A DNA stretch of 64,000 nucleotides from Marinilabiliaceae bacterium (GTDB lineage Bacteria > Bacteroidota > Bacteroidia > Bacteroidales > Marinilabiliaceae): positions 1 through 64,000 of the forward strand of contig JAFGBR010000042.1 of the NCBI GenBank assembly GCA_016933045.1. The letters run 5' to 3'. Below, in pieces: positions 1 to 64,000 of this stretch. The notes below the pieces were generated by a model. That model saw only the letters and a program-made list of their open reading frames with translations, had not been told where the DNA came from and made no database searches. Numbering within the stretch: the stretch's first letter is position 1; each line of letters opens with the position of its first letter. The translations under genes were made by a program, and so were the position numbers.

Positions 1-69
1 TACCCACACTCTGCTAAAAATCAGAAATATGTCAAAGAGCTTATATTATACGGCACTATGGCCGCTTAA
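1..69 (+). CDS. 3' end of an unidentified CDS (partial)
   Basis: An open frame runs from the first base to a TAA at 67-69 and encodes 22 residues ending in KELILYGTMAA. Codon use is like that of the neighbouring genes and the frame ends just before the convergent glycosyltransferase gene, so it may be the tail of a longer gene entering from the left. It is too short to assign to a family. It could also be chance, since a 22-codon open frame at a contig edge is not rare. Confidence 0.35.
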   Translation, partial: YPHSAKNQKYVKELILYGTMAA

Positions 70-80
70 AAATTAACGAA

Positions 81-1025
81 CTATTGAAATATATAAAACC
101 ACTTTAAACCTCTTGCCGATCTATAAGAAAAAAAGAACTTTGAAAAAAACGGAAACCTGCTTTTCTTTTTAATAAATATCTCAGAACTATTTGCAAAAAT
201 AAGATTAAATAATTGTATTGAAAACAAACACGTTTTCAACTCTAAATAACCTGCTATCAAACCATTAACAAACTGCAATTCGTGTCCGTAAAAATTAATA
301 TTTTGCTTAAAAAAAGAATAATGCCGAATCTTTTCATCTATCAACTCAACTTTATCTAAATTTCCCTGAATCGAATAATGAGCACTATCATTGTGTCGTC
401 TATGGTAAATCAGATTTTTGTGAATATACTGTATTCCTCCGTTAACAGTTGCACAAACAGCAATTGTCCAATCATAAATAACATCTTTGTTAAAAATCGG
501 AAGTTTATCTTTTAAATCCTTATGAAAAAAAATAGTACACCCTTGAACTGTATTACCTAAAAGTAACTCTTTTACATTCGCACCAGAAAACCCTTGCCTA
601 GACTTAATATCATTAATATCTGGCAATGAATTTCCATCAATAAATTCTTTTGATGCATGATGTATTAATATAGAACTTTTATCCCACTCCAAAAGCATTT
701 GTTCGATCTTTGATTCAATCCATATATCATCCTGATCACAAATCGCTATAAAATCTCCCTTAGATAACCCAATAGCCTTTAAAAAATTTAAATTATAACC
801 AAGATTAATTTCATTTACAAAAAATTTTATCCGGTTATCAATGAAGCTATTTCTTTTAACAATATTAACAGTATTATCAACAGAATCGTCATCAACAACA
901 ATAATCTCAATATTTCGATATGTTTGTTTAATTAATGAATCAATCTGATCATTTATATACTTTTCTCCATTAAAAGAACACAAAACAATTGAAACCAAAG
1001 GATTATTTATGAATTGAATACTCAT
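81..1025 (-). CDS. Family 2 glycosyltransferase
   Basis: A 314-residue GT-A fold glycosyltransferase, likely cytoplasmic or membrane-associated, adding one sugar from a nucleotide-sugar to a surface polysaccharide intermediate. The N-terminus has the GT2 core: VSIVLCSFNGEKYI at residues 11-24, IIVVDDDSVDNT near 40-51, and the acidic motif CDQDDIW near 96, the expected metal and nucleotide site. The ICDQDDIW form is common in rhamnosyltransferase-like enzymes of O-antigen and capsule loci, but the sugar cannot be read from sequence. No membrane helix is evident. It lies 13 bp downstream of a second GT2 gene and is the last gene of the minus-strand glycan cluster. Confidence 0.88.
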   Translation of the reverse strand: MSIQFINNPLVSIVLCSFNGEKYINDQIDSLIKQTYRNIEIIVVDDDSVDNTVNIVKRNSFIDNRIKFFVNEINLGYNLNFLKAIGLSKGDFIAICDQDDIWIESKIEQMLLEWDKSSILIHHASKEFIDGNSLPDINDIKSRQGFSGANVKELLLGNTVQGCTIFFHKDLKDKLPIFNKDVIYDWTIAVCATVNGGIQYIHKNLIYHRRHNDSAHYSIQGNLDKVELIDEKIRHYSFFKQNINFYGHELQFVNGLIAGYLELKTCLFSIQLFNLIFANSSEIFIKKKSRFPFFSKFFFSYRSARGLKWFYIFQ

Positions 1026-1038
1026 TTTTTTGAACTAA

Positions 1039-2022
1039 TCATTTTAAACGACATATTTTACTCATACTTATTTCACTGTACATGTTTTTAACAATCTGAT
1101 TTATTGATAATAACTTTTGACCTGGGATTACTAAAGATTGTAATCTCTTTTTAGATTTCCGAATCTCTTTATATGACATTACATACAACCAAAAACCATT
1201 ATAGGTACTAAACTGAAACGTCATCCACAAAAAAAGCAATTCAACCAAAACCTGAATATTAAAAAAAAACAAATCTAAATTTGAATAATGTATAGCATGT
1301 AGAATAAAGCGATTACGGCGATAAATCTTACTTACAATTTTTTTTCGTAATAAGTTAGTTGTTGCAGAAACTTCATGGCGACAAACTGATTTATTCTCAT
1401 AATAGCATTTCCAACCCAATCGTTGTGCTCGTATACTAACATCTAAATCTTCTGAATAAAATGGGGAATAAATCTCATCAAAACCTCCAATATATTTTAA
1501 CTTTTTAGCATCAATTAAAGCATTTGCACCTGAAAGATAAAAGGAAGGTATCCAAAAATCATCTGAATTATTACAAATCAAATAATTGTTTGCTGCCTTA
1601 ATCTTCATTAGTTTTTTAGAAGGATATTTAGCAGTATCCTGTATACTATTATCATAATATCCAACAATTTTACCCATTACACCAAAAGTACTAGATGATT
1701 CAAAGTACTTAAACTGTGGAAGAAAATAATTTTCTTCTAACATTAAATCATTATTCATTAAAAAAATAAGATCATTAGAAGCAGCCTTTATTCCGGCATT
1801 ACAAGCTGATGAATAACCTTCATTAACTGATTTTGATATTAAACTAATTTGAGGATAATGCGTTAAAATAAATTCTTTTGATTGATCCAAAGAGCAATCA
1901 TCGACAACTATAACCTCATAATTTGTCCCTAGTCTATCCAATTCTCTGAACAAAGAAGGTAGGTTCTTCTCTAATAACTCCTTTCCATTATAATTAGGAA
2001 CAATTGCTGAAATACTTAACAT
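1039..2022 (-). CDS. Family 2 glycosyltransferase, rhamnosyltransferase-like
   Basis: A 327-residue GT2 enzyme. Visible motifs are AIVPNYNGKELL at residues 6-17, VIVVDDCSLD at 38-47, the metal-binding FLMNNDLML near 90-98, and the acceptor-side block YSEDLDVSIRAQRLGW near 189-204, with the ED pair that usually supplies the catalytic base. A hydrophobic stretch near residues 250-272 could anchor the protein to the inner membrane. This arrangement is typical of rhamnosyl- or fucosyl-type transferases of surface glycan assembly; donor and acceptor remain unknown. It is separated from the upstream acetylation gene by 106 bp that contain a perfect hairpin, so its expression may differ from the genes before it. 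Confidence 0.88.
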   Translation of the reverse strand: MLSISAIVPNYNGKELLEKNLPSLFRELDRLGTNYEVIVVDDCSLDQSKEFILTHYPQISLISKSVNEGYSSACNAGIKAASNDLIFLMNNDLMLEENYFLPQFKYFESSSTFGVMGKIVGYYDNSIQDTAKYPSKKLMKIKAANNYLICNNSDDFWIPSFYLSGANALIDAKKLKYIGGFDEIYSPFYSEDLDVSIRAQRLGWKCYYENKSVCRHEVSATTNLLRKKIVSKIYRRNRFILHAIHYSNLDLFFFNIQVLVELLFLWMTFQFSTYNGFWLYVMSYKEIRKSKKRLQSLVIPGQKLLSINQIVKNMYSEISMSKICRLK

Positions 2023-2090
2023 CTATAAAAAATTGATTTAACAAAACAATGCTATTTCTACATACCGATATAATCGAATTAAATATAATA

Positions 2091-2131
2091 TAACTAATTG
2101 ATTATTAAACATTTTAATAATCAATTAGTTA
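2091..2131 (-). terminator. Perfect 18-bp hairpin at the end of the SGNH gene
   Basis: Positions 2091-2108 and 2114-2131 are perfect inverted repeats (TAACTAATTGATTATTAA and its complement) around a 5-nt loop. The right arm contains the stop codon of the SGNH gene. The stem is AT-rich and the downstream minus strand is T/A-rich rather than a pure T tract. It may be a terminator, an attenuator that lowers expression of the two following glycosyltransferases, or an mRNA 3'-end stabiliser. Confidence 0.55.
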
Positions 2132-3196
2132 ATCTAAAAACCGTTCACAAACCTCATGAATTACTATATCAGGCTTCTCTTTTAAAACTATTTCTTTAAT
2201 AAAATCCTTTTGCCAGATATAAACACATTCTCCAATATTTTCATTAAAAAAAGGCCCCATGGATCCAAAAAATGAATCCCTGAAAACTAAAATTTTATAC
2301 GGCAAACCCTCTTTTAAAAAACGTCTTTCAAAAAGTGGATGATTTGTCACGTTAAACTCAGAATGATTATTGCTACTCTTTATTTCAACAGATTTGGGTT
2401 TCATTTTTGGTTTAAAAGCTACATGATATTCATCAATATCAATTTGCATTGCCATTGAAATATCCTCCCTTTTTGTCCATCGTCTTAACAATTGATAATT
2501 ATTTGCATCTTCAACCTTAATTTGAGGATATTGTTCATTTATCGACTCCATTATATGACAATAAGCATAATATGCGCCTAACCTGTTCCAATGGCTGTTA
2601 GTTAAAAAATACAATTCAGTTGTGTCTTTAAGCGATATTAAGCGATCCCTGATATTTATTACTTTAAAGTTAAGTGCTGTATCTAGTGTTTCAACAAGCT
2701 GATCTAACTTTGTTTTTCTTTGTTTTAGATTAAAAGGAAGATACTCGGGATAAACTGAATGTTTGTTGGGTGCAACAGCAAAATAGTAATCTATTTTATG
2801 CTTTTTCAACCAATCAAGTCTTTCTCTAAAAACTTCAACAAAAGTACATAATTCATCATTTGTAAAATGCTCTAATCCAGTTGATTTATTCAATACATTT
2901 TCATAAGAATTACCAAGAAAGTACCAACCATTTTTACCAACAACAACACTGTGCGGAAATGGTGATTCTTTTAACACAGAAATACAAAACTGACTTTTGG
3001 TTTTAACCAAAAAATCTCTCAATCCAAAATTATGATTAAAATCTCCGCTTATCCGTCCAGCAATTGTATTTTTCTTAAGGGTTGCCAATTCATGCGTAAA
3101 ATCTTTTACCAATAAGTTTTCGAAACCAGTCAGTTGAACAAAAATTGGTATCCAAAGAAGAACTATAAAAGCAATTACCTTAATTTTTTTACTCAT
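2129..3196 (-). CDS. AlgJ/AlgX-like SGNH O-acetyltransferase partner
   Basis: A 355-residue periplasmic protein anchored by one N-terminal helix (residues about 6-22, IAFIVLLWIPIFVQL). It resembles the SGNH-fold proteins AlgJ/AlgX, which pass acetyl groups from a membrane MBOAT protein to a polysaccharide. Support comes from KNGWYFLGNS near residue 88, APNKHSVYPEYLP near 143-155, and the presumed serine block FRDSFFGSMGPFF near 305-317. The usual Asp-x-His of this family (D-T-H-W) reads N-S-H-W here, so the catalytic aspartate position appears to be asparagine. The gene starts 2 bp after the stop of the upstream MBOAT gene, the classic pairing. Activity may be changed or lost; a shifted alignment could also explain the change. 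Confidence 0.82.
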   Translation of the reverse strand: MSKKIKVIAFIVLLWIPIFVQLTGFENLLVKDFTHELATLKKNTIAGRISGDFNHNFGLRDFLVKTKSQFCISVLKESPFPHSVVVGKNGWYFLGNSYENVLNKSTGLEHFTNDELCTFVEVFRERLDWLKKHKIDYYFAVAPNKHSVYPEYLPFNLKQRKTKLDQLVETLDTALNFKVINIRDRLISLKDTTELYFLTNSHWNRLGAYYAYCHIMESINEQYPQIKVEDANNYQLLRRWTKREDISMAMQIDIDEYHVAFKPKMKPKSVEIKSSNNHSEFNVTNHPLFERRFLKEGLPYKILVFRDSFFGSMGPFFNENIGECVYIWQKDFIKEIVLKEKPDIVIHEVCERFLD

Positions 3197-3198
3197 AG

Positions 3199-4608
3199 TT
3201 AAAACTTAAAATATATAAATGGATTATACGAATTGCCAGCAATGTAAAAAACACTAATTATAAATAGTAATAATAACCATGAAACTTTAGCAACCTTATA
3301 TAAGCCCAGATAATTTAATCGGATCGAATAAAATAACCTCACAACCGGTAACGAAAATAATATTCCTAAAATTAAGGCTCCCATTCTTTCATACGAAAGC
3401 AGATAATACAAATAACTATAATCGGTCACTTCATAACTCTGAAATAAGTGCTTAAAATAATTTAATGCATTTGGAAGCTCTTCTAAACGAAAGAAAACAA
3501 ATGTTATTAATACAAAAAAAATTAAATACAGATGCGCAATTGGAGCCCATACCCTTTTTAGAACTTCACCAAACCATAACCTTTCATTCACTATAAGAAG
3601 TCCATGCAATAAGCCCCATATTAAGAAATTCATACTAGCTCCATGCCAAAGCCCTGTAACGACGAATACAATAAACAGATTGCGATAAGTTAAAAAGCCA
3701 TTTTGACGGCTACCTCCAATAGGTATATAAAGATAATCTTTAAACCAGGTTGATAACGAAATGTGCCAACGACGCCAAAACTCTCTAATTGACTTTGAAA
3801 TAAATGGGTAGTTAAAGTTTTCGAGAAAGTCAAAGCCAAACATTTTGCCAAGACCAATTGCCATATCAGAGTACCCCGAAAAATCGAAATATATTTGAAG
3901 CGTATATGCAATAATTCCAACCCAACCTACCACCATATCAATATCTTCGATAGGAAGAATGAATATATTATCAGCAATAAAAGCACAATTATTAGCGATA
4001 ATTATCTTTTTGGCCAAACCAATAACAAACCGCTTTACCCCGTTTAAAAATTGATCTGGATTGAAACTCCTGAACAACAATTGTTTTTGAATATCAACAT
4101 ATCGAACAATAGGACCGGCTACCAATTGCGAAAACATGGTAATATATGTACTGTAATTTACAAAGTTACGTGATGCCTTTGTATTCCCAAACTTAAGATC
4201 AAGAATATACGACAGGTTCTGAAACACATAAAAGCTAATCCCCAATGGCAAAACAATTTCAGATAAGCCATCAAAAATTGAAATATCCGAAGTTGGAATT
4301 TCAACAACCGTTAATAGCATCCCTTTAACAAAATAGAAATATTTAAAAACAAATAATGCTCCCAATGAGGAAAACAGAGCCAATCGAAACCCCAGTTTCT
4401 TGCGACCCTTCTCCATCAGAAGACCAGAGTAATAACAAATTGCAGTAACGGCAAGCATCAACAATACCAATAACCCTTCACCTCGGGTATAAAACACAAT
4501 GCTGGAAAAAAGCAAAAAAACATTCCTGTATTTGTGATTTAAAATGTAATAAATAGTCAATACAACAGGGAGAAATAAAAATAAAAACTCAGGTCTTGTA
4601 AATAGCAT
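3199..4608 (-). CDS. MBOAT O-acyltransferase, AlgI family
   Basis: A 469-residue polytopic inner-membrane protein that is expected to move acetyl groups across the membrane for polysaccharide O-acetylation. It starts with the family signature LLFTRPEFLFLFLPVVL, has PLGISFYVFQNLSYILD near 120-137, the conserved FWRRWHISLSTWFKDYLY block near 275-292 and the presumed catalytic histidine in GLWHGASMNFLIWG near 320. Length and order match AlgI/DltB-type proteins. It is directly followed by an SGNH partner on the same strand. This is the second MBOAT of the cluster (the other is at 7345-8793). The acetylated sugar is not predictable. Confidence 0.92.
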   Translation of the reverse strand: MLFTRPEFLFLFLPVVLTIYYILNHKYRNVFLLFSSIVFYTRGEGLLVLLMLAVTAICYYSGLLMEKGRKKLGFRLALFSSLGALFVFKYFYFVKGMLLTVVEIPTSDISIFDGLSEIVLPLGISFYVFQNLSYILDLKFGNTKASRNFVNYSTYITMFSQLVAGPIVRYVDIQKQLLFRSFNPDQFLNGVKRFVIGLAKKIIIANNCAFIADNIFILPIEDIDMVVGWVGIIAYTLQIYFDFSGYSDMAIGLGKMFGFDFLENFNYPFISKSIREFWRRWHISLSTWFKDYLYIPIGGSRQNGFLTYRNLFIVFVVTGLWHGASMNFLIWGLLHGLLIVNERLWFGEVLKRVWAPIAHLYLIFFVLITFVFFRLEELPNALNYFKHLFQSYEVTDYSYLYYLLSYERMGALILGILFSLPVVRLFYSIRLNYLGLYKVAKVSWLLLLFIISVFYIAGNSYNPFIYFKF

Positions 4609-4674
4609 AATATTTTATTAAATCATCCTACTAATAAAAAAATATCACAGCATTAATTATCAATTGCAGTAAAA

Positions 4675-5499
4675 CTAAATTTCAAACCCCATATCTTTAA
4701 CAAACTGTAACTTTTGATCGTCGAATATACTCAAATCCATCTGTTTGTATCGATTGTTCGATCCAGTATTTTTCGGTATAGTGTAAAGTCTTTCAACATT
4801 TTCGGGAGATATGTTAATGCCGGAAAACACCAACATTTTATCAATCTCATACTTTGGGTTTTGGCAAAAACTCTCATGGTTAATTAGTAAAAATCTGTTG
4901 TTATACTTTTTTGACTTTTCCATAATATCTTTTGTCGAATTAATCCAATAATCTAACTGTTTATTTGCTAATTCATCATCATTTTCATTTCCATGCAAAA
5001 CAATATTGTACTTCCAACCCCAATTATTCAATTGTTGTTTATTATTAGAAAATGCCATATCTAATCCATGCCTTAACACGTGTATATATTTTAACTCATC
5101 AAAATAATCAAGAAACTCACACATATAGATTTGAGTATTTGGTTCTTTCCATCCCCAATTAGTCTTCAATTTGCCATTGCAAAACAATCTTTTTGTTATT
5201 TGAAAATAAAAACTGGCTTTTGAATGAATAGTTGGGTTCGTTTTTGCTGCAAAAAATAACACGTAAAAATCTTTAATCGATAATCTTTTGAATAACATGT
5301 ATTTTTCGAATACATCCATTCGTTTTTTTCTTTGATTAACAGAAGCCTCTTTAAACCAATCAGGATTTTTAAATAATCGTGTGAAAATCAAATTGTCATT
5401 AGATTCATTAAGATCATCACCTAAATAAAAACCAGCCTGAATTAAAACTTCAGCAACCGCTCGTGTGCCACTACCACCTAATGCTCCAATTGCTATCAT
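4675..5499 (-). CDS. Sulfotransferase-like P-loop protein
   Basis: A 274-residue protein. The open frame extends upstream to a TTG at 5517, but ATG at 5499 places the N-terminus directly at MIAIGALGGSGTRAVAEVL, whose GGSGTR loop resembles the 5'-phosphosulfate-binding loop of PAPS-dependent sulfotransferases. A second block, YIHVLRHGLDMAFSNN near residues 138-153, matches the 3'-phosphate-binding region. The remainder is divergent. Proteins of this shape are found in glycan loci and are annotated as sulfotransferase family proteins. Its position between an MBOAT/SGNH pair and a second sulfotransferase suggests modification of the same glycan. The fold call is fairly safe, but PAPS use is inferred. 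Confidence 0.7.
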   Translation of the reverse strand: MIAIGALGGSGTRAVAEVLIQAGFYLGDDLNESNDNLIFTRLFKNPDWFKEASVNQRKKRMDVFEKYMLFKRLSIKDFYVLFFAAKTNPTIHSKASFYFQITKRLFCNGKLKTNWGWKEPNTQIYMCEFLDYFDELKYIHVLRHGLDMAFSNNKQQLNNWGWKYNIVLHGNENDDELANKQLDYWINSTKDIMEKSKKYNNRFLLINHESFCQNPKYEIDKMLVFSGINISPENVERLYTIPKNTGSNNRYKQMDLSIFDDQKLQFVKDMGFEI

Positions 5500-5533
5500 A
5501 CTCTTAATCAATATCAATTATCAAATCGCAATA

Positions 5534-6235
5534 CTACACATCATAATTTAATAATTCGAAATCCTTTTTGTAAATATTTCTAATCATAGACCTGCATTCA
5601 GGGTTAAGCAAATCATTGTAACATGGTTTATTGGTACTATGAATGTGTTCAAGATGTGTGTTTATACCTTTATCCTTAAAAAAACGATCACAATCTGAAT
5701 TTAAATTTTCAAATCTAATAAGAGCATCTACGCAAATATTCTCATTTCGTGTCACAAACACATATTGCGGCAATAAATGCCTATCATTCAAATAGTTCTC
5801 TGGAAGATATTTTAAAATAAACTGAGATAAATCCATACAAAAGTCACCATTGTTATTTTTCAGCCAAAAAAATTCAGATACTATACGATCGTATGGATTA
5901 CGTATCACCGCAAAACTTATATATTTTTTAATATTTAATTTTTTTTCAATTTCATTAATTGTATAATGTTGTAATGGAATTAGTTTTATTTTATCATTTT
6001 TTATAATATAATTAAAAAATGCAATTATTTTACTTCGCAAATTGCCACCCAAAAAATCACGAAACATTTTTCGATTTTCAAAAGTAACAGGTATATATCC
6101 ATACATTATTTTTCTAGAGATCATATTGCACCCTTCATTATCAACACCAAATACTCCCAGTGCTTTTTCAATACTACCTCCTCCTGTTTTGGGGATATGA
6201 ATAAATAATAATTTGTATTTTTTACTTATTGGCAT
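5534..6235 (-). CDS. Sulfotransferase family 2 protein
   Basis: A 233-residue cytoplasmic enzyme of the carbohydrate sulfotransferase type. The 5'-phosphosulfate loop is visible as FIHIPKTGGGSIEKAL at residues 11-26 and the 3'-phosphate block as FAVIRNPYDRIVSEF near 108-122. These are the two hallmarks of PAPS-dependent sulfotransferases that act on sugars. The start codon overlaps the end of the upstream SGNH gene by 10 bp, indicating translational coupling. With the neighbouring sulfotransferase-like gene it points to a sulfated surface polysaccharide. No PAPS synthesis genes are in the window, so supply must come from elsewhere. Confidence 0.82.
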   Translation of the reverse strand: MPISKKYKLLFIHIPKTGGGSIEKALGVFGVDNEGCNMISRKIMYGYIPVTFENRKMFRDFLGGNLRSKIIAFFNYIIKNDKIKLIPLQHYTINEIEKKLNIKKYISFAVIRNPYDRIVSEFFWLKNNNGDFCMDLSQFILKYLPENYLNDRHLLPQYVFVTRNENICVDALIRFENLNSDCDRFFKDKGINTHLEHIHSTNKPCYNDLLNPECRSMIRNIYKKDFELLNYDV

Positions 6236-7332
6236 TCGTTATTGGCTTTATCATTATTGTATCCAATTTCAGTGAGCTTTTCAATTGTCTTATTTATGGC
6301 AATTGTAATACCTTTTTCGTTCCAATGGGTATCTGTTCTGTAATATAACGTATCACTACATTTAACAAACGAATGATACAAATCGACATAAGGTATTTGA
6401 AGGATATCTAACCCTTTATACAATCTGGGCAAAAAATTATTATACTCTTCGTTCTCAAAAACAAGACTATGATAAATAGAAATCTTACTGGGAATAGGCA
6501 TAAAAACCAATTCCATGTTATATTCCTCTTTCAGTTTCGTCTGAATTCTTTTTAGGTTGTCGCACAACGTTTGAATTTCTTTATCGGTATGTTGGTAGAA
6601 AAAGCTTGATTCTGAGTTATTAACACTTTCTTTTACAAACAACCATGAAGGATTTAAACAATATACAGGAGTTTTATAATTAATATATTCAAACGTTCGG
6701 AATTTGAATGTGGCAATTTTTTCATACAAATCAGCTATAAACATCCCACGTTGCAATACTCTGTTATATTTTCTTTCAATATCATTTTTCGAAAGTAGTA
6801 AACAAAAAGAATCATCTTCATTTGTTTTTTTTTCAGGTTCGGGATTTAAAGGCATTCTCTGAATAAGATAATGCATCAAACCCCTTTCTCCCATCTCATA
6901 TATAAGCACTTTCTTTCTTCCCTTTTTATACGCTGCATTCATAAATGGCTGCATTGGATTATAACCATTGTAATAATATACTTTTTCACCCGTCTCATCC
7001 TGAAGCCTTTCAGGAAAAGTGGTCAGCCAGTGAAAAAAAAAATAACTATCGCCTACACATACAATATCAGCCGAATCAAACGAGGGATGCTTTGGACTAT
7101 TTGTATACCAAGGTAATTCATACTTATTTTTTTGGTTAATATTGCTAAATGGCGGAAGCGGTTCTCTAAAATCAGTAATGTAATTTTGTCGATATAAATC
7201 ACCCCCATCATGACAAAATGGAGCATTCTGAATAAACTGTAAACCATATTTAACCCTAATAAAAATGAAAATGCACAAACAAAACACTCCCAATATATAA
7301 ATGCTATATTTTAATATCTTATCCTTTCTCAT
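6226..7332 (-). CDS. AlgX/AlgJ-like SGNH acetyltransferase partner
   Basis: A 368-residue protein with one N-terminal membrane helix (ILKYSIYILGVFCLCIFIFI, residues about 6-25) and a periplasmic SGNH-type domain. The serine block is VCVGDSYFFFHW near residues 88-99 and the Asp-His pair is in YRTDTHWNEKGI near 334-345, so all three expected catalytic residues are present, in contrast to the paralogue at 2129-3196. An upstream TTG at 7344 is in frame, but ATG at 7332 is preferred. It lies 12 bp after the MBOAT gene 7345-8793 and overlaps the next gene by 10 bp. Likely role: transfer of acetyl groups to a surface glycan. Confidence 0.8.
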   Translation of the reverse strand: MRKDKILKYSIYILGVFCLCIFIFIRVKYGLQFIQNAPFCHDGGDLYRQNYITDFREPLPPFSNINQKNKYELPWYTNSPKHPSFDSADIVCVGDSYFFFHWLTTFPERLQDETGEKVYYYNGYNPMQPFMNAAYKKGRKKVLIYEMGERGLMHYLIQRMPLNPEPEKKTNEDDSFCLLLSKNDIERKYNRVLQRGMFIADLYEKIATFKFRTFEYINYKTPVYCLNPSWLFVKESVNNSESSFFYQHTDKEIQTLCDNLKRIQTKLKEEYNMELVFMPIPSKISIYHSLVFENEEYNNFLPRLYKGLDILQIPYVDLYHSFVKCSDTLYYRTDTHWNEKGITIAINKTIEKLTEIGYNNDKANNECQ

Positions 7333-7344
7333 TTTTAATCGCAA

Positions 7345-8793
7345 TTAGAATTGAAAATATATAAAATCAAGAGCATCCCACTTTCCAAAAAACACAATAG
7401 ACGAAACTCCAATTAATAATAACACCCACATCAAAAATTTCGGGATTTTTTTAAACCAATTTTCAAGGCCAACATACTCTGCAACATACTCTACATAATA
7501 AAGAACTAGTATAGCCAATACTGAAATCCAAAAATCAACAGGAAACTTAAAGATATTAATTATAGTTGTGGGATTTGAAATTGAAATTGAAAATGAATCT
7601 CTTATTATTACAAGTGCATCAGAAAAAGTCTTTGTCATAAAAAATGGCGAAGTTGAAATAAACACCAAAGAAACAACAGAAATGTTCAAAACTGAATCGA
7701 CTATATTATATTTTAATAGTCCGATTTTATTTTTGATTTTTTTAATAGTATCACGTAATAAAACGTAGAGCACAATAAATAGACCATGCACACCTCCAAA
7801 TATTATAAAATTCCAGGTAGCTCCATGCCACAACCCATTAATTAAAAACACAATAATAATGCTTAAAATCATTCGAAACTGACCATTCCTGCGCCCACCA
7901 AGAAAAACATACAAATAATCTCTAAACCAAGTAGTTAACGAGATATGCCAACGCGACCAAAACTCTTGTGTTGTTTGTGCAAAAAATGGTTGACGAAAAT
8001 TCCTCATTAACTTAACGCCCATTATTCCAGCCGCACCAATTGCAATATCTGAATAACCAGAAAAATCACAATAAATCTGTATGTAAAAGAAAAAATTTGC
8101 AATCCAAATAATAACACCTTTATACACTCCCGGGTTGTAAAATATCTCAGAGGTATACTCTGCAATCCGATCAGCAATCACCATTTTTTTAACAAATCCC
8201 CAAAGCATTAAAACCAAACCATTTCGAACTCTATAATAATTAAACTCATACTTAGTTCTTAATTGAGGAATCAAATTTTTAGCTCGTTCAATAGGGCCTG
8301 CCACTAACTGAGGAAAATAGGTTACATAAAGTGCAAAACGCAGCAATTTCTTTTCAGCGTCAATTCTCTTTTTGTAAACATCGATTGTATAGCCTAATGT
8401 TTGAAATGTATAAAATGATATACCTACCGGTAATTTAAAGTCATGGTTTGAAATAGAGTATGTTCCGCCTAACAGAGTTACAACATCTCGAATCGAATCG
8501 TTAAAAAAGTTGAAATACTTAAAAAAAAACAATAGTCCTAAATTAATAATCAAACTAACATATAACAATCGTTTTCGAATGATTTTACTTTTTGAAGCAG
8601 CAATTTTTATTGAACAAAAATAATCGGTAAGCGTAGAGCCAATTATAAGAACTACAAAAATAGGATCCCAACAAATGTAGAAGTAATAACTACTTATTAA
8701 TAAAAAAATCCACCTGAACTTAAATGGAATAAAAAAATATCCCATCAACACTATTGGGAAAAAAACCAAAAATTCAAGTGAATTAAACAACAT
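7345..8793 (-). CDS. MBOAT O-acyltransferase, AlgI family (first of two)
   Basis: A 482-residue polytopic membrane protein closely matching AlgI: LFNSLEFLVFFPIVLMGYF at the start, LPVGISFYTFQTLGYTIDVY near 121-140, FWSRWHISLTTWFRDYLYVF near 277-296, and GLWHGATWNFIIFGG with the presumed catalytic histidine near 322-336. It is the first gene of the minus-strand glycan cluster and is divergent from the gene at 8988. A TAnnTTTG-type promoter element lies about 42 bp upstream. With the SGNH protein encoded immediately after it, it forms a complete acetylation pair, making the second MBOAT/SGNH pair of the cluster either a second acetylation site or a diverged copy. Confidence 0.93.
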   Translation of the reverse strand: MLFNSLEFLVFFPIVLMGYFFIPFKFRWIFLLISSYYFYICWDPIFVVLIIGSTLTDYFCSIKIAASKSKIIRKRLLYVSLIINLGLLFFFKYFNFFNDSIRDVVTLLGGTYSISNHDFKLPVGISFYTFQTLGYTIDVYKKRIDAEKKLLRFALYVTYFPQLVAGPIERAKNLIPQLRTKYEFNYYRVRNGLVLMLWGFVKKMVIADRIAEYTSEIFYNPGVYKGVIIWIANFFFYIQIYCDFSGYSDIAIGAAGIMGVKLMRNFRQPFFAQTTQEFWSRWHISLTTWFRDYLYVFLGGRRNGQFRMILSIIIVFLINGLWHGATWNFIIFGGVHGLFIVLYVLLRDTIKKIKNKIGLLKYNIVDSVLNISVVSLVFISTSPFFMTKTFSDALVIIRDSFSISISNPTTIINIFKFPVDFWISVLAILVLYYVEYVAEYVGLENWFKKIPKFLMWVLLLIGVSSIVFFGKWDALDFIYFQF

Positions 8794-8834
8794 TTTTCAC
8801 CGTTATAGAATATATACTGCTTTAATATGGATTG

Positions 8835-8842
8835 CAAAAATA
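8835..8842 (-). promoter_or_regulatory. -7 promoter element of the glycan cluster
   Basis: On the minus strand the sequence TATTTTTG matches the Bacteroidota -7 consensus TAnnTTTG, 42 bp before the MBOAT start codon. No TTG is found at the proper -33 spacing, so the call rests on the -7 box and position only. Confidence 0.5.
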
Positions 8843-8922
8843 TAAAAAGTATTGAAAGTAGTAAAACGTCAAACTAAAATAACTGATTAAAAAAACACCC
8901 CTTCAATTAATTAAAATAATAT

Positions 8923-8930
8923 TACTTTTG
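8923..8930 (+). promoter_or_regulatory. -7 promoter element of the DUF5686 gene
   Basis: TACTTTTG fits TAnnTTTG exactly and lies 57 bp before the ATG at 8988. A clear -33 TTG is not present. Together with the minus-strand box at 8835-8842 it makes a divergent promoter region of about 190 bp. Confidence 0.5.
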
Positions 8931-8987
8931 CATTACATTAATTATACAAATTAATAACACACAAAATCATATCTTGTTAAATAGTTC

Positions 8988-11492
8988 ATGATTAATAAGT
9001 ATTGTAAATACATTTTTAATATAATATGCAGTTTTTGCATACTTATTCCATCAACCATAACAGCCCAACAAAAAAACATTTCTGGTGTAGTTATTGATGC
9101 CACTAATAACGACCCCATTCCAATGGCAAATATTTACATTAAAAATACCACCATAGGAACTACATCAAATATAAAAGGACAATTTTCGTTAATAAACATA
9201 CCCTTAAACGATTCATTAATAATATCATCACTTGGCTTTAAACCACGCAGTATACATCCAAAAAACTGTAACGAAAACCTAAAAATAACACTCATACCGG
9301 TATCGTTCAACGTAAATGAGATTAAAGTAATACCCAAAGATGACAGAATAAAAAAACTTCTAAACGACATTGATAAACACCGTAATTTCAACAACCCCGA
9401 CAAAATTGAACGTTATTCGTACGAAAAATATACTAAATGGGATTATACACTGAATAATGTGGATAACTCACTTATGAAATCGAAAACATTTAAGAACAAA
9501 CAATCACTTTTTAAAAAACTTTCAAACGGGAAGCATTACTTACCAGTTTATTTTTCGGAACAGATAACAAAACATGAATTCCAGCAAAACCCTACGGGAG
9601 AAAAAACTGTTATTGAAGCCGAAAACACATCAGGGCTTGGAGTAATGGATCATCTCGAAATTAGCGGATATACAGCCTCACTTGAATCTACTTTAAACTT
9701 TTACAACAATTATGTACGAATATACAACCGCAATTATGTTAGCCCACTATCGTCAAACGGCTGGTTTTATTACCGCTACTATATCGAAGATAGTGTAAAA
9801 ACAGACAATAATTGGAAATACAAAGTACTATACTACCCCCGTCGCAAAGAAGAAAATGTATTTAAAGGCTATTTTTATATAAACGACAAGCACTTCAACT
9901 TAACATACATTGATGCAACACTGAGCGATAAAAATCAGCTTAATTTCTTAAAATCAATGCACCTAACAAGCGAGTATCAACTAATTAACGACTCAGTTTC
10001 ATTTTTAAAGACAAATTGTGTAGAAGCCACATTCGATTATTTACCAACAAATTATAATACCCAAAAAGACAGGTTTGAACTCGGATATAAAAGAAACTGC
10101 TCAATTTCGAATGTAAAAGTCGATGAGTTACCTATGCTCAAGCTATCGAACAATGGATTATCGTACGAATATGAAAAAAGCAGCAATGCTGCCCTAAAGG
10201 ATTCGAATTACTGGGAAACAAAACGGCATATAAAATTATCATCAAACGACCTGTTAAAAACTGCTATAATAGACTCGGTTAACAACATAAACCGTATAAA
10301 AGTGATGAATAACACTTTAGAAATGGGACTAACAAGTTTCTATGACATTGGCAAATTTGAGTGGGGGCCTTATCCCGACTTTGTAACTTTTAATAAAATA
10401 GAAGGATTACGACTATATGCAGGCGGACGAACCAGTAGTGAAATAAGTAACAACTGGATGCTTTATGGTGGTTTAGGGTATGGACTTAAAAGCCATGAAA
10501 TATCGGGACAATTTGGTGCCGGATATAAATTTAATGGTAATAGGCGAAAAATTGTGTTAGCATCATTCGACGATCGTTATATAAAAATTGGTGAAAATAT
10601 GCATATTCTTCACCTGAAAGAAAATATGCTTAGAACATCAGAAACGAATCTTATTTCATCGTTTTTTAACCGTGATGAATTTGATGAACTATATCGTCAG
10701 CAATCTGCTCAACTAACATACTCCCACGAATGGAAGACGGGTTTTTCCTCATCATTAAAAAGTTGTTGGAAAAAACAATACTCTCCCAAATTTTATCCAT
10801 TTATTAACCAAAGCGATTCTATAACAGATATTCAAACAATTGAAGCAACCTGCGAACTACGTTTTTCGTGGAAAGAAAAATTTATTGATAAGGGCTACAG
10901 AAGATTATATCTTTCATCGAACTATCCTATTATAAATATGAGTTTTAGTGCAGGGCAAGCATATCTGGGAAACGAACACTTACCCTATGCTAAAGTTCAT
11001 GCAACTTGCAAGCACTCTTTTTTTCTTGGTCAAACACAGTTCAAAACAGCTTTCGAAGCCGGACATATTTTTGGAAAACTTCCTTATACTCTATTAAACA
11101 TTCCCCGAGGAAATGAAACGTATGGGCTTTACCTATACAACTTTAACATGATAAACTATTTAGAGTTTGTTCATGATACCTATTTTCATTCATTTTTTGA
11201 ATATCACCTGAATGGTTTTTTCTTTAATCGCATTCCTTTACTTAAAAAATTAGGTCTGAGAGAGGTTCTTTCGGCCAAAGGCATGATTGGGCAATTGAGT
11301 GAAAAACAAAAAAACTCAATGAATTTACCAGATAAAATGGGCTCCTCAACTGAACCTTATTCCGAAGTTGGTGCCGGAATAGAAAACTTACTGCGTTTTT
11401 TCAGGCTTGAGGTATTATGGAGATCAACTCCCTCTGTGTATGATAACATACCTAAATTTGGATTTAGGGCAAAATTTGAAATAAAACTATAA
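8988..11492 (+). CDS. DUF5686-type outer membrane protein with carboxypeptidase-like regulatory domain
   Basis: An 834-residue envelope protein. A signal peptide ends near residue 27 (PSTITAQQ). Residues 30-105 form a carboxypeptidase regulatory-like beta-sandwich (ISGVVIDATNNDPIPMANIY, then GQFSLINIP), the domain found at the front of many Bacteroidota outer-membrane proteins. The rest is rich in alternating aromatic beta strands and ends in a strand with a terminal leucine (FRAKFEIKL), as expected for an outer-membrane barrel; its layout fits the DUF5686 family. It has no TonB plug and is too short for a SusC transporter. Its function is unknown. It is transcribed alone and meets the next gene convergently at a hairpin. 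Confidence 0.75.
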   Translation: MINKYCKYIFNIICSFCILIPSTITAQQKNISGVVIDATNNDPIPMANIYIKNTTIGTTSNIKGQFSLINIPLNDSLIISSLGFKPRSIHPKNCNENLKITLIPVSFNVNEIKVIPKDDRIKKLLNDIDKHRNFNNPDKIERYSYEKYTKWDYTLNNVDNSLMKSKTFKNKQSLFKKLSNGKHYLPVYFSEQITKHEFQQNPTGEKTVIEAENTSGLGVMDHLEISGYTASLESTLNFYNNYVRIYNRNYVSPLSSNGWFYYRYYIEDSVKTDNNWKYKVLYYPRRKEENVFKGYFYINDKHFNLTYIDATLSDKNQLNFLKSMHLTSEYQLINDSVSFLKTNCVEATFDYLPTNYNTQKDRFELGYKRNCSISNVKVDELPMLKLSNNGLSYEYEKSSNAALKDSNYWETKRHIKLSSNDLLKTAIIDSVNNINRIKVMNNTLEMGLTSFYDIGKFEWGPYPDFVTFNKIEGLRLYAGGRTSSEISNNWMLYGGLGYGLKSHEISGQFGAGYKFNGNRRKIVLASFDDRYIKIGENMHILHLKENMLRTSETNLISSFFNRDEFDELYRQQSAQLTYSHEWKTGFSSSLKSCWKKQYSPKFYPFINQSDSITDIQTIEATCELRFSWKEKFIDKGYRRLYLSSNYPIINMSFSAGQAYLGNEHLPYAKVHATCKHSFFLGQTQFKTAFEAGHIFGKLPYTLLNIPRGNETYGLYLYNFNMINYLEFVHDTYFHSFFEYHLNGFFFNRIPLLKKLGLREVLSAKGMIGQLSEKQKNSMNLPDKMGSSTEPYSEVGAGIENLLRFFRLEVLWRSTPSVYDNIPKFGFRAKFEIKL

Positions 11493-11536
11493 ATAGTTTC
11501 AAAACAAGCTATATAACAATATCTAAAAGTATAAAA

Positions 11537-11565
11537 ATGGGTCATCGAAAAATCCGATGACCCAT
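11537..11565 (-). terminator. Rho-independent terminator between convergent genes
   Basis: Perfect 11-bp arms, 11537-11547 (ATGGGTCATCG) and 11555-11565, enclose a 7-nt loop. On the minus strand the stem is followed by TTTTTATACTTTT, so it best serves the lipoprotein gene at 11637-13424. It could also stop plus-strand transcripts, although no T run follows on that side. Confidence 0.75.
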
Positions 11566-11636
11566 AACCATATTAAAACTAATCCTAAACCCACCAAAAA
11601 AGCGTTCTTTTTTGGTTACTATGAAAAAAGAGAAAA

Positions 11637-13424
11637 TTATAACTGTCTTCTGTTATTATTATTTGATCCAATTGTTGTAACAATACCCGATATTGTAAAC
11701 TGAGAATAATTGATTCCTGATGTATATTTTGCACAAGTATAAAGACCATCTTTTTCACTTCCGGTTGCATTTCCACCTAAAAATAAATTATACTGTTTAC
11801 CCCTCTCGAGTTTAGTCGATGAATAGACCACCGATTGATATTTTTTAGCAGGCTTAAAGGTAAACAGATCTTCGCCACTTTCCGACTCCAAATGAACCAA
11901 TACATCGGCTGATTGCGAAGATGTTAAATATACCAAAATAGAATGTTGAGTTGAACTACTTACAGGAGCTTGTGCCATACCCGAGCTTCCTAAGGCCAAT
12001 AATTCACCTCCCGAAATATTAAACGTTCCATCGTAATCAAGTGAACCATTCATATTTTCTGTAGGCCCATTAACTATAACCATACCCCCTGTCATTACAA
12101 CTGATCCATTCACATCAATACCATCACCTGTTGAACTTACATATATATAACCACCATTAATATACAACCAATTATCACCCGAAGCATTAAAACTCCCCGG
12201 ACTTGAACCATCTGCGCCACCGGCAATATTAACACCATCATCGTCTGATACCAAATGAATATTTCCACCATTAACAGTTATTATTGCACTTTCAATACCT
12301 TCATACGATTTTGTAATATTTATATTGCCACCGTTAATTGTCAGTTTCGAATCGGCATGCATCCCATCATCACCCGAATAAATTTCAAACTCTCCTTTAT
12401 TTATTACTAGGTTACCGTTAGAATGAAATGCATCATCTGATGAATTAATTGTAAAAACACCACCATCAATAATCGTATTTACCAACCCTTTAATTCCCTT
12501 GGCAGACAAGGAACTTGATGTATTTTTAGTTGTTATCGAAAATGTCCCATCAGCAATTAACACATCTGTATATGCTTGCAAAGCATCACCTCCCGAATTT
12601 ATTACAAAGGTGCCATTCTCAACATAAATATAACCTCTTTCACTCTCCTCGTCATTTGTCGATTTTAATGCATCACCTAAAGCCTCAATATCAAGGTTAC
12701 AGTCGTGAATAATAATATAATCTTTACCCCTTATGCCATCATCAACCGATTGAACATTAATTGAACCTCCACGCAGAACAAGGCCATCTTTACTGGCAAT
12801 AGCATCATTAAATTTTGAATTAACCGACAGTATGCCATTTCCACAAATTGTTAAATCGTCTTTACTAAAAATAGTTGCATCAGGCTCCTGATTTTCAATA
12901 TTAGTATAAATATAACTAGCTCCATCACTCAAAGTATTAAATGAATCATCGGCAAGAATGATAACTGTTTTTTCAGCATTATCAATAAATATTGGGGAAC
13001 TGTTTAAACAAGTAATATTAACATTATTTAAAATTACCCTCACAATATCTTCATCGTCAGTTCGAACAATCAACTGACCATTACTTAAAGTACCCTGCAC
13101 CCTATAAGTACCTGCCGAAGAAATTGTAACAACAGAACCAGTTACTGATACCCCAGAACCAGAAACAATTGCTGTTGTCTCTTTAAGATCAATCAAAACC
13201 TCATCGACACTGCTCCAAATATAATCACTTGAATCTTCATGACTTTTTTGGTTTGAAGCCAATGCATCGGAAACTGACATACTAAAATATGATTCATTAA
13301 CTATTGTTGACAAATCATCAGAATTTTCAGTATCAGAATCGCTAACAACACTTGTTTCACATGCTTTAAAAGTAACAAATATCACAATCATAACCACAAA
13401 ATACAAAACACCCCTTACCTTCAT
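11637..13424 (-). CDS. Carbohydrate-binding beta-helix lipoprotein (Cthe_2159-like, DUF4353)
   Basis: A 595-residue secreted lipoprotein. The N-terminus is a lipoprotein signal ending in FVTFKAC (Cys22). Residues about 60-460 are a long series of short repeats built on the theme G-D-G-I/L-x-x-x-x-x-I-x-I-x-G-G, such as INSSDDAFHSNGNLVINKGE and SGDDGMHADSKLTINGG, which predict a parallel beta-helix with many Ca-binding acidic turns. This matches the DUF4353/Cthe_2159 family, whose characterised member binds cellulose and acidic plant glycans. A C-terminal beta domain follows. It is monocistronic, with its own terminator. Likely surface glycan binding; the ligand is unknown, and enzymatic activity cannot be excluded. 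Confidence 0.78.
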   Translation of the reverse strand: MKVRGVLYFVVMIVIFVTFKACETSVVSDSDTENSDDLSTIVNESYFSMSVSDALASNQKSHEDSSDYIWSSVDEVLIDLKETTAIVSGSGVSVTGSVVTISSAGTYRVQGTLSNGQLIVRTDDEDIVRVILNNVNITCLNSSPIFIDNAEKTVIILADDSFNTLSDGASYIYTNIENQEPDATIFSKDDLTICGNGILSVNSKFNDAIASKDGLVLRGGSINVQSVDDGIRGKDYIIIHDCNLDIEALGDALKSTNDEESERGYIYVENGTFVINSGGDALQAYTDVLIADGTFSITTKNTSSSLSAKGIKGLVNTIIDGGVFTINSSDDAFHSNGNLVINKGEFEIYSGDDGMHADSKLTINGGNINITKSYEGIESAIITVNGGNIHLVSDDDGVNIAGGADGSSPGSFNASGDNWLYINGGYIYVSSTGDGIDVNGSVVMTGGMVIVNGPTENMNGSLDYDGTFNISGGELLALGSSGMAQAPVSSSTQHSILVYLTSSQSADVLVHLESESGEDLFTFKPAKKYQSVVYSSTKLERGKQYNLFLGGNATGSEKDGLYTCAKYTSGINYSQFTISGIVTTIGSNNNNRRQL

Positions 13425-13628
13425 AATATTCCTATTTTATTCATTATCTATAATCCGAAAAACATTGAATCAAATATAAAACACGTTATTTCCCATACAT
13501 AAACTATTCAATGTAAAGCCAAAAAATATCAATGATATTTTCATCAACCCCAATTTGTAGTTTATTTAAAAAGCAACCATGTTAGTTTAAAAAACATAAA
13601 CAGTTCAACTATTTTTTCGATAAATTTG

Positions 13629-15428
13629 ATGGCTCAACGGTTGAAAATAACAGGTAATACAAATAACATGTTATCAAAAAACAACATTTCAAACTCATCT
13701 CCTGACAAAGTCAATTTACTCGAAGAAGCATTGAATGAATTTGTTAACAACATGAACGATGCTAATTTTCAATTAATTGTTGTCAATGCAAAACAAAAAG
13801 TATTACAGTGCTACCAAAGCGGGGTTAATAGACAAATAGAAATAGATGTTAATGACGATTGGCAAACAATATATAATAAAATTGCATGGAACAATAACAC
13901 CGGATTTAAGAATGGAATTGGTGTAACAAATAATATAGCTTTTAATGTTATTCAGTACGATGCATTATTACCAATATTGGAATTAAACATTTTTTTAGTC
14001 TCTTCAATCGATATCGATTTTCCCTGGCTAAACATAGCAGTATCGGCAATTGACACATCAATAAAATCGCGCTTTAAAAAGCAACTAATGCAACAGGAAA
14101 TTGACGACAACCAACAATTTACCTACGCAATAATGAACGCTTTAAAGGTGGGAATAATATCGGTAAACACATTAGGTAAAATTATTTATGCAAATAACCT
14201 GGCCTGCCAGTGGATAAACATTCGCAGACGAGAACTTTTAACTATTCCTGTAAAAAAAATCATTCCAAACTGGAATAGTATATATCAAATAGTAAGTTCG
14301 GGCGACCGTTTCATAAATGAAGAGATTTCGATTAACACAACCAATAAAAAAATTAAATATAACGTTACCGTTAATCCTATAATGGATCAGTCGCAATCAA
14401 AATTAATAGGACTGGTAATCGCCATCAGGGAACTTGAAAATGTGTATAATCTTGTAAACAAATACACCGGAATGCAGGCACGTTTCTCTTTTAACGACAT
14501 CATAGCCCAAAGCAGTAAAACACTGCAATTAATCGAGTTTGCCCAGAATATTGCCGACAGCCCTTCAACAGTACTTATAGAAGCAGAAAGCGGAACCGGA
14601 AAAGAAGTATTTGCCCAAAGCATACACAATGCCAGCAGTAGAAAAGAAAAAGGATTTGTTGCCATTAACTGTGCAGCAATAAGCGAAAACCTTATAGAAA
14701 GTGAACTATTTGGTTACGATGATGGTGCATTTTCAGGAGCAAAAAAAGGAGGTCATCCCGGAAAATTTGAACTAGCCAACGGAGGAACTCTTTTCCTCGA
14801 CGAAATTGGTGATATGAAACCCGAATTACAAGTTAAACTTTTAAGAGCTATTCAAGAAGGAGCAATAACTAGGGTTGGGGGAGAAAAAAACATTCCGGTT
14901 GATGTTAGAATAATTGCAGCTACTAATAAAGACTTAAAAAAGGAGGTTGATAAAGGAAACTTCAGACTTGATTTGTACTACCGGTTAAGCGTTATTCCAC
15001 TCCGAATACCCCCATTAAGAGATAGAAAAGAAGACATACCGCCACTTATTACATACTTTTTAAACAAAAAAGCTATTCGTTTACAAAAAAAAATTCCCCA
15101 TTTAAATAATACTACACTACAAAACTTTTTAAACTATTCATGGCCGGGAAATATTAGAGAACTTGAAAATACCATTGAACAATTTGTTATTTTAGATGGG
15201 AAAATTTCATTCGACAATTTAATTATTAACGATCAGAAAAAAAATGATTTAAAAACAGGAAAAGAACTCAACACCAAAAAATTATTGTCGTTAGCCGAAA
15301 TGGAAAAAGAACTAATTTTCAACACACTCTTATTTACTAAAAATAACATGAGCTTAACAGCTAAACATCTTGGAATTAGTCGAAATACTCTCTATTTAAA
15401 ACTAAAAAAACATAATCTTTCAAATTAA
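13629..15428 (+). CDS. Sigma-54-dependent transcriptional activator with PAS domain
   Basis: A 599-residue enhancer-binding protein. An N-terminal region of unknown type (1-160) is followed by a PAS domain (about 165-275, GIISVNTLGKIIYANNLACQ), an AAA+ core (about 290-520) with Walker A ESGTGKE, the sigma-54 contact loop GAFSGA (usual form GAFTGA, here Thr to Ser), Walker B GGTLFLDEIGD, the arginine-finger region FRLDLYYRLSVIPLRIPPLRDR, and a C-terminal Fis-type HTH (LTAKHLGISRNTLYLKLKKH). The TTG at 13626 is an alternative start. ATG 13668 is also possible, because TAAATTTG, a perfect -7 box, covers 13621-13628 and would put the transcript start after 13629. It sits upstream of the hydrogenase genes and probably controls them. 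Confidence 0.88.
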   Translation: MAQRLKITGNTNNMLSKNNISNSSPDKVNLLEEALNEFVNNMNDANFQLIVVNAKQKVLQCYQSGVNRQIEIDVNDDWQTIYNKIAWNNNTGFKNGIGVTNNIAFNVIQYDALLPILELNIFLVSSIDIDFPWLNIAVSAIDTSIKSRFKKQLMQQEIDDNQQFTYAIMNALKVGIISVNTLGKIIYANNLACQWINIRRRELLTIPVKKIIPNWNSIYQIVSSGDRFINEEISINTTNKKIKYNVTVNPIMDQSQSKLIGLVIAIRELENVYNLVNKYTGMQARFSFNDIIAQSSKTLQLIEFAQNIADSPSTVLIEAESGTGKEVFAQSIHNASSRKEKGFVAINCAAISENLIESELFGYDDGAFSGAKKGGHPGKFELANGGTLFLDEIGDMKPELQVKLLRAIQEGAITRVGGEKNIPVDVRIIAATNKDLKKEVDKGNFRLDLYYRLSVIPLRIPPLRDRKEDIPPLITYFLNKKAIRLQKKIPHLNNTTLQNFLNYSWPGNIRELENTIEQFVILDGKISFDNLIINDQKKNDLKTGKELNTKKLLSLAEMEKELIFNTLLFTKNNMSLTAKHLGISRNTLYLKLKKHNLSN

Positions 15429-15488
15429 TTTGAGTTCATTTTTTTCATCCATAATAATACTTTTAAACCTAAAGAACTCTACAATAAT

Positions 15489-15523
15489 TGTACTAAAATA
15501 GTACAGTGTACTAAAATAATACA
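15489..15523 (+). promoter_or_regulatory. Tandem 17-bp palindromic operators before the hydrogenase genes
   Basis: TGTACTAAAATAGTACA at 15489-15505 is a perfect palindrome apart from its AAAAT centre, and TGTACTAAAATAATACA at 15507-15523 repeats it with one change, giving an 18-bp period. A degenerate third copy (TGTACT at 15541-15546, AAGACA at 15552-15557) lies downstream. The sites are 150-190 bp before the first hydrogenase-operon start codon, a usual distance for sigma-54 enhancer sites. Binding by the neighbouring activator is inference. Confidence 0.6.
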
Positions 15524-15674
15524 CTTAACTACTTCGCAACTGTACTATATTAAGACATACTCATGTCTCAACAAACATCATCAGTACAGATAAAAAAATA
15601 ATCCACTAAATATCAGAGCAATAAAAACAATGGCACAATAATAGAATTGGGCAAAGAATAAAAAAACAATAAAC

Positions 15675-15926
15675 ATGCACAATACTAAAACCCAAAGCAT
15701 AAGTATTTGTTTAGGCAGTTCATGCTTTTCAAGAGGCAATGCCGAAAACCTTGAAGTAATAAAAAAATATCTCGATGATCACAACCTCACCTCAGCTATT
15801 GATTTTCGAGGACACCTATGCAGCGAAAAATGCAATAGAGGTCCGGTTATTCAATTTGGCAACGACGAATACGAAAATGTAACCCCCGAAAATCTTCCAT
15901 ACATTTTAAAAAAGCATTTCGAATAA
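15675..15926 (+). CDS. Thioredoxin-like [2Fe-2S] ferredoxin (NuoE/HymA-type)
   Basis: An 83-residue single-domain protein resembling the 2Fe-2S domain of NuoE and HydC/HymA subunits. The four expected ligands are present as C-L-G-S-S-C (Cys12 and Cys17) and C-S-E-K-C (Cys48 and Cys52), followed by NRGP, a typical turn of this fold. It starts the hydrogenase operon and is separated from the sensory hydrogenase gene by only 4 bp. It is probably an electron carrier to or from the hydrogenases, or part of a redox-sensing relay with the sensory hydrogenase. No NuoF-like flavin subunit is nearby, so it is not part of a classical bifurcating complex here. Confidence 0.85.
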   Translation: MHNTKTQSISICLGSSCFSRGNAENLEVIKKYLDDHNLTSAIDFRGHLCSEKCNRGPVIQFGNDEYENVTPENLPYILKKHFE

Positions 15927-15930
15927 AAAT

Positions 15931-17640
15931 ATGTACCAACAACCCATATTCACCGAAGCCAGCGACTGTAAAGATTGCTATAAATGCATAAGAGAATGCC
16001 CGGTAAAGGCCATTGAAGTACGAAACGATCGCGCATTTGTGGTTGATACACTGTGTATTCACTGTGGCCATTGCGTATCGATATGTCCATCGGGAGCAAA
16101 AAAAGTACGAGATGGCATTTCAAGAGCCAAATTTATACTCAAAAATCAAAAAAAAGTATATGTATCGTTAGCTCCATCTTACATATCGGAATATGGACTA
16201 TATAGCAATGAATTAATTACCTCATTACTAAAACTAGGATTTACAGGAGTATCAGAAACTGCCCATGGAGCACAAGAAGTATCAAAACATGTTAGTATTT
16301 TATTAAAAGAAAAAAAAACAGGAGTTCTAATATCATCGGCATGTCCGGTAGTTGTTGAAATGATTCGAAAATATTATCCACAACAAACAACAGCTATTAC
16401 TCCAATTATGTCACCAATGCTTACTCATGCCAAAATGCTAAAACATTGGTATGGTAATGATATTAGCATAGTTTTTATAGGCCCATGCATAGCAAAAAAA
16501 GCCGAAGCCGACAGTAATCCGGGTTTAATTGATGTTGCTCTTACATTTAAAGAATTAGATAACTGGTTTAAAGAAGAAAATATTCATCCGTTAGAAACAA
16601 ACAACAACATTCCTCAAAAATTTATTCCTTACGAAGCCCAAAACGGCGTAATTTATCCCATTGATGGAGGAATGGCTGAAACTATTAAACAAGAGGGTAA
16701 ACACAGCGATTGTACATTTATTAGTTTTACCGGAGTTAAAATGATTAAAAAGGTACTTGCCAACTTAGATGAGTTTAACCAATCAAAACCAACATTTCTC
16801 GAACTATTAGCATGTGAAACCGGTTGCATTAATGGCCCCGGCATGACTGGCAACAACTGCATGATAGAAAAACACCATTTGTTAAAAGCAAGTTATAAAA
16901 ACAGAATGGCTAACGTTATTAAAAAAGAGTATAAAAACAACCTCAATATAAAACGCGATTTCTACAACATAGAATCCATCAAAGAAAACGACTTCACTCC
17001 AAACACATTAAAAGAAGCTCTTTTGAGTATTGGAAAAAAAAGCATCTCGGACGAACTAAATTGTAGTGGATGTGGTTACGATACTTGTCGAGAATTTGCA
17101 AAAGCACTTTTAAACAAACGAGCCGAAACAAGTATGTGTGTATCATACATGCGTATGGTAGCTCACAATAAAGCAGCAATATTATTACAAAAAATACCAT
17201 CCGGTGTTATTATTGTCGATGATCAGTGCAAAGTAGTTGAAATGAATTCGAATTTTGCACATCTTCTTGGCCCTGAAGCTGAGTTATGTTTTGATGCATC
17301 GCCGGGAATGAATGGGGTTGATTTGGGAAAAATAGGTTCATTCTCAAACCTTTTCAAAACAGCTTTAATAACTGGCAAGGAATATTACGAAACACCAATT
17401 GTTGAAAATGGCATCAACCTACAGTTATCAATTTTCAATATTCAAAAGCACAAACTTGTAACCGGTATAATTCAAGGAGTGCAACAACCTCGCTTTCAAA
17501 AAGAAATTGTTGAGAAACGTACTCGCGAAGTGATTAAAAAAAACATGGAAACAGTTCAAAAAATTGCATTTCTGCTAGGTGAAAATGCTTCATTTACCGA
17601 CTCATTGCTCAACTCTATACTCGAATCAGAAACCGAGTAA
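15931..17640 (+). CDS. Sensory-type [FeFe] hydrogenase with Fe-S and PAS domains (group C-like)
   Basis: A 569-residue cytoplasmic protein. Two [4Fe-4S] motifs (CKDCYKCIRECP and CIHCGHCVSICP, residues 10-55) precede an H-cluster domain (about 75-310). Its three active-site motifs are degenerate: SSACP (Ala137-Cys138) instead of TSCCP, GPCIAKK (Cys186) instead of MPCxxKK, and ACETGC (Cys295, Cys299). The cluster-binding cysteines remain, but the proton-relay cysteine is alanine and the L2 methionine is glycine, as in putative H2-sensor hydrogenases. A third Fe-S domain (CSGCGYDTC, 378-386) and a PAS domain (about 415-520) follow. It is encoded with a phosphatase gene, so it probably reports H2 or redox state to that enzyme. 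Confidence 0.88.
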   Translation: MYQQPIFTEASDCKDCYKCIRECPVKAIEVRNDRAFVVDTLCIHCGHCVSICPSGAKKVRDGISRAKFILKNQKKVYVSLAPSYISEYGLYSNELITSLLKLGFTGVSETAHGAQEVSKHVSILLKEKKTGVLISSACPVVVEMIRKYYPQQTTAITPIMSPMLTHAKMLKHWYGNDISIVFIGPCIAKKAEADSNPGLIDVALTFKELDNWFKEENIHPLETNNNIPQKFIPYEAQNGVIYPIDGGMAETIKQEGKHSDCTFISFTGVKMIKKVLANLDEFNQSKPTFLELLACETGCINGPGMTGNNCMIEKHHLLKASYKNRMANVIKKEYKNNLNIKRDFYNIESIKENDFTPNTLKEALLSIGKKSISDELNCSGCGYDTCREFAKALLNKRAETSMCVSYMRMVAHNKAAILLQKIPSGVIIVDDQCKVVEMNSNFAHLLGPEAELCFDASPGMNGVDLGKIGSFSNLFKTALITGKEYYETPIVENGINLQLSIFNIQKHKLVTGIIQGVQQPRFQKEIVEKRTREVIKKNMETVQKIAFLLGENASFTDSLLNSILESETE

Positions 17641-17641
17641 A

Positions 17642-18829
17642 ATGCAAATAAAAAATTTTTACATCGAAATTGAGTTGTCGCAAGAAAGTAAAGCCAACCA
17701 AAATGTTTGTGGCGATGCTTGTGAATCGCGCAAAATAAAAGAGGAAGACCGCATTATAACTGTCTTATCCGATGGGTTAGGATCTGGAATAAAAGCAAAT
17801 ATACTGGCTACAATGACAACCAGCATGGCATTACAATTTACCGCAAAAAACAATCCTGTTGAACGTACTGCCGAGTTTATTATGAATACGCTTCCCATTG
17901 ACTCTCAACGTAAAATAAGTTACTCTACCTTCACAATTGTAAATATTGATTGCTTTGGTGAAGCACACATTGTAGAATTCGATAACCCACCAGTTTTAAT
18001 TTTCAGAAATGGCTCATTTTTAAACCTTAATAAGAAAAAAGAGTTTATTGCCCGTCCTGATAACATTAAAGCTATGGTTAGCTATTATAATATTAAATTG
18101 CAAAAAGAAGACCGAATAATTTTAGTTTCCGATGGTATTACACAATCGGGAATGGGTAAAATAAAAACTCCTTTTGGATGGAGTAATGACGGATTACAAA
18201 ATTTTATTCAACAAGCAATAAACAATAAACCTGATATATCGGCTCAACAATTATCGCATTTAATTACCGAAAGAGCAAAAGCAAATGATTCAGGACTATT
18301 TAAAGATGATGCCACCTGCCAGGTTATTTATTGTCGCACTCCACGAAAACTGGTATTAGCATCAGGCCCACCCTATTATGATAACTACGACCGGCATTTG
18401 GCCGAAAGAGTCGAATCGTTCGATGGCAAAAAAATAATATGCGGCGGAACCACTTCAAAAATTATTTCGAGAGAATTAAACCGCCCCATCGAGGTTATTA
18501 TTAATACTGAGCCATCTGACTTGCCTCCGATATCGAAAATGGACGGAATTGATTTTATTACCGAAGGCATACTCACACTTGGAAAAGTTTCAGGACTACT
18601 GGAAAAACAAAAACCTGCTACTATTACAGGAAATGGACCAGCAGAAAAAATAATACGTTTTTTACTATCGTGCGATTCCATACTGATTTTAGCAGGCACA
18701 CAGGTCAACAACGCCCATCAAGATCCTAATTTGCCGGTTGAACTAGAAATAAGACGTAACGTTTTAAAAAAAATTAGAGCATTACTCGAAGAAAAATATT
18801 TCAAAACCGTTGAAATCGAATATTTATAA
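17642..18829 (+). CDS. SpoIIE-type (PP2C-like) serine phosphatase
   Basis: A 395-residue protein. The frame extends back to 17579 inside the hydrogenase gene, but ATG 17642 lies one base after the hydrogenase stop and gives a normal N-terminus. Residues 1-230 form a SpoIIE/PP2C phosphatase domain with the metal-binding aspartates in LSDGLGSGIKAN (near 43-54) and LVSDGITQSGMG (near 161-172), and KDDATC near 222. The C-terminal 160 residues (from LVLASGPPYYDNYD) are a separate, conserved-looking alpha/beta region that I cannot name. Such phosphatases are regularly encoded beside group C [FeFe] hydrogenases, which suggests that H2 sensing is converted to protein dephosphorylation. The target is unknown. 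Confidence 0.85.
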   Translation: MQIKNFYIEIELSQESKANQNVCGDACESRKIKEEDRIITVLSDGLGSGIKANILATMTTSMALQFTAKNNPVERTAEFIMNTLPIDSQRKISYSTFTIVNIDCFGEAHIVEFDNPPVLIFRNGSFLNLNKKKEFIARPDNIKAMVSYYNIKLQKEDRIILVSDGITQSGMGKIKTPFGWSNDGLQNFIQQAINNKPDISAQQLSHLITERAKANDSGLFKDDATCQVIYCRTPRKLVLASGPPYYDNYDRHLAERVESFDGKKIICGGTTSKIISRELNRPIEVIINTEPSDLPPISKMDGIDFITEGILTLGKVSGLLEKQKPATITGNGPAEKIIRFLLSCDSILILAGTQVNNAHQDPNLPVELEIRRNVLKKIRALLEEKYFKTVEIEYL

Positions 18830-18862
18830 ACAAATCATAAAACACTCACAAACAAATATATA

Positions 18863-20320
18863 ATGACATATTTCAATAACGCCCTCATTACCAAACGCGA
18901 ATTATTAGTTCGATTAATAACCCTTTTAAACAACAACGAACTATTTGAAAAAATTGACCGCATACCAGTTGAAATGCGTCCACGAACCAATACCCCAATA
19001 CGTTGCTGTGTTCATAAAGACCGGGCAGTTATTAAATACAAAATTATGGCATTGCTCGGTTTTAATATATCAGACGAGGTAGACGAATTAACGCCATTGC
19101 ACGAATATGCTATTGAAGCATTAAACGGACAAACTCAAAATGGCAATTTTTTAACGGTTGTTGATGAAGCATGCAGCTCTTGCGTTCAGGTAAATTACAC
19201 AGTAAGTAATTTATGCAGAGGTTGCGAAGGACGAGCCTGTCAAGTCAATTGTCCCAAAGACGCCATACAGGTATTTAACGGAAAGGCTCATATCGACCAT
19301 CAAAAATGTATTAATTGTGGTTTGTGCCAAAAAGTTTGTCCCTTTCATGCAATCGCATACTTACCCGTACCTTGCGAAGAAGCCTGCCCGGTAAATGCCA
19401 TTAAAAAGAATGAATTTGGTATTGAAGTAATCGATTTTGATAAATGCATTCATTGTGGTAAGTGCATGAAAGCCTGTCCGTTTGGTGCAGTGGCTGAAAA
19501 ATCGCAGTTATTGAATCTATTTTACCAAATGAAAACCAACAAAAAGAAAACAGTTGCCATAGTTGCACCTGCTATATTAAGTCAGTTCAAAATACCATCA
19601 TCTCATATATTAAAAGCTATTAAAAATATTGGTTTTAACGAAATAATTGAAGTAGCTGAAGGAGCACAAGAAACAACAATAAATGAAACAAAGGAATTAA
19701 AAGAAAGACTAAATCAAGGTGTTTCATTTATGACAACATCATGTTGTCCATCATATATTGAATTGGCAAACAAGCATCTACCCGAAATAAAACCATACAT
19801 AAGTCATACCCCTTCTCCCATGGCCTATACAGCAATCAAAGCAAAAAAACAATTTCCTGATCACAAAGTTGTATTCATTGGGCCATGCCTTGCCAAACGA
19901 CGTGAGGCTTACTTTAACGAAAATGTCGATTATGTGATTACAACCGAAGAATTAGGCGCATTATGGGCTGCACTCAATATCGACATAAACTCCATTAACT
20001 GCAATGATTCGATCAGCTCATACATAACCGCCGAAAGTCGTGGTTATGCTGCATCTGGTGGTGTAACTAACGCCATTAAATCGATATTGACACCTGACGA
20101 AAACATTAAATCAATGCTTATCGACGGTATTGACAAAAAATCGATTAAACTACTGAAATCATTTACAAATAAAGCACCTGATGCATCATTTGTTGAAGTA
20201 ATGGCTTGCAATGGGGGTTGCATTAACGGACCGGTAAATATTGCCCAATTACCGATTAGTCAGGCAACATTAAAAAAAGCCATCGATGAAATAGAACGAA
20301 AAAAAACCTATACCCAATGA
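18863..20320 (+). CDS. Monomeric [FeFe] hydrogenase, group B-like
   Basis: A 485-residue ferredoxin-type hydrogenase expected to evolve H2 in the cytoplasm. After an N-terminal helical region (1-95) come cysteine clusters CRGCEGRACQVNCP (near 121-134), CINCGLCQKVCP and CIHCGKCMKACP, indicating several [4Fe-4S] clusters. The H-cluster motifs are TSCCP (Cys294, Cys295), GPCLAKR (Cys342) and MACNGGC (Cys449, Cys453), so both the proton-relay cysteine and the cluster ligands are present. The GPC form of L2 and the short GPV after L3 differ from group A enzymes and resemble the group B type common in gut and sediment Bacteroidota. It is the last gene of the hydrogen operon. Maturation genes are not nearby. 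Confidence 0.9.
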   Translation: MTYFNNALITKRELLVRLITLLNNNELFEKIDRIPVEMRPRTNTPIRCCVHKDRAVIKYKIMALLGFNISDEVDELTPLHEYAIEALNGQTQNGNFLTVVDEACSSCVQVNYTVSNLCRGCEGRACQVNCPKDAIQVFNGKAHIDHQKCINCGLCQKVCPFHAIAYLPVPCEEACPVNAIKKNEFGIEVIDFDKCIHCGKCMKACPFGAVAEKSQLLNLFYQMKTNKKKTVAIVAPAILSQFKIPSSHILKAIKNIGFNEIIEVAEGAQETTINETKELKERLNQGVSFMTTSCCPSYIELANKHLPEIKPYISHTPSPMAYTAIKAKKQFPDHKVVFIGPCLAKRREAYFNENVDYVITTEELGALWAALNIDINSINCNDSISSYITAESRGYAASGGVTNAIKSILTPDENIKSMLIDGIDKKSIKLLKSFTNKAPDASFVEVMACNGGCINGPVNIAQLPISQATLKKAIDEIERKKTYTQ

Positions 20321-20454
20321 GTAATTACTTATTTAAGTACTTGGCAAAAATACCAGGCACTTATCCAATCTCATATATCATATACATCAATATTTATACT
20401 AAAAATAATTTACATAAAGCAATTGAATAAACAGCAATCAACATTATTTGCAAA

Positions 20455-21315
20455 TCAATTTTTGTGTGGTCGAATTTTTATTAATTTATCAAAAAATCTG
20501 GTTTTTTTAATGATTTTTTTTCTATTAAGAATATCTCCTTGTTCTTCAATATCAACTAATCCAAAATAGCACATAAATCTGTCAAAAGTTCTTATTGAAT
20601 AACAATGATTTGCAAAATGATCCACAGAACTAAAATCTGAAGAAAACGATTTTAAAAAATACGGGAAAGCTTTAAGAAATTTTTCACTATAAAAATAATC
20701 CAGTCTTTTTTCGGCTCCATATTTAGCAAGAAGAATAAAAGAAAAGCCAAAGCCGAACTGTCCGAAATGCTCATCTTCGTAAAGATCATAATAAGCCCAA
20801 CTAAATTTTTGTGTCATTGTTTTAAATATCAATTCGAAAAGTTTCAGATTGTCGGACATAATTCTTTCTCCGGCTTTTGTTAAGCTTAATTTACCATTTC
20901 TTTTTTTAGTTAGTCCGGCTAAATCACATAAAACTCTGGTTAAATTAACGGTTAAAGAATCACTCTCCTTATACAGTTTATTAAAGCCTGATGAAAACTG
21001 ATACTCCTCAATAAAACCCTTATTATAAAGCTCATGCACTATTTTAGTTGGCAAAAATCCCTTTGCAGTAAGTTTAATTTCTCTTGTTTTTTTTACCAAA
21101 TCCAAATAATATTTAATCAAATTGAAAAATGGACATTCAGTATAATCCGATTCGTCAAGTTTTTGTAAAATTATCGGGCTGTTAGATTCGAAAGTAAAAT
21201 GCAAAATATTATGCATTTCAAACGGTGAATATCCTTCAAATTCGGAAATAAAACGATTATTCTGCTCATGCATAATCTGATCAATATGTTTTTGTATTAT
21301 AATATTGGATACCAT
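20455..21315 (-). CDS. Hypothetical protein, possible winged-helix domain
   Basis: A 286-residue soluble protein that I do not recognise. It has no signal peptide or membrane segment. The middle part (KLTAKGFLPTKIVHELYNKG, near 81-100) and the segment LCDLAGLTKKRNGKLSLTKAGERIM (near 138-162) both look like winged-helix or MarR/ArsR-type sequence, where the second ends in a typical wing. The C-terminal third is aromatic-rich, with FGQFGFGFSFILLAKYG and YSIRTFDRFMCYFGLVDIEE, the latter again wing-like. It is divergent from the ABC-F gene, with 112 bp between them. A DNA-binding or antitoxin-like role is possible but unproven. Confidence 0.6.
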   Translation of the reverse strand: MVSNIIIQKHIDQIMHEQNNRFISEFEGYSPFEMHNILHFTFESNSPIILQKLDESDYTECPFFNLIKYYLDLVKKTREIKLTAKGFLPTKIVHELYNKGFIEEYQFSSGFNKLYKESDSLTVNLTRVLCDLAGLTKKRNGKLSLTKAGERIMSDNLKLFELIFKTMTQKFSWAYYDLYEDEHFGQFGFGFSFILLAKYGAEKRLDYFYSEKFLKAFPYFLKSFSSDFSSVDHFANHCYSIRTFDRFMCYFGLVDIEEQGDILNRKKIIKKTRFFDKLIKIRPHKN

Positions 21316-21397
21316 TTGCTCTCAACTAAAAAATCATATAATATTGGTTTTTAGGCATACAAGATAACAAAAGCGTCTATTCAATCAAACAAATAAT

Positions 21398-21405
21398 TAT
21401 ATTTG
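21398..21405 (+). promoter_or_regulatory. -7 promoter element of the ABC-F gene
   Basis: TATATTTG fits the Bacteroidota TAnnTTTG box and ends 22 bp before the start codon. No convincing -33 TTG is present at the usual spacing. Confidence 0.5.
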
Positions 21406-21427
21406 CGCCCATAAAAAAACAGATTGA

Positions 21428-23065
21428 ATGATATCAGTAGACGGATTAACAGTAGAATTTGGAGCAACTAGCCTTTTTAAAAATATCACTTTTGTTATTA
21501 ACGAAAAAGACCGTATTGCCCTGATGGGTAAAAATGGAGCAGGCAAATCAACACTATTAAAAATTATTGCAGGGACACGCCAACCTAGTTCAGGAAGGGT
21601 TTCAAAGCCACAGGACAAAACCATTGCGTATCTACCTCAGCATTTAATGACCGAAGATGGACGAACTGTATTTAAAGAGGCTTCACAAGCTTTTGCTCAC
21701 ATATTCGAAATGGCAAGCGAAATTGAGGTTTTGAACAATGAACTAGCTTCACGAACCGATTACGAATCGGATAGCTACTATGCGTTAATAGAAAAAGTAT
21801 CTGCCTTAAGTGAAAAATATTACTCAATAGAAGAGATAAATTTCGATGCCGAGGTTGAAAAGATTTTACTTGGTTTAGGTTTTTCGCGCAATGATTTTAA
21901 CCGCCCCACAACAGAGTTTAGCGGCGGATGGCGCATGCGCATTGAACTGGCAAAACTACTACTTCAAAAACCCGATTTAATTCTGTTAGATGAGCCTACC
22001 AACCACCTCGACATTGAATCGATTCAATGGCTCGAAGATTTTTTAATTAATTGTGGAAAAGCTGTTATTGTAATATCGCACGACCGAGCCTTTGTTGACA
22101 ACATCACAACCCGCACGATTGAGGTTACAATGGGTCGTATCTACGATTACAAAGTCAATTATTCAAAATATCTTATATTACGCCGAGAAAGAAGAGAACA
22201 ACAACAGAAAGCGTATGAAGAACAACAAAAAATGATTGCCGAAAACCAAGCTTTCATTGAACGATTTAAAGGTACTTATTCCAAAACACTGCAAGTACAA
22301 AGCCGTGTTAAAATGCTCGAAAAACTAGAGTTAGTTGAAGTTGACGAAGAAGACACTTCGGCTCTGCGCTTAAAGTTTCCTCCATCTCCCCGATCGGGCA
22401 GTTATCCGGTTATAATACAAGAAGTCTCAAAGAGCTACGATGATAATTTAATTTTCAAAAATGCATCATTAACAATTGAAAGAGGCGAAAAAATAGCATT
22501 TGTAGGGAAAAATGGCGAAGGAAAATCGACTCTTGTTAAAGCCATTATGAACGAAATTGACTTTGACGGTGAACTAACCCTGGGTCACAACACCATGATT
22601 GGCTATTTTGCCCAAAATCAGGCATCGCTTTTAAACGAAGAATTAACAATTTTCCAAACTATTGACGATGTTGCGGTAGGTGATGTACGCACAAAAATTA
22701 AAGATATTTTAGGTGCATTCATGTTTGGAGGTGAAACTTCGACCAAAAAAGTAAAAGTTCTTTCGGGTGGAGAACGTACCCGACTGGCAATGATTAAACT
22801 GTTACTCGAACCAGTTAACCTGCTAATTCTCGATGAACCTACAAACCACCTCGATATGAAAACAAAAGATATTTTAAAGGAAGCACTTATGGCTTACGAT
22901 GGCACTTTAATACTTGTGTCGCACGACCGTGACTTTCTGGATGGACTGGTTTCGAAAGTTTACGAATTTGGCAATAAAAAAGTAAAAGAACATTTGGGTG
23001 GAATAAAAGATTTCTTAACCACAAAAAAAATGGAATCTTTACGCGAATTAGAACGAACTAATTAA
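21428..23065 (+). CDS. ABC-F family ATPase
   Basis: A 545-residue cytoplasmic protein with two ABC domains and no membrane segments. Domain 1 has Walker A GKNGAGKST (near 35-43), signature FSGGWRMRIELAK and Walker B LILLDEPTNHLD. A charged linker (RRERREQQQKAYEEQQKM) bridges to domain 2, with Walker A GKNGEGKST, signature LSGGERTRLAMIK and LLILDEPTNHLD. The DEPTNHLD pairs and linker identify the ABC-F family, whose members act on ribosomes during translation or antibiotic protection. Length is close to YbiT-type housekeeping members. It is likely in its own transcription unit, though the MaoC gene follows on the same strand after 111 bp. Confidence 0.93.
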   Translation: MISVDGLTVEFGATSLFKNITFVINEKDRIALMGKNGAGKSTLLKIIAGTRQPSSGRVSKPQDKTIAYLPQHLMTEDGRTVFKEASQAFAHIFEMASEIEVLNNELASRTDYESDSYYALIEKVSALSEKYYSIEEINFDAEVEKILLGLGFSRNDFNRPTTEFSGGWRMRIELAKLLLQKPDLILLDEPTNHLDIESIQWLEDFLINCGKAVIVISHDRAFVDNITTRTIEVTMGRIYDYKVNYSKYLILRRERREQQQKAYEEQQKMIAENQAFIERFKGTYSKTLQVQSRVKMLEKLELVEVDEEDTSALRLKFPPSPRSGSYPVIIQEVSKSYDDNLIFKNASLTIERGEKIAFVGKNGEGKSTLVKAIMNEIDFDGELTLGHNTMIGYFAQNQASLLNEELTIFQTIDDVAVGDVRTKIKDILGAFMFGGETSTKKVKVLSGGERTRLAMIKLLLEPVNLLILDEPTNHLDMKTKDILKEALMAYDGTLILVSHDRDFLDGLVSKVYEFGNKKVKEHLGGIKDFLTTKKMESLRELERTN

Positions 23066-23176
23066 ACCAAAGTAAGAGGGCAGATACGATATGCTATTAT
23101 GTAATTTGAAGACTATGTTTTTCAAAAAAATTAATATCTTAGCATCCCTTTGAAAATTAAAAGAACATATATAACA

Positions 23177-23644
23177 ATGAGTAAAGTAATAATAAAAAGC
23201 TTTGCCGAACTGGAACAGATGATTGGCAAAGAACTTGGAATTTCTGAATACCACGAATTTACACAAGAGCAAATTAATTTATTTGCTGATGCTACTATCG
23301 ACCACCAATGGATTCATATCGATGTTGATAAAGCAAAAGCAGAATCTCCTTTCGGAAACACCATTGCTCATGGTTACTTAACACTCTCTATTTTACCTTA
23401 TCTGTGGAACCAAATTGTTGATGTTCAGAACTTAAAATTACAGGTAAATTACGGAATTGAAAAATTGAAATTTAATCAACCTGTACTGGTAAACAATAAA
23501 GTTCGTTTACACGCAAAAGTTATCAACGCTGTAAATCTTCGTGGTGTAACCCGTGCAAATATTGGTGTTAAATTAGAAATTGAAGGAAATAAAAAACCAG
23601 CTTACGAAGGCGAAATTGTTTTCTTATACCATTTTATCGACTAA
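23177..23644 (+). CDS. MaoC-like hot-dog hydratase
   Basis: A 155-residue hot-dog fold protein. The frame is open to 23150, but ATG 23177 (MSKVIIKSFAELEQM) matches the usual family start. The R-hydratase motif is visible as DATIDHQWIHIDVDKA (near 45-60, with the catalytic Asp and His) followed by FGNTIAHGYLTLSI (near 66-79). Family members hydrate trans-2-enoyl-CoA to (R)-3-hydroxyacyl-CoA. Length is normal for single-domain members. It is followed by a clear terminator. The physiological acyl-CoA is unknown, and no PHA synthesis genes are nearby. Confidence 0.88.
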   Translation: MSKVIIKSFAELEQMIGKELGISEYHEFTQEQINLFADATIDHQWIHIDVDKAKAESPFGNTIAHGYLTLSILPYLWNQIVDVQNLKLQVNYGIEKLKFNQPVLVNNKVRLHAKVINAVNLRGVTRANIGVKLEIEGNKKPAYEGEIVFLYHFID

Positions 23645-23671
23645 ATTATGGTTTAAAAAATCAACAAAAAG

Positions 23672-23706
23672 CAGTGCTTCAACCCTATAAAAGCACTGTT
23701 TTTTTT
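23672..23706 (+). terminator. Rho-independent terminator after the MaoC gene
   Basis: CAGTGCTT at 23672-23679 pairs with AAGCACTG at 23691-23698 around an 11-nt loop, followed directly by eight T residues. This is a well-formed terminator 28 bp after the stop codon. Confidence 0.85.
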
Positions 23707-24086
23707 AACACTTAAAACCACAATAATTAATTTTACTTTTTCATCTGCTTATTAACTACAAGTTAAGTTTTTAGGTTTATATTTTCCATTACATTTTTTT
23801 AACAAAAGGATGAAACTGATTAATCATATAATCTTAACAAAATTACTTTTTTAAATCCTTCAGATTATACACCTTATCTTTCACACGAACCTCATCAACA
23901 TTAGGTGTTAATAATATGTTGATAACTAAATAATACAACCCCATCCCATATAAAAACTGGATTTAAACATCAAAAAAACAATTTTTACCCATTTAAAACC
24001 AATCTATTAACAACCAGTTATTTGAATTAATAATTATCGGTTATAACTTGGTTTATGAAAAATTGAATCTACAAATCCAAATTTTT
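23707..24086. other. Intergenic stretch before the pectate lyase gene
   Basis: About 380 bp of very AT-rich sequence with no convincing frame on either strand. It presumably carries the promoter and long leader of the pectate lyase gene, but I found no perfect TAnnTTTG box; the nearest candidates end in TTGG or TTTA. Confidence 0.5.
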
Positions 24087-27000
24087 ATGAAGAAATTTAC
24101 GTCAAGTCAACATTATGTAGTGGGCCTATTAATGTCGGCAATACTGCTGATCAACATCCAACCCATTCAATCTCAAACATTAGGGTTTCCCGACGCCGAA
24201 GGATTCGGGAAATACACAACCGGGGGTCGCGGTGGCGATATTTACCACGTAACTAACCTAAACGATTCAGGAACCGGATCGTTTCGCGATGCAGTTAGCC
24301 AAAGCAACCGCATAGTTGTATTCGATGTTGGCGGTATTATAAACATCTCAAGCCGTATTGTTATTAAAAAAAATATAACAGTTGCTGGGCAAACTGCTCC
24401 AGGAGGGGGAATTACCATATACGGTAACGGAATAGCCTTTAATGATGATTCGGGTAACAACATTATCCGTTACATCCGTATTCGCATGGGTAAAAATGGC
24501 GATTCTGGTAAAGATGCAGTTAGCATATCGGCCGGAACCAATTATTTATTCGACCATGTATCTATATCGTGGGGACGCGATGGAACACTCGATGTTAACG
24601 GAACCGGAATTGACAACATGACCTTTCAGGATTGCATAATCAGTCAGGGAATCAACAACAGTAACCATTCAACAGGAGGATTAATGCAAAGTGGAAAATG
24701 GTCAATGATTCGTTCACTTTATATCGATAATAAAACACGAAATCCAAAGGCTAGAGGAACTCACGAATGCATTAACTCTGTATTTTACAACTGGGGTACC
24801 AATGGTTATATTATGGGCGATACCGATGGAACATCGGAATGTAACTTAATAGGTAATTACTTCATCTACGGCCCATCGAGCAGCTCAAATACTCATATTA
24901 CAAACACAACACCAACATTCTATGTTTACGGGAGTGATAACCGGGTTGATTCAAATAAAGATGGCACACTAAACGGTAGTATAATGACTGATTATAAAAC
25001 AGCAACTGTTGAGTCATCACCATATGCTTACCCAGGAGTTAATCAATTAATGTCGGCTAAGGATGCTCTTTATCATGTAATTGACAATGTAGGAGCTTCT
25101 ATTGTTAGAGATGCTGTTGATGAGTTATTGATTAGTCAATTAACATCATTTGGTACTGCCGGACAGATAATAAACACAGAAGATGACAATGGCATATCGG
25201 GCAATGTGGGCACTGTCGCTTCAGGAACGGTACCTACTGATACCGATCAGGATGGAATGCCCGATTATTGGGAAACAGCAAATGGCATAAATCCAAACAC
25301 TTCTGACCACAATGGTGATAATGATGGCGACGGTTATACCAACATTGAAGAATATCTGGAATGGATCGTAAACAACATTGATAATCAAACTATAGATGCT
25401 TTTTCAACAATAGAAGCTGAAACATACAATTTACAGTCGGGTGTTAAATTAGAAGCATGCGATGAAGGAGGGCAAAATGTAGCGTTTATTGAAAATGGAG
25501 ATTGGATAAGGTTCAACAATATTGATTTTGGTTCAGGTGCGGCTGGTTTTATTAGTCGTGTAGCATCCACATCTACATCTACAGGAAACATTGTGTTGAG
25601 TATAGATGGCACTTCAAATATTATTGGCACATGTGCTGTTACAAGTACAGGTGGATGGCAAGTATGGTCTGATGCAGAGTGTTCTATAAATACTACATCA
25701 GGAGTACATGATTTGTACCTTACATTTACTGGCGGCAGCGGTTACCTGTTAAACCTCAATAATTTTATTTTTACAGAACCAACGTCAAACTCAATTACCA
25801 TAGAAGAAAATCAACCAGGTTTTTGCGGTGTTGATGGCACTGTAGACTCAAACAATGCTGGATTTACAGCTTCTGGTTTTGCAAATACTGATAATGCTAC
25901 TGGCAAAGGTGTTAATTGGAAAATTAATTTTGAAACTTCAGGCACTCATACTTTTACATTCAGATATGCAAGTAACTCTGATCGACCTGCAAACCTAATT
26001 GTAAATGGAACAACAGTAGCATCAAACATTAATTTTCCATCAACAGGAGCCTGGACTACCTGGACAACAATTTCAACTACTGCAAATATAAGTGCCGGAA
26101 CATACGATTTAAGACTGGAAGCAACTGGATCCAACGGCTTGGGTAATATCGATAACATAACCGTTACGGATGCAAGTGCTGCAGATTGTAATATAGTTAC
26201 TACCTATACCCTATCGACAAATGTTAATGGACAAGGAACAGTAAATCCTTCAAGTGGAACTTATTACGAAGGAGATTTAGTATCTGTTAATGCTACACCA
26301 GCAACGGGTTGGCAGTTCGCTGGTTGGAGTGGTGCCGCAACCAGCACAAGTAATCCAGTAAGCATTACCATGAACGACAATAAAACATTGGTTGCAACAT
26401 TTAGCGAAATTCCTATTCCTGCAGAACTGGTAAAGCATGGTACTGGTTCTTCAAATCAAACTGTAGATATTGGTACTGCAATAACCAGTTTTTATTATTC
26501 GTGGGCAAATGCAACATCAGCAATTGCAACAGGATTACCAACGGGCGTAACAGCTATTGCAGACAACAGTGCTCAAACGATAACAATCAGCGGAACTCCA
26601 ACAGAAATTGGCAATTACCCATTTACCATTACAACAACGGGAGGTTCACCAGATGCAACAATCAATGGAACATTTACAGTGAATAGCATTATCGAAACCA
26701 TTATCATAGAAGAGAATACAACAGGTTTTTGCAGTGTTGATGGAACCGTTGATAGCAATAACGCTGGTTTTACAGGAACTGGATTTGCCAATTCAACAAA
26801 CGCTTTAAACATGGGCATTTCATGGTCCGTTTATGTTCCTTCAGGTGCTACATGTTCAGTTGTTTTCAGATATGCTAATGGATCAACAGCAGATCGCACA
26901 GCCGATTTATTGGTGGATGGATCTACAAGTGTATCAAGTGTTAGTTTTGCAGGCACTGGCAGCTGGACTACATGGACTGCAAACAGTTCAAGCTCGGTTT

Positions 27001-27407
27001 ATCTATCTACAGGTTCACATACCATCAGATTGCAATCGACAACAAGCAATGGACTAGCCAATATTGATTACCTTGAGTTTACAGGGCCATCGCCAGAAGC
27101 CGTAAGGTGTGAGGGATTAAAAAAAGCATTAATATCTACTCAGCCAGAGGGTAAAGAATATACCTTAAGCATATCTCCAAACCCTGCTAAAGATGAAATT
27201 AACATTCAGGCATTTGTTGATGAATCACATGTAAACATAGCGATATACAATACTTTTGGATATTTGGTATATCAAACTGAACTCAATTTATCAACCAAAG
27301 GATTAGTCAATGAAACAATAAATATTTCTGATTTAAATTCTGGTGTTTATTTCGTCGTGCTAAGTTCCGGAGGCAAATCACAAACCACTAAACTCATTTG
27401 TGAATAA
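24087..27407 (+). CDS. Secreted modular pectate lyase (PL1) with CBMs and T9SS sorting domain
   Basis: A 1106-residue secreted protein. ATG 24087 is chosen over TTG 24048 because it starts a clean signal peptide ending in NIQPIQSQ. Domains in order: PL1 pectate lyase-like beta-helix (about 30-300, with FDHVSISWGRDGTLDV and the arginine motif TRNPKARG), a Ca-binding DTDQDGMPDYWE segment (near 387), CBM6-like (about 440-565, IEAETYNLQSG), CBM35-like copy 1 (571-691), InlB-type beta repeat (703-775), Ig-like domain (775-865), CBM35-like copy 2 (868-1000), and a T9SS type A sorting domain (1026-1106, SISPNPAKDEINIQ). It would cleave pectate by beta-elimination at the cell surface or outside. It faces an HTCS gene that may control it. 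Confidence 0.9.
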   Translation: MKKFTSSQHYVVGLLMSAILLINIQPIQSQTLGFPDAEGFGKYTTGGRGGDIYHVTNLNDSGTGSFRDAVSQSNRIVVFDVGGIINISSRIVIKKNITVAGQTAPGGGITIYGNGIAFNDDSGNNIIRYIRIRMGKNGDSGKDAVSISAGTNYLFDHVSISWGRDGTLDVNGTGIDNMTFQDCIISQGINNSNHSTGGLMQSGKWSMIRSLYIDNKTRNPKARGTHECINSVFYNWGTNGYIMGDTDGTSECNLIGNYFIYGPSSSSNTHITNTTPTFYVYGSDNRVDSNKDGTLNGSIMTDYKTATVESSPYAYPGVNQLMSAKDALYHVIDNVGASIVRDAVDELLISQLTSFGTAGQIINTEDDNGISGNVGTVASGTVPTDTDQDGMPDYWETANGINPNTSDHNGDNDGDGYTNIEEYLEWIVNNIDNQTIDAFSTIEAETYNLQSGVKLEACDEGGQNVAFIENGDWIRFNNIDFGSGAAGFISRVASTSTSTGNIVLSIDGTSNIIGTCAVTSTGGWQVWSDAECSINTTSGVHDLYLTFTGGSGYLLNLNNFIFTEPTSNSITIEENQPGFCGVDGTVDSNNAGFTASGFANTDNATGKGVNWKINFETSGTHTFTFRYASNSDRPANLIVNGTTVASNINFPSTGAWTTWTTISTTANISAGTYDLRLEATGSNGLGNIDNITVTDASAADCNIVTTYTLSTNVNGQGTVNPSSGTYYEGDLVSVNATPATGWQFAGWSGAATSTSNPVSITMNDNKTLVATFSEIPIPAELVKHGTGSSNQTVDIGTAITSFYYSWANATSAIATGLPTGVTAIADNSAQTITISGTPTEIGNYPFTITTTGGSPDATINGTFTVNSIIETIIIEENTTGFCSVDGTVDSNNAGFTGTGFANSTNALNMGISWSVYVPSGATCSVVFRYANGSTADRTADLLVDGSTSVSSVSFAGTGSWTTWTANSSSSVYLSTGSHTIRLQSTTSNGLANIDYLEFTGPSPEAVRCEGLKKALISTQPEGKEYTLSISPNPAKDEINIQAFVDESHVNIAIYNTFGYLVYQTELNLSTKGLVNETINISDLNSGVYFVVLSSGGKSQTTKLICE

Positions 27408-27448
27408 CCTTTAATCGTAGGCTATATATTGTTAATACGATATAAATT

Positions 27449-27493
27449 AAACCCACCTCTTTGGAAACATCCCGAAGGTGGGTTTGTTTTTTT
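27449..27493 (+). terminator. Strong terminator after the pectate lyase gene
   Basis: AAACCCACCT at 27449-27458 pairs with AGGTGGGTTT at 27476-27485; the loop side can extend pairing through CTTtGG/CCcGAAG. A run of T follows at 27487-27493. The convergent HTCS gene ends 50 bp further on. Confidence 0.85.
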
Positions 27494-27542
27494 ATTTCAA
27501 TATTGAGGACATCTGAAAAAAATAAAACCAATGATGAATGGA

Positions 27543-30500
27543 TTAATTTTTAAATTTTTTTCGATACTCAGATGGAAGTTCACCAAAATAATTCTTGAAG
27601 TTTTTGCTAAAATAGTGCGTGTCGAAAAAGCCAATATCTTCACTTACTGCTTTAATGGTTGCATTTGTTTCTCTTAACATTACAGCAGCTTTTTTCATTC
27701 GCACAATCATTATAAATTCTCGTGGTGCATACCCCGAAATGGTTTTCATCTTTTTATAAAACATTGTTCGTCCATACCCCATTTCACGAATAATACTGTC
27801 TATCGCGAAATCAGGCTTGGACATCTGTTCTTCAGTCAACCTGATAACCTCCGAAATAAAACTCTGATCTTGTTTCGAATCACTTAGTTTATTGGGTTTT
27901 ATGCCTGGTTCAGAAATGAACTTTTCTTTTAAAACTTTTCTCAGATTCAGAATATTTTCCACCCTTTTTGACAAATATTTCAAATTAAAGGGCTTTGTAA
28001 TATAGTCGTCGGCACCATACTCTATGCCCTTAATCTTATGCTCATCGGACGATTGACCGGTAAGAAGGATCACAGGAATATGGCACGTTTCAAAGTCCGA
28101 TTTTAATTCCTTGGTAATGGTAAAACCATCCTTGTTTGGAATCACCACGTCTGAAATAACCAAATCGGGCGATTCAGCTTTTGCCATTTCAATGCCTTTT
28201 AACCCTTCTTCGGCAAAAATGACTCGATATTTGTGTGATAAATCTTCAATTAAAAACTCTCTAAGTTGCTTGTCATCTTCAATAATTAAAAGCAAGGGCA
28301 TTATTTTCGATGTCGATTGGTTTTCATACACATTTAAAGTTTCCTCTTGCATATACCTCAATGCATCAGTTACATTATGATTTGTTTTATCATCAGTAAT
28401 AGATTCTTGAATTTCGTTGGTGGAATAATACATTTTACTGCATGGTATCCGCACTGTAAAATTACTTCCTGCACCATATTCACTGGTTACTGTTATTTCA
28501 CCCTTGTGCAGTTTCACCAGCTCTTTAGTAAATGATAACCCAATACCAGAGCTACTATAGTTACTACTATTTGTTTGGGAGATGTATGAGAAACGTTCAA
28601 ATATCTTTGTAATATTTTCGGGCTTGATGCCAATTCCTTCATCAATAACCGAGAATGAACACATATCGGCATTATCGATATTTACATTAAGAGTAATGCA
28701 TTTCCCATTCTTCGTATTTTTAAATGCATTGGATAGAAGGTTAAATAGGATTTTCTCTATGCAGCTTCTGTCGAACCAACCTTCGCGTTCCTTACCCGAA
28801 ACAATTTCGAATTGAATCTCTTTTTGCTTAGCTAATGGTACAAAGTTTTCAAATATTTCGGTGCAATAATCGATTATATCTATTTTTGATACATTTAGCT
28901 TCTTTGCACCTTTTTGCACTTTTCTAAATTCGAGCAATTGTTCAATTAACTCGAACAACCTAAGTGCATTCTGTTTTATTAAACGAACTTGCTTTTGGGC
29001 TTTTTGATCAATATTCGCATTGCTCTCTAATTTATCAGCAGGACCCAATATAAGCGTTAATGGAGTCTTAAATTCATGCGATATATTGGTGTAAAAACGT
29101 ATTTTATCTTCGGTCATTTGTTGTTCAAGTTCAACCCTATTTTTGAGTTTCAATTGATGTGTTATAATATAGATTATGGCACCGATAAGCGCAACAAAAA
29201 CAAACACATAGATTAGGTAAGCCCAAGGTGTTTTCCAAATTGGATTTTTAATAACAATTTCTATTTGAACAACCTCATCACTCCATACATTAGAAGCATT
29301 CGTGCTTTTTACTTTGAACAAATAACTCCCAGGTGCTATGTTTTTATAAACAGCTTCGTTAACGGTTCCACCTTTTATCCATTCTTGCTCAAAATTTTCG
29401 AGCATATACTGATATTGTATTTTTTCAGGATTGCTATAGTCGAGCACAGAAAATTTGAAAGCAAAAAAGTTCTGATCGTGATTAAGAGTTATTGTATTAG
29501 TTAATTCAATACTTTTTGTTAATATAGAATTATTGGTCGGTTGTACTTCTTCATCAAACAACTTAAAACTTGTAATAATTAGCGGATAATGCCTATTGTC
29601 CTTAACAATGGAGCTGGGATTAAATAAGACAAATCCATCCGAAGCTCCAAAAACAAGTCTGTTGTCAGAAGTAATACAACCCCCGTTTTCTGAAAATACA
29701 TTATTAGTTCCTATGGTTTCTGCCGCTCCAAAAGTGTCGAATTCATTATTCTCTTTATTTAGCTTATTAAGGCCATTGTCAGTAGCCACCCATAAATACC
29801 CACTTGTATCCTCTACCATACTAACAACCACATTACCACTTAATCCTTCTTTAGTCGTATAATGATGCCATTCATATTGCATTTTCTCAACATCCATTTT
29901 TTCCAGCACAAACAAACCTCCGCCAAAAGTCCCCACTCTTATTTTTCCATCTCTACCCTGATTAATTGTAAGTATGTCGTTACTTAAAATGGTACTGGCA
30001 TCTCTATTATTGAGGTTAACTGGAATAAACTTCTTATCAGCCTTATTTAATTGTTCTACCGGGAGATAATTGAGACCTTCAACAGTGCCAATCCAAAGAT
30101 TCTTATCCTTATCCTGCAAAAGGCATCTTACTCGATTATCTGTTATGGTATTTTTTTGACCTTTCTCTAACCAATAAGTTTGAAACTGAGGATTTGTAAA
30201 CGGATCCGTTAATACATTTAATCCACCAAAATAATTGCCAATCCAAATCTGTCCCAGTTGATCTTCAATAATACTATATACATTGTTATTGGAAATATGA
30301 GTTGCATTGGCAGAACCTGAATGAAACTGCACTATTTCAAATCCCTTATTAAAATCATTTATAAGCCCTTTCAACACAATTGCGCCATTTCCCTTGGTTC
30401 CAACCCATAAATTGCCATTTCTATCGCCTTGCAAACAATAAATTCCGCTTGTTATTATCGATTTTAGTTGAAACGATTGTTTCGAATTCCATACCTCTTC

Positions 30501-31970
30501 CATTTTACTATTGTAGCAAAATAGTATTCCTCCTTTAGTTCCCACCCATGTGCGCCCTTTAGCATCGCACCATAAAGCTCTTACCTCGTTTGTATATTTT
30601 ACAGGGCTCTCTGCATCTGGCCTAATGTTTGTAAAATTATTCGGGCTAAGATTAATCTTATTTAAGCCTCCATTTAAAGTACCAATCCATAAATTCTTTG
30701 AGTTATCTTCAAACATCGAAAGAATAAAATTCGATGATAAGCTTGCCGGATTAGATTCTTTATGATAAAAGTGATCAAAACTCTTTTTGTTTTCATCGTA
30801 TTTAAACACCCCTCCACCGTAATTACCAATCCAAAAATCCTGATTGCTATCTTCAAAAAATTGAATGCGTTCGGTTTCATGTATCATCTCCCTAAAATCA
30901 GGACTTAATGGAAAATATCTGAATTTTTGAATCTGCGTATCAAACATGGTAACACCTCTTTCTCGCGTCATAAACCAAAAATGACCCGATGTAGTACAAT
31001 ATATTTCGTTAATGAATGACGATTGAAGTCCACGATCTCCACTTTTAAAATGTTGCAATTGCCCTTTTTCATCAAAAAAGAAAACGCCATCTCTAATGGT
31101 ACCAATTAAAACATTACCTTTTTTATCAGCACTTATAGATGATATGATCCCTTTACCGGTAAGTGCGTTTTGCAGACTTGAAAATTGTTTGGTTGTTAAA
31201 TTGTATTTGACAATTCCATGCCGTATTGTTCCAAACCAAATCTCATTTTCGAACTCGAAATATGATGTAAAACCATCGTAATCATCATAAAAATGATGCT
31301 CTACTTTATTCGAATTAAAATCAATCGTATCATTGGGCAGGTAGCTTAATCCTTTTTTTGTTCCTAACCAAACACCACCAAGCTTATCCTGATGCACAAA
31401 ATTCATATCGCGATTGACTATGAGAAAATCATAGTTGAACGTGTCGGTCTTAAAACTTACATCCGATGGATTATAGACACATCGCACGCATCCACCTGTA
31501 GCTAAAAATAACCATGAAGCTCCAGATGTGGTCTGCTTTATATAAAATGGCACCAGAGATGTTTTGTAATTGGTTTCGTGAGGATAAATTTCAAACGGGA
31601 ATGATGAAATTTTATTGGTAACCGTATTTATTAGGTGCACCTTTTTGTCGTAGGTTACAACCCAAAGAAACTGATCTGAATCTTCAGCTATTTGAATAAT
31701 TCGATTATTAGATAAATTATCTGAAAGTTCATCCATCAACGAATAGCTTTTAAACTGTTTCCCATCAAAGCGATTTAACCCATTTAGGGTACCAAACCAT
31801 AAAAAACCTTTCTTATCCTGATAAATCCATCGAACCGAGTTATTCGACAATCCATCATATGTATTAAAATGCTCAAACTGCAGGTTACAATGCCCCCAGA
31901 AAGCATTAAAAAAAAGTAACCCAATAATTAAAATGATTGACCTCATATTCATATCGAGGATGTTTTTCAA
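27543..31970 (-). CDS. Hybrid two-component system regulator (HTCS) with AraC output
   Basis: A 1475-residue one-protein signalling system. After a signal sequence (RSIILIIGLLFFNAFWG) comes a large periplasmic two-component propeller sensor (about 30-790, many repeats such as IYQDKKGFLWFGTLNGLNRF and LWVGTKGNGAIVL), a Y_Y_Y domain (about 820-900), a membrane helix (about 913-937), HisKA with SHEFKTPLTLILGP (His near 967), HATPase, a response receiver with SDVVIPNKDG (Asp near 1273) and an AraC HTH (about 1365-1475). Such HTCS proteins sense oligosaccharides and switch on glycan-use genes. Neighbouring pectin genes suggest a pectic ligand. ATGs at 31952 and 31946 are possible true starts because a promoter box lies only 11 bp above 31970. 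Confidence 0.94.
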   Translation of the reverse strand: MKNILDMNMRSIILIIGLLFFNAFWGHCNLQFEHFNTYDGLSNNSVRWIYQDKKGFLWFGTLNGLNRFDGKQFKSYSLMDELSDNLSNNRIIQIAEDSDQFLWVVTYDKKVHLINTVTNKISSFPFEIYPHETNYKTSLVPFYIKQTTSGASWLFLATGGCVRCVYNPSDVSFKTDTFNYDFLIVNRDMNFVHQDKLGGVWLGTKKGLSYLPNDTIDFNSNKVEHHFYDDYDGFTSYFEFENEIWFGTIRHGIVKYNLTTKQFSSLQNALTGKGIISSISADKKGNVLIGTIRDGVFFFDEKGQLQHFKSGDRGLQSSFINEIYCTTSGHFWFMTRERGVTMFDTQIQKFRYFPLSPDFREMIHETERIQFFEDSNQDFWIGNYGGGVFKYDENKKSFDHFYHKESNPASLSSNFILSMFEDNSKNLWIGTLNGGLNKINLSPNNFTNIRPDAESPVKYTNEVRALWCDAKGRTWVGTKGGILFCYNSKMEEVWNSKQSFQLKSIITSGIYCLQGDRNGNLWVGTKGNGAIVLKGLINDFNKGFEIVQFHSGSANATHISNNNVYSIIEDQLGQIWIGNYFGGLNVLTDPFTNPQFQTYWLEKGQKNTITDNRVRCLLQDKDKNLWIGTVEGLNYLPVEQLNKADKKFIPVNLNNRDASTILSNDILTINQGRDGKIRVGTFGGGLFVLEKMDVEKMQYEWHHYTTKEGLSGNVVVSMVEDTSGYLWVATDNGLNKLNKENNEFDTFGAAETIGTNNVFSENGGCITSDNRLVFGASDGFVLFNPSSIVKDNRHYPLIITSFKLFDEEVQPTNNSILTKSIELTNTITLNHDQNFFAFKFSVLDYSNPEKIQYQYMLENFEQEWIKGGTVNEAVYKNIAPGSYLFKVKSTNASNVWSDEVVQIEIVIKNPIWKTPWAYLIYVFVFVALIGAIIYIITHQLKLKNRVELEQQMTEDKIRFYTNISHEFKTPLTLILGPADKLESNANIDQKAQKQVRLIKQNALRLFELIEQLLEFRKVQKGAKKLNVSKIDIIDYCTEIFENFVPLAKQKEIQFEIVSGKEREGWFDRSCIEKILFNLLSNAFKNTKNGKCITLNVNIDNADMCSFSVIDEGIGIKPENITKIFERFSYISQTNSSNYSSSGIGLSFTKELVKLHKGEITVTSEYGAGSNFTVRIPCSKMYYSTNEIQESITDDKTNHNVTDALRYMQEETLNVYENQSTSKIMPLLLIIEDDKQLREFLIEDLSHKYRVIFAEEGLKGIEMAKAESPDLVISDVVIPNKDGFTITKELKSDFETCHIPVILLTGQSSDEHKIKGIEYGADDYITKPFNLKYLSKRVENILNLRKVLKEKFISEPGIKPNKLSDSKQDQSFISEVIRLTEEQMSKPDFAIDSIIREMGYGRTMFYKKMKTISGYAPREFIMIVRMKKAAVMLRETNATIKAVSEDIGFFDTHYFSKNFKNYFGELPSEYRKKFKN

Positions 31971-31980
31971 ATTCCCAAGA

Positions 31981-32012
31981 CAAAATTACCAAATACAGTT
32001 AACAATTGTTAA
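31981..32012 (-). promoter_or_regulatory. HTCS promoter box and 14-bp palindrome
   Basis: On the minus strand TAATTTTG (31988-31981) fits TAnnTTTG. Just upstream, 31999-32012 is the perfect palindrome TTAACAATTGTTAA, placed where a regulator could act on this promoter. The -33 element is not clear. Confidence 0.5.
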
Positions 32013-32113
32013 TTTTTTTCAAAAAACAGAACAACACACACTATATATCTTATTTATTGATATTTACAACTTTTAAAAAATGCCATTTAATAGTCAAATC
32101 ATGCAAAAAATTC

Positions 32114-32129
32114 AATTGCGTACGCAATT
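32114..32129 (+). promoter_or_regulatory. 16-bp perfect palindrome upstream of the PL11 stump
   Basis: AATTGCGTACGCAATT is a perfect palindrome with a CG-type centre, 103 bp before the ATG of the PL11 remnant. It is followed by TTG at 32138 and TACTTTTA at 32164-32171, a near-consensus -7 box. It is probably an operator of the former rhamnogalacturonan lyase gene. The regulator is not known; it differs from the GCGC sites near the LacI gene. Confidence 0.5.
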
Positions 32130-32231
32130 AGCACCTATTGCGAACTAAATTCAGAGTGTTTTTTACTTTTATTAACGAATTTTAAAATCAGTTATGAATC
32201 TATTTATTGTTAATAACAAAATCCAAAAATT

Positions 32232-32369
32232 ATGAGTTTAAAATTACGATCCTTTTTATTGGTTTTAACTCTAACGCTTGTGGGTACATTCAGTAGCTAT
32301 TCGCAGAAACAGGTGGAACTATTAAATCGAGGTCTGTTTACTTTGAACAAAAGAAATGGTACTAAATAG
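32232..32369 (+). pseudogene. 5' stump of a PL11 rhamnogalacturonan lyase gene
   Basis: A 45-codon frame encodes a signal peptide (MSLKLRSFLLVLTLTLVGTF, then SSYSQ) followed by KQVELLNRGLFTLNKRNGTK and a stop. The mature start matches the N-terminus of PL11 rhamnogalacturonan lyases, which begin with R/K-Q-hydrophobic-E-x-L-x-R-G-hydrophobic and a short beta hairpin with NG. The rest of the roughly 600-residue enzyme is missing; a transposase fragment starts 6 bp after the stop. It was probably a functional pectin gene under the palindrome and promoter just upstream. The family match rests on about 20 residues, so it is moderate. Confidence 0.6.
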
Positions 32370-32374
32370 TTAAA

Positions 32375-32600
32375 ATGACATATAAAAAAGTTACATATCC
32401 CCCTGATAATATACACTTTAACAAGATCATATTTTATCATCTGTTATTATTTCAATGAATTAGAATATTACTGTAAACGTTTCAGTAATAATAGCAAGCC
32501 AAAGTTTACTGATCAGGAAATAATGACCATTTACCTTTATGTTCTTCATCATCAGGGGCATACTAAAGTAAAGCACATTTTTAAATTAATTAAAACCTAA
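32375..32600 (+). pseudogene. Truncated, frameshifted transposase N-terminus (IS remnant)
   Basis: Two overlapping frames make one protein. ATG 32375 starts MTYKKVTYPPDNIHFNKIIF and stops at TGA 32456-32458; the zero frame continues with FNELEYYCKRFSNNSKPKFT, DQEIMTIYLYVLHH, and ends in KLIKT at TAA 32598. Joining them needs removal of one T near 32449-32452. The motif KPKFTDQEIMTIYL is typical of the N-terminal part of Bacteroidota DDE transposases. The catalytic part is missing, and no terminal inverted repeats are visible. The next gene starts 6 bp later, so the remnant is now its leader. Confidence 0.65.
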
Positions 32601-32605
32601 AAACC

Positions 32606-34276
32606 ATGTTAACAATTAGAAAACTAACTTTTGCAATGATGGTATTGTCGTTTGCGACAATATTTACTAATGAGGCACAAGCCTACGATAATGAAGTGTA
32701 TTGGTCTAATAACAGATATCGCTGGAAAATAGATGGAGTGGAAAAGGGTAGCTCTACGGATTATGCAACCGCAATTCAGAGTTGCATCGATGGCGCCCCT
32801 TGGAACTGGATCCATGTTACAACCAGGGGTAATTTAAGTAAGCAAATCAATTTAAACGATGGAACAGGATTAGATTTCCATGGCAATAAAGTCGGGATAT
32901 GGCATAATGAAAAATCGGGATTATACGCCAGAGGACGTAACTGGTGCAGTATTATCAATGTAACCCTCGATGGTGGAGAAGGTTGGTGGGCAATATGGTT
33001 TACCGAGTGTAATGATATGTATTTTTCGAATGTCACCGTACAGAACCATATAGGTATAGGTATACGCATTGACAGCCACCCATCCAAACCCTACGAAGAT
33101 TACTGGGTTGATAATTTGGATATGAGTAACTGCAGTTTTTACAACTTAGGCAGTCATGGATTAGAGACATACGGAGTACGTGGCAATGTCAGGATTCTAA
33201 ACACCATAGCACATAACTGCGGCGGATGCGGAATTTGTCTTAACAAAACCGACAACGCCTATCTTGATAAGGTGGATGCCTACAGGTGTGCTGTCGATAA
33301 CGGTTATGCCGGGTTACGTCTCGTTAACTGGGTTACTAATTCCAGAATCGATTATGTCAAAGCTATAGAATGTGGTCGGGGATATGTTACCGGTAAGGCT
33401 AGAAATGTTGTTGTCGACGAAGTGTATATCCGCGATTGTGTCATACACGATATTTTACTTACTATGTCTGACAACGTAGGCGTTAACTCTGGAACGTACA
33501 ACGGTGAAGCCATTAATCACTACACAAACGAAGATAATTGTTGGATCAATGCCACTTACGTTGATGGCTCGATTCCAACAGGTTGGGTACAGCTCCAAAA
33601 CCGAAACACGGGGATGTATATCGATGGCTATGGCAAAACAAGCAATGGCTCCGACGTTTACCAACATGCAAGTACCACGCATTATAATTCGCAGTGGATG
33701 CTTGAAAGAACCGGCGACTACTATTATATCATAAACCGGGGCACCGGAATGAAACTTGATGGCTATGGCAGGACAACAAATGGATCTTTGTGCGCTCAAT
33801 ATAATAACACCACTCATGTTAACGCACAATGGAAACTTGAACAAACAGGCAGTTATTACTTCATCACAAATCGTGGTACTGGCATGAGGCTCGACGGATA
33901 TGGTGAAACAAGTAATGGTAGTACATTAAAGCAATACATGAATACGACCCATGTAAACGCACAGTGGTCGATAGTGAATCTGAAAAGCGCAACTGCAGAA
34001 CCTACACCACCAACAACAACAACAATAACAAATGATAATATAACAGTGTTCCCTAATCCGTCGGTTAACGGTAGTTTTAACATAGATATTTCACAAATTG
34101 AAAATAAAGAAATTGTAAATGTTGAAATTTATTCGTACGATGGCAAGAAAGTATTTAACCAGGAATATTACGATGAAACAGAAATAAACCTTAATTTATC
34201 ACTTAATAAAGGTATCTACATTGTAGTGATTAAACATGGAGATCTGGTTACATCAAAAAAACTTACTGTACAATAG
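32606..34276 (+). CDS. Secreted beta-helix protein with RICIN lectin and T9SS sorting domain
   Basis: A 556-residue secreted protein with a signal peptide ending near EAQA (residue 26). Residues about 30-320 form a right-handed parallel beta-helix, with repeated turns such as CSIINVTLDGGEGWWAIWFT and DYVKAIECGRGYVTGKARNV, a fold common to polysaccharide lyases and hydrolases of pectin and related glycans. Residues about 325-462 are a three-repeat RICIN beta-trefoil, each with GMxxDGYGxTxNGS and ending in NxQW. A T9SS type A sorting domain (about 480-556, VFPNPSVNGSFNIDIS) follows. The specific activity cannot be assigned. Base composition is visibly more GC-rich than the flanks, which with the adjacent IS remnant suggests acquisition by transfer. 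Confidence 0.82.
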   Translation: MLTIRKLTFAMMVLSFATIFTNEAQAYDNEVYWSNNRYRWKIDGVEKGSSTDYATAIQSCIDGAPWNWIHVTTRGNLSKQINLNDGTGLDFHGNKVGIWHNEKSGLYARGRNWCSIINVTLDGGEGWWAIWFTECNDMYFSNVTVQNHIGIGIRIDSHPSKPYEDYWVDNLDMSNCSFYNLGSHGLETYGVRGNVRILNTIAHNCGGCGICLNKTDNAYLDKVDAYRCAVDNGYAGLRLVNWVTNSRIDYVKAIECGRGYVTGKARNVVVDEVYIRDCVIHDILLTMSDNVGVNSGTYNGEAINHYTNEDNCWINATYVDGSIPTGWVQLQNRNTGMYIDGYGKTSNGSDVYQHASTTHYNSQWMLERTGDYYYIINRGTGMKLDGYGRTTNGSLCAQYNNTTHVNAQWKLEQTGSYYFITNRGTGMRLDGYGETSNGSTLKQYMNTTHVNAQWSIVNLKSATAEPTPPTTTTITNDNITVFPNPSVNGSFNIDISQIENKEIVNVEIYSYDGKKVFNQEYYDETEINLNLSLNKGIYIVVIKHGDLVTSKKLTVQ

Positions 34277-34295
34277 TATTCATATATTGTTATAA

Positions 34296-34338
34296 AAAAA
34301 GAGGCTTCTATGTTGTAAAACAAGAGAAGCCTCTTTTT
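34296..34338 (+). terminator. Rho-independent terminator after the RICIN gene
   Basis: AAAAAGAGGCTTCT at 34296-34309 pairs perfectly over 14 bp with 34325-34338 around a 15-nt loop; the right arm ends in five T residues. The flanking A and T tracts make it able to work in both directions. Confidence 0.85.
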
Positions 34339-34357
34339 ATTTCTTATTCAATATAGT

Positions 34358-34902
34358 TTAATGAATTAACATCATTATGGCGGCTATAATTGTAAATACG
34401 ATACTAATTCTTTTAAATTACATAGTTGGCAAAATAGCATTTAACCTCTTTCATATTAAAGTTCCTACATACATTATTGGAATAAAAATTAATGTCAGTT
34501 CAACATTGCCCCTGTTATTAAATATAAGTGTATGCACCCACCAATTGCAATTAATGCCGTTACAATATTAAACCATCCAAAAATTTCACGAAACTGTTTA
34601 TTATCAACTTTAGCTGCATTTAAAAAAAGAACTAAAGGAGAACCACTAACTGATATACTTCCAGTTAGAAATCCGATAATTGAACCAACTACTTTATATG
34701 ACAATCAAGAAAGTTATATTTCGATATTTTTCGTTACTAAAGACAATAATGATAATAGAATAAACAAAACTCCTAAAACATGAATGAACAAATTATCAGG
34801 TATAAATTTCAGAGTCAGGACACCAAATATCGTAATAATTCCTTCATAAATAATTAACGATTGGAATTGCTTGTTTATCAGTTTCCTTTCTTTTTTCTGC
34901 AA
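34358..34902 (-). pseudogene. Decayed TauE/SafE family permease gene
   Basis: Minus-strand sequence reads through as the second half of a TauE/SafE anion permease. From 34902 the frame gives IIYEGIITIFGVLTLKFIPD and LGVLFILLSLLSLVTKNIEI, then two in-frame stops (34714-34716 and 34705-34707), then SYKVVGSIIGFLTGSISVSG with SPLVLFLNAAKVD, a stop at 34495, and after a frameshift LTLIFIPIMYVGTLI, KRLNAILPTM and FKRISIVFTIIAAIMML with two more stops. The family's first half is missing. The short frames here are therefore pieces of one dead gene, not real small proteins. No replacement copy is in the window. Confidence 0.72.
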
Positions 34903-35034
34903 AACAATTATTACCTATGCAAATTTATTATTCTAATTAACTTTATTTAAGCATTAAGACTATTTAACACAATATTTAAAATCAAATAAACATCAATTCA
35001 ATCAGTGTGTTATCTTAACAATAAAATTAGAGCT

Positions 35035-35298
35035 ATGAATAATACATCACCAGAAACATATCACCTACATAAAAGAACAATTCTAAGAGAAATTGACACG
35101 AATCATATTGCGATTGTGAAAAAAATTAAAAGTCGAATTATATCTAAGGATGCAAAAAAGATCATTGATCAAGTAAAAAAAATAAAATCAGTAGATCCAT
35201 TAAAAAAAGTGAGCTTAGTATGTACAAAAAATATATGCTCTAAGTCAATTGCATTATTACATGAGAACAATGTGGAGATATTTTATGAAGATATTTAA
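35035..35298 (+). CDS. Small hypothetical basic protein
   Basis: An 87-residue protein that I do not recognise. The frame is open from GTG 35005, but ATG 35035 (MNNTSPETYHLHKRTILREI) is the likely start. It is lysine-rich in the middle (KDAKKIIDQVKKIKSV) and ends in a segment with two cysteines, LVCTKNICSKSIALLHENNV, closing in EIFYEDI. No signal peptide or membrane segment is present. The Cys-x4-Cys pair could bind metal, but four ligands are not visible. It lies alone between the dead permease gene and the convergent hybrid kinase, 20 bp from the latter. Confidence 0.55.
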   Translation: MNNTSPETYHLHKRTILREIDTNHIAIVKKIKSRIISKDAKKIIDQVKKIKSVDPLKKVSLVCTKNICSKSIALLHENNVEIFYEDI

Positions 35299-35318
35299 TT
35301 TAGAGTCGTAATCAATAT

Positions 35319-38300
35319 TTATATGAATTTCCCAATAGTTCTAAACAATTCCTTAGGATCAATCGGTTTAGAAAGGTATTCATCAAAATTATCATCGTAG
35401 AAACGATTTTTTTCCATTGGACGTGCATAAGCAGTTTGAGCAACAATAATAATTCCCGAATTCATCTCTTTAATTTCTTTTGCAGCATCATAACCATTTT
35501 TAACGGGCATCTTAATATCCATTAAAACTAAATCGGTTTGAGGATTGTTCCTAACCTGGGTAACAGCCTCTTCTCCATTTTTTTCCCAAAATATTTTTGC
35601 TTTAGTTTTTTTTAAAACACTTTTCAAAAAAATATAATTAGCTTCTATATCTTCAGCAATTAATATTGTTTTACCCGACCAATCAACACTGCAACCTCCA
35701 TAAACTTCAATTTCGGACATCTCATTTTTCGACATAACGATTTTAAGTGGAATTGAAAATGTAAATTTTGAACCTTTACCTTCAATCGATTCAACTAAAA
35801 TTTTGCCACCAAGTGCATCAGCTGTTTTTTGCGCTATTGCAAGCCCCAATCCCAACCCAGTTTTCCAACCAAATTTATCATCTTCTATTTTAGTAAACTG
35901 CTGAAAAACTGTATCCATAACAGCAGTAGGAATTCCTTTACCCGAATCCTTAACATAGAAATTTAATAGGCCATTTTTCACATAAACACCTAAATCAATA
36001 TAACCTTCATTCGTAAATTTGCAAGCATTATCCATAAGGTTAGTAAGTATTTGCCTAATCCTGACAAGATCACTATTAAGTATTAAATTTTGTTCTTCAA
36101 GTTTATTATCCAAATTTATCGATACTGATTTGTTATTATTATGAATTACATAATATGAATATATATGATCAAGCATTACATTCAAATCAAACACTTCTTT
36201 CACAATTTTTAACTGGTTGGATTCAATAAGACTTAAATCTAAAATTTCATCAATAATCTTTAACAAACTATTTGAGTTAGATAGAATAATATTCACATAT
36301 CGAACTCTTTCTTCATTTGATACCCCCTCATCATTAATCAAATTCGAAAAACCAACAATGGCATTCATAGGAGTGCGTATTTCATGACTCATATTTGCTA
36401 AAAAAGCCGATTTTAATGCATCCGATTCTGTGGCTCTTTCTAAAGCAAGCTTTAATTCACGAGTTCTTTCATCAACAATCCGCTCAAGATTATTTCTATT
36501 ATTTTCAAGCTCTTCATTCTGCGCTACAATCTCCTCCTGCTTTTCGGTTAATAAAATATTAACTTCGTGTAATAGTTCATTTTTTTCTAATATTTGCTTT
36601 GTTCTAATGGCAACAGTATTTTCCAACAACACATTTTGTCGTTTCATTGAACCTAACCTATAATAGTAAATAAACAGCACCATACCTGCAACTGCTAAAA
36701 CAACAAAAATTCTAAAAAACCAAGTCTCATAAAATGGAGGTACAACTATTATACTCAAATTAACAGGTTTTTCATTCCAAATGCCATCGTCGTTGGCTGC
36801 ACTTACCATAAAAGTATAATTACCCGGAGCTAAATTGGTATATGTTACTATGTTATTTCCTGCTTTTCGAAACTGCCAATCTTTTTCTAATCCTATCAAC
36901 ATAGTTTTATAAGCATACTTATCGGGATTAACACTATGCAAAGAAGCAAATTCGAGGGTTACAATTTTATGATTCGGACCTAAAACAATTCTCTCGGTTA
37001 CAGCAATAGATTTATCAAGAATAATACTACCAGCAAATTCTGTTCCAATAGGCACCGATTCATTGTTTATTTTCAAATCGGTAATTACCACATCAACAGG
37101 CTGGTTATTTTCAATAATACGATCAGGAAAAAAGGTATTAAAACCATTTATTCCTCCAAACACCATTTCACCCGATCTACACTTATAATACGCATTAAAA
37201 TTAAACTGTTTGCTTTGCAGTCCATCATACTGATCAAAAACCCTTATCTTTATTTTATTTATATCACTAACCGCATTAGTCATTTTTATTAATCCCGATA
37301 TTGAACTAATCCATAAATTTCCGCTATCATCTTCAAGAATACCGTATACCTCATCAATTGGAAAACCAGTTTCTTTAGAAAAACCTTTAAATGATTGATC
37401 GCTCATCACAAATCTTGCCAATCCTTTAGTACTACCAACCCATACAGTACCTTTCGAATCAACTTTTAAAACATTTACATTTCCAATAATATCAGGACTT
37501 GAAAAAAAATCAAATACACTATCAACCTTATTAAAATAATAAAAACCTTTTCGTGAACCAATAAACATATTTCCATACTTATCCTGATCAAAACCAAAAT
37601 ATGGCTTCTCTTTTAAATGAACAAAATAATCCTTTCCATCAGGAAGTACATCTAAAACCAATTTTGTATAATCATCTGACGGAGTAGTTATAATCCACAA
37701 ATTATTATTCTTATCATTGAAAAGACAATATACCTTATCTCCCGATATACTATTTATATCATTATTGTTATGCCTATATGTTTTAAATATACCTGTTGTT
37801 ACATCATAATAATTCAATCCACCCCTATTAGTTCCGATCCATAAATTACCTTGTTTATCCCACTCCAAAGCCTTAACATCATTATAGCTCAACGATTGGG
37901 GATCATTCGGATTATTTTGATAATATTTAAATGTATATGTTTTTCTATCAAGAAAATTTAACCCGTTATCACCTCCAACCCAAAGATTATTTGCAGAATC
38001 TTCGGTAATGCAATAAATATTGGCTCCATTTAAATATTGATTATTATATTTACCTGATATATAATGAGTAAACTCCTTTTTATTCAAATAAGTGTAATTA
38101 ACTCCTCCCGAAAATGTCCCTAACCACAATGTATTACTGTTATCAACAAATGCCGAACGAATAGAATTCTGACTTAACTTAGAAAAATTATGATCCTCCG
38201 ATGCATATTGAACAAAATGATTTGCTCCTTTGTCGAAAATATATAATCCTCCTCGTGTACCTATAAAAAAATCTCCTTTTAAATCTTCAAACATAGCCCT

Positions 38301-39125
38301 AACCCTTGTTGAATAAGGATTTTTTATATCGGGTAAATATCTTATAAATGAATTTAAGGAGGGATCATAACGATTTAAACCGTTATTCAACATTCCAACC
38401 CAAATATTACCTTTACTATCTTTAAACAACGATTCTATTCTATTTCCACTTATCGACTTATAATCATTTGGATCATTCTTATAAATCTCGAACGTAGAAT
38501 CGACTTGATTATAAACATAAAGACCAGAATTAGAAACTGAAATCCAAAGTTTATCATCATCAGGTAACAAGCTAATAATAGCATTAGGAAAAACACCATT
38601 TGAATCATTACGTTGTGTATTAAAATAAAGTAAGTTACCGGTAGTAAAATTACATCCATATAACCCTGTTGTACCTCCAAACCAAACCCTACCATATTTA
38701 TCTTCTGTTACACTAAATATCTGATAAACAGGCCAAGTAATTTTATCACATTTATATCTTGCAAAATTATCATGCTCTATACTATACCTATCAAGCCCAA
38801 CCTCATTAGCAATCCAAATATTACCTTTACTATCCTGAAAAACTGAATTTATTAAATTTGCCGAAATTGAATTGCTATCATTTGGATTATGCCAATAGGT
38901 AACAATAGATTGTCCATCATATTTGTTTAACCCATTTTGTGTTCCAAACCAAATAAACCCTTTCGAATCCTGACAAATTGTTCGGATACTGTTATTCGAT
39001 AATCCCTGATCTATTGTAAGATAACTAAATTTATACTGGTTCTGGGGGGCTTGCCCTGATAATACACCGATTGAAAAAAAAATAATTATAATAAAAAACC
39101 ATTGAAATTGCCAATTACGCTTCAT
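35319..39125 (-). CDS. Hybrid sensor kinase with propeller sensor and no DNA-binding output
   Basis: A 1268-residue inner-membrane sensor. A signal peptide (to about residue 24) leads into a two-component propeller (about 30-700; repeats such as ICQDSKGFIWFGTQNGLNKY), a Y_Y_Y domain (about 720-790), a membrane helix (about 800-823), a coiled coil (840-895), HisKA with SHEIRTPMNAIVGFSNL (His near 911), HATPase (DSGKGIP, GLGLGLAIA) and a receiver with LVLMDIKMPVKNG (Asp near 1202). It ends after the receiver, so unlike the HTCS at 27543-31970 it has no AraC domain and must pass its signal to another protein. It is divergent from the GH127/GH146 genes. The AraC regulator at 44488 lacks a receiver, so the partner is not obvious. 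Confidence 0.93.
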   Translation of the reverse strand: MKRNWQFQWFFIIIIFFSIGVLSGQAPQNQYKFSYLTIDQGLSNNSIRTICQDSKGFIWFGTQNGLNKYDGQSIVTYWHNPNDSNSISANLINSVFQDSKGNIWIANEVGLDRYSIEHDNFARYKCDKITWPVYQIFSVTEDKYGRVWFGGTTGLYGCNFTTGNLLYFNTQRNDSNGVFPNAIISLLPDDDKLWISVSNSGLYVYNQVDSTFEIYKNDPNDYKSISGNRIESLFKDSKGNIWVGMLNNGLNRYDPSLNSFIRYLPDIKNPYSTRVRAMFEDLKGDFFIGTRGGLYIFDKGANHFVQYASEDHNFSKLSQNSIRSAFVDNSNTLWLGTFSGGVNYTYLNKKEFTHYISGKYNNQYLNGANIYCITEDSANNLWVGGDNGLNFLDRKTYTFKYYQNNPNDPQSLSYNDVKALEWDKQGNLWIGTNRGGLNYYDVTTGIFKTYRHNNNDINSISGDKVYCLFNDKNNNLWIITTPSDDYTKLVLDVLPDGKDYFVHLKEKPYFGFDQDKYGNMFIGSRKGFYYFNKVDSVFDFFSSPDIIGNVNVLKVDSKGTVWVGSTKGLARFVMSDQSFKGFSKETGFPIDEVYGILEDDSGNLWISSISGLIKMTNAVSDINKIKIRVFDQYDGLQSKQFNFNAYYKCRSGEMVFGGINGFNTFFPDRIIENNQPVDVVITDLKINNESVPIGTEFAGSIILDKSIAVTERIVLGPNHKIVTLEFASLHSVNPDKYAYKTMLIGLEKDWQFRKAGNNIVTYTNLAPGNYTFMVSAANDDGIWNEKPVNLSIIVVPPFYETWFFRIFVVLAVAGMVLFIYYYRLGSMKRQNVLLENTVAIRTKQILEKNELLHEVNILLTEKQEEIVAQNEELENNRNNLERIVDERTRELKLALERATESDALKSAFLANMSHEIRTPMNAIVGFSNLINDEGVSNEERVRYVNIILSNSNSLLKIIDEILDLSLIESNQLKIVKEVFDLNVMLDHIYSYYVIHNNNKSVSINLDNKLEEQNLILNSDLVRIRQILTNLMDNACKFTNEGYIDLGVYVKNGLLNFYVKDSGKGIPTAVMDTVFQQFTKIEDDKFGWKTGLGLGLAIAQKTADALGGKILVESIEGKGSKFTFSIPLKIVMSKNEMSEIEVYGGCSVDWSGKTILIAEDIEANYIFLKSVLKKTKAKIFWEKNGEEAVTQVRNNPQTDLVLMDIKMPVKNGYDAAKEIKEMNSGIIIVAQTAYARPMEKNRFYDDNFDEYLSKPIDPKELFRTIGKFI

Positions 39126-39189
39126 TATCTGCTTTTTGAAGAAAATAAAACAACTTTTCCAAACACCCCTATAAACTCTAATTAAGTTT

Positions 39190-39218
39190 CAAAAATATTA
39201 TACTCACAAATGATTCAA
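39190..39218 (-). promoter_or_regulatory. Promoter of the hybrid kinase gene
   Basis: On the minus strand TTG (39218-39216) is followed after 18 bp by TATTTTTG (39197-39190), matching the Bacteroidota -33 and -7 elements closely. Expected start of transcription is near 39183, giving a leader of about 58 nt. Confidence 0.6.
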
Positions 39219-39355
39219 CTAAATTTATAAATATTTTACCTTTATTCCTATTGTACTTAAATAGAACTTGAACTTTTTATTTTGTTATAGTCCATTAGTA
39301 TTTTTATTGTTGTGTAATACAATTATATTTAAACAAAACAATAAAACACAAACGA

Positions 39356-41776
39356 ATGACATCAACAATAAAATTAATTAGCTCGATATTAGGTTTTATA
39401 ATCTTTTGGGGCTTAACAACATCTTATACAAAAACAAATAATTCAAACACTTATTATCCAATTAACCCCATCCCATTTACTTCTGTAAAAATTACCGATA
39501 ATTTTTGGACTCCTCGCATCCTAACCAATTACAAAGTGACCATTCCAATCGCCATCGATCAATGTTACAAAACCGGAAGAGTAAATAACTTTTTGTATGC
39601 TGGTAAAATTAAAGATGGTCAATTTTGCACACAATATCCATTTGACGATACGGACATTTATAAACTAATTGAAGCGGCCAGTTATTCACTACAAACAATA
39701 CCCGATAAAGAATTGGAAGCTCAAATTGACACCCTCATTTATTATGTAGGCAAAGCTCAAGAGCCTGATGGTTACCTATATACAAACCGAACCATTAATC
39801 CCGACAGCACTCATGCCTGGGCCGGAAAACAACGATGGATTAATTCGCCAATTAACATGAGCCATGAACTTTACAACTGCGGACACCTTTACGAGGCTGC
39901 TGTTGCTCATTATCAGGCAACAAATAAAAAATCACTTCTTAACATTGCTATAAAAAATGCCAATTTACTGGTAACCGATTTTTTAAAAAATGGATTACAA
40001 ATATACCCAGGACACCAAATTATTGAAATGGGTTTAGTACGACTGTATACCACAACTGGCAACGAGGAATATTTAAAACTGGCAAAATACTTTTTAGATG
40101 TTCGTGGCCCTGGTGGTCAGGAATACAATCAAGCTCATTTAAAAGTCGTTGATCAAACCGAACCTGTTGGCCATGCTGTTCGTGCCACTTATATGTATTC
40201 GGGCATGGCCGATATTGCTGCAATTTACAATGACTCATCATACCTTAAAGCCAGTCAGTTAATATGGGAAAATTTGGTGACAAAAAAAATGTACATTACT
40301 GGAGGCATAGGATCTGGAGGTAGTAACGAGGGTTTCGACCCTGAATATGTATTGCCAAATATGTCGGCCTATTGTGAAACCTGCGCTTCTGTTGGCAATA
40401 TTTTTTGGAATCACCGTATGTTTCTTTTCAATGGCGAAGGAAAATATATCGATGTCTTAGAACGCACATTATACAATGCTTTACTTTCGGGAGTATCACT
40501 TTCTGGCGACCACTTTTTTTATCCTAATGTACTTGAATCAGCTGGTCAACACAGTCGTAGTAAATGGTTTGGATGTGCTTGCTGTCCGCCTAATATTGCC
40601 CGATTACTACCATCATTACCCGGTTACATTTATGCAAAAACCGACAAATCAATTTATATTAATTTATTTTCAGATAATAGTGCAACAATAAAAATAAAAT
40701 CGAATGAAATTAAAATAAAACAAAAAACCAACTATCCTTGGAATGGTGAAGTTGAAATAAATATAACACCTACTAAAAAAGAATATTTCGACATTAAAAT
40801 TCGAATACCGGGATGGGCTCGCGGAGAAGTTTTACCAGGTGATTTATACCATTTCTCAAACAATAAAACAGCAAAATATAAAATTATTCTCAACGATAAA
40901 TTAGTAAACACGGTTGTAAACAATGGTTATGTAACCATTTCGAAAGAATGGAAAGAAAACGATAAAATTAAACTTAGCTTTCCTATGGAACCACAAATAA
41001 TACTGCCAAATGAGAAGATTAAAGCCAACTCCAACAGATTTGCAATACAAAGGGGGCCATTAGTTTACTGTGCAGAATGGCCTTACTCCGAGAACGAAAA
41101 AATATTGAACCTCTTTTTTGATATATCACAACAATTTGAAACAGAATTTGACAGCACATTATTAAACGGAATTGTTACAATTCATGCAAAAGCAAAACCC
41201 GTTTCGCGCACATTAAACAACAAAATAAATATTGGCAATGAATTAAACCTACGGTTAATTCCATATTTTGCATGGAACAATAAAGGTCCAGGCGAAATGA
41301 TGGTTTGGCTTCCCTCGGACACAAACAGTGTAAAACCATTACCAGCTCCAACTATTGCTTACAAAAGCATATTATCGGGCAGTACCGAAAACAAAACCCT
41401 GGAAGCTATTAAAGATCAATACGAACCAAAAAACTCCAACGATCATACAATGCCATTTTTTCACTGGTGGCCCAAAAAAAATTGCTGGGAATGGGTACAA
41501 TACACTTTTAATAATCCCGAAATTATTTCGAAATGTAACATATACTGGTTCGATGATGGTCCTTTTGGTGGCTGTCGAATACCAGAAACATACACTATTG
41601 AATATAAAAAAGATGACCAATGGATTCCCGTTGAAATAACAAATGGCAAAAAAAACATCGTAAAAAACAACTGGGACACAACTGCATTTAAACCTGTTAA
41701 GACTAATGCCATTCGTTTAAAAGTAAAACTTAGCAACGATTATTCAGCCGGAATACACGAATGGATAGTCAATTAA
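39356..41776 (+). CDS. GH127 beta-L-arabinofuranosidase
   Basis: An 806-residue exported enzyme (signal peptide ISSILGFIIFWGLTTSYT) of the DUF1680/GH127 family, which hydrolyses terminal beta-L-arabinofuranosides with a zinc-bound cysteine nucleophile. Expected zinc-site residues are visible: Glu341 and Cys343 in CETCAS, and Cys409-Cys410 in GCACCPPNIARLLP. The (alpha/alpha)6 barrel covers about residues 40-420, followed by beta-sandwich domains and a C-terminal DUF-type extension ending in HEWIVN (about 680-806), longer than the 660-residue model enzyme. The neighbouring GH146 gene starts 66 bp later. Together they should remove L-arabinose from plant arabinan, extensin or related glycans. 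Confidence 0.9.
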   Translation: MTSTIKLISSILGFIIFWGLTTSYTKTNNSNTYYPINPIPFTSVKITDNFWTPRILTNYKVTIPIAIDQCYKTGRVNNFLYAGKIKDGQFCTQYPFDDTDIYKLIEAASYSLQTIPDKELEAQIDTLIYYVGKAQEPDGYLYTNRTINPDSTHAWAGKQRWINSPINMSHELYNCGHLYEAAVAHYQATNKKSLLNIAIKNANLLVTDFLKNGLQIYPGHQIIEMGLVRLYTTTGNEEYLKLAKYFLDVRGPGGQEYNQAHLKVVDQTEPVGHAVRATYMYSGMADIAAIYNDSSYLKASQLIWENLVTKKMYITGGIGSGGSNEGFDPEYVLPNMSAYCETCASVGNIFWNHRMFLFNGEGKYIDVLERTLYNALLSGVSLSGDHFFYPNVLESAGQHSRSKWFGCACCPPNIARLLPSLPGYIYAKTDKSIYINLFSDNSATIKIKSNEIKIKQKTNYPWNGEVEINITPTKKEYFDIKIRIPGWARGEVLPGDLYHFSNNKTAKYKIILNDKLVNTVVNNGYVTISKEWKENDKIKLSFPMEPQIILPNEKIKANSNRFAIQRGPLVYCAEWPYSENEKILNLFFDISQQFETEFDSTLLNGIVTIHAKAKPVSRTLNNKINIGNELNLRLIPYFAWNNKGPGEMMVWLPSDTNSVKPLPAPTIAYKSILSGSTENKTLEAIKDQYEPKNSNDHTMPFFHWWPKKNCWEWVQYTFNNPEIISKCNIYWFDDGPFGGCRIPETYTIEYKKDDQWIPVEITNGKKNIVKNNWDTTAFKPVKTNAIRLKVKLSNDYSAGIHEWIVN

Positions 41777-41842
41777 AATTTATATTTGCTTTTTTTATAA
41801 AATAAAAGTATTTTTAACATTTAACAAATAAAATTCATCTTC

Positions 41843-44473
41843 GTGAAAAAAATATTACCATTTCTATTACTTTTGGCAACTTTTGGCACATGGAGCCAAC
41901 AAAGTCTTCAAAAAAACATTTTTAACTTACAAGATGTTCAGCTAACTGAAGGGCCATTTAAAAATGCACTTGATCTGAACATAGATAATTTATTAAAATA
42001 CGATACTGACAGGTTACTTCAACCTTATTTAAAAGAGGCCGGAATTACACCAAAAGGCGATGCTTATATTAACTGGGATGGATTGGCTGGCCATATTGGA
42101 GGACATTATCTATCAGCATTAGCCATGAGTTATGCGGCAACAGGAAACAATGAATGTAAAAACCGCCTCGATTACATGATAAACGAACTAAAAGCATGTC
42201 AGGACTCAAACAAAAACGGATATCTGGGTGGTATTCCTGATGGAGCTATAATGTGGAACGATTTACAAAATGGCTATCTGGCACTCTATTCATCATCAAA
42301 CTACTGGGTTCCTTGGTACAACATACACAAAACTTACGCAGGTCTGCGCGATGCATGGCTTTATGCACAAAACGACACAGCCAAACAAATGTTTCTCGAT
42401 TTATGCGACTGGGGCATTAATGTAGCATCAGGGTTATCAACATCTCAAATACAAACCATGCTTAATAAAGAGTTTGGAGGTATGAATGAGGTTTACGCCG
42501 ATGCCTTCGAAATTACTGGTGACACAGCATACCTTGATGCAGCCAAACGCTTTACTCACAATTCAATTTTTTTAAACCTCAAAAACAAGGTTGATGCACT
42601 TGACAACCTACACGCAAATACCCAAATACCTAAAGCTATTGGATTTGAAAGAATCGCACAGCTTGATAATACAGCTACTACGTATGCTACAGCCGCTAGT
42701 TTCTTTTGGGAAACCGTTGTAACCAAACGATCTTTAGCATTAGGTGGAAACAGCAGAGGGGAACATTTTCCGGCCGCTGCAAGCTGCGAAGACTATATAA
42801 CCAGCCGCGAAGGACCGGAAACCTGTAATACCTACAACATGTTAAAACTTACTGCCGACCTGTTTTGCGACAATCACAATGTAAAATATGTCGATTTTTA
42901 CGAACGAGCCTTATTCAACCACATATTATCATCGCAACATCCCGAACATGGAGGTTATGTATATTTCACCCCTGCCCGCCCCCGTCATTATCGCGTTTAT
43001 TCAGCTCCCAACGAAGCCATGTGGTGCTGTGTTGGCAGCGGAATGGAAAACCCGGCAAAACACGCACAGTTTATTTATTCGTACGATGCTGACAGCTTAT
43101 ATTTAAATCTATTTATTGCATCAGAATTAACATGGAATGACAAAGGAGTAACAGTAACTCAAAAAACAACTTTCCCTCACTCTGATTCAACAACACTTGT
43201 AATAAATACAAACAACACTACCAATTTTTGTTTACAAGTACGTTATCCATCATGGGTTAAACCGGGTGAACTAACAATCAAAATCAACAATCAAAAACAA
43301 ACTATTACAGACAATCCGGGTGATTTCATAAAACTTACACGCACATGGAACAACAACGATTCGATAGTTATTACCACTCCAATGCACACTAAGTATGAAC
43401 AACTACCCAATGTACCTGATTACATTGCATTTTTACATGGCCCAATACTTCTTAGCGCCAAAACAGGAATCGAAAACCTTACTGGGTTAATTGCCGATGA
43501 TGGCAGATGGTCGCACATTGCATCGGGCGAATTACAAGGACTATACACCGCCCCCATTGTAGTTGGCTCAAGAGATTCTATTATAAGCAAAATTGAAAAA
43601 ATTGAGAGTGATTCTCTTAAATTCAAGATATCAAAACTATTTCCCGAACAACCAAATTATCAAAATTTAATTCTGGAACCATTCAGCTCAATACATGATG
43701 CTAGATACATGATGTATTGGCTCTCGCTATCACAAGCCGAATACGATGCCGTTATTGATGAACTAGAGGCCGAAGAAAATGCCAAATTAGAACTCGACCA
43801 ACGCACAGTTGACCAGGTTGCAACAGGAGAACAACAACCCGAAACCGACCATAAAATTCAATCGTCGAACTCTTATACCGGAATTCACATGAATGAATAC
43901 TGGCGCGATGCACGAAACGGAGGTTATGTAAGCTACGAAATGGCAACCGGAGGCAACACCGGATTATCATTAATGGTTAGGTACTGGGGATATGAATCAG
44001 GAGCGCGTTCATTCAATATATTAGTTGACGGAACCGTTATTGCAACCGAAAATATTACCAACAAATGGAATGTAAACGATTTTGTAAATGTAGAATACCC
44101 CATAAACGATAACTTAGTTACCGGAAAAGAATATATTACAGTAAAATTTCAGGCGGTAAATACAAGTAACACTGCTGGTGGTTTATTTTATGTCCGATTG
44201 CTAAAACCACTCACTACAAAGATCAAATTAAACCAAATAAAAGATGATGGTTTGACCATAACCCAATCCAACACATCAATAAATATTCATTCAAATACCG
44301 AAAATGGTTCTATCAAAATACTCGATATACATGGCCGTTTAATTTTAACAGACAAATTAGAAAACAACGAAGCTAACATTAACATATCGGGATTATCATC
44401 AGGTATTTATCTGGTATTATGCCCAGTTAAAAACAAATATATTTGTAAAAAGATAAAAATTAATACTAAATAA
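41843..44473 (+). CDS. GH146-like beta-L-arabinofuranosidase with T9SS sorting domain
   Basis: An 876-residue secreted enzyme with a GTG start and signal peptide MKKILPFLLLLATFGTWSQQ. The DUF1680 catalytic domain (about 25-520) has INWDGLAGHIGGHYLSALAM, the presumed catalytic and zinc residues in EGPETCNTYNML (Glu326, Cys328) and AMWCCVGSGMENPAKH (Cys395, Cys396). The HIGGHYLSA and WCCVGSGMENP forms fit GH146 better than GH127. A C-terminal DUF6805-like beta domain (about 650-790) and a T9SS sorting domain (about 795-876, IKILDIHGRLILTDKL) follow, so it should be exposed outside the outer membrane. It probably releases beta-L-arabinofuranose from arabinan side chains. Confidence 0.88.
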   Translation: MKKILPFLLLLATFGTWSQQSLQKNIFNLQDVQLTEGPFKNALDLNIDNLLKYDTDRLLQPYLKEAGITPKGDAYINWDGLAGHIGGHYLSALAMSYAATGNNECKNRLDYMINELKACQDSNKNGYLGGIPDGAIMWNDLQNGYLALYSSSNYWVPWYNIHKTYAGLRDAWLYAQNDTAKQMFLDLCDWGINVASGLSTSQIQTMLNKEFGGMNEVYADAFEITGDTAYLDAAKRFTHNSIFLNLKNKVDALDNLHANTQIPKAIGFERIAQLDNTATTYATAASFFWETVVTKRSLALGGNSRGEHFPAAASCEDYITSREGPETCNTYNMLKLTADLFCDNHNVKYVDFYERALFNHILSSQHPEHGGYVYFTPARPRHYRVYSAPNEAMWCCVGSGMENPAKHAQFIYSYDADSLYLNLFIASELTWNDKGVTVTQKTTFPHSDSTTLVINTNNTTNFCLQVRYPSWVKPGELTIKINNQKQTITDNPGDFIKLTRTWNNNDSIVITTPMHTKYEQLPNVPDYIAFLHGPILLSAKTGIENLTGLIADDGRWSHIASGELQGLYTAPIVVGSRDSIISKIEKIESDSLKFKISKLFPEQPNYQNLILEPFSSIHDARYMMYWLSLSQAEYDAVIDELEAEENAKLELDQRTVDQVATGEQQPETDHKIQSSNSYTGIHMNEYWRDARNGGYVSYEMATGGNTGLSLMVRYWGYESGARSFNILVDGTVIATENITNKWNVNDFVNVEYPINDNLVTGKEYITVKFQAVNTSNTAGGLFYVRLLKPLTTKIKLNQIKDDGLTITQSNTSINIHSNTENGSIKILDIHGRLILTDKLENNEANINISGLSSGIYLVLCPVKNKYICKKIKINTK

Positions 44474-44487
44474 TTTTAAAAAAACTG

Positions 44488-45366
44488 TTACTTCATATTT
44501 CTCCGTTTATAATTAAACGGAGAAATATTCATTACCTTTTTAAACAATCTTGAAAAATAAAACGAATCTTTAAAACCAATTTCACAAGCAACATCAGCTA
44601 CTGATAAATCAGTAATATCCAATAGCCTACAAGCCCTTTGAATCTTTAACTGGTTAAAATAATCAATAGGCGAATAATTAGTCTTTTCAACAAATATTTT
44701 TGAATAATAAGAAACTGAAAGATTAACAACTTTTGAAAATTCATCAAGTCGTATTGTTCTATTCAAATTTTCAAGCATATAATTTATACTTAATGCAACA
44801 GGATCTTTGTCTGAAACATCATTAATAGTTTTAAACTGCTGAATATGAGAAAATGAAGACAAGAGATATATTAAACACAAATTTACATACTCCAATGTTT
44901 CACTACTGAATCCCCGCTCTAAGTTTCGAAATATCTCTTCAAACAAACTCAATCGGATACTAATTCTCGATAGCTTTCCTCTCTCAATTAATACAGGCTG
45001 TATACTTCTATTTGAAAAAAAAGATGCTTTTCTCCCGCCAAAATGAATCCAATAAATAGACCAGGGATCATCAAAACTGGAAAAATATGAATGAGCCTTA
45101 CCCGATGGTATAATAATATAATGATCGGCCAATAAATCAAACTTTTGATTTTCGATATTAACAGTACCCTTACCTAAGGTACAATAAATTAAAATATATT
45201 GTAACAAACCATTTGAACGCTCTCTATAATGATGCTTTGCATTTGGATAATAACCAACATCAGTCAAATATAAATCTGAAATAAGAGGATTTAAGCTAAT
45301 CCATTGCTGAACTTTCTCTGGAATTACGTAACTTATTTGACCAGGAAAACCATCTTGCTTTTTCAT
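44488..45366 (-). CDS. AraC family transcriptional regulator
   Basis: A 292-residue one-component regulator. The N-terminal half is a cupin-type sugar-binding domain (LIYCTLGKGTVNIENQKFDL, DHYIIIPSGKAHSYFSS, WSIYWIHFGG; about residues 55-115). The C-terminal 100 residues hold two helix-turn-helix units, LDEFSKVVNLSVSYYSKIFV and SVADVACEIGFKDSFYFSRL, followed by the standard SPFNYKRR end. It is convergent with GH146 and divergent from the MFS sugar porter gene, with 215 bp of promoter region between them. L-Arabinose or an arabinoside is the likely inducer by context. Its upstream region contains a Bacteroidota promoter for the porter gene. Confidence 0.9.
   Translation of the reverse strand: MKKQDGFPGQISYVIPEKVQQWISLNPLISDLYLTDVGYYPNAKHHYRERSNGLLQYILIYCTLGKGTVNIENQKFDLLADHYIIIPSGKAHSYFSSFDDPWSIYWIHFGGRKASFFSNRSIQPVLIERGKLSRISIRLSLFEEIFRNLERGFSSETLEYVNLCLIYLLSSFSHIQQFKTINDVSDKDPVALSINYMLENLNRTIRLDEFSKVVNLSVSYYSKIFVEKTNYSPIDYFNQLKIQRACRLLDITDLSVADVACEIGFKDSFYFSRLFKKVMNISPFNYKRRNMK
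44495..44528. terminator. 15-bp perfect hairpin inside the 3' end of the AraC gene
   Basis: ATATTTCTCCGTTTA at 44495-44509 pairs perfectly with 44514-44528 around the loop TAAT. The hairpin encodes the last residues of the AraC protein and lies 22 bp past the GH146 stop. It could end transcription of both convergent genes: a T7 run follows on the minus strand after a short gap. It works as a shared terminator only if the gap is tolerated. Confidence 0.55.
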
Positions 45367-45533
45367 CTGTGTTTGTCCGCCTCGAGAGTTTGCTATTTTT
45401 ACAATTCGAAATTAAAAATTATAATCAATAATAAATTTTAAAATAATCTAAAAAATACAATACAACAACTATTTACAATAAATATTTAAAAAATATAAAA
45501 ATAATATAATCCATATTTTAATAAAATTGGTCA

Positions 45534-45564
45534 TTGTTTAAAACTCAACAACAGCTTAATTTTG
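45534..45564 (+). promoter_or_regulatory. Promoter of the sugar porter operon
   Basis: TTG at 45534-45536, a 20-bp spacer and TAATTTTG at 45557-45564 match the Bacteroidota promoter consensus at ideal spacing. The start codon of the porter gene is 18 bp downstream of the -7 box, so the leader is short. Probably controlled by the divergent AraC protein. Confidence 0.72.
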
Positions 45565-45581
45565 TCATAAATAAATAATCA

Positions 45582-46973
45582 ATGAAAAAAATCTACAATA
45601 AAAATTTCATATTAGGCATAACCCTTGTATCTGCAATGGGTGGCTTACTATTTGGCTACGACTGGGTTGTAATAGGTGGTGCAAAACCATTTTATGAACG
45701 TTTTTTCGAGATTACCAATTCAACAGGCTTACAAGGTTGGGTAATGAGTAGTGCCTTAATCGGGTGCCTTATTGGAGCAATTTTATCGGGTTTAATATCT
45801 GATAAGTATGGACGAAAACAACCCCTGATACTTGCAGCATTCCTTTTTACATTATCTGCAATAGGAACAGGAGCTGTTGATTCGCTTATCCCATTTGTAT
45901 TATACCGATTAATAGGAGGTGTAGGAATTGGTTTAGCATCGGCAATATCACCAATGTACATTGCCGAAATATCTCCATCGGAAATAAGGGGTAGATTGGT
46001 TTCCGTTAATCAACTTACTATTGTTATTGGAATACTTGCCGCACAAATAGTAAACTACTTTATTGCCGAAGAGGTACCCAAAATGGCTACTAATGAATTC
46101 ATTCAATCATCGTGGAACGGACAAATAGGATGGCGCTACATGTTTTGGGCCGAAACAATACCAGCACTATTATTTTTTGTTCTGGCATTTTTTATACCCG
46201 AAAGCCCCCGATATTTAATAAAAGCAGGCAATACCGATCGTGCCATAAAAACACTTTCTCGTATTGGAGGCGAAAAATATGCAGCTACAGAAGAGTTGAA
46301 TATTCATTCAACTATTTCGAAAGAGAATAAAAGAGTTAACTGGTCCGAATTATTTACAAAAAAATTACGCCCATTAATTATTTTAGGTATTGTACTTGCT
46401 GCCTTCCAACAATGGTGCGGCATAAATGTTATTTTCAACTATGCCGAAGAGATATTTACATCGGCCGGATATTCAGTTGGCGATATGATGTTTAATATTG
46501 TTATAACCGGCATTGTTAATCTTTTATTTACTTTAATTGCCATGCAAACAGTTGACAAACTTGGCCGAAGAAAACTGATGCTCATTGGCTCGGCTTCATT
46601 GGCTTTAATATACACCATTCTGGGCACTTGCTACTTTTTACAGGTTAAAGGATTAATGGTACTTATACTGGTTGTTCTGGCCATTGCAGCTTATGCTATG
46701 ACATTAGCACCTATAACATGGGTTCTTTTATCAGAAATATTTCCGAACCGTATTCGTGGAGCAGCTATGTCTCTTGCAACAACAGTACTATGGATAGCTT
46801 GCTTCGCATTAACATATTCATTTCCTATTCTTAACGAACATTTAAATGCAAGTGGCACTTTTTGGCTTTATGCACTGATTTGCATATCCGGATTCTTTTT
46901 CATTTTCAAAAAAGTAGTCGAAACAAAAGGTAAATCGCTCGAAGAAATCGAAAATCAATATCACATATCTTGA
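45582..46973 (+). CDS. MFS sugar/proton symporter (XylE/AraE-like)
   Basis: A 463-residue inner-membrane protein with 12 predicted helices of the sugar porter family. Diagnostic motifs are present: GGLLFGYDWVVIGG at the first helix, DKYGRKQP after helix 2, RLIGGVGIGLASAISPMYIAEISP at helix 4, FIPESPRYLI before the central loop, QQWCGINVIFNYAEEIF at helix 7, DKLGRRKL and the C-terminal ETKGKSLEEIE. In this family these support H+-coupled uptake of xylose, arabinose or a similar monosaccharide. Context with arabinofuranosidases and an AraC regulator suggests L-arabinose. It starts an operon with a GH2-like enzyme 13 bp downstream. Confidence 0.92.
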   Translation: MKKIYNKNFILGITLVSAMGGLLFGYDWVVIGGAKPFYERFFEITNSTGLQGWVMSSALIGCLIGAILSGLISDKYGRKQPLILAAFLFTLSAIGTGAVDSLIPFVLYRLIGGVGIGLASAISPMYIAEISPSEIRGRLVSVNQLTIVIGILAAQIVNYFIAEEVPKMATNEFIQSSWNGQIGWRYMFWAETIPALLFFVLAFFIPESPRYLIKAGNTDRAIKTLSRIGGEKYAATEELNIHSTISKENKRVNWSELFTKKLRPLIILGIVLAAFQQWCGINVIFNYAEEIFTSAGYSVGDMMFNIVITGIVNLLFTLIAMQTVDKLGRRKLMLIGSASLALIYTILGTCYFLQVKGLMVLILVVLAIAAYAMTLAPITWVLLSEIFPNRIRGAAMSLATTVLWIACFALTYSFPILNEHLNASGTFWLYALICISGFFFIFKKVVETKGKSLEEIENQYHIS

Positions 46974-46986
46974 TAAAGATACAACT

Positions 46987-49833
46987 ATGAGAAAAATATC
47001 ATTTTTAGTTCTGTCAATAATTATTCTAACATCCTGCAAAAATGATTTTTCAAATGAAATGGACATTTCGGGAGAATGGACTTACAAACTTGACACCAGT
47101 AGGGTTGGAATAAACGAAAAATGGGTAGACTCATCGTTCGTAAGCACAATATCGTTACCTGGAGCCTTAAGAGATTACAACATTGGCTTTGAACCCGATT
47201 TAAAAACTAAATGGACTGGAAGTATTTATGACAGCTCGTGGTATTTCAATCCAAAAATGGTAAAATACCGTCAACCGGGAAATATAAAATTCCCCTTTTG
47301 GCTCACCCCTGTAAAACATTTTGTAGGTGTTGCATGGTATAAAAAAGCAATTGAAATACCTGAAAACTGGGAAAATAAAGATCTCATTATACACTTTGAG
47401 CGTCCACACTGGCAAACAACCGTCTGGTTTGATACATTAGAATTAGGATCAGACAATAGCTTATCAACTCCTCATGAATTTATTGTATCAAAAAATATTC
47501 TAAAGTCAGGCAAACACATAATAACAGTACGCATTGATAATGCACTACGCTATGTAAATCCCGGCATTAATTCACATAGCGTTTCTGATCACACACAAGG
47601 CAACTGGAATGGTATAATTGGAAATATGAAACTAATTGCCAAAAACAGTGAACATATAAAACTGATAAAAATATTTCCCAACATTAAACTAAAAAGTGTT
47701 AAGACAACAATCATATTATCAAACAGTTTAGAGTCTAAAAACTCATCTGTACAAATATCAATTAAAGAACCCGGACAAACGAAAAATATTACTACTATAA
47801 CAAAATCGTGGCCAAAAGACTCGGATCAATTAACATTTGACATTCCAATAAGTAACCAAATAAAAACATGGAGCGAATTTGAACCAAATATTTATGAAAT
47901 GAACATTTCGCTACTAAATAACCAGATTGAAAAAGACAAAAAAACTCAACAATTTGGCATGAGAAAGTTTTCAATTGTCGACAAACACTTTGAAATAAAC
48001 GATACACCCATATTTTTAAGAGGAACAACAGAATGTTGTGTATTTCCAAAAACAGGTTATCCTCCCACAAATGAACAAGAGTGGGCTCGAATCTATTCAA
48101 TATGCAAATCATTTGGATTAAACCACATACGTTTCCACTCCTATTGTCCGCCTAAAGCTGCATTTGTTGCAGCCGACAAAGCCGGCTTTTATCTTCAGGT
48201 TGAAGGTCCCAGTTGGGCTAAATACTCTACCTCACTTGGACGTGGCAAACCCATTGATAAATATTTGATGGATGAAACCAAACGAATAATCGATACTTAC
48301 GGCAATCACCCATCATTTTGTATGATGGCTTATGGAAACGAACCCTCGGGCAATTACGTACCATATCTCGAAAATTGGGTCGATCATTTCAGAAAATATG
48401 ATCCACAAAGAGTCTTTACAGGTGCTTCGACAGGTAAAAGCTGGGCTATAATTGAAAACAGCGATTTCCTGGTAAGAGCTAAACCACGTGGGCTGGAATG
48501 GAAAAATAAGCAACCTGAGAGTTTATTCGATTACCGCGACAAAACAGAGGATCAGCAAAAGCCTTATGTAACTTTTGAAATGGGGCAATGGTGTTCTTTT
48601 CCAAATTTTAAAGAGATAAAAAAATACACCGGCTCATTAAAAGCAAAAAACTTTGAATTGTTCGAAGAAGATTTAAACGATCATCACATGGGCAATCAGG
48701 CCAACGATTTTCTATTAGCATCTGGCAAACTTCAGGCATCGTGCTACAAACAAGAGATCGAAGCAACTTTAAGAACTCCTAACCTTGCTGGTTTTCAATT
48801 ATTAAGTTTAAACGATTTTTCAGGTCAGGGAACAGCCTTAGTAGGTGTACTGGATGCATTTTGGGATGAAAAAGGTTACATATCAGCCACTGAATTCAAG
48901 TCGTTTTGCAACCAGGTTGTTCCATTAATCCGAATTGAAAAATACACATGGGAAACAAATGATACCTTAAAAGCTTATGCCGAAGTTGCCAACTTTAGTG
49001 GAACACCTTTACCAAATGCATCAATAAAATGGAATTTGTCAAACGAAAAAGGAATAGGCATAGATAGTGGTTTTATTATTAAAGACACCATCAATATTGG
49101 AAATGGAATAAAACTTGGAACAATTAAATCATCTTTATCGGTTATTAAACAAGCCCAAAAACTTGTTTTGTCACTTTCAGTTAATCAGTTTTGTAACAAA
49201 TGGAACGTATGGATATATCCAAATTCGACAAATGCCGAAATAAACAAAGATGTTTTTATTACACAAACCTTAAACACCGAAGCCGAAAATATATTAAAAC
49301 AAGGAGGAAAAGTACTCTTAATAGCATCGGGTAAAGTAGAAAACGGGAAAGATGTTATTCAATACCAAACACCGGTATTTTGGAACACATCGTGGTTTCG
49401 GATGCGACCTCCTCACACAACAGGTATTTTTATTCAACATAACCATCCATCGTTAAACGACTTCCCTACCGATTATTACAGCGACCTGCAATGGTGGGAT
49501 ATAGCTAACCGACAACAGGTTATGAATATTGAGAATTTCCAGCCCGATTTTAAACCAATCATTCAACCAATAGATACATGGTTTATGAACAGACGCCTTG
49601 CAATGTTATTTGAAACAAAAATTGATGAAGGAAATTTAATGGTTTGCAGTATCGATTTGTTATCCGACATTGAATTGCGTCCCGTTGCCCGTCAATTAAG
49701 AAAAAGTATTTTAAACTACATGATCTCTGATGAGTTTAATCCTAAACAAAAAGTGAGCATCGATATAATAAAAGAGTTATTCGAAGTGAAAGAGCGCGAA
49801 GGATGGAATTCGTATGTAAATGAGAATCCTTAA
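46987..49833 (+). CDS. GH2-like glycoside hydrolase, lipoprotein
   Basis: A 948-residue lipoprotein (signal ILTSC, Cys18) with the GH2 order: jelly-roll sugar-binding domain (about 50-220), immunoglobulin-like domain (230-320) and TIM barrel (330-620). The barrel has FLRGTTECCVFPKTGYPPTN, NHIRFHSYCPPKAAFVAAD, and the likely acid/base glutamate in MAYGNEPSGNY (near 449). A candidate nucleophile is the glutamate in VTFEMGQWCSF (near 534). A long beta-rich C-terminal region follows. It belongs to a divergent GH2 group often seen in Bacteroidota glycan loci; the substrate cannot be given, with beta-galactoside, glucuronide or arabinoside possible. It is co-transcribed with the sugar porter. Confidence 0.8.
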   Translation: MRKISFLVLSIIILTSCKNDFSNEMDISGEWTYKLDTSRVGINEKWVDSSFVSTISLPGALRDYNIGFEPDLKTKWTGSIYDSSWYFNPKMVKYRQPGNIKFPFWLTPVKHFVGVAWYKKAIEIPENWENKDLIIHFERPHWQTTVWFDTLELGSDNSLSTPHEFIVSKNILKSGKHIITVRIDNALRYVNPGINSHSVSDHTQGNWNGIIGNMKLIAKNSEHIKLIKIFPNIKLKSVKTTIILSNSLESKNSSVQISIKEPGQTKNITTITKSWPKDSDQLTFDIPISNQIKTWSEFEPNIYEMNISLLNNQIEKDKKTQQFGMRKFSIVDKHFEINDTPIFLRGTTECCVFPKTGYPPTNEQEWARIYSICKSFGLNHIRFHSYCPPKAAFVAADKAGFYLQVEGPSWAKYSTSLGRGKPIDKYLMDETKRIIDTYGNHPSFCMMAYGNEPSGNYVPYLENWVDHFRKYDPQRVFTGASTGKSWAIIENSDFLVRAKPRGLEWKNKQPESLFDYRDKTEDQQKPYVTFEMGQWCSFPNFKEIKKYTGSLKAKNFELFEEDLNDHHMGNQANDFLLASGKLQASCYKQEIEATLRTPNLAGFQLLSLNDFSGQGTALVGVLDAFWDEKGYISATEFKSFCNQVVPLIRIEKYTWETNDTLKAYAEVANFSGTPLPNASIKWNLSNEKGIGIDSGFIIKDTINIGNGIKLGTIKSSLSVIKQAQKLVLSLSVNQFCNKWNVWIYPNSTNAEINKDVFITQTLNTEAENILKQGGKVLLIASGKVENGKDVIQYQTPVFWNTSWFRMRPPHTTGIFIQHNHPSLNDFPTDYYSDLQWWDIANRQQVMNIENFQPDFKPIIQPIDTWFMNRRLAMLFETKIDEGNLMVCSIDLLSDIELRPVARQLRKSILNYMISDEFNPKQKVSIDIIKELFEVKEREGWNSYVNENP

Positions 49834-49863
49834 TTAACAATAAAATAGTTATCGATTTGAATT

Positions 49864-49961
49864 AAAGCGAGTTTTAAACTAATGTTAGGCATTGCTGGCG
49901 CGAATTTATAACTAACATTCTTAAAAATCGCTTTGCTGGCGCGAGTTTTCAACTCGTGTCC
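49864..49961. repeat. REP/MITE-like palindromic element
   Basis: An imperfect inverted repeat (AAAGCGAGTTTTAA followed by AATGTTAG at 49864-49888, and its complement at 49911-49934, with one mismatch and a small gap) encloses TTGCTGGCGCGAATT. The GC-rich core recurs as TTGCTGGCGCGAGTTTTC at 49933-49950, whose CGAGTT/AACTCG arms form a second small hairpin ending at 49957. GGCGCGAG-type cores in AT-rich DNA are typical of REP elements mobilised by RAYT-like enzymes. The copy number in this genome cannot be seen. Confidence 0.65.
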
Positions 49962-50021
49962 TAAAATTAAACTCAGAGCTAAAAAACAATAAATTAAACA
50001 TTCACAATACAAACAAAAATC

Positions 50022-53000
50022 ATGAAGGTCAAAGCTTGGCACGAAACAGTTATTATACCTACCTACGAAATAGGAGAACCCGAAAAAAACCCAATATTCC
50101 TCGAAAAAAGAGTTTATCAGGGTAGTAGCGGAGTTGTTTACCCATATCCGGTTATCGAAAAAATACATGATGAAAAAACAGACAAACCATGGGATGTAAT
50201 ATACCTCGAAAATGATTACTTAAAAATAATGATATTACCTCAACTTGGGGGACGGGTTCAAATGGCTTACGACAAAATGAAACAACGTCATTTCGTTTAT
50301 TACAACCATGTTATAAAACCAGCTTTAGTTGGACTAACAGGCCCATGGATTTCGGGAGGTATCGAATTTAACTGGCCACAACACCATCGTCCATCAACAT
50401 ACGAACCAACCGATTCTTTCATTGAAGAAAACAATGATGGTAGTATTACCGTTTGGTGCAACGAAACTGAACGTATGTTTAGAACCCGGGGAATGGCCGG
50501 TTTTACTTTATATCCAGATAAAGCTTATATGGAGATTAAAGTTAAATTATACAACAGAACTGATGTACCGCAAACATTCCTTTGGTGGGCAAATCCGGCT
50601 GTTAAAGTAAACGACCACTATCAATCAGTTTTTCCACCCGACGTACATGCGGTCTTCGACCATGGAAAACGCGATGTATCATCATTCCCTATTGCCACAG
50701 GAACCTATTACAAAGTAGATTATTCACCCGGAACAGACATTTCACGATATAAAAACTTACCTGTTCCCACCTCGTATATGGCCATAACCTCGAAATACGA
50801 TTTTGTTGGTGGTTACGAAAACGATAGCAAAGGTGGTTTATTACATATTGCCAACCACCATGTATCACCTGGTAAAAAGCAATGGACATGGGGAAATGGA
50901 GACTTTGGCCAGGCCTGGGATCGAAACCTAACCGATGAAGATGGCCCCTATATAGAATTAATGTGCGGTGTTTACACCGACAACCAACCCGATTTTACTT
51001 GGCTAATGCCGGGTGAAGAAAAAAGCTTCTGCCAGTATTTCATGCCATATCGCGATTTGGGAGTAGTTAAAAATGCAACTAAAGAAGCTATGGTGAATTT
51101 AGAGATTGACAATAATTCTTTAATAATAAAAGCTTACACAACTTCTATTTATAATCAGGGTATAATAAAATTAACTAATAACTCTGAAATATTATTTATC
51201 GACACATTTGATTTTCATCCGGGAACCTCATACGAAAAACAAATTAATATTGAGTCTAATATTGATATATCCAAACTAAAAATTGAAGTTTTAACCTCCG
51301 ATAACGTATCACTTGTTAGCTGGCAACCCGAAACTGAACAAACAAAAGAAATCCCAAAACCTGCTATTGCTGCCAAAAATCCTGAAAATATTGAAAGTAA
51401 TGAACAACTATACTTAACAGGCCTTCACCTCGAACAGTACCGTCATGCAACATTCGATCCACGGCCATACTACACAGAAGCATTGAATCGCGATGAAAAA
51501 GACTATCGTTGCAATAACGCCCTTGGATTTTGGCACTTAAGACGAAGCCAGTTTAACAAGGCCGAAAAGTATTTTCGTAATGCCATTGAAACAATTACAG
51601 AACGAAACCCAAACCCCATTGATGGTGAACCATTTTACAATTTAGGGCTTACATTACGATACCAAGATAAAAACGAAGAAGCATACAATTTTTTTCACAA
51701 AGCTGTATGGAATGCAGCATGGATGGATAATGGTTATTTTCAGCTAGCCCGGTTAGATATAGTAAATGGAAACTTAAATACGGCTCTTGAAAATATCGAC
51801 CGGTCATTAATACGAAACTGGCACAACCATAAAGCGCGACACTTAAAAGCTGCAATTCTGCGAAAACTAAACAAATACAACGAAGCACTTAATTTATGTG
51901 AAGATTCATTAAAAATAGACCCTTTTAATTACGGAATATATTTCGAGAGTTATTTGTTAGGAAACAATGATGCATTAATAAATTTGAAAACTCTAATCCG
52001 AAAAAATATACATAGCTATATTGAATTCTCACTTGATTATGCATGGGCAGGTTTATTTGATGAAGCATCGAAATTGATTGAATTAGGCATTAGTGAGCAA
52101 ACCGGGTTAAATATTTTTCCTTTAGCTTTTTATTATCAGGCCTGGTTTAATCATAAAAATGGAAATCAAGAAAAATCGGCAAACAGCTTAAAAGATGCTG
52201 TAAATGCTAATACTAACTTCGGTTTTCCCAACCAGCCCGAAGCAATTATTGCTTTAGAGTGGGCTGCTACAGTTAATAAGGTGGATTATAAAGTATACTA
52301 CTACCTTGGGAATTACTGGTATGCACACAAAAACTATGACAAAGCAATTGAATGCTGGGAAAAATCAACTTCAATAAATAATCAATTCCCAACCACATAT
52401 AGAAATTTAGCTTTAGCCTATTTTAACAAAAAAGGAGATGCGAAAAAATCTTTAACCTTTATAAAAAAAGCATTTGATCTTGATAATTCCGATGCACGTG
52501 TTTTCATGGAAATGGATCAACTTTTAAAACGACTAAACCACGATTCAAAAATAAGATTAGAGTTATTCATAAAACACCAGGAATTAATTAATCAACGCGA
52601 TGATTTATTTTTAGAACAGATCACATTATATAACAACCTGGAGCAATATTCTAAAGCATACGAACTGATAATGTCGCACAAGTTTCACCCTTGGGAAGGA
52701 GGCGAAGGAAAGGTTACTGGACAATATGTTTATAGCTTAACAGCAATGGCCAAGGAAGCTATAAAACAAAAAAACTATAAAAAAGCCATTGATTACCTTA
52801 ATAAAGCTCAAACATACCCATATAATTTAGGGGAAGGTAAACTTTATGGAGCTCAAGAAAATGAGATACTATATTACTTAGGAAATGCTTATGAAGGACT
52901 TAATGAGTTTACTTCTGCCAAAAAATACTGGACATCAGCATCACAAGGGTTAAAAGAGGTTTCAGCTGCATTTTTTTATAACGACCAACAACCCGAAACA

Positions 53001-53240
53001 ATATATTTTCAAGGATTAGCACTAATTAAACTTAACAAAAAAGAAGAAGCCAAACAACGGTTCGATAAGCTATTAAAGTATGGAAATGAACACATTAACG
53101 ATAAAATAAAAATTGACTATTTTGCAGTTTCACTCCCCGATTTGTTAATTTGGGAAGATGATTTAGATAAACGCAATCAACTTTTTTGCCAAAAACTAAT
53201 TGAGCTTGGCAATAACGGACTAGCTTTGTTAAACCACTAA
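50022..53240 (+). CDS. DUF5107 and TPR protein
   Basis: A 1072-residue protein without a signal peptide, so likely cytoplasmic. The N-terminal part (about 1-360) is a DUF5107 domain, a mutarotase/GH-like beta-sandwich with ILPQLGGRVQMAYD, GGIEFNWPQHHRPSTYEP and LMCGVYTDNQPDFTWLMPGE. The C-terminal part (about 470-1060) holds many TPR helices, for example NNALGFWHLRRSQFNKAEKY and YYLGNYWYAHKNYDKAIECW. Proteins of this layout occur in carbohydrate loci of many phyla; the biochemical role is unknown to me. It follows the GH2 gene on the same strand after 188 bp containing a REP-like element, which may weaken co-transcription. A sugar epimerase or intracellular hydrolase role is possible. Confidence 0.82.
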   Translation: MKVKAWHETVIIPTYEIGEPEKNPIFLEKRVYQGSSGVVYPYPVIEKIHDEKTDKPWDVIYLENDYLKIMILPQLGGRVQMAYDKMKQRHFVYYNHVIKPALVGLTGPWISGGIEFNWPQHHRPSTYEPTDSFIEENNDGSITVWCNETERMFRTRGMAGFTLYPDKAYMEIKVKLYNRTDVPQTFLWWANPAVKVNDHYQSVFPPDVHAVFDHGKRDVSSFPIATGTYYKVDYSPGTDISRYKNLPVPTSYMAITSKYDFVGGYENDSKGGLLHIANHHVSPGKKQWTWGNGDFGQAWDRNLTDEDGPYIELMCGVYTDNQPDFTWLMPGEEKSFCQYFMPYRDLGVVKNATKEAMVNLEIDNNSLIIKAYTTSIYNQGIIKLTNNSEILFIDTFDFHPGTSYEKQINIESNIDISKLKIEVLTSDNVSLVSWQPETEQTKEIPKPAIAAKNPENIESNEQLYLTGLHLEQYRHATFDPRPYYTEALNRDEKDYRCNNALGFWHLRRSQFNKAEKYFRNAIETITERNPNPIDGEPFYNLGLTLRYQDKNEEAYNFFHKAVWNAAWMDNGYFQLARLDIVNGNLNTALENIDRSLIRNWHNHKARHLKAAILRKLNKYNEALNLCEDSLKIDPFNYGIYFESYLLGNNDALINLKTLIRKNIHSYIEFSLDYAWAGLFDEASKLIELGISEQTGLNIFPLAFYYQAWFNHKNGNQEKSANSLKDAVNANTNFGFPNQPEAIIALEWAATVNKVDYKVYYYLGNYWYAHKNYDKAIECWEKSTSINNQFPTTYRNLALAYFNKKGDAKKSLTFIKKAFDLDNSDARVFMEMDQLLKRLNHDSKIRLELFIKHQELINQRDDLFLEQITLYNNLEQYSKAYELIMSHKFHPWEGGEGKVTGQYVYSLTAMAKEAIKQKNYKKAIDYLNKAQTYPYNLGEGKLYGAQENEILYYLGNAYEGLNEFTSAKKYWTSASQGLKEVSAAFFYNDQQPETIYFQGLALIKLNKKEEAKQRFDKLLKYGNEHINDKIKIDYFAVSLPDLLIWEDDLDKRNQLFCQKLIELGNNGLALLNH

Positions 53241-53797
53241 ATACAACATTTTCAATAAATGAATTTTTATTCAAATACGAATCAAGTGTTGTAAATCAGA
53301 GCTAGTAGAATAGAATAGTCATGAAACAGCAATAAATTACCATGTAATTATGCAAATAAAATAAGATTCCCACCTACGCGAGAATGAGAGGCTATTGTAA
53401 TTACCTTTACTGCAATTACGCTTCATCATCCCCGCGTAGACTGGAATTTCCAACATATTGTAACTCCTAATAAATCAGTTCGGTTCATCATATTAAAACA
53501 AAAATATAAAGAGATATTAGACTGACAAAATAGACTAATTATACATTCAATACTCTTAAATACTACTACATCTTGAACATCTGTCTGAAATCCAAAAATC
53601 TTCTTATCATCAAAGTCATATGAAAAATTAAATTTAAACAATCTCATAATAATATTTAATAAAGCAAACATCCGCCTGAAGCAGACAAACATGTGAGATC
53701 TTTTTTGAACTAAAAAAAGATGATTAACCATCCATTTTTGCAAAAAAATCATTAATCTAGCACTTTAAATAAGATCTCCTTGTTTAGATATATAGTT
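53241..53797. other. Non-coding stretch with a REP-like inverted repeat
   Basis: No convincing gene lies between the DUF5107 and ferritin-VIT1 genes. It contains an inverted pair: ATTCCCACCTACGCGAGAAT at 53366-53385 and its relative ATCCCCGCGTAGACTGGAAT at 53428-53447. A 108-codon minus-strand frame (53426-53752) has poor codon content, lies over the repeat and is not called. Confidence 0.6.
53366..53447. repeat. Inverted repeat related to CCCGCGTAGGCGGGAAT elements
   Basis: Arms at 53366-53387 and 53426-53447 are complementary at about 17 of 22 positions. Both resemble the widespread intergenic repeat built on TTCCCGCGTAGGCGGGAA. The centre has its own direct repeat of the form GTAATTAC/GCAATTACG. 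It is likely a decayed mobile palindrome. Confidence 0.6.
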
Positions 53798-54685
53798 ATG
53801 ACAGAAAAGCAAATAATAAGCATTCCTGAGGCCGATAAAATCAAACTCATAAAATATCAGCAAACCGAAGTAACCGAAAGTGAAATTTACATTCGCATTT
53901 CAAACATTGTTAAAGATGCTGAAAACAAAATAGTTTTACGAAAGATTGCAAGCGATGAAGCAAGACACGCCAAAGTTTTTGCAAAATACACGGGAATAAA
54001 TCCCAAACCCAACAAATGGAATGTTTTCATTTACATTTTAATAGCCCGTATTTTTGGAATCACATTTGCTGTTAAGCTGCTTGAAAAAAATGAAGCATCT
54101 GCCGAAAAAAATTATGCCAAAATTAAAAGCGTTCCCGAAATTCAATCAATAATAGACGACGAAGACAACCACGAACAAGAGTTAATTAATATGATTAACG
54201 AAGAACGATTACAATATTTAGGTTCAATTGTTTTGGGTTTAAACGATGCTTTAGTTGAACTTACCGGAGCTTTAGCCGGGTTCACCCTGGCATTGCAATC
54301 GCCTCAATTAGTAGCTCTTACTGGAACCATTACCGGAATTGCAGCAGCTTTATCAATGGCTTCATCAGAATTTCTTTCAACACGAGTTGAAGAAAACGAT
54401 AAAACTGCGGCCAAAGCTGCTCTATATACCGGTTCGGCATATTTTGCTACAGTTATCATTTTAATACTCCCTTTTTTAATATTAAACAATGTTTTTATTT
54501 CATTAGGCATTTCAATAACATCTGCAATAGGAATCATTGCTTTCTTCAATTACTATTATTCAATAGTAAAAGACGACAGCTTTAAAAAACGTTTTACCGA
54601 AATGGCTCTTATTAGTATTGGAGTTGCAACTATAAGTTTTGGGATAGGTTATGTGTTAAAACAATTTATGGGTATTGAAGCTTAA
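53798..54685 (+). CDS. Ferritin-like/VIT1 iron transporter (MbfA-type)
   Basis: A 295-residue inner-membrane protein. ATG 53798 is preferred to TTG 53780. Residues 1-140 form a rubrerythrin/ferritin-like di-iron domain (TEVTESEIYIRISNI, then IASDEARHAKVFAKYTG with the E-x-x-H pair, and DDEDNHEQELINMI). Residues 145-295 are a VIT1/CCC1 transporter domain with LGLNDALVELTGALAGFTLA and SMASSEFLSTRVEENDK. Fusions of this type (erythrin-VIT1, MbfA) export Fe2+ and protect against iron and peroxide stress. The convergent Crp/Fnr gene ends 8 bp away. Manganese transport is an alternative. Confidence 0.87.
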   Translation: MTEKQIISIPEADKIKLIKYQQTEVTESEIYIRISNIVKDAENKIVLRKIASDEARHAKVFAKYTGINPKPNKWNVFIYILIARIFGITFAVKLLEKNEASAEKNYAKIKSVPEIQSIIDDEDNHEQELINMINEERLQYLGSIVLGLNDALVELTGALAGFTLALQSPQLVALTGTITGIAAALSMASSEFLSTRVEENDKTAAKAALYTGSAYFATVIILILPFLILNNVFISLGISITSAIGIIAFFNYYYSIVKDDSFKKRFTEMALISIGVATISFGIGYVLKQFMGIEA

Positions 54686-54692
54686 AAACTTA

Positions 54693-55370
54693 CTATCCGT
54701 GCATACTAACATCTTTTAATTTATCAGTGTTTTTTATAATGATATCTTTACCGTCAGAAATAATCAACCCGTCCTGTTCAAACTCTTTTAGTATTTTAAC
54801 AGTACTTTCTGTTGTAATACCTGCAAAATCTGCTAAATCCTTACGCGTTAAATAATTAAAAACAGAATCATTACCAAATTGAGATGATGACAAATAGAGT
54901 AATGCCGACGCCAATTTTCCGGGCATCTGTTTCTGAATGGTTTCTTTAATTGTTTCCAACAAATGATTTTCACTTAAATAATTACGTGCTACAACCCTAA
55001 AAGCAAAATCTTTATTCTCGAGAAGCATATTTTTTAACGCATCTTTATTTATCATACATATATTAGAATCGGTAATAGCCGATGCCGTATACTGGTAAAG
55101 AGTCTCTCCAAAAACAGCCTGAAATGCTATAAAATCACCCGATCGTAATAAACGAATGGCCTTTTGCCTGTTTCTGCTTAACTCGATATAAACCTTAACC
55201 AAGCCATCTACAACATATAAAACATAAGGAGCAAATGCACCCTGCTTACAAATTGTTTCCCCTTTCTGATATGAGATTTGTTTTTTTTCAACCTTTAAAT
55301 ATTCAATTTCTTCGGGATGCAAATCTCTAAAACAAGGACTACTATTAAAAATATCTAACGTACTGTCCAT
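54693..55370 (-). CDS. Crp/Fnr family transcriptional regulator
   Basis: A 225-residue regulator with a cyclic-nucleotide-type beta-roll (about 20-125; QKAIRLLRSGDFIAFQAVFG), a dimerisation helix (130-150) and a winged helix-turn-helix (about 165-220; LTRKDLADFAGITTESTVKI). An N-terminal cysteine (CFRDLHPEEIEYL) is present, but the four-cysteine Fe-S set of FNR is not, so oxygen sensing by a 4Fe-4S cluster is unlikely. Similar Bacteroidota proteins respond to nitrosative or oxidative stress. It is convergent with the iron exporter gene, and its own promoter is not well defined. Targets are unknown. Confidence 0.88.
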   Translation of the reverse strand: MDSTLDIFNSSPCFRDLHPEEIEYLKVEKKQISYQKGETICKQGAFAPYVLYVVDGLVKVYIELSRNRQKAIRLLRSGDFIAFQAVFGETLYQYTASAITDSNICMINKDALKNMLLENKDFAFRVVARNYLSENHLLETIKETIQKQMPGKLASALLYLSSSQFGNDSVFNYLTRKDLADFAGITTESTVKILKEFEQDGLIISDGKDIIIKNTDKLKDVSMHG

Positions 55371-55807
55371 AATATTATCAATTTGTTTTTAAGTAAAAAT
55401 AAAATAACAGCAATGAAGATAGCAATTACACTATAAGAAAAAAACATTTGAGAATAGTTTGATAAATACATCAACTACCATTTTCATATGGTTAAAAAAG
55501 GTATTCTCAATAAAAATCATTATAATAATTTTTTTTTGCGCAAAAAAAATATCATAAATGCCAAAAAACATAACATTTACTCAAAAAAAGACTTGAAATT
55601 TTAACAGTAAATTTTATTTCGAAATGCATAATGTTTTAAAACATATTTTTAATGGTATACTCAAAAGCCTTATTATTTAATAAATTATAAAAATAAAAAC
55701 AAACAAAATATATTTTTTGCGCAAATTTTACACTATTTAACCATTTATTGCGCAAAAAAATGAAAAACAAAATTATTTTTGTCTCACTAATACACAAAAA
55801 TTTACCA
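55371..55807. promoter_or_regulatory. LacI regulatory region with three GCGC-centred palindromes
   Basis: This 437-bp gap has no gene. It holds three boxes with the core TTGCGCAA: a perfect 20-bp palindrome at 55530-55549 (eight T, GCGC, eight A), TTTGCGCAAA at 55716-55725 and TTGCGCAA at 55748-55755. The last two are centred about 31 bp apart, three helical turns, suiting cooperative or looped binding of a LacI-type dimer. The third overlaps the possible TTG start, which favours translation from a later ATG. Confidence 0.65.
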
Positions 55808-56833
55808 ATGGCAGGAAAAAAAGTTTCACTGAAAGATTTTTCAGCTGAACTGGGGATTTCAGTATCGACAGTTTCTAGGGCATTAAAAAACCATCCCGAT
55901 ATTAGTCAGGAGGTAAAACAAAAAGTGAACTCACTGGCAAAGAAATGGAACTATCAAACAAGCACCTTTTCAATTGGATTCAAAAATCCGGCAACAAAAA
56001 CAATTGGAGTTGTTGTTCCCGACATTGTACGTTTCTTTTATTCATCTATAATTAGCGGAATTGAAAGTTTTGCAAAAGACAACGGTTATTTTATTGTAAT
56101 AGCTAACTCTCGTGAATCGTTTGAAAAAGAAAAAGAGTGCATTCAAAATCTTATCCGCTTAAATGTTGATGGTATTATTGTTTGTTTATCACAGGAAACA
56201 TCTGATTATTCTCATTTTGACTTAGTAAGGCATAAAGATATTCCCCTGGTTTTTTTCGATAGGGTATGCAGAACTAACGAATTTTCATCGGTAATTGCAG
56301 ATAATGCTGATGCGGCTAAAGAAATTGTTAACCATCTGCACAAATCTGGAGCTAAACGCATTGCTCACATAGCAGGGCCAAAAAATCTAAACATTACAAA
56401 AGAACGCATTGCCGGATATCTTATGAGTTTGAACGATAACGAACTTGAGTTCGATAAAGATTTGTTAATATATTGCGACTTAAGCCGTCAGGATGCAATA
56501 AAATCCATAAATAAATTATTGTCATCACCCAAAGTACCCGATGCTATTTTTTGTGTAAACGACACAGTGGCTTATGTTGCCATGAAAGAAATAAAAAATA
56601 AAGGATTGCGAATTCCCGATGACATAGCATTGGTTGGCTTTAATGATGAGTTTCATTCGACTATTGTTGAGCCAACATTAACAACAGTACTTCATCCTAC
56701 CGATGAAATGGGAAAAGAAACCGCCCGATTGTTAATTGAACAAATTGAATCAGGACAACCTCATGCTCCCCGTCAAATTGTAATGAAAACAAGCATTGTT
56801 ATTAGAGAATCATCAATTAAAAACAAATTATAA
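55808..56833 (+). CDS. LacI family transcriptional regulator
   Basis: A 341-residue repressor. The frame opens at TTG 55748 and has ATG 55760, but ATG 55808 gives the standard start MAGKKVSLKDFSAELGISVS, the LacI helix-turn-helix, followed by TVSRALKNHPDISQEVKQKV. A periplasmic-binding-protein-like domain covers about 60-341 (TIGVVVPDIVRFFYSSIISG, FFDRVCRTNEFSSVIADN, FCVNDTVAYVAMKE, VGFNDEFHSTIVEPTLTTV). It precedes uxaB by 35 bp on the same strand, so it likely controls uronate catabolism with a uronate or its metabolite as inducer, and by the GCGC boxes upstream probably itself. Confidence 0.92.
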   Translation: MAGKKVSLKDFSAELGISVSTVSRALKNHPDISQEVKQKVNSLAKKWNYQTSTFSIGFKNPATKTIGVVVPDIVRFFYSSIISGIESFAKDNGYFIVIANSRESFEKEKECIQNLIRLNVDGIIVCLSQETSDYSHFDLVRHKDIPLVFFDRVCRTNEFSSVIADNADAAKEIVNHLHKSGAKRIAHIAGPKNLNITKERIAGYLMSLNDNELEFDKDLLIYCDLSRQDAIKSINKLLSSPKVPDAIFCVNDTVAYVAMKEIKNKGLRIPDDIALVGFNDEFHSTIVEPTLTTVLHPTDEMGKETARLLIEQIESGQPHAPRQIVMKTSIVIRESSIKNKL

Positions 56834-56868
56834 ACATATTGAAATAATATAAAATTTTTTTTAGAATT

Positions 56869-58326
56869 ATGAAGCTTAACAGAAATAACCGGAACATTGA
56901 GAGAGTACCGGAACGAATAATTCAATTTGGAGAAGGAAACTTTTTGCGTGCATTTGTTGATTGGATGGTTCAGGAAATGAATGACAAAACAGACTTTAAC
57001 AGCAGTGTAGTAGTTGTACAACCCATCGACAAAGGTATGGTTGATATGCTTAATGATCAGGATGGATTGTACACTTTAGTTTCTAAAGGATTAAAAAATG
57101 GCGAAGCAGTTAAGGAATCACAATTAATTAAATCAATATCAAGGGGTATTAATCCGTACACTCAATATGAAGATTATTTAAAACTGGCCGAAAATCCACA
57201 AATGAGATTCATAGTATCAAACACAACCGAAGCTGGTATTGCTTACAACGAAAATGATACTTTGAATATGACTCCAGCTTCATCATTCCCTGCTAAATTA
57301 ACCGCATTATTATTTCACCGTTTTAAAACTTTCAATGGCGATTTAAATAAAGGCTTTGTGATTTTACCTTGCGAATTGATAGAACGTAACGGCGATAAAT
57401 TAAAAAAATGTGTTAATCAATATTGTAACCTTTGGAATCTGGGTGATGATTTTCGTACATGGTTAAACAACGCTAATATTTGGACTAATACATTGGTCGA
57501 TCGCATTGTTCCTGGTTACAACCCCGAAACCGCAATGGATGTTTGCCAAACCGAAGGATACGACGATAAACTTGTCGTAGAAGGTGAACAATTCCACCTA
57601 TGGGTAATTGAAGGTCCTCAATCGTTAAAAAACGAAATACCTGCCGAAAAAGCCGGCTTAAACGTTCTTTTCGTTGACGATGTTACTCCATACAGAACGC
57701 GAAAAGTACGTATTCTTAATGGACCTCATACTGTTATGACTCCTATTGCTTATTTAAGCGGAATTGAATATGTTGGCGACGCAATGGATCATCCAATAAT
57801 AGGACAGTTCATCAACCAATCTATATATAACGAGATTATTCCTGCATTATCAATGCCCGAAAATGAATTAACTAATTTCGCAAAAGAAATTGTTGACCGT
57901 TTCAGAAACCCATTTGTAAAACATGCATTATTAAGCATCTCTTTAAATTCTATATCTAAGTTCAAAGCCCGTGTTCTTGATACAATAAAAGAATATTTAG
58001 CTAAAAAAGGTGATTTGCCAACAAACCTGGTAACATCATTGGCAGCTACAATGGTATTTTACAAAGGAGAATACAACGGACATAAAATTGCCATTAAAGA
58101 CGACGATTACATAATTAGCTTTTTTAACACATGTTGGAATAAATATTACAAAAAAGAAATTTCTATCAATCAATTTGTTAGTATTTTCCTTAGTGACACT
58201 ATGATGTGGGGCGATGATCTTACTAAAATAGATGGCCTTACCGATAAAACTACTTTAGCTCTCGAACGAATCTTAAACGAAGGTATGCTTGAAGTTGTTA
58301 AATCTAATATCTCTATAGAAGCTTAA
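56869..58326 (+). CDS. uxaB: Tagaturonate reductase (altronate oxidoreductase)
   Basis: A 485-residue NAD-dependent polyol dehydrogenase of the mannitol dehydrogenase family that reduces D-tagaturonate to D-altronate. The N-terminus has the family's nucleotide loop IIQFGEGNFLRAFVDWMV (residues 17-34). Family features include VSNTTEAGIAYN (near 117-128), PCELIERNGDKLK (near 166-178), NTLVDRIVPGYNPE (near 209) and KVRILNGPHTVMTPIAYLSG (near 280). Full length for UxaB. It sits directly between the LacI regulator and uxaA. With uxaA it forms the galacturonate branch; the isomerase UxaC is not in the window. Confidence 0.93.
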   Translation: MKLNRNNRNIERVPERIIQFGEGNFLRAFVDWMVQEMNDKTDFNSSVVVVQPIDKGMVDMLNDQDGLYTLVSKGLKNGEAVKESQLIKSISRGINPYTQYEDYLKLAENPQMRFIVSNTTEAGIAYNENDTLNMTPASSFPAKLTALLFHRFKTFNGDLNKGFVILPCELIERNGDKLKKCVNQYCNLWNLGDDFRTWLNNANIWTNTLVDRIVPGYNPETAMDVCQTEGYDDKLVVEGEQFHLWVIEGPQSLKNEIPAEKAGLNVLFVDDVTPYRTRKVRILNGPHTVMTPIAYLSGIEYVGDAMDHPIIGQFINQSIYNEIIPALSMPENELTNFAKEIVDRFRNPFVKHALLSISLNSISKFKARVLDTIKEYLAKKGDLPTNLVTSLAATMVFYKGEYNGHKIAIKDDDYIISFFNTCWNKYYKKEISINQFVSIFLSDTMMWGDDLTKIDGLTDKTTLALERILNEGMLEVVKSNISIEA

Positions 58327-58346
58327 ATCTTTTATAATTTAAATAT

Positions 58347-59834
58347 ATGCCACAACATATTATTATTGACGAAAAAGACAATGTTGCTGTTGCACTTACC
58401 GACCTGAAAAAAGGAAGCATCATTGAGGCTCGAAATAAAAAAATAGAATTAAAGAGCGACATTAACCGTGCACATAAATTCGCTTTAGTTGATATAGCCA
58501 AAGAAGAAAACATATTTAAATATGGTTATGCAATAGGACATGCAATTACTAATATAAAAGCAGGTGAACATGTTCATGCTCACAACATCAAAACTAACTT
58601 AAGCGGAGTTTTAAATTACAAATACGAGCAACAATTAACCGAAGTTTCTCTTCCCTTTCGCAACCTAACATTTAAAGGCTACAAACGAGCTAATGGCGAT
58701 GTTGGTATCCGTAATGAATTATGGATTGTACCAACAGTAGGTTGCGTAAACGGAATTGGCGAACGTATGTTAAATGCTTTAAAAGCCGAAGTTGACAATT
58801 CAAAACTCGATGGCATTGAGATTTTTAAGCACAACTACGGATGTTCACAACTTGGCGATGACCATAAAAACACCATGAAAATTCTGCGCGACATTGTTCT
58901 GCACCCAAATGCAGGAGCTGTTTTGGTTTTAGGTTTAGGATGCGAAAATAACCAACCCGATGTGTTCGAAAAATTCCTGGGCAACTACAACAAAGACCGC
59001 ATTAAATTTTTAACCACCCAAAAAGTACAGGACGAGCACGAAGTGGGCATGGAAATCCTGCGCAATTTATTTGCAAAAGCTAGTCAGGATATTCGCGAAG
59101 ACGTACCTATATCTGAACTTAGAATTGGCTTAAAATGTGGGGGGTCCGATGGTATGTCGGGTATTACTGCCAATCCTCTATTAGGAAAATTAACCGATAT
59201 ACTTGTTAGCCAGGGAGGTACGTCTGTTTTAACTGAAGTACCTGAAATGTTTGGTGCTGAAACAATTTTAATGGCACGCTCGCAAGACAAAGCAACATTC
59301 GATAAAACAGTTCATCTCATAAACGACTTTAAAAACTTTTTTATCGAAAATAAACAACCTATTTACGAAAATCCATCTCCAGGCAACAAAGAAGGAGGTA
59401 TATCAACTTTAGAAGATAAATCATTGGGTTGCACAACTAAATGCGGTAAAGCAACGGTTCGTGATGTTCTAATGTATGGCGATCAAATTACATCAAAAGG
59501 CTTAAACCTTTTAAGTGCTCCTGGTAATGACTTAGTTGCCAGTACTGCTTTAGGTGCATCTGGCTGTCATATAGTATTATTTACAACAGGACGTGGAACG
59601 CCTTTTGGCAGTTTTGTGCCAACTATGAAGATATCGTCAAACAGCCAATTGGCTCAAAATAAACCACATTGGATTGACTTTAATGCCGGAACTGTTGCTG
59701 AAGGAAAAACACTTGATGAAGTTGCTGAAGAATTACTTAATTATGTAATTGAAGTTGCAAATGGGAAAAAAGTAAATAACGAAATTTACAACTATCGCGA
59801 AATTTCCATATTTAAATCGGGTGTTACTCTGTAA
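58347..59834 (+). CDS. uxaA: Altronate dehydratase
   Basis: A 495-residue enzyme converting D-altronate to 2-keto-3-deoxygluconate. The N-terminal SAF domain (about 1-95) includes DNVAVALTDLKKGSII and YGYAIGHAITNIKAGEHVHA. The catalytic galactarate/altronate dehydratase part (about 105-495) has FKGYKRANGDVGIRNELWIV, KHNYGCSQLGDDH, LGLGCENNQPD, GLKCGGSDGMSGITANP, and near the C-terminus FTTGRGTPFGS. It is full length and starts 21 bp after uxaB. The operon ends with a terminator 27 bp later. Confidence 0.94.
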   Translation: MPQHIIIDEKDNVAVALTDLKKGSIIEARNKKIELKSDINRAHKFALVDIAKEENIFKYGYAIGHAITNIKAGEHVHAHNIKTNLSGVLNYKYEQQLTEVSLPFRNLTFKGYKRANGDVGIRNELWIVPTVGCVNGIGERMLNALKAEVDNSKLDGIEIFKHNYGCSQLGDDHKNTMKILRDIVLHPNAGAVLVLGLGCENNQPDVFEKFLGNYNKDRIKFLTTQKVQDEHEVGMEILRNLFAKASQDIREDVPISELRIGLKCGGSDGMSGITANPLLGKLTDILVSQGGTSVLTEVPEMFGAETILMARSQDKATFDKTVHLINDFKNFFIENKQPIYENPSPGNKEGGISTLEDKSLGCTTKCGKATVRDVLMYGDQITSKGLNLLSAPGNDLVASTALGASGCHIVLFTTGRGTPFGSFVPTMKISSNSQLAQNKPHWIDFNAGTVAEGKTLDEVAEELLNYVIEVANGKKVNNEIYNYREISIFKSGVTL

Positions 59835-59860
59835 AATATAAATGAAATATTATTAGTAAT

Positions 59861-59897
59861 AAAAGGTTGCTTTATTTTAGGTAACCTTTTGTTTTTT
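59861..59897 (+). terminator. Terminator of the uxaB-uxaA operon
   Basis: AAAAGGTT at 59861-59868 pairs with AACCTTTT at 59883-59890, and the outer C-G pair and GT contact extend the stem; a T-rich run GTTTTTT follows. Confidence 0.75.
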
Positions 59898-59981
59898 AAT
59901 AATTAAAAAATATAACAACAGTAAAACGTATATAAAAAATAGACTACCAATAAATCAAAACAAAACATAGTTTAATAATAT

Positions 59982-60200
59982 CTAAACAACAATCTCAACA
60001 TTAAGCTGATAAAATGAAGTACGTTCAACATTTTTTATATATCCCTTATTTGTTAATGAAAGAATTGTTTCAGCTCCTTTGGTTTGTGAAATGTTCAATT
60101 CTTTAAATATATTTCCATAAAGACATCTGTTTTTTTTCTTTAACAGCAAAAGTATTTTTTTCTCATCTTCAGTAAATTTTTTATTGTTAATTATCTCCAT
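59982..60200 (-). CDS. Small winged-helix protein
   Basis: A 72-residue protein that resembles a lone winged-helix domain: FTEDEKKILLLLKKKNRCLY, GNIFKELNISQTKGAETILS, then LTNKGYIKNVERTSFYQLNV, corresponding to helix, recognition helix and wing. No ligand-binding part is present. It lies 17 bp after ablB on the same strand and may be the last gene of the beta-lysine operon, possibly as a small transcription factor or anti-regulator. I do not recognise a named family. Confidence 0.65.
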   Translation of the reverse strand: MEIINNKKFTEDEKKILLLLKKKNRCLYGNIFKELNISQTKGAETILSLTNKGYIKNVERTSFYQLNVEIVV

Positions 60201-60217
60201 GTTAATCTTTACGTTTA

Positions 60218-61057
60218 TTAAATGTGTTTATAATAAATATTCATACTCTCAATTTCTCCCGAAATATTTGTGTTATTAATTAAGGAGCCGGAATAGTTAT
60301 AGTTATTACGAATAAATGTTTTATTCATTGGAATTGAATTTAACCTGGCAATCGTATATAAAGTATTTATACATTGATGCTTCATTTCCTTCTCCATTTT
60401 TCGCAACAATAACCCAGCTAAGCTTTTACCTAAATGACTTTGAATAGTAGCAAAATCGGTCATTTCAGCATTTTTATTTTCAAAATCAATTTCAGCAGAT
60501 GAAAGTGCAACCAAACTACCATTTTTTTCCACTCCAAAATATTGCACATCCCCATTCATTGTTTTTATTATATATTCTGGATCATGAATAGGAAATGGGT
60601 AACTTTCAAACACAGAACCGTAGATTTGAGCCATTTCATCAGCATCACTATCATTCATTTTTCGAACTGAATACCCGGTTAAGTCTTTTTTATTATTTTT
60701 TTCGTTTGAAACATCCGACATTAACAATTGCGATAATTGAGCAAGCATTTTACCATCGTTACATAACAATCTTTCTGGACTTAAAAACTTCGACATAAAA
60801 AACATATCCTCATTAGCATTGAAAAAATCAGGGATATATGCTTCTATTCGATAATCATTAGCTAAAAAAAGAGGCGCAATATCACGAGAAATCTTACAAA
60901 TAACTTTTGAATAATTAAAGCCATCTGTCAATATTTGTATTTTATTAATTATAGTGTCAATATCCTCTCTATCTAACTTCATTAAATAAACCCTGTCATT
61001 TAGTTTTCCATGTTGGATTTTTGAACCTTTTCCAACATTCTCTATAACATCAGACAT
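60218..61057 (-). CDS. ablB: Beta-lysine N6-acetyltransferase
   Basis: A 279-residue GNAT enzyme expected to acetylate beta-lysine to N-epsilon-acetyl-beta-lysine, a compatible solute. The frame is longer, but the ATG at 61057 ([20 protein letters not shown]) is preferred because GGAGGG lies exactly 6 nt before it, a true Shine-Dalgarno sequence that is unusual in this window. The N-terminal part has [12 protein letters not shown]; the GNAT domain (about 135-279) has [31 protein letters not shown] and the acetyl-CoA region [20 protein letters not shown]. It overlaps the ablA stop by 8 bp, as is common for abl pairs. Confidence 0.88.
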
Positions 61058-62363
61058 TTTCATCCCTCCTTTTTTGTCGTTCATTTCCTTCGGGTATAAG
61101 TGATATTGAATCACATGAATCAGACAAAAGCTTCTCTATTCCTATAGCTTCTCTCTCATCTGTTTCATTCAGGTTGAGCTCTAACACGCAATTATTACAA
61201 TTTCGGTCACAAATCTTTGGCTCATAACTATCAGGCTCTTTATACGTTGTAATAACACCCTCATAATTACGTAATACAACCTTATTCGTCGACCAGGATA
61301 TTATATAATTAGGCATAACCGGAATTTTACCTCCTCCACCGGGTGCGTCAATAACGTAAGTAGGACGAGCAAAACCGCTGGTATGTCCAACAAGGCTTTC
61401 CATAATCTCAATTCCTTTTCCTATAGGCGTACGAAAGTGCGACAACCCTTCTGATAAATCACACTGATACAAATAATATGGACGCACTCTGTTTTTAACA
61501 AGTTTGTGTAGCAACGATTTCATTATTCTCGGACAATCATTAACATCAGCCAAAAGAACCGACTGATTACCTAAAGGAAAACCGCCATCTGCCAGTTTAG
61601 CCAACGATTCTTTTGCTGAGGCTGTTATCTCATTAGGATGATTAAAATGAGTATTTATCCAAAGTGGTTGATATTTCTTTAAAATTGAAATAAGGTTGTC
61701 TGTTATCCTATATGGAAGTACAACAGGCATTCTTGTTCCTATACGAATTATTTCAACATGTTCTATTTTACTAATTTCAGATAAAAGCCAATCAATTTTT
61801 TCATCAGGAAGCATAAACGGATCACCTCCCGACAGCAAAACATCTCTTACCTGGGGTGTATTTCTTATATATTCAATACCTGCTGAAAGCTGCTGTTTCG
61901 AAGGAAGAAAACCCACATCACCAACTTTACGCTTTCGAGTACAATGACGGCAATACATCGAACATAAATTACTCACATGAAACAAAACACGGTCGGGATA
62001 CCTATGTGTTATTCCTTCAACTGGGCTATCCTTTTCTTCCGATAATGGATCCTCATATTCAGACTCTAATGTTGTTAATTCTTCAATACATCCAAAAGCC
62101 TGCTTAAAAACAGGATCGTTTTTATAATTTGTTTTATTTATTAATGATAAATAGTATGGTGTTATTGACAGAGGAAACTTTTCAAACGTTTTTTCCAAAT
62201 CTGCTCTTTCCTCATCATCAAAATGAATACCTGTTAAAAACTCAAATTTGTCAATTGTTCTAATACTGTTTTTAATTTGCCATCTCCAATCCTTCCATTT
62301 CGACAGTTGGGGTTCCTTTTCAATTTTGTTTGCAATTTCTTTTTGTACATTATTATAGATCAT
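61050..62363 (-). CDS. ablA: Lysine 2,3-aminomutase
   Basis: A 437-residue radical SAM, PLP-dependent enzyme converting L-alpha-lysine to L-beta-lysine. The radical SAM cluster ligands are Cys134, Cys138 and Cys141 in CSMYCRHC, followed by TRKRKVGD. Further family motifs are [74 protein letters not shown] and the PLP-lysine region [14 protein letters not shown]-terminal cysteine group (CDRNCNNC) may bind zinc. Length matches clostridial and methanogen AblA. Coupled to ablB, it serves osmolyte synthesis rather than lysine fermentation, since no further lysine-degradation genes are here. Confidence 0.93.
61064..61069 (-). promoter_or_regulatory. Shine-Dalgarno site deciding the ablB start
   Basis: GGAGGG on the minus strand, 6 nt before ATG 61057 and inside the end of ablA. 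Other genes in this window lack such a site, so the abl pair may have come from an organism using strong Shine-Dalgarno initiation. Confidence 0.6.
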
Positions 62364-62388
62364 ACGCTCAAATTAGTTTCTACGCGAA

Positions 62389-62396
62389 CAAATTTA
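62389..62396 (-). promoter_or_regulatory. -7 promoter element of ablA
   Basis: TAAATTTG on the minus strand fits TAnnTTTG, 26 bp before the ablA start. A -33 TTG is not present. ablA could therefore have a promoter separate from the upstream MarR gene. Confidence 0.45.
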
Positions 62397-62471
62397 TAAA
62401 AAGAATATGAGAATTCCTGATTTATTTCGCACTTATTAAAAATTGAGAATTAATCTAAATGAATAAAAAAA

Positions 62472-62975
62472 CTATTCCGAAGAAGGATACTCATTATTAA
62501 TATCCTCTAAATCACTATCTAATGTTATTAATGGCGAAGCCTCAACCTGCTCAATGTTTAACAGTTTAATTAGAGTATTGAGGCTTTCTTCAACTTTTAT
62601 CAACTCTTTTTCTTCGAGATTTTTTAATTTTTCCGATAATTTTTCGTGTAGAAGCGAAGGTATTGTACTCAATAATTTATCACCAGCCGATGTTAAAGCA
62701 ATATTTACTACCCTTTTATCACCCAATTTAGGCAAACGTGCTAAAAAACCTTTTTTTTCTAATCGATGAATTATTCCACTTACTGTACTTGAATTTAGGT
62801 TTAAAAAATTTTTAATTTCACCATGTGTAGACTGATAATTGGGCGATTCATTTAAAAAACTCAAACATAAAACCTGGGGTATACTTACACCATATTCCTT
62901 TTCAATTTTTTTCGATTCAATATCGATTGACCTCACAATTTTCCTTATTTTCATTAAAATATCGGTAGTATCCAT
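62472..62975 (-). CDS. MarR family transcriptional regulator
   Basis: A 167-residue winged-helix regulator. The recognition region is visible as STHGEIKNFLNLNSSTVSGI followed by IHRLEKKGFLARLPKLGDKR, the MarR DNA-binding core with wing, and VVNIALTSAGDKLL. Flanking helices form the dimer interface, and the C-terminal tail is acidic (DSDLEDINNEYPSSE). It lies 108 bp upstream of ablA on the same strand, so it is a candidate regulator of osmolyte genes. An 18-bp palindrome overlaps its promoter and suggests self-repression. The signal is unknown; osmotic stress is inferred from context. Confidence 0.9.
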   Translation of the reverse strand: MDTTDILMKIRKIVRSIDIESKKIEKEYGVSIPQVLCLSFLNESPNYQSTHGEIKNFLNLNSSTVSGIIHRLEKKGFLARLPKLGDKRVVNIALTSAGDKLLSTIPSLLHEKLSEKLKNLEEKELIKVEESLNTLIKLLNIEQVEASPLITLDSDLEDINNEYPSSE

Positions 62976-62991
62976 AAATAATTATTTTAAA

Positions 62992-63013
62992 CAAATGTAA
63001 AAATGTTTTTACA
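62992..63013 (-). promoter_or_regulatory. MarR promoter box overlapped by an 18-bp palindrome
   Basis: Minus strand TACATTTG (62999-62992) fits TAnnTTTG, and 62996-63013 is an inverted repeat with arms TGTAAAAA and TTTTTACA around a 2-bp centre. Size and overlap are right for a MarR autorepressor operator. No copy is seen before ablA. Confidence 0.6.
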
Positions 63014-63061
63014 GAAACTATTTTTTCACAACCAAATTTCAAACTTATTACACTATTACAA

Positions 63062-63826
63062 TTATTCTATTGATAATCTCTCTTTAACAATATTAGAAAA
63101 CGAACGCCCCGTTTCTATTTTTTTAACAGCAACATCATCTAAAACCAGTATGTATTTACCCCGGAAATATTTTCGGTACTCTTTTACAAAATTAAGGTTG
63201 ACAACAATACTCCTGTGTACCTGCAAAAAGTTATCAGGCAAGCGCTCCGCCAGCTTTTTCAGACTTTGATCGGTGAGGTATTTTTGACCATCATTGGTGA
63301 AAAACTCAACATATTTTTCACAAGCTATGAAATGGGTAATCTTTTCAACTTTTACCAGAATTACCCTGTCGCCAATTTTATGAGGTATCGACTGTAACTT
63401 TTTATGTTCGCTTTGTTGCCTTACCAGGTTAAGCAATTCATTTATCTGAAATCCAGGCCCAATGGGGGTATTCCTTTTAAGCTTTTCCAACGTCAATTGC
63501 AAACGTTCCTTTTCAACAGGTTTTACAAGGTAATCAACTGCCATTGTATTAAAAGCCTGTAAAGCAAACTCCTCGTAAGCAGTACAAAAAACCACACTTG
63601 GCACATGAGTAAGATCAGCGAGCATTTCAAAACCAGTTTTACCGGGCATTTGAATGTCGAGAAAAATCAAATCGGGTTTTAAACTATTAATCAATTCAAC
63701 ACCTTCAATACCATTTTTTGCCTCGGCAATAACCTCTATTTTATTGGAACACTCCTCAATTAATCGCGCTAATCGCTGACGGGCAATGGCTTCATCATCA
63801 ATTATTATGGTTCGGTATGTTGTCAT
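63062..63826 (-). CDS. LytR/AlgR family response regulator
   Basis: A 254-residue regulator with a receiver domain (about 3-120; TIIIDDEAIARQRLARLIEE, phosphoacceptor Asp in LIFLDIQMPGKTGFE, switch lysine in VDYLVKPVEKERL) and a LytTR DNA-binding domain (about 150-254; IVLVKVEKITHFIACEKYVE in form, KLAERLPDNFLQVHRSIVVN, YRKYFRGKYIL). It starts 1 bp after the stop of its kinase gene, so the two are translationally coupled. Targets cannot be predicted. Confidence 0.93.
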   Translation of the reverse strand: MTTYRTIIIDDEAIARQRLARLIEECSNKIEVIAEAKNGIEGVELINSLKPDLIFLDIQMPGKTGFEMLADLTHVPSVVFCTAYEEFALQAFNTMAVDYLVKPVEKERLQLTLEKLKRNTPIGPGFQINELLNLVRQQSEHKKLQSIPHKIGDRVILVKVEKITHFIACEKYVEFFTNDGQKYLTDQSLKKLAERLPDNFLQVHRSIVVNLNFVKEYRKYFRGKYILVLDDVAVKKIETGRSFSNIVKERLSIE

Positions 63827-63827
63827 A

Positions 63828-64000
63828 CTACGAAAGTTTAATTAAAACTTGTTTTTCGGGTGAATTTATAAAATGCAATTCAAAACGGTTAGAATATAAA
63901 ATATCGAGCTTATCGTAAATGCTTTGTAAGCCGAAACCGGGATTCAAATCAGCCGGAAAATCAGGACCATTGTCATGTACCGCAATCTCAACCCATCTAT
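63828..64000 (-). CDS. LytS-type sensor histidine kinase, C-terminal end (partial)
   Basis: The last 57 codons of a kinase gene that continues beyond the window. They encode WVEIAVHDNGPDFPADLNPG followed by FGLQSIYDKLDILYSNRFEL, the G1/G2 ATP-binding region of a HATPase domain of the LytS/YehU (HisK_7TM-linked) type. The stop TAG is separated by one base from the ATG of the LytTR regulator gene, giving a standard two-component pair. Confidence 0.85.
   Translation of the reverse strand, partial: RWVEIAVHDNGPDFPADLNPGFGLQSIYDKLDILYSNRFELHFINSPEKQVLIKLS

Follow-up and report, generated by a model that had tools for sequence, protein, structure and literature searches.

A gene unit with two sulfotransferases and two MBOAT/SGNH pairs in a Marinilabiliaceae bacterium, a probable module for decorating a surface glycan

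Does a gene unit at the start of a contig from a Marinilabiliaceae bacterium encode both the sulfation and the O-acylation of a surface glycan? The window, i.e. the whole stretch of 64,000 nucleotides that was analysed, is the start of contig C69 of the genome, and from position 8793 leftwards its minus strand carries MBOAT, SGNH, Sulfotransfer_2, Sulfotransfer_3, MBOAT, SGNH, GT2 and GT2 genes, in this order (Table 1). All eight reading frames are open and all Pfam matches of the unit's genes are above cut-off, which bears out the families and the order given in a preliminary description for the six genes at 2129-8793; the two GT2 genes with which it ended the order are likewise present, outside that interval. 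Six consecutive same-strand genes with such matches exclude a chance effect. In transcription order the intergenic gaps are 0, −10, 16, 66, 2, 106 and 13 bp, the 10-bp overlap being that of SGNH2 and ST2 at 6226-6235; this range of −10 to 106 bp agrees with the tight spacing described earlier and supports operon-like packing. A consensus scan found no terminator-like site in the 66-bp and 106-bp gaps (5 sites found versus 3.7 expected in shuffles). The same type of scan found promoter-like sites no more often than chance (61 versus 57.3 expected), and is therefore uninformative on internal promoters of the unit.

Table 1. Features of the gene unit and of the contig edge
Feature	Coordinates	Strand	Evidence
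MBOAT2, membrane O-acyltransferase, 482 aa	7345..8793	-	PF03062 85.3 bits; WHGA; tail FIYFQF
SGNH2, SGNH/AlgX-like acyltransferase partner, 372 aa	6226..7344	-	PF16822 48.5 bits; motifs
ST2, Sulfotransfer_2 family, 233 aa	5534..6235	-	PF03567 59.1 bits (cut-off 22)
ST3, Sulfotransfer_3 family, 280 aa	4675..5517	-	PF13469 35.4 bits (cut-off 27)
MBOAT1, membrane O-acyltransferase, 469 aa	3199..4608	-	PF03062 100 bits; WHGA; tail FIYFKF
SGNH1, AlgX/DHHW-like SGNH protein, 355 aa	2129..3196	-	PF16822 54.4 bits; PF14286 26.7 bits
GT2b glycosyltransferase, 327 aa	1039..2022	-	PF00535 85.3 bits
GT2a glycosyltransferase, 314 aa, gene closest to the contig edge	81..1025	-	PF00535 93.7 bits
End of multi-copy repeat, where the contig breaks	1..86	n/a	98-100% matches to other contig ends

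A repeat occupies the first ~86 bases of C69 and recurs at the extreme end of seven other contigs (8 contig ends in total); bases 1-69 translate as the final 22 codons of a plus-strand frame, and the repeat is probably an insertion sequence. With the contig starting inside this repeat, the unit is truncated at its left side and any genes further left are hidden. Comparison of the 300-base ends of C69 and of other contigs of the genome (C72, both ends of C56, C38 and C33) revealed no join, the shared strings being at most 15 bases long.

The preliminary description had named a genome devoid of PAPS synthesis genes as one case that would speak against its reading. Profile searches found cysC, cysD, cysN and cysQ (cysQ above cut-off) in the genome, on contigs C72 and C67, away from the unit, and judged by these genes the genome can make PAPS. 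The CysH protein passes the APS-reductase model TIGR02055 (269.6 versus a cut-off of 235.3), fails the PAPS-reductase model TIGR02057 (183.8 versus 254.2) and carries CC and CxxC; it also passes two broader models, NF002537 (phosphoadenylyl-sulfate reductase by name; 295.5 versus 154) and TIGR00434 (199.2 versus 165.1). Going by these matches CysH looks like an enzyme that reduces APS, in which case PAPS would probably be dispensable for cysteine synthesis. Because PAPS can be made, and because sulfotransferases and acyl pairs lie in one unit, a surface glycan probably receives both groups. We thus read the unit as a decoration module, combining cytoplasmic sulfation with periplasmic O-acylation of an exported surface glycan, and give this reading a probability of roughly 0.6. 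Its basis is the gene content, the motifs, the predicted fold of ST3, the PAPS genes, and the APS kinase and Wzm/Wzt links seen in relatives.

The APS kinase link was assessed in the family (n=71 genomes), with the two models PF03567 and PF13469 used to profile sulfotransferases. APS kinase is present in 23/23 genomes with a sulfotransferase versus 5/48 without one, a count that drops three weak APS kinase matches (G295, G349 and G361) and becomes 23/23 versus 8/48 with them; the co-occurrence was reached in 0/20000 within-genus shuffles. Five genomes (G297, G029, G300, G329 and G330) run counter to this pattern, having a strong APS kinase and neither sulfotransferase family. APS kinase lies within 25 kb of a sulfotransferase in 14 of the 23 genomes, and is found in 18/18 when the five genomes having only long sulfotransferases (355-430 aa) are set aside. 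CysH is above the TIGR02055 cut-off in 26 of 43 family genomes without APS kinase. APS kinase is common elsewhere (11/14 control genomes), so the sulfotransferase link is valid for this family.

Gene neighbourhoods extend this link to export. A block of CysC, Wzm, Wzt and sulfotransferase is found in six relatives (L207, L208, L213, L228, L232 and L236), and in L213 an MBOAT comes next after the sulfotransferase, set between two SGNH-like proteins. The host CysC is 79-85% identical to that of five of the six, and at most 59% identical to ten others compared. In the host itself, contig C72 carries UpxY, an SLC13-type permease, CysC and a Wzm-like gene, and contig C56 carries a Wzt-like gene, a sulfotransferase and an MBOAT, along with SGNH-like and DegT genes called by eye; the SGNH-like calls on C56 and in L213 were made from GSS and His motifs, with no Pfam match. 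It is the gene order in relatives only that suggests that C72 may join C56. The cys genes and the exporter are on other contigs and are tied to the unit only by belonging to the same genome. A single cluster holding both PAPS genes and sulfotransferases is described as the hallmark of sulfated polysaccharide biosynthesis in the available text of PMC11641403; in the host the cys genes lie on other contigs than this unit, which is cut by the edge, and in relatives CysC and sulfotransferase share a locus.

The eight-gene order was found neither in the best 80 of 173 loci of ST3 relatives nor in 37 sulfotransferase loci from 22 family genomes, the nearest parallels being L213 and contig C56. An MBOAT was labelled in at least 2/80 and at least 2/37 of these loci, respectively, and the 80 ST3-family loci include at least 32 with GT2-like genes and at least 39 with two or more sulfotransferases; these counts are lower bounds owing to single-seed profiles, contig-end cuts and the pruning of overlapping frames. 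The ST3 gene itself lost its label in 8/80 loci, the CysC of L236, known from PF01583, was missed, a fused CysN-APS kinase in L108 received the label CysN, and L116 and L032, identical in sequence, were counted once. The singular gene order is what one would expect if the pairs acylated one polymer and the sulfotransferases modified a glycan made elsewhere, the unit having been built by horizontal transfer. The best named relatives of ST3 point the same way, being titled Flavobacteriales (68%), Saprospirales (57%), Porticoccaceae (53%) and Electrothrix (51%), compared to 44% for the top locus with a Bacteroidales title, as do a G+C content of 28-31% across positions 1-10000, although a few other parts of the window are equally low, and further glycan-type stretches with sulfotransferases on C56 and C38. 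However, we consider such separate targets unlikely, given the tight packing with the SGNH2/ST2 overlap and given that C56 and L213 likewise have a sulfotransferase close to MBOAT and SGNH-like genes.

The host genome holds the sulfotransferase families PF00685, PF03567 and PF13469, of which ST2 and ST3 represent the latter two; ST3 also matches Sulfotransfer_1 (31.0 bits). Among 54 ST3 sequences G17, T18, R19, K124, E125, P126, N127 and R149 are invariant and S157 is kept in at least 90%. For ST2, K16, S21, R112 and S120 are invariant in 6 sequences; in an 11-sequence alignment (one sequence shortened) R112 and S120 remain so, S21 is kept in at least 90%, and K16 is not kept, being Arg in L035 and L045. 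We take G17/T18/R19, R149 and S157 of ST3, and K16, S21, R112 and S120 of ST2, to be residues of the motifs that bind the 5′-phosphosulfate and the 3′-phosphate. The predicted structure of ST3 (pLDDT 96.1) has a PAPS-sulfotransferase fold: 54 Foldseek rows reach E ≤0.001, and 3ap3_A is matched at Z 18.0 (3.7 Å over 218 residues). The nearest fold to ST3 is that of a protein-tyrosine sulfotransferase, not that of a glycan sulfotransferase. The ST2 model is of low confidence (pLDDT 64.4), and its lowest Foldseek E-value, 0.0029, misses the 0.001 threshold; its best rows are heparan sulfate 6-O- and 2-O-sulfotransferases at Z 10.0 and 9.5, the top one being 5t05_B (4.2 Å over 181 residues). A PDB sequence search with ST2 and ST3 returned no match at E 0.1, solved TPSTs included.

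It is quite improbable that ST2, ST3 or both sulfate something other than a glycan, i.e. protein tyrosine, a lipid or a sterol. The closest solved folds to ST3 are indeed TPST1 and TPST2 (tyrosylprotein sulfotransferases with PAP, Z ~18), but structural rows indicate fold, not substrate. Bt_0411 to Bt_0415, proposed as PAPS genes in the available text of PMC9417993, adjoin the cholesterol sulfotransferase BT_0416, and in three family loci (L218, L222 and L223) a 370-373 aa sulfotransferase lies beside APS kinase with no Wzm, Wzt or GT2 labelled in the stretch. Against this, the sulfotransferases have two GT2s and two acyltransferase pairs as neighbours within the unit, GT2-like genes and multiple sulfotransferases recur among the ST3-family loci at the minimum counts given above, and the APS kinase link survives the removal of genomes with only long sulfotransferases.

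The acylation half of the proposed decoration module shares features with known MBOAT-SGNH pairs. Both MBOATs carry the WHGA motif with its conserved His, and both end, at the very C-terminus, in the FXYXXF acyl-shuttle motif (tails in Table 1) that is described as a C-terminal MBOAT motif in the available part of PMC12148441. An ALGX-matching SGNH gene adjoins each MBOAT. SGNH2 has GDSY in its N-terminal third and DTHW near its C-terminus, so that GDS and DTHW would supply a predicted Ser-His-Asp triad. By motif comparison SGNH1 lacks such a triad: it has NSHW in place of D-x-HW, i.e. Asn for the catalytic Asp, and RDSF near its C-terminus. Among 30 homologous frames, 28 with the motif, the position is Asp in 19, Asn in 4 and Gly in 5. 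A locus in decay or with some of its activity lost, cut by a mobile element and with a defective SGNH1, is quite improbable: the repeat ends directly behind the GT2a stop codon and most relatives keep the Asp, but all eight frames are open, Asn and Gly recur in relatives, and the repeat may sit just past the natural end of the operon.

In the decoration module as we propose it, sulfate would be converted to PAPS by CysDN and CysC, with CysC serving sulfation rather than cysteine synthesis in this family. GT2a and GT2b would add sugars in the cytoplasm, where ST2 and ST3 would transfer sulfate from PAPS to the chain as it grows, each at a position or sugar of its own, and CysQ would remove the spent PAP. 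The glycan would probably be exported by an ABC (Wzm/Wzt) system, for which the C72/C56 exporter is the candidate. Each MBOAT would take an acyl group, most likely acetyl for both pairs, from the cytoplasm, load it onto the Tyr of its FIYFxF tail and pass it to its SGNH partner for periplasmic esterification of the glycan; the two pairs may act at two sites, as the preliminary description supposed. Sulfate and acyl groups would then share one glycan; the glycan substrate and the order of the steps are what we infer from the genes. More tentatively, and at somewhat less than even odds, PAPS synthesis in this family may be a dedicated sulfation module, with a CysC subtype heading UpxY/Wzm/Wzt loci, cysteine made via APS-type CysH, and an ABC-exported glycan that is sulfated and O-acylated.

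Bacteroidota are known mainly for degrading sulfated glycans. Our search of the open-access literature is in keeping with the earlier remark that sulfated surface glycans are little reported in this phylum: among the matches listed no title or abstract concerned sulfated glycan biosynthesis in Bacteroidota, and no paper was found that links a sulfotransferase to UpxY or to adenylylsulfate kinase in Bacteroides, or sulfated glycans to an S-layer or glycoprotein in Bacteroidota. If our reading is true, Bacteroidota would add producers of sulfated, acylated surface glycans to the sulfated-glycan cycle, with CysC reserved for sulfation, and CysC beside Wzm/Wzt and a sulfotransferase, together with an APS-type CysH, would offer a genomic marker. 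According to the accessible text of a metagenome study, a PF13469-seeded BLAST screen scored all of its Bacteroidetes genomes as sulfotransferase-negative (PMC9723792); in contrast, our own profile search detected PF13469 in 22/71 genomes of one Bacteroidales family, 21 of them above the curated cut-off.

Among known systems, the capsule locus of Vibrio sp. KMM 8419 is similar in having sulfotransferases in a glycan locus, cysC/cysN/cysD and ABC export, and its solved glycan is sulfated with an O-acyl group on rhamnose (PMC11641403, available text); a sulfated, acylated bacterial capsule is therefore already known. That locus differs in holding second copies of cysC, cysN and cysD inside the cluster, whereas the cys genes of the present genome are on other contigs; its glycan structure is solved, and the present unit is from Bacteroidota. 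Here, moreover, MBOAT/SGNH pairs flank the sulfotransferases, and the word MBOAT is absent from the available text of that paper. The synechan (xss) cluster of Synechocystis 6803 likewise is a polysaccharide cluster with two sulfotransferases that belong to distinct subfamilies; unlike the present unit it is cyanobacterial and its sulfate has been measured, in a study that, in its accessible part, screened cyanobacteria with PF00685, PF03567 and PF13469 (PMC8205485). The BT_0411-BT_0416 region of Bacteroides thetaiotaomicron shares a Bacteroidota sulfotransferase beside putative PAPS genes, with a sulfate importer, but its product is a sterol sulfate, and the available text mentions no glycosyltransferases or acyltransferases (PMC9417993).

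An operon-like unit that holds two sulfotransferases along with two complete MBOAT/SGNH pairs has no match among the other loci examined. Besides PatA/PatB, AlgI/AlgJ/AlgX and WssH/WssI are further MBOAT-SGNH acyltransferase pairs. As far as the available text describes it, PatA/PatB resembles the present pairs in its MBOAT with a His motif and a C-terminal FXYXXF, and in its SGNH neighbour (PMC12148441). Compared to pairs of the PatA/PatB type, the unit described here has Asn for Asp in SGNH1, and it has two pairs, with different SGNH types, that flank two sulfotransferases.

The preliminary description had placed two MBOAT/SGNH acyltransferase pairs, two sulfotransferase genes and two GT2 genes in one row, and this gene order is borne out. 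On the minus strand MBOAT2, SGNH2, ST2 (a Sulfotransfer_2 protein, PF03567), ST3 (a Sulfotransfer_3 protein, PF13469), MBOAT1, SGNH1 and two GT2 genes follow one another, with all eight frames open and each giving a Pfam match above cut-off. The intergenic gaps, in the order of transcription, are 0, -10, 16, 66, 2, 106 and 13 bp, and the right-hand neighbour lies on the opposite strand. The most plausible reading of these genes is a module that modifies a surface glycan, sulfating it in the cytoplasm with PAPS as donor and O-acylating it in the periplasm. The source genome comprises 3.91 Mb in 82 contigs, and since the contig that the window opens begins in a repeat, the unit is visible only as far as the last GT2 gene (GT2a). 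The same repeat end is found at eight contig ends of this genome, and the assembly was therefore broken there by a multi-copy element.

Elsewhere in the window, inspection of translations by eye points to what looks like a hydrogenase cluster: behind a sigma-54-type regulator come iron-sulfur proteins, hydrogenase-like proteins and a phosphatase-like partner. Further on, two hybrid two-component regulators, both containing Reg_prop and Y_Y_Y domains, adjoin CBM6/CBM35 and ricin-lectin proteins with Por_Secre_tail domains, probably a glycan-use region.

Positions of features in the window and of the repeat at contig ends
Feature	Position	Strand
85-93 base repeat end	starts of contigs C69 (window), C29, C59, C3; ends of C40, C74, C6, C2	
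Repeat in C69	first ~86 bases	
Eight-gene unit	leftwards from 8793	minus
SGNH1	2129-3196	minus
Right-hand neighbour	8988	opposite to unit
Sigma-54-type regulator	13626	
Hydrogenase-like genes	15931-20320	
Probable glycan-use region	24048-39125	
Hybrid two-component regulators	27543-31970; 35319-39125	

Both sulfotransferases carry conserved residues, and their models were compared with known structures, a comparison that tells the fold and not the substrate. The ST3 model (pLDDT 96.1) is closest to tyrosylprotein sulfotransferases (Z 18.0, 3.7 Å over 218 residues), followed by other PAPS sulfotransferases, and G17, T18, R19, K124, E125, P126, N127 and R149 are invariant in 54 aligned members, with S157 nearly so. 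The ST2 model is weak (pLDDT 64.4), its top matches being heparan sulfate sulfotransferases of the 6-O (Z 10.0) and 2-O (Z 9.5) types; K16, S21, R112 and S120 are invariant in six sequences, and full conservation across 11 is limited to R112, S120 and Y231. One scan of named genomes returned 173 ST3 relatives across many phyla. Among the best 80 of these, the closest are recorded as Flavobacteriales (68%), Saprospirales (57%), Porticoccaceae (53%) and Electrothrix (51%), and their loci contain GT2-like genes in at least 32 cases, two or more sulfotransferases in at least 39, an ST2-like gene in at least 8, and a separate APS kinase and an MBOAT gene in at least 2 each.

Both MBOAT proteins have the WHGA His motif, and their C-terminal ends, FIYFQF and FIYFKF, match the FXYXXF shuttle motif. 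In PatA, the Tyr of this motif accepts the acetyl group and passes it to the SGNH partner, a mechanism that PMC12148441 concludes is shared by similar systems. SGNH2 has the GDS and DTHW elements. In SGNH1 the Ser motif lies C-terminal of the His motif, which reads NSHW where most relatives have D-x-HW, so that Asn occupies the catalytic Asp position; 28 of 30 homologous frames have the motif, with Asp in 19, Asn in 4 and Gly in 5. One pair therefore looks canonical, and in the other the altered triad is either tolerated or weakened. A figure of two sites for acetylation is a guess based on the number of genes.

The PAPS-synthesis genes on which the preliminary description made sulfation depend are present: the genome encodes an APS kinase (CysC), CysD and CysN in neighbouring genes, and also CysQ. 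CysC is probably dispensable for cysteine synthesis, because CysH scores above the cut-off of the APS-reductase model TIGR02055 and below that of the PAPS-reductase model TIGR02057 and has CC and CxxC, the pattern of enzymes reducing APS directly. This CysH also exceeds the cut-offs of two broader models, one called phosphoadenylyl-sulfate reductase.

Across 71 genomes from the family of the source organism, PF03567 occurs in 8, PF13469 in 22 and a strong APS kinase in 28. The kinase is present in every one of the 23 genomes that encode a sulfotransferase of either family, compared to 5 of the 48 others (Fisher p 3.7e-14). The link holds at genus level (8/8 versus 2/13, p 2.2e-4), was equalled in 0 of 20000 within-genus shuffles, and persists (23/23 versus 5/31) among the 54 genomes with CysH above the TIGR02055 cut-off, which comprise 28/28 with APS kinase and 26/43 without. 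Five genomes (G029, G297, G300, G329 and G330) have a strong APS kinase and no sulfotransferase of the two families searched. Of the 23 genomes, 14 have sulfotransferase and kinase on one contig no more than 25 kb apart; the distance is at most 12 kb in 13 and at most 2 kb in 7. No such pair within 25 kb was found in the source genome.

Some of these pairs could be sterol-type systems like BT_0416, the Bacteroides thetaiotaomicron cholesterol sulfotransferase described in PMC9417993. When the five genomes having only long sulfotransferases (355-430 aa) are left out, the kinase is still present in 18 of 18, within 25 kb in 11. At four loci (L217, L218, L222 and L223) a second Sulfotransfer_3 class of 370-387 aa, perhaps of the BT_0416-like sterol type, lies ~1 kb or less from an APS kinase of a different subtype (47-49% identity to CysC of the source genome).

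Glycan context for CysC emerged from a comparison of 37 fetched family loci. CysC, Wzm, Wzt (ABC export) and sulfotransferase genes occur in this order, some with intervening genes, at L207, L208, L213, L228 and L232, and CysC of the source genome is 79-85% identical to the CysC proteins of these five loci (one a fragment) and at most 59% identical to ten other APS kinases compared. Pfam confirmed ABC2_membrane, ABC_tran with Wzt_C and Sulfotransfer_2 at L207, and the same domains with APS kinase and MBOAT at L213. The latter continues with an MBOAT whose C-terminus reads FIYFQF, flanked by one SGNH-like protein on each side; both SGNH-like proteins were recognised by eye, and a Pfam search of them returned no match. 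L236 encodes UpxY, Wzm and Wzt along with two sulfotransferases, and a PF01583 match lies between UpxY and Wzm.

In the source genome itself, CysC lies near the start of contig C72 (1-14000, L050), after a UpxY antiterminator (154.7 bits, cut-off 100) and an SLC13-type permease, and before a 486-aa protein, a nucleotidyltransferase and a Wzm-like ABC-2 export permease. In Bacteroides, capsule loci are known to encode UpxY proteins. The 486-aa protein has no Pfam match and is 35% identical to a similarly placed protein of L236. Contig C56 begins within a Wzt-like ATPase gene and encodes a DegT-like enzyme (by eye), a GT2, a Sulfotransfer_3 protein, an MBOAT and an SGNH-like protein (by eye, without a Pfam match), and the end of C38 carries a further sulfotransferase (Sulfotransfer_1) and a GT2. 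The genome thus encodes four or more sulfotransferases, spread over three contigs and all beside glycan-type genes.

Taken together, a predicted capacity of the cell for sulfation is well supported by gene content, and gene context makes a glycan the likely target; a single glycan may bear both sulfate and acyl groups. Titles and abstract openings in the open-access literature yielded no description of such an operon or of a sulfation-linked CysC in Bacteroidales. Sulfation and O-acylation are each already known as chemistries, and a Vibrio capsule is both sulfated and O-acylated (PMC11641403); what is new is one operon with both enzyme sets, together with this CysC.
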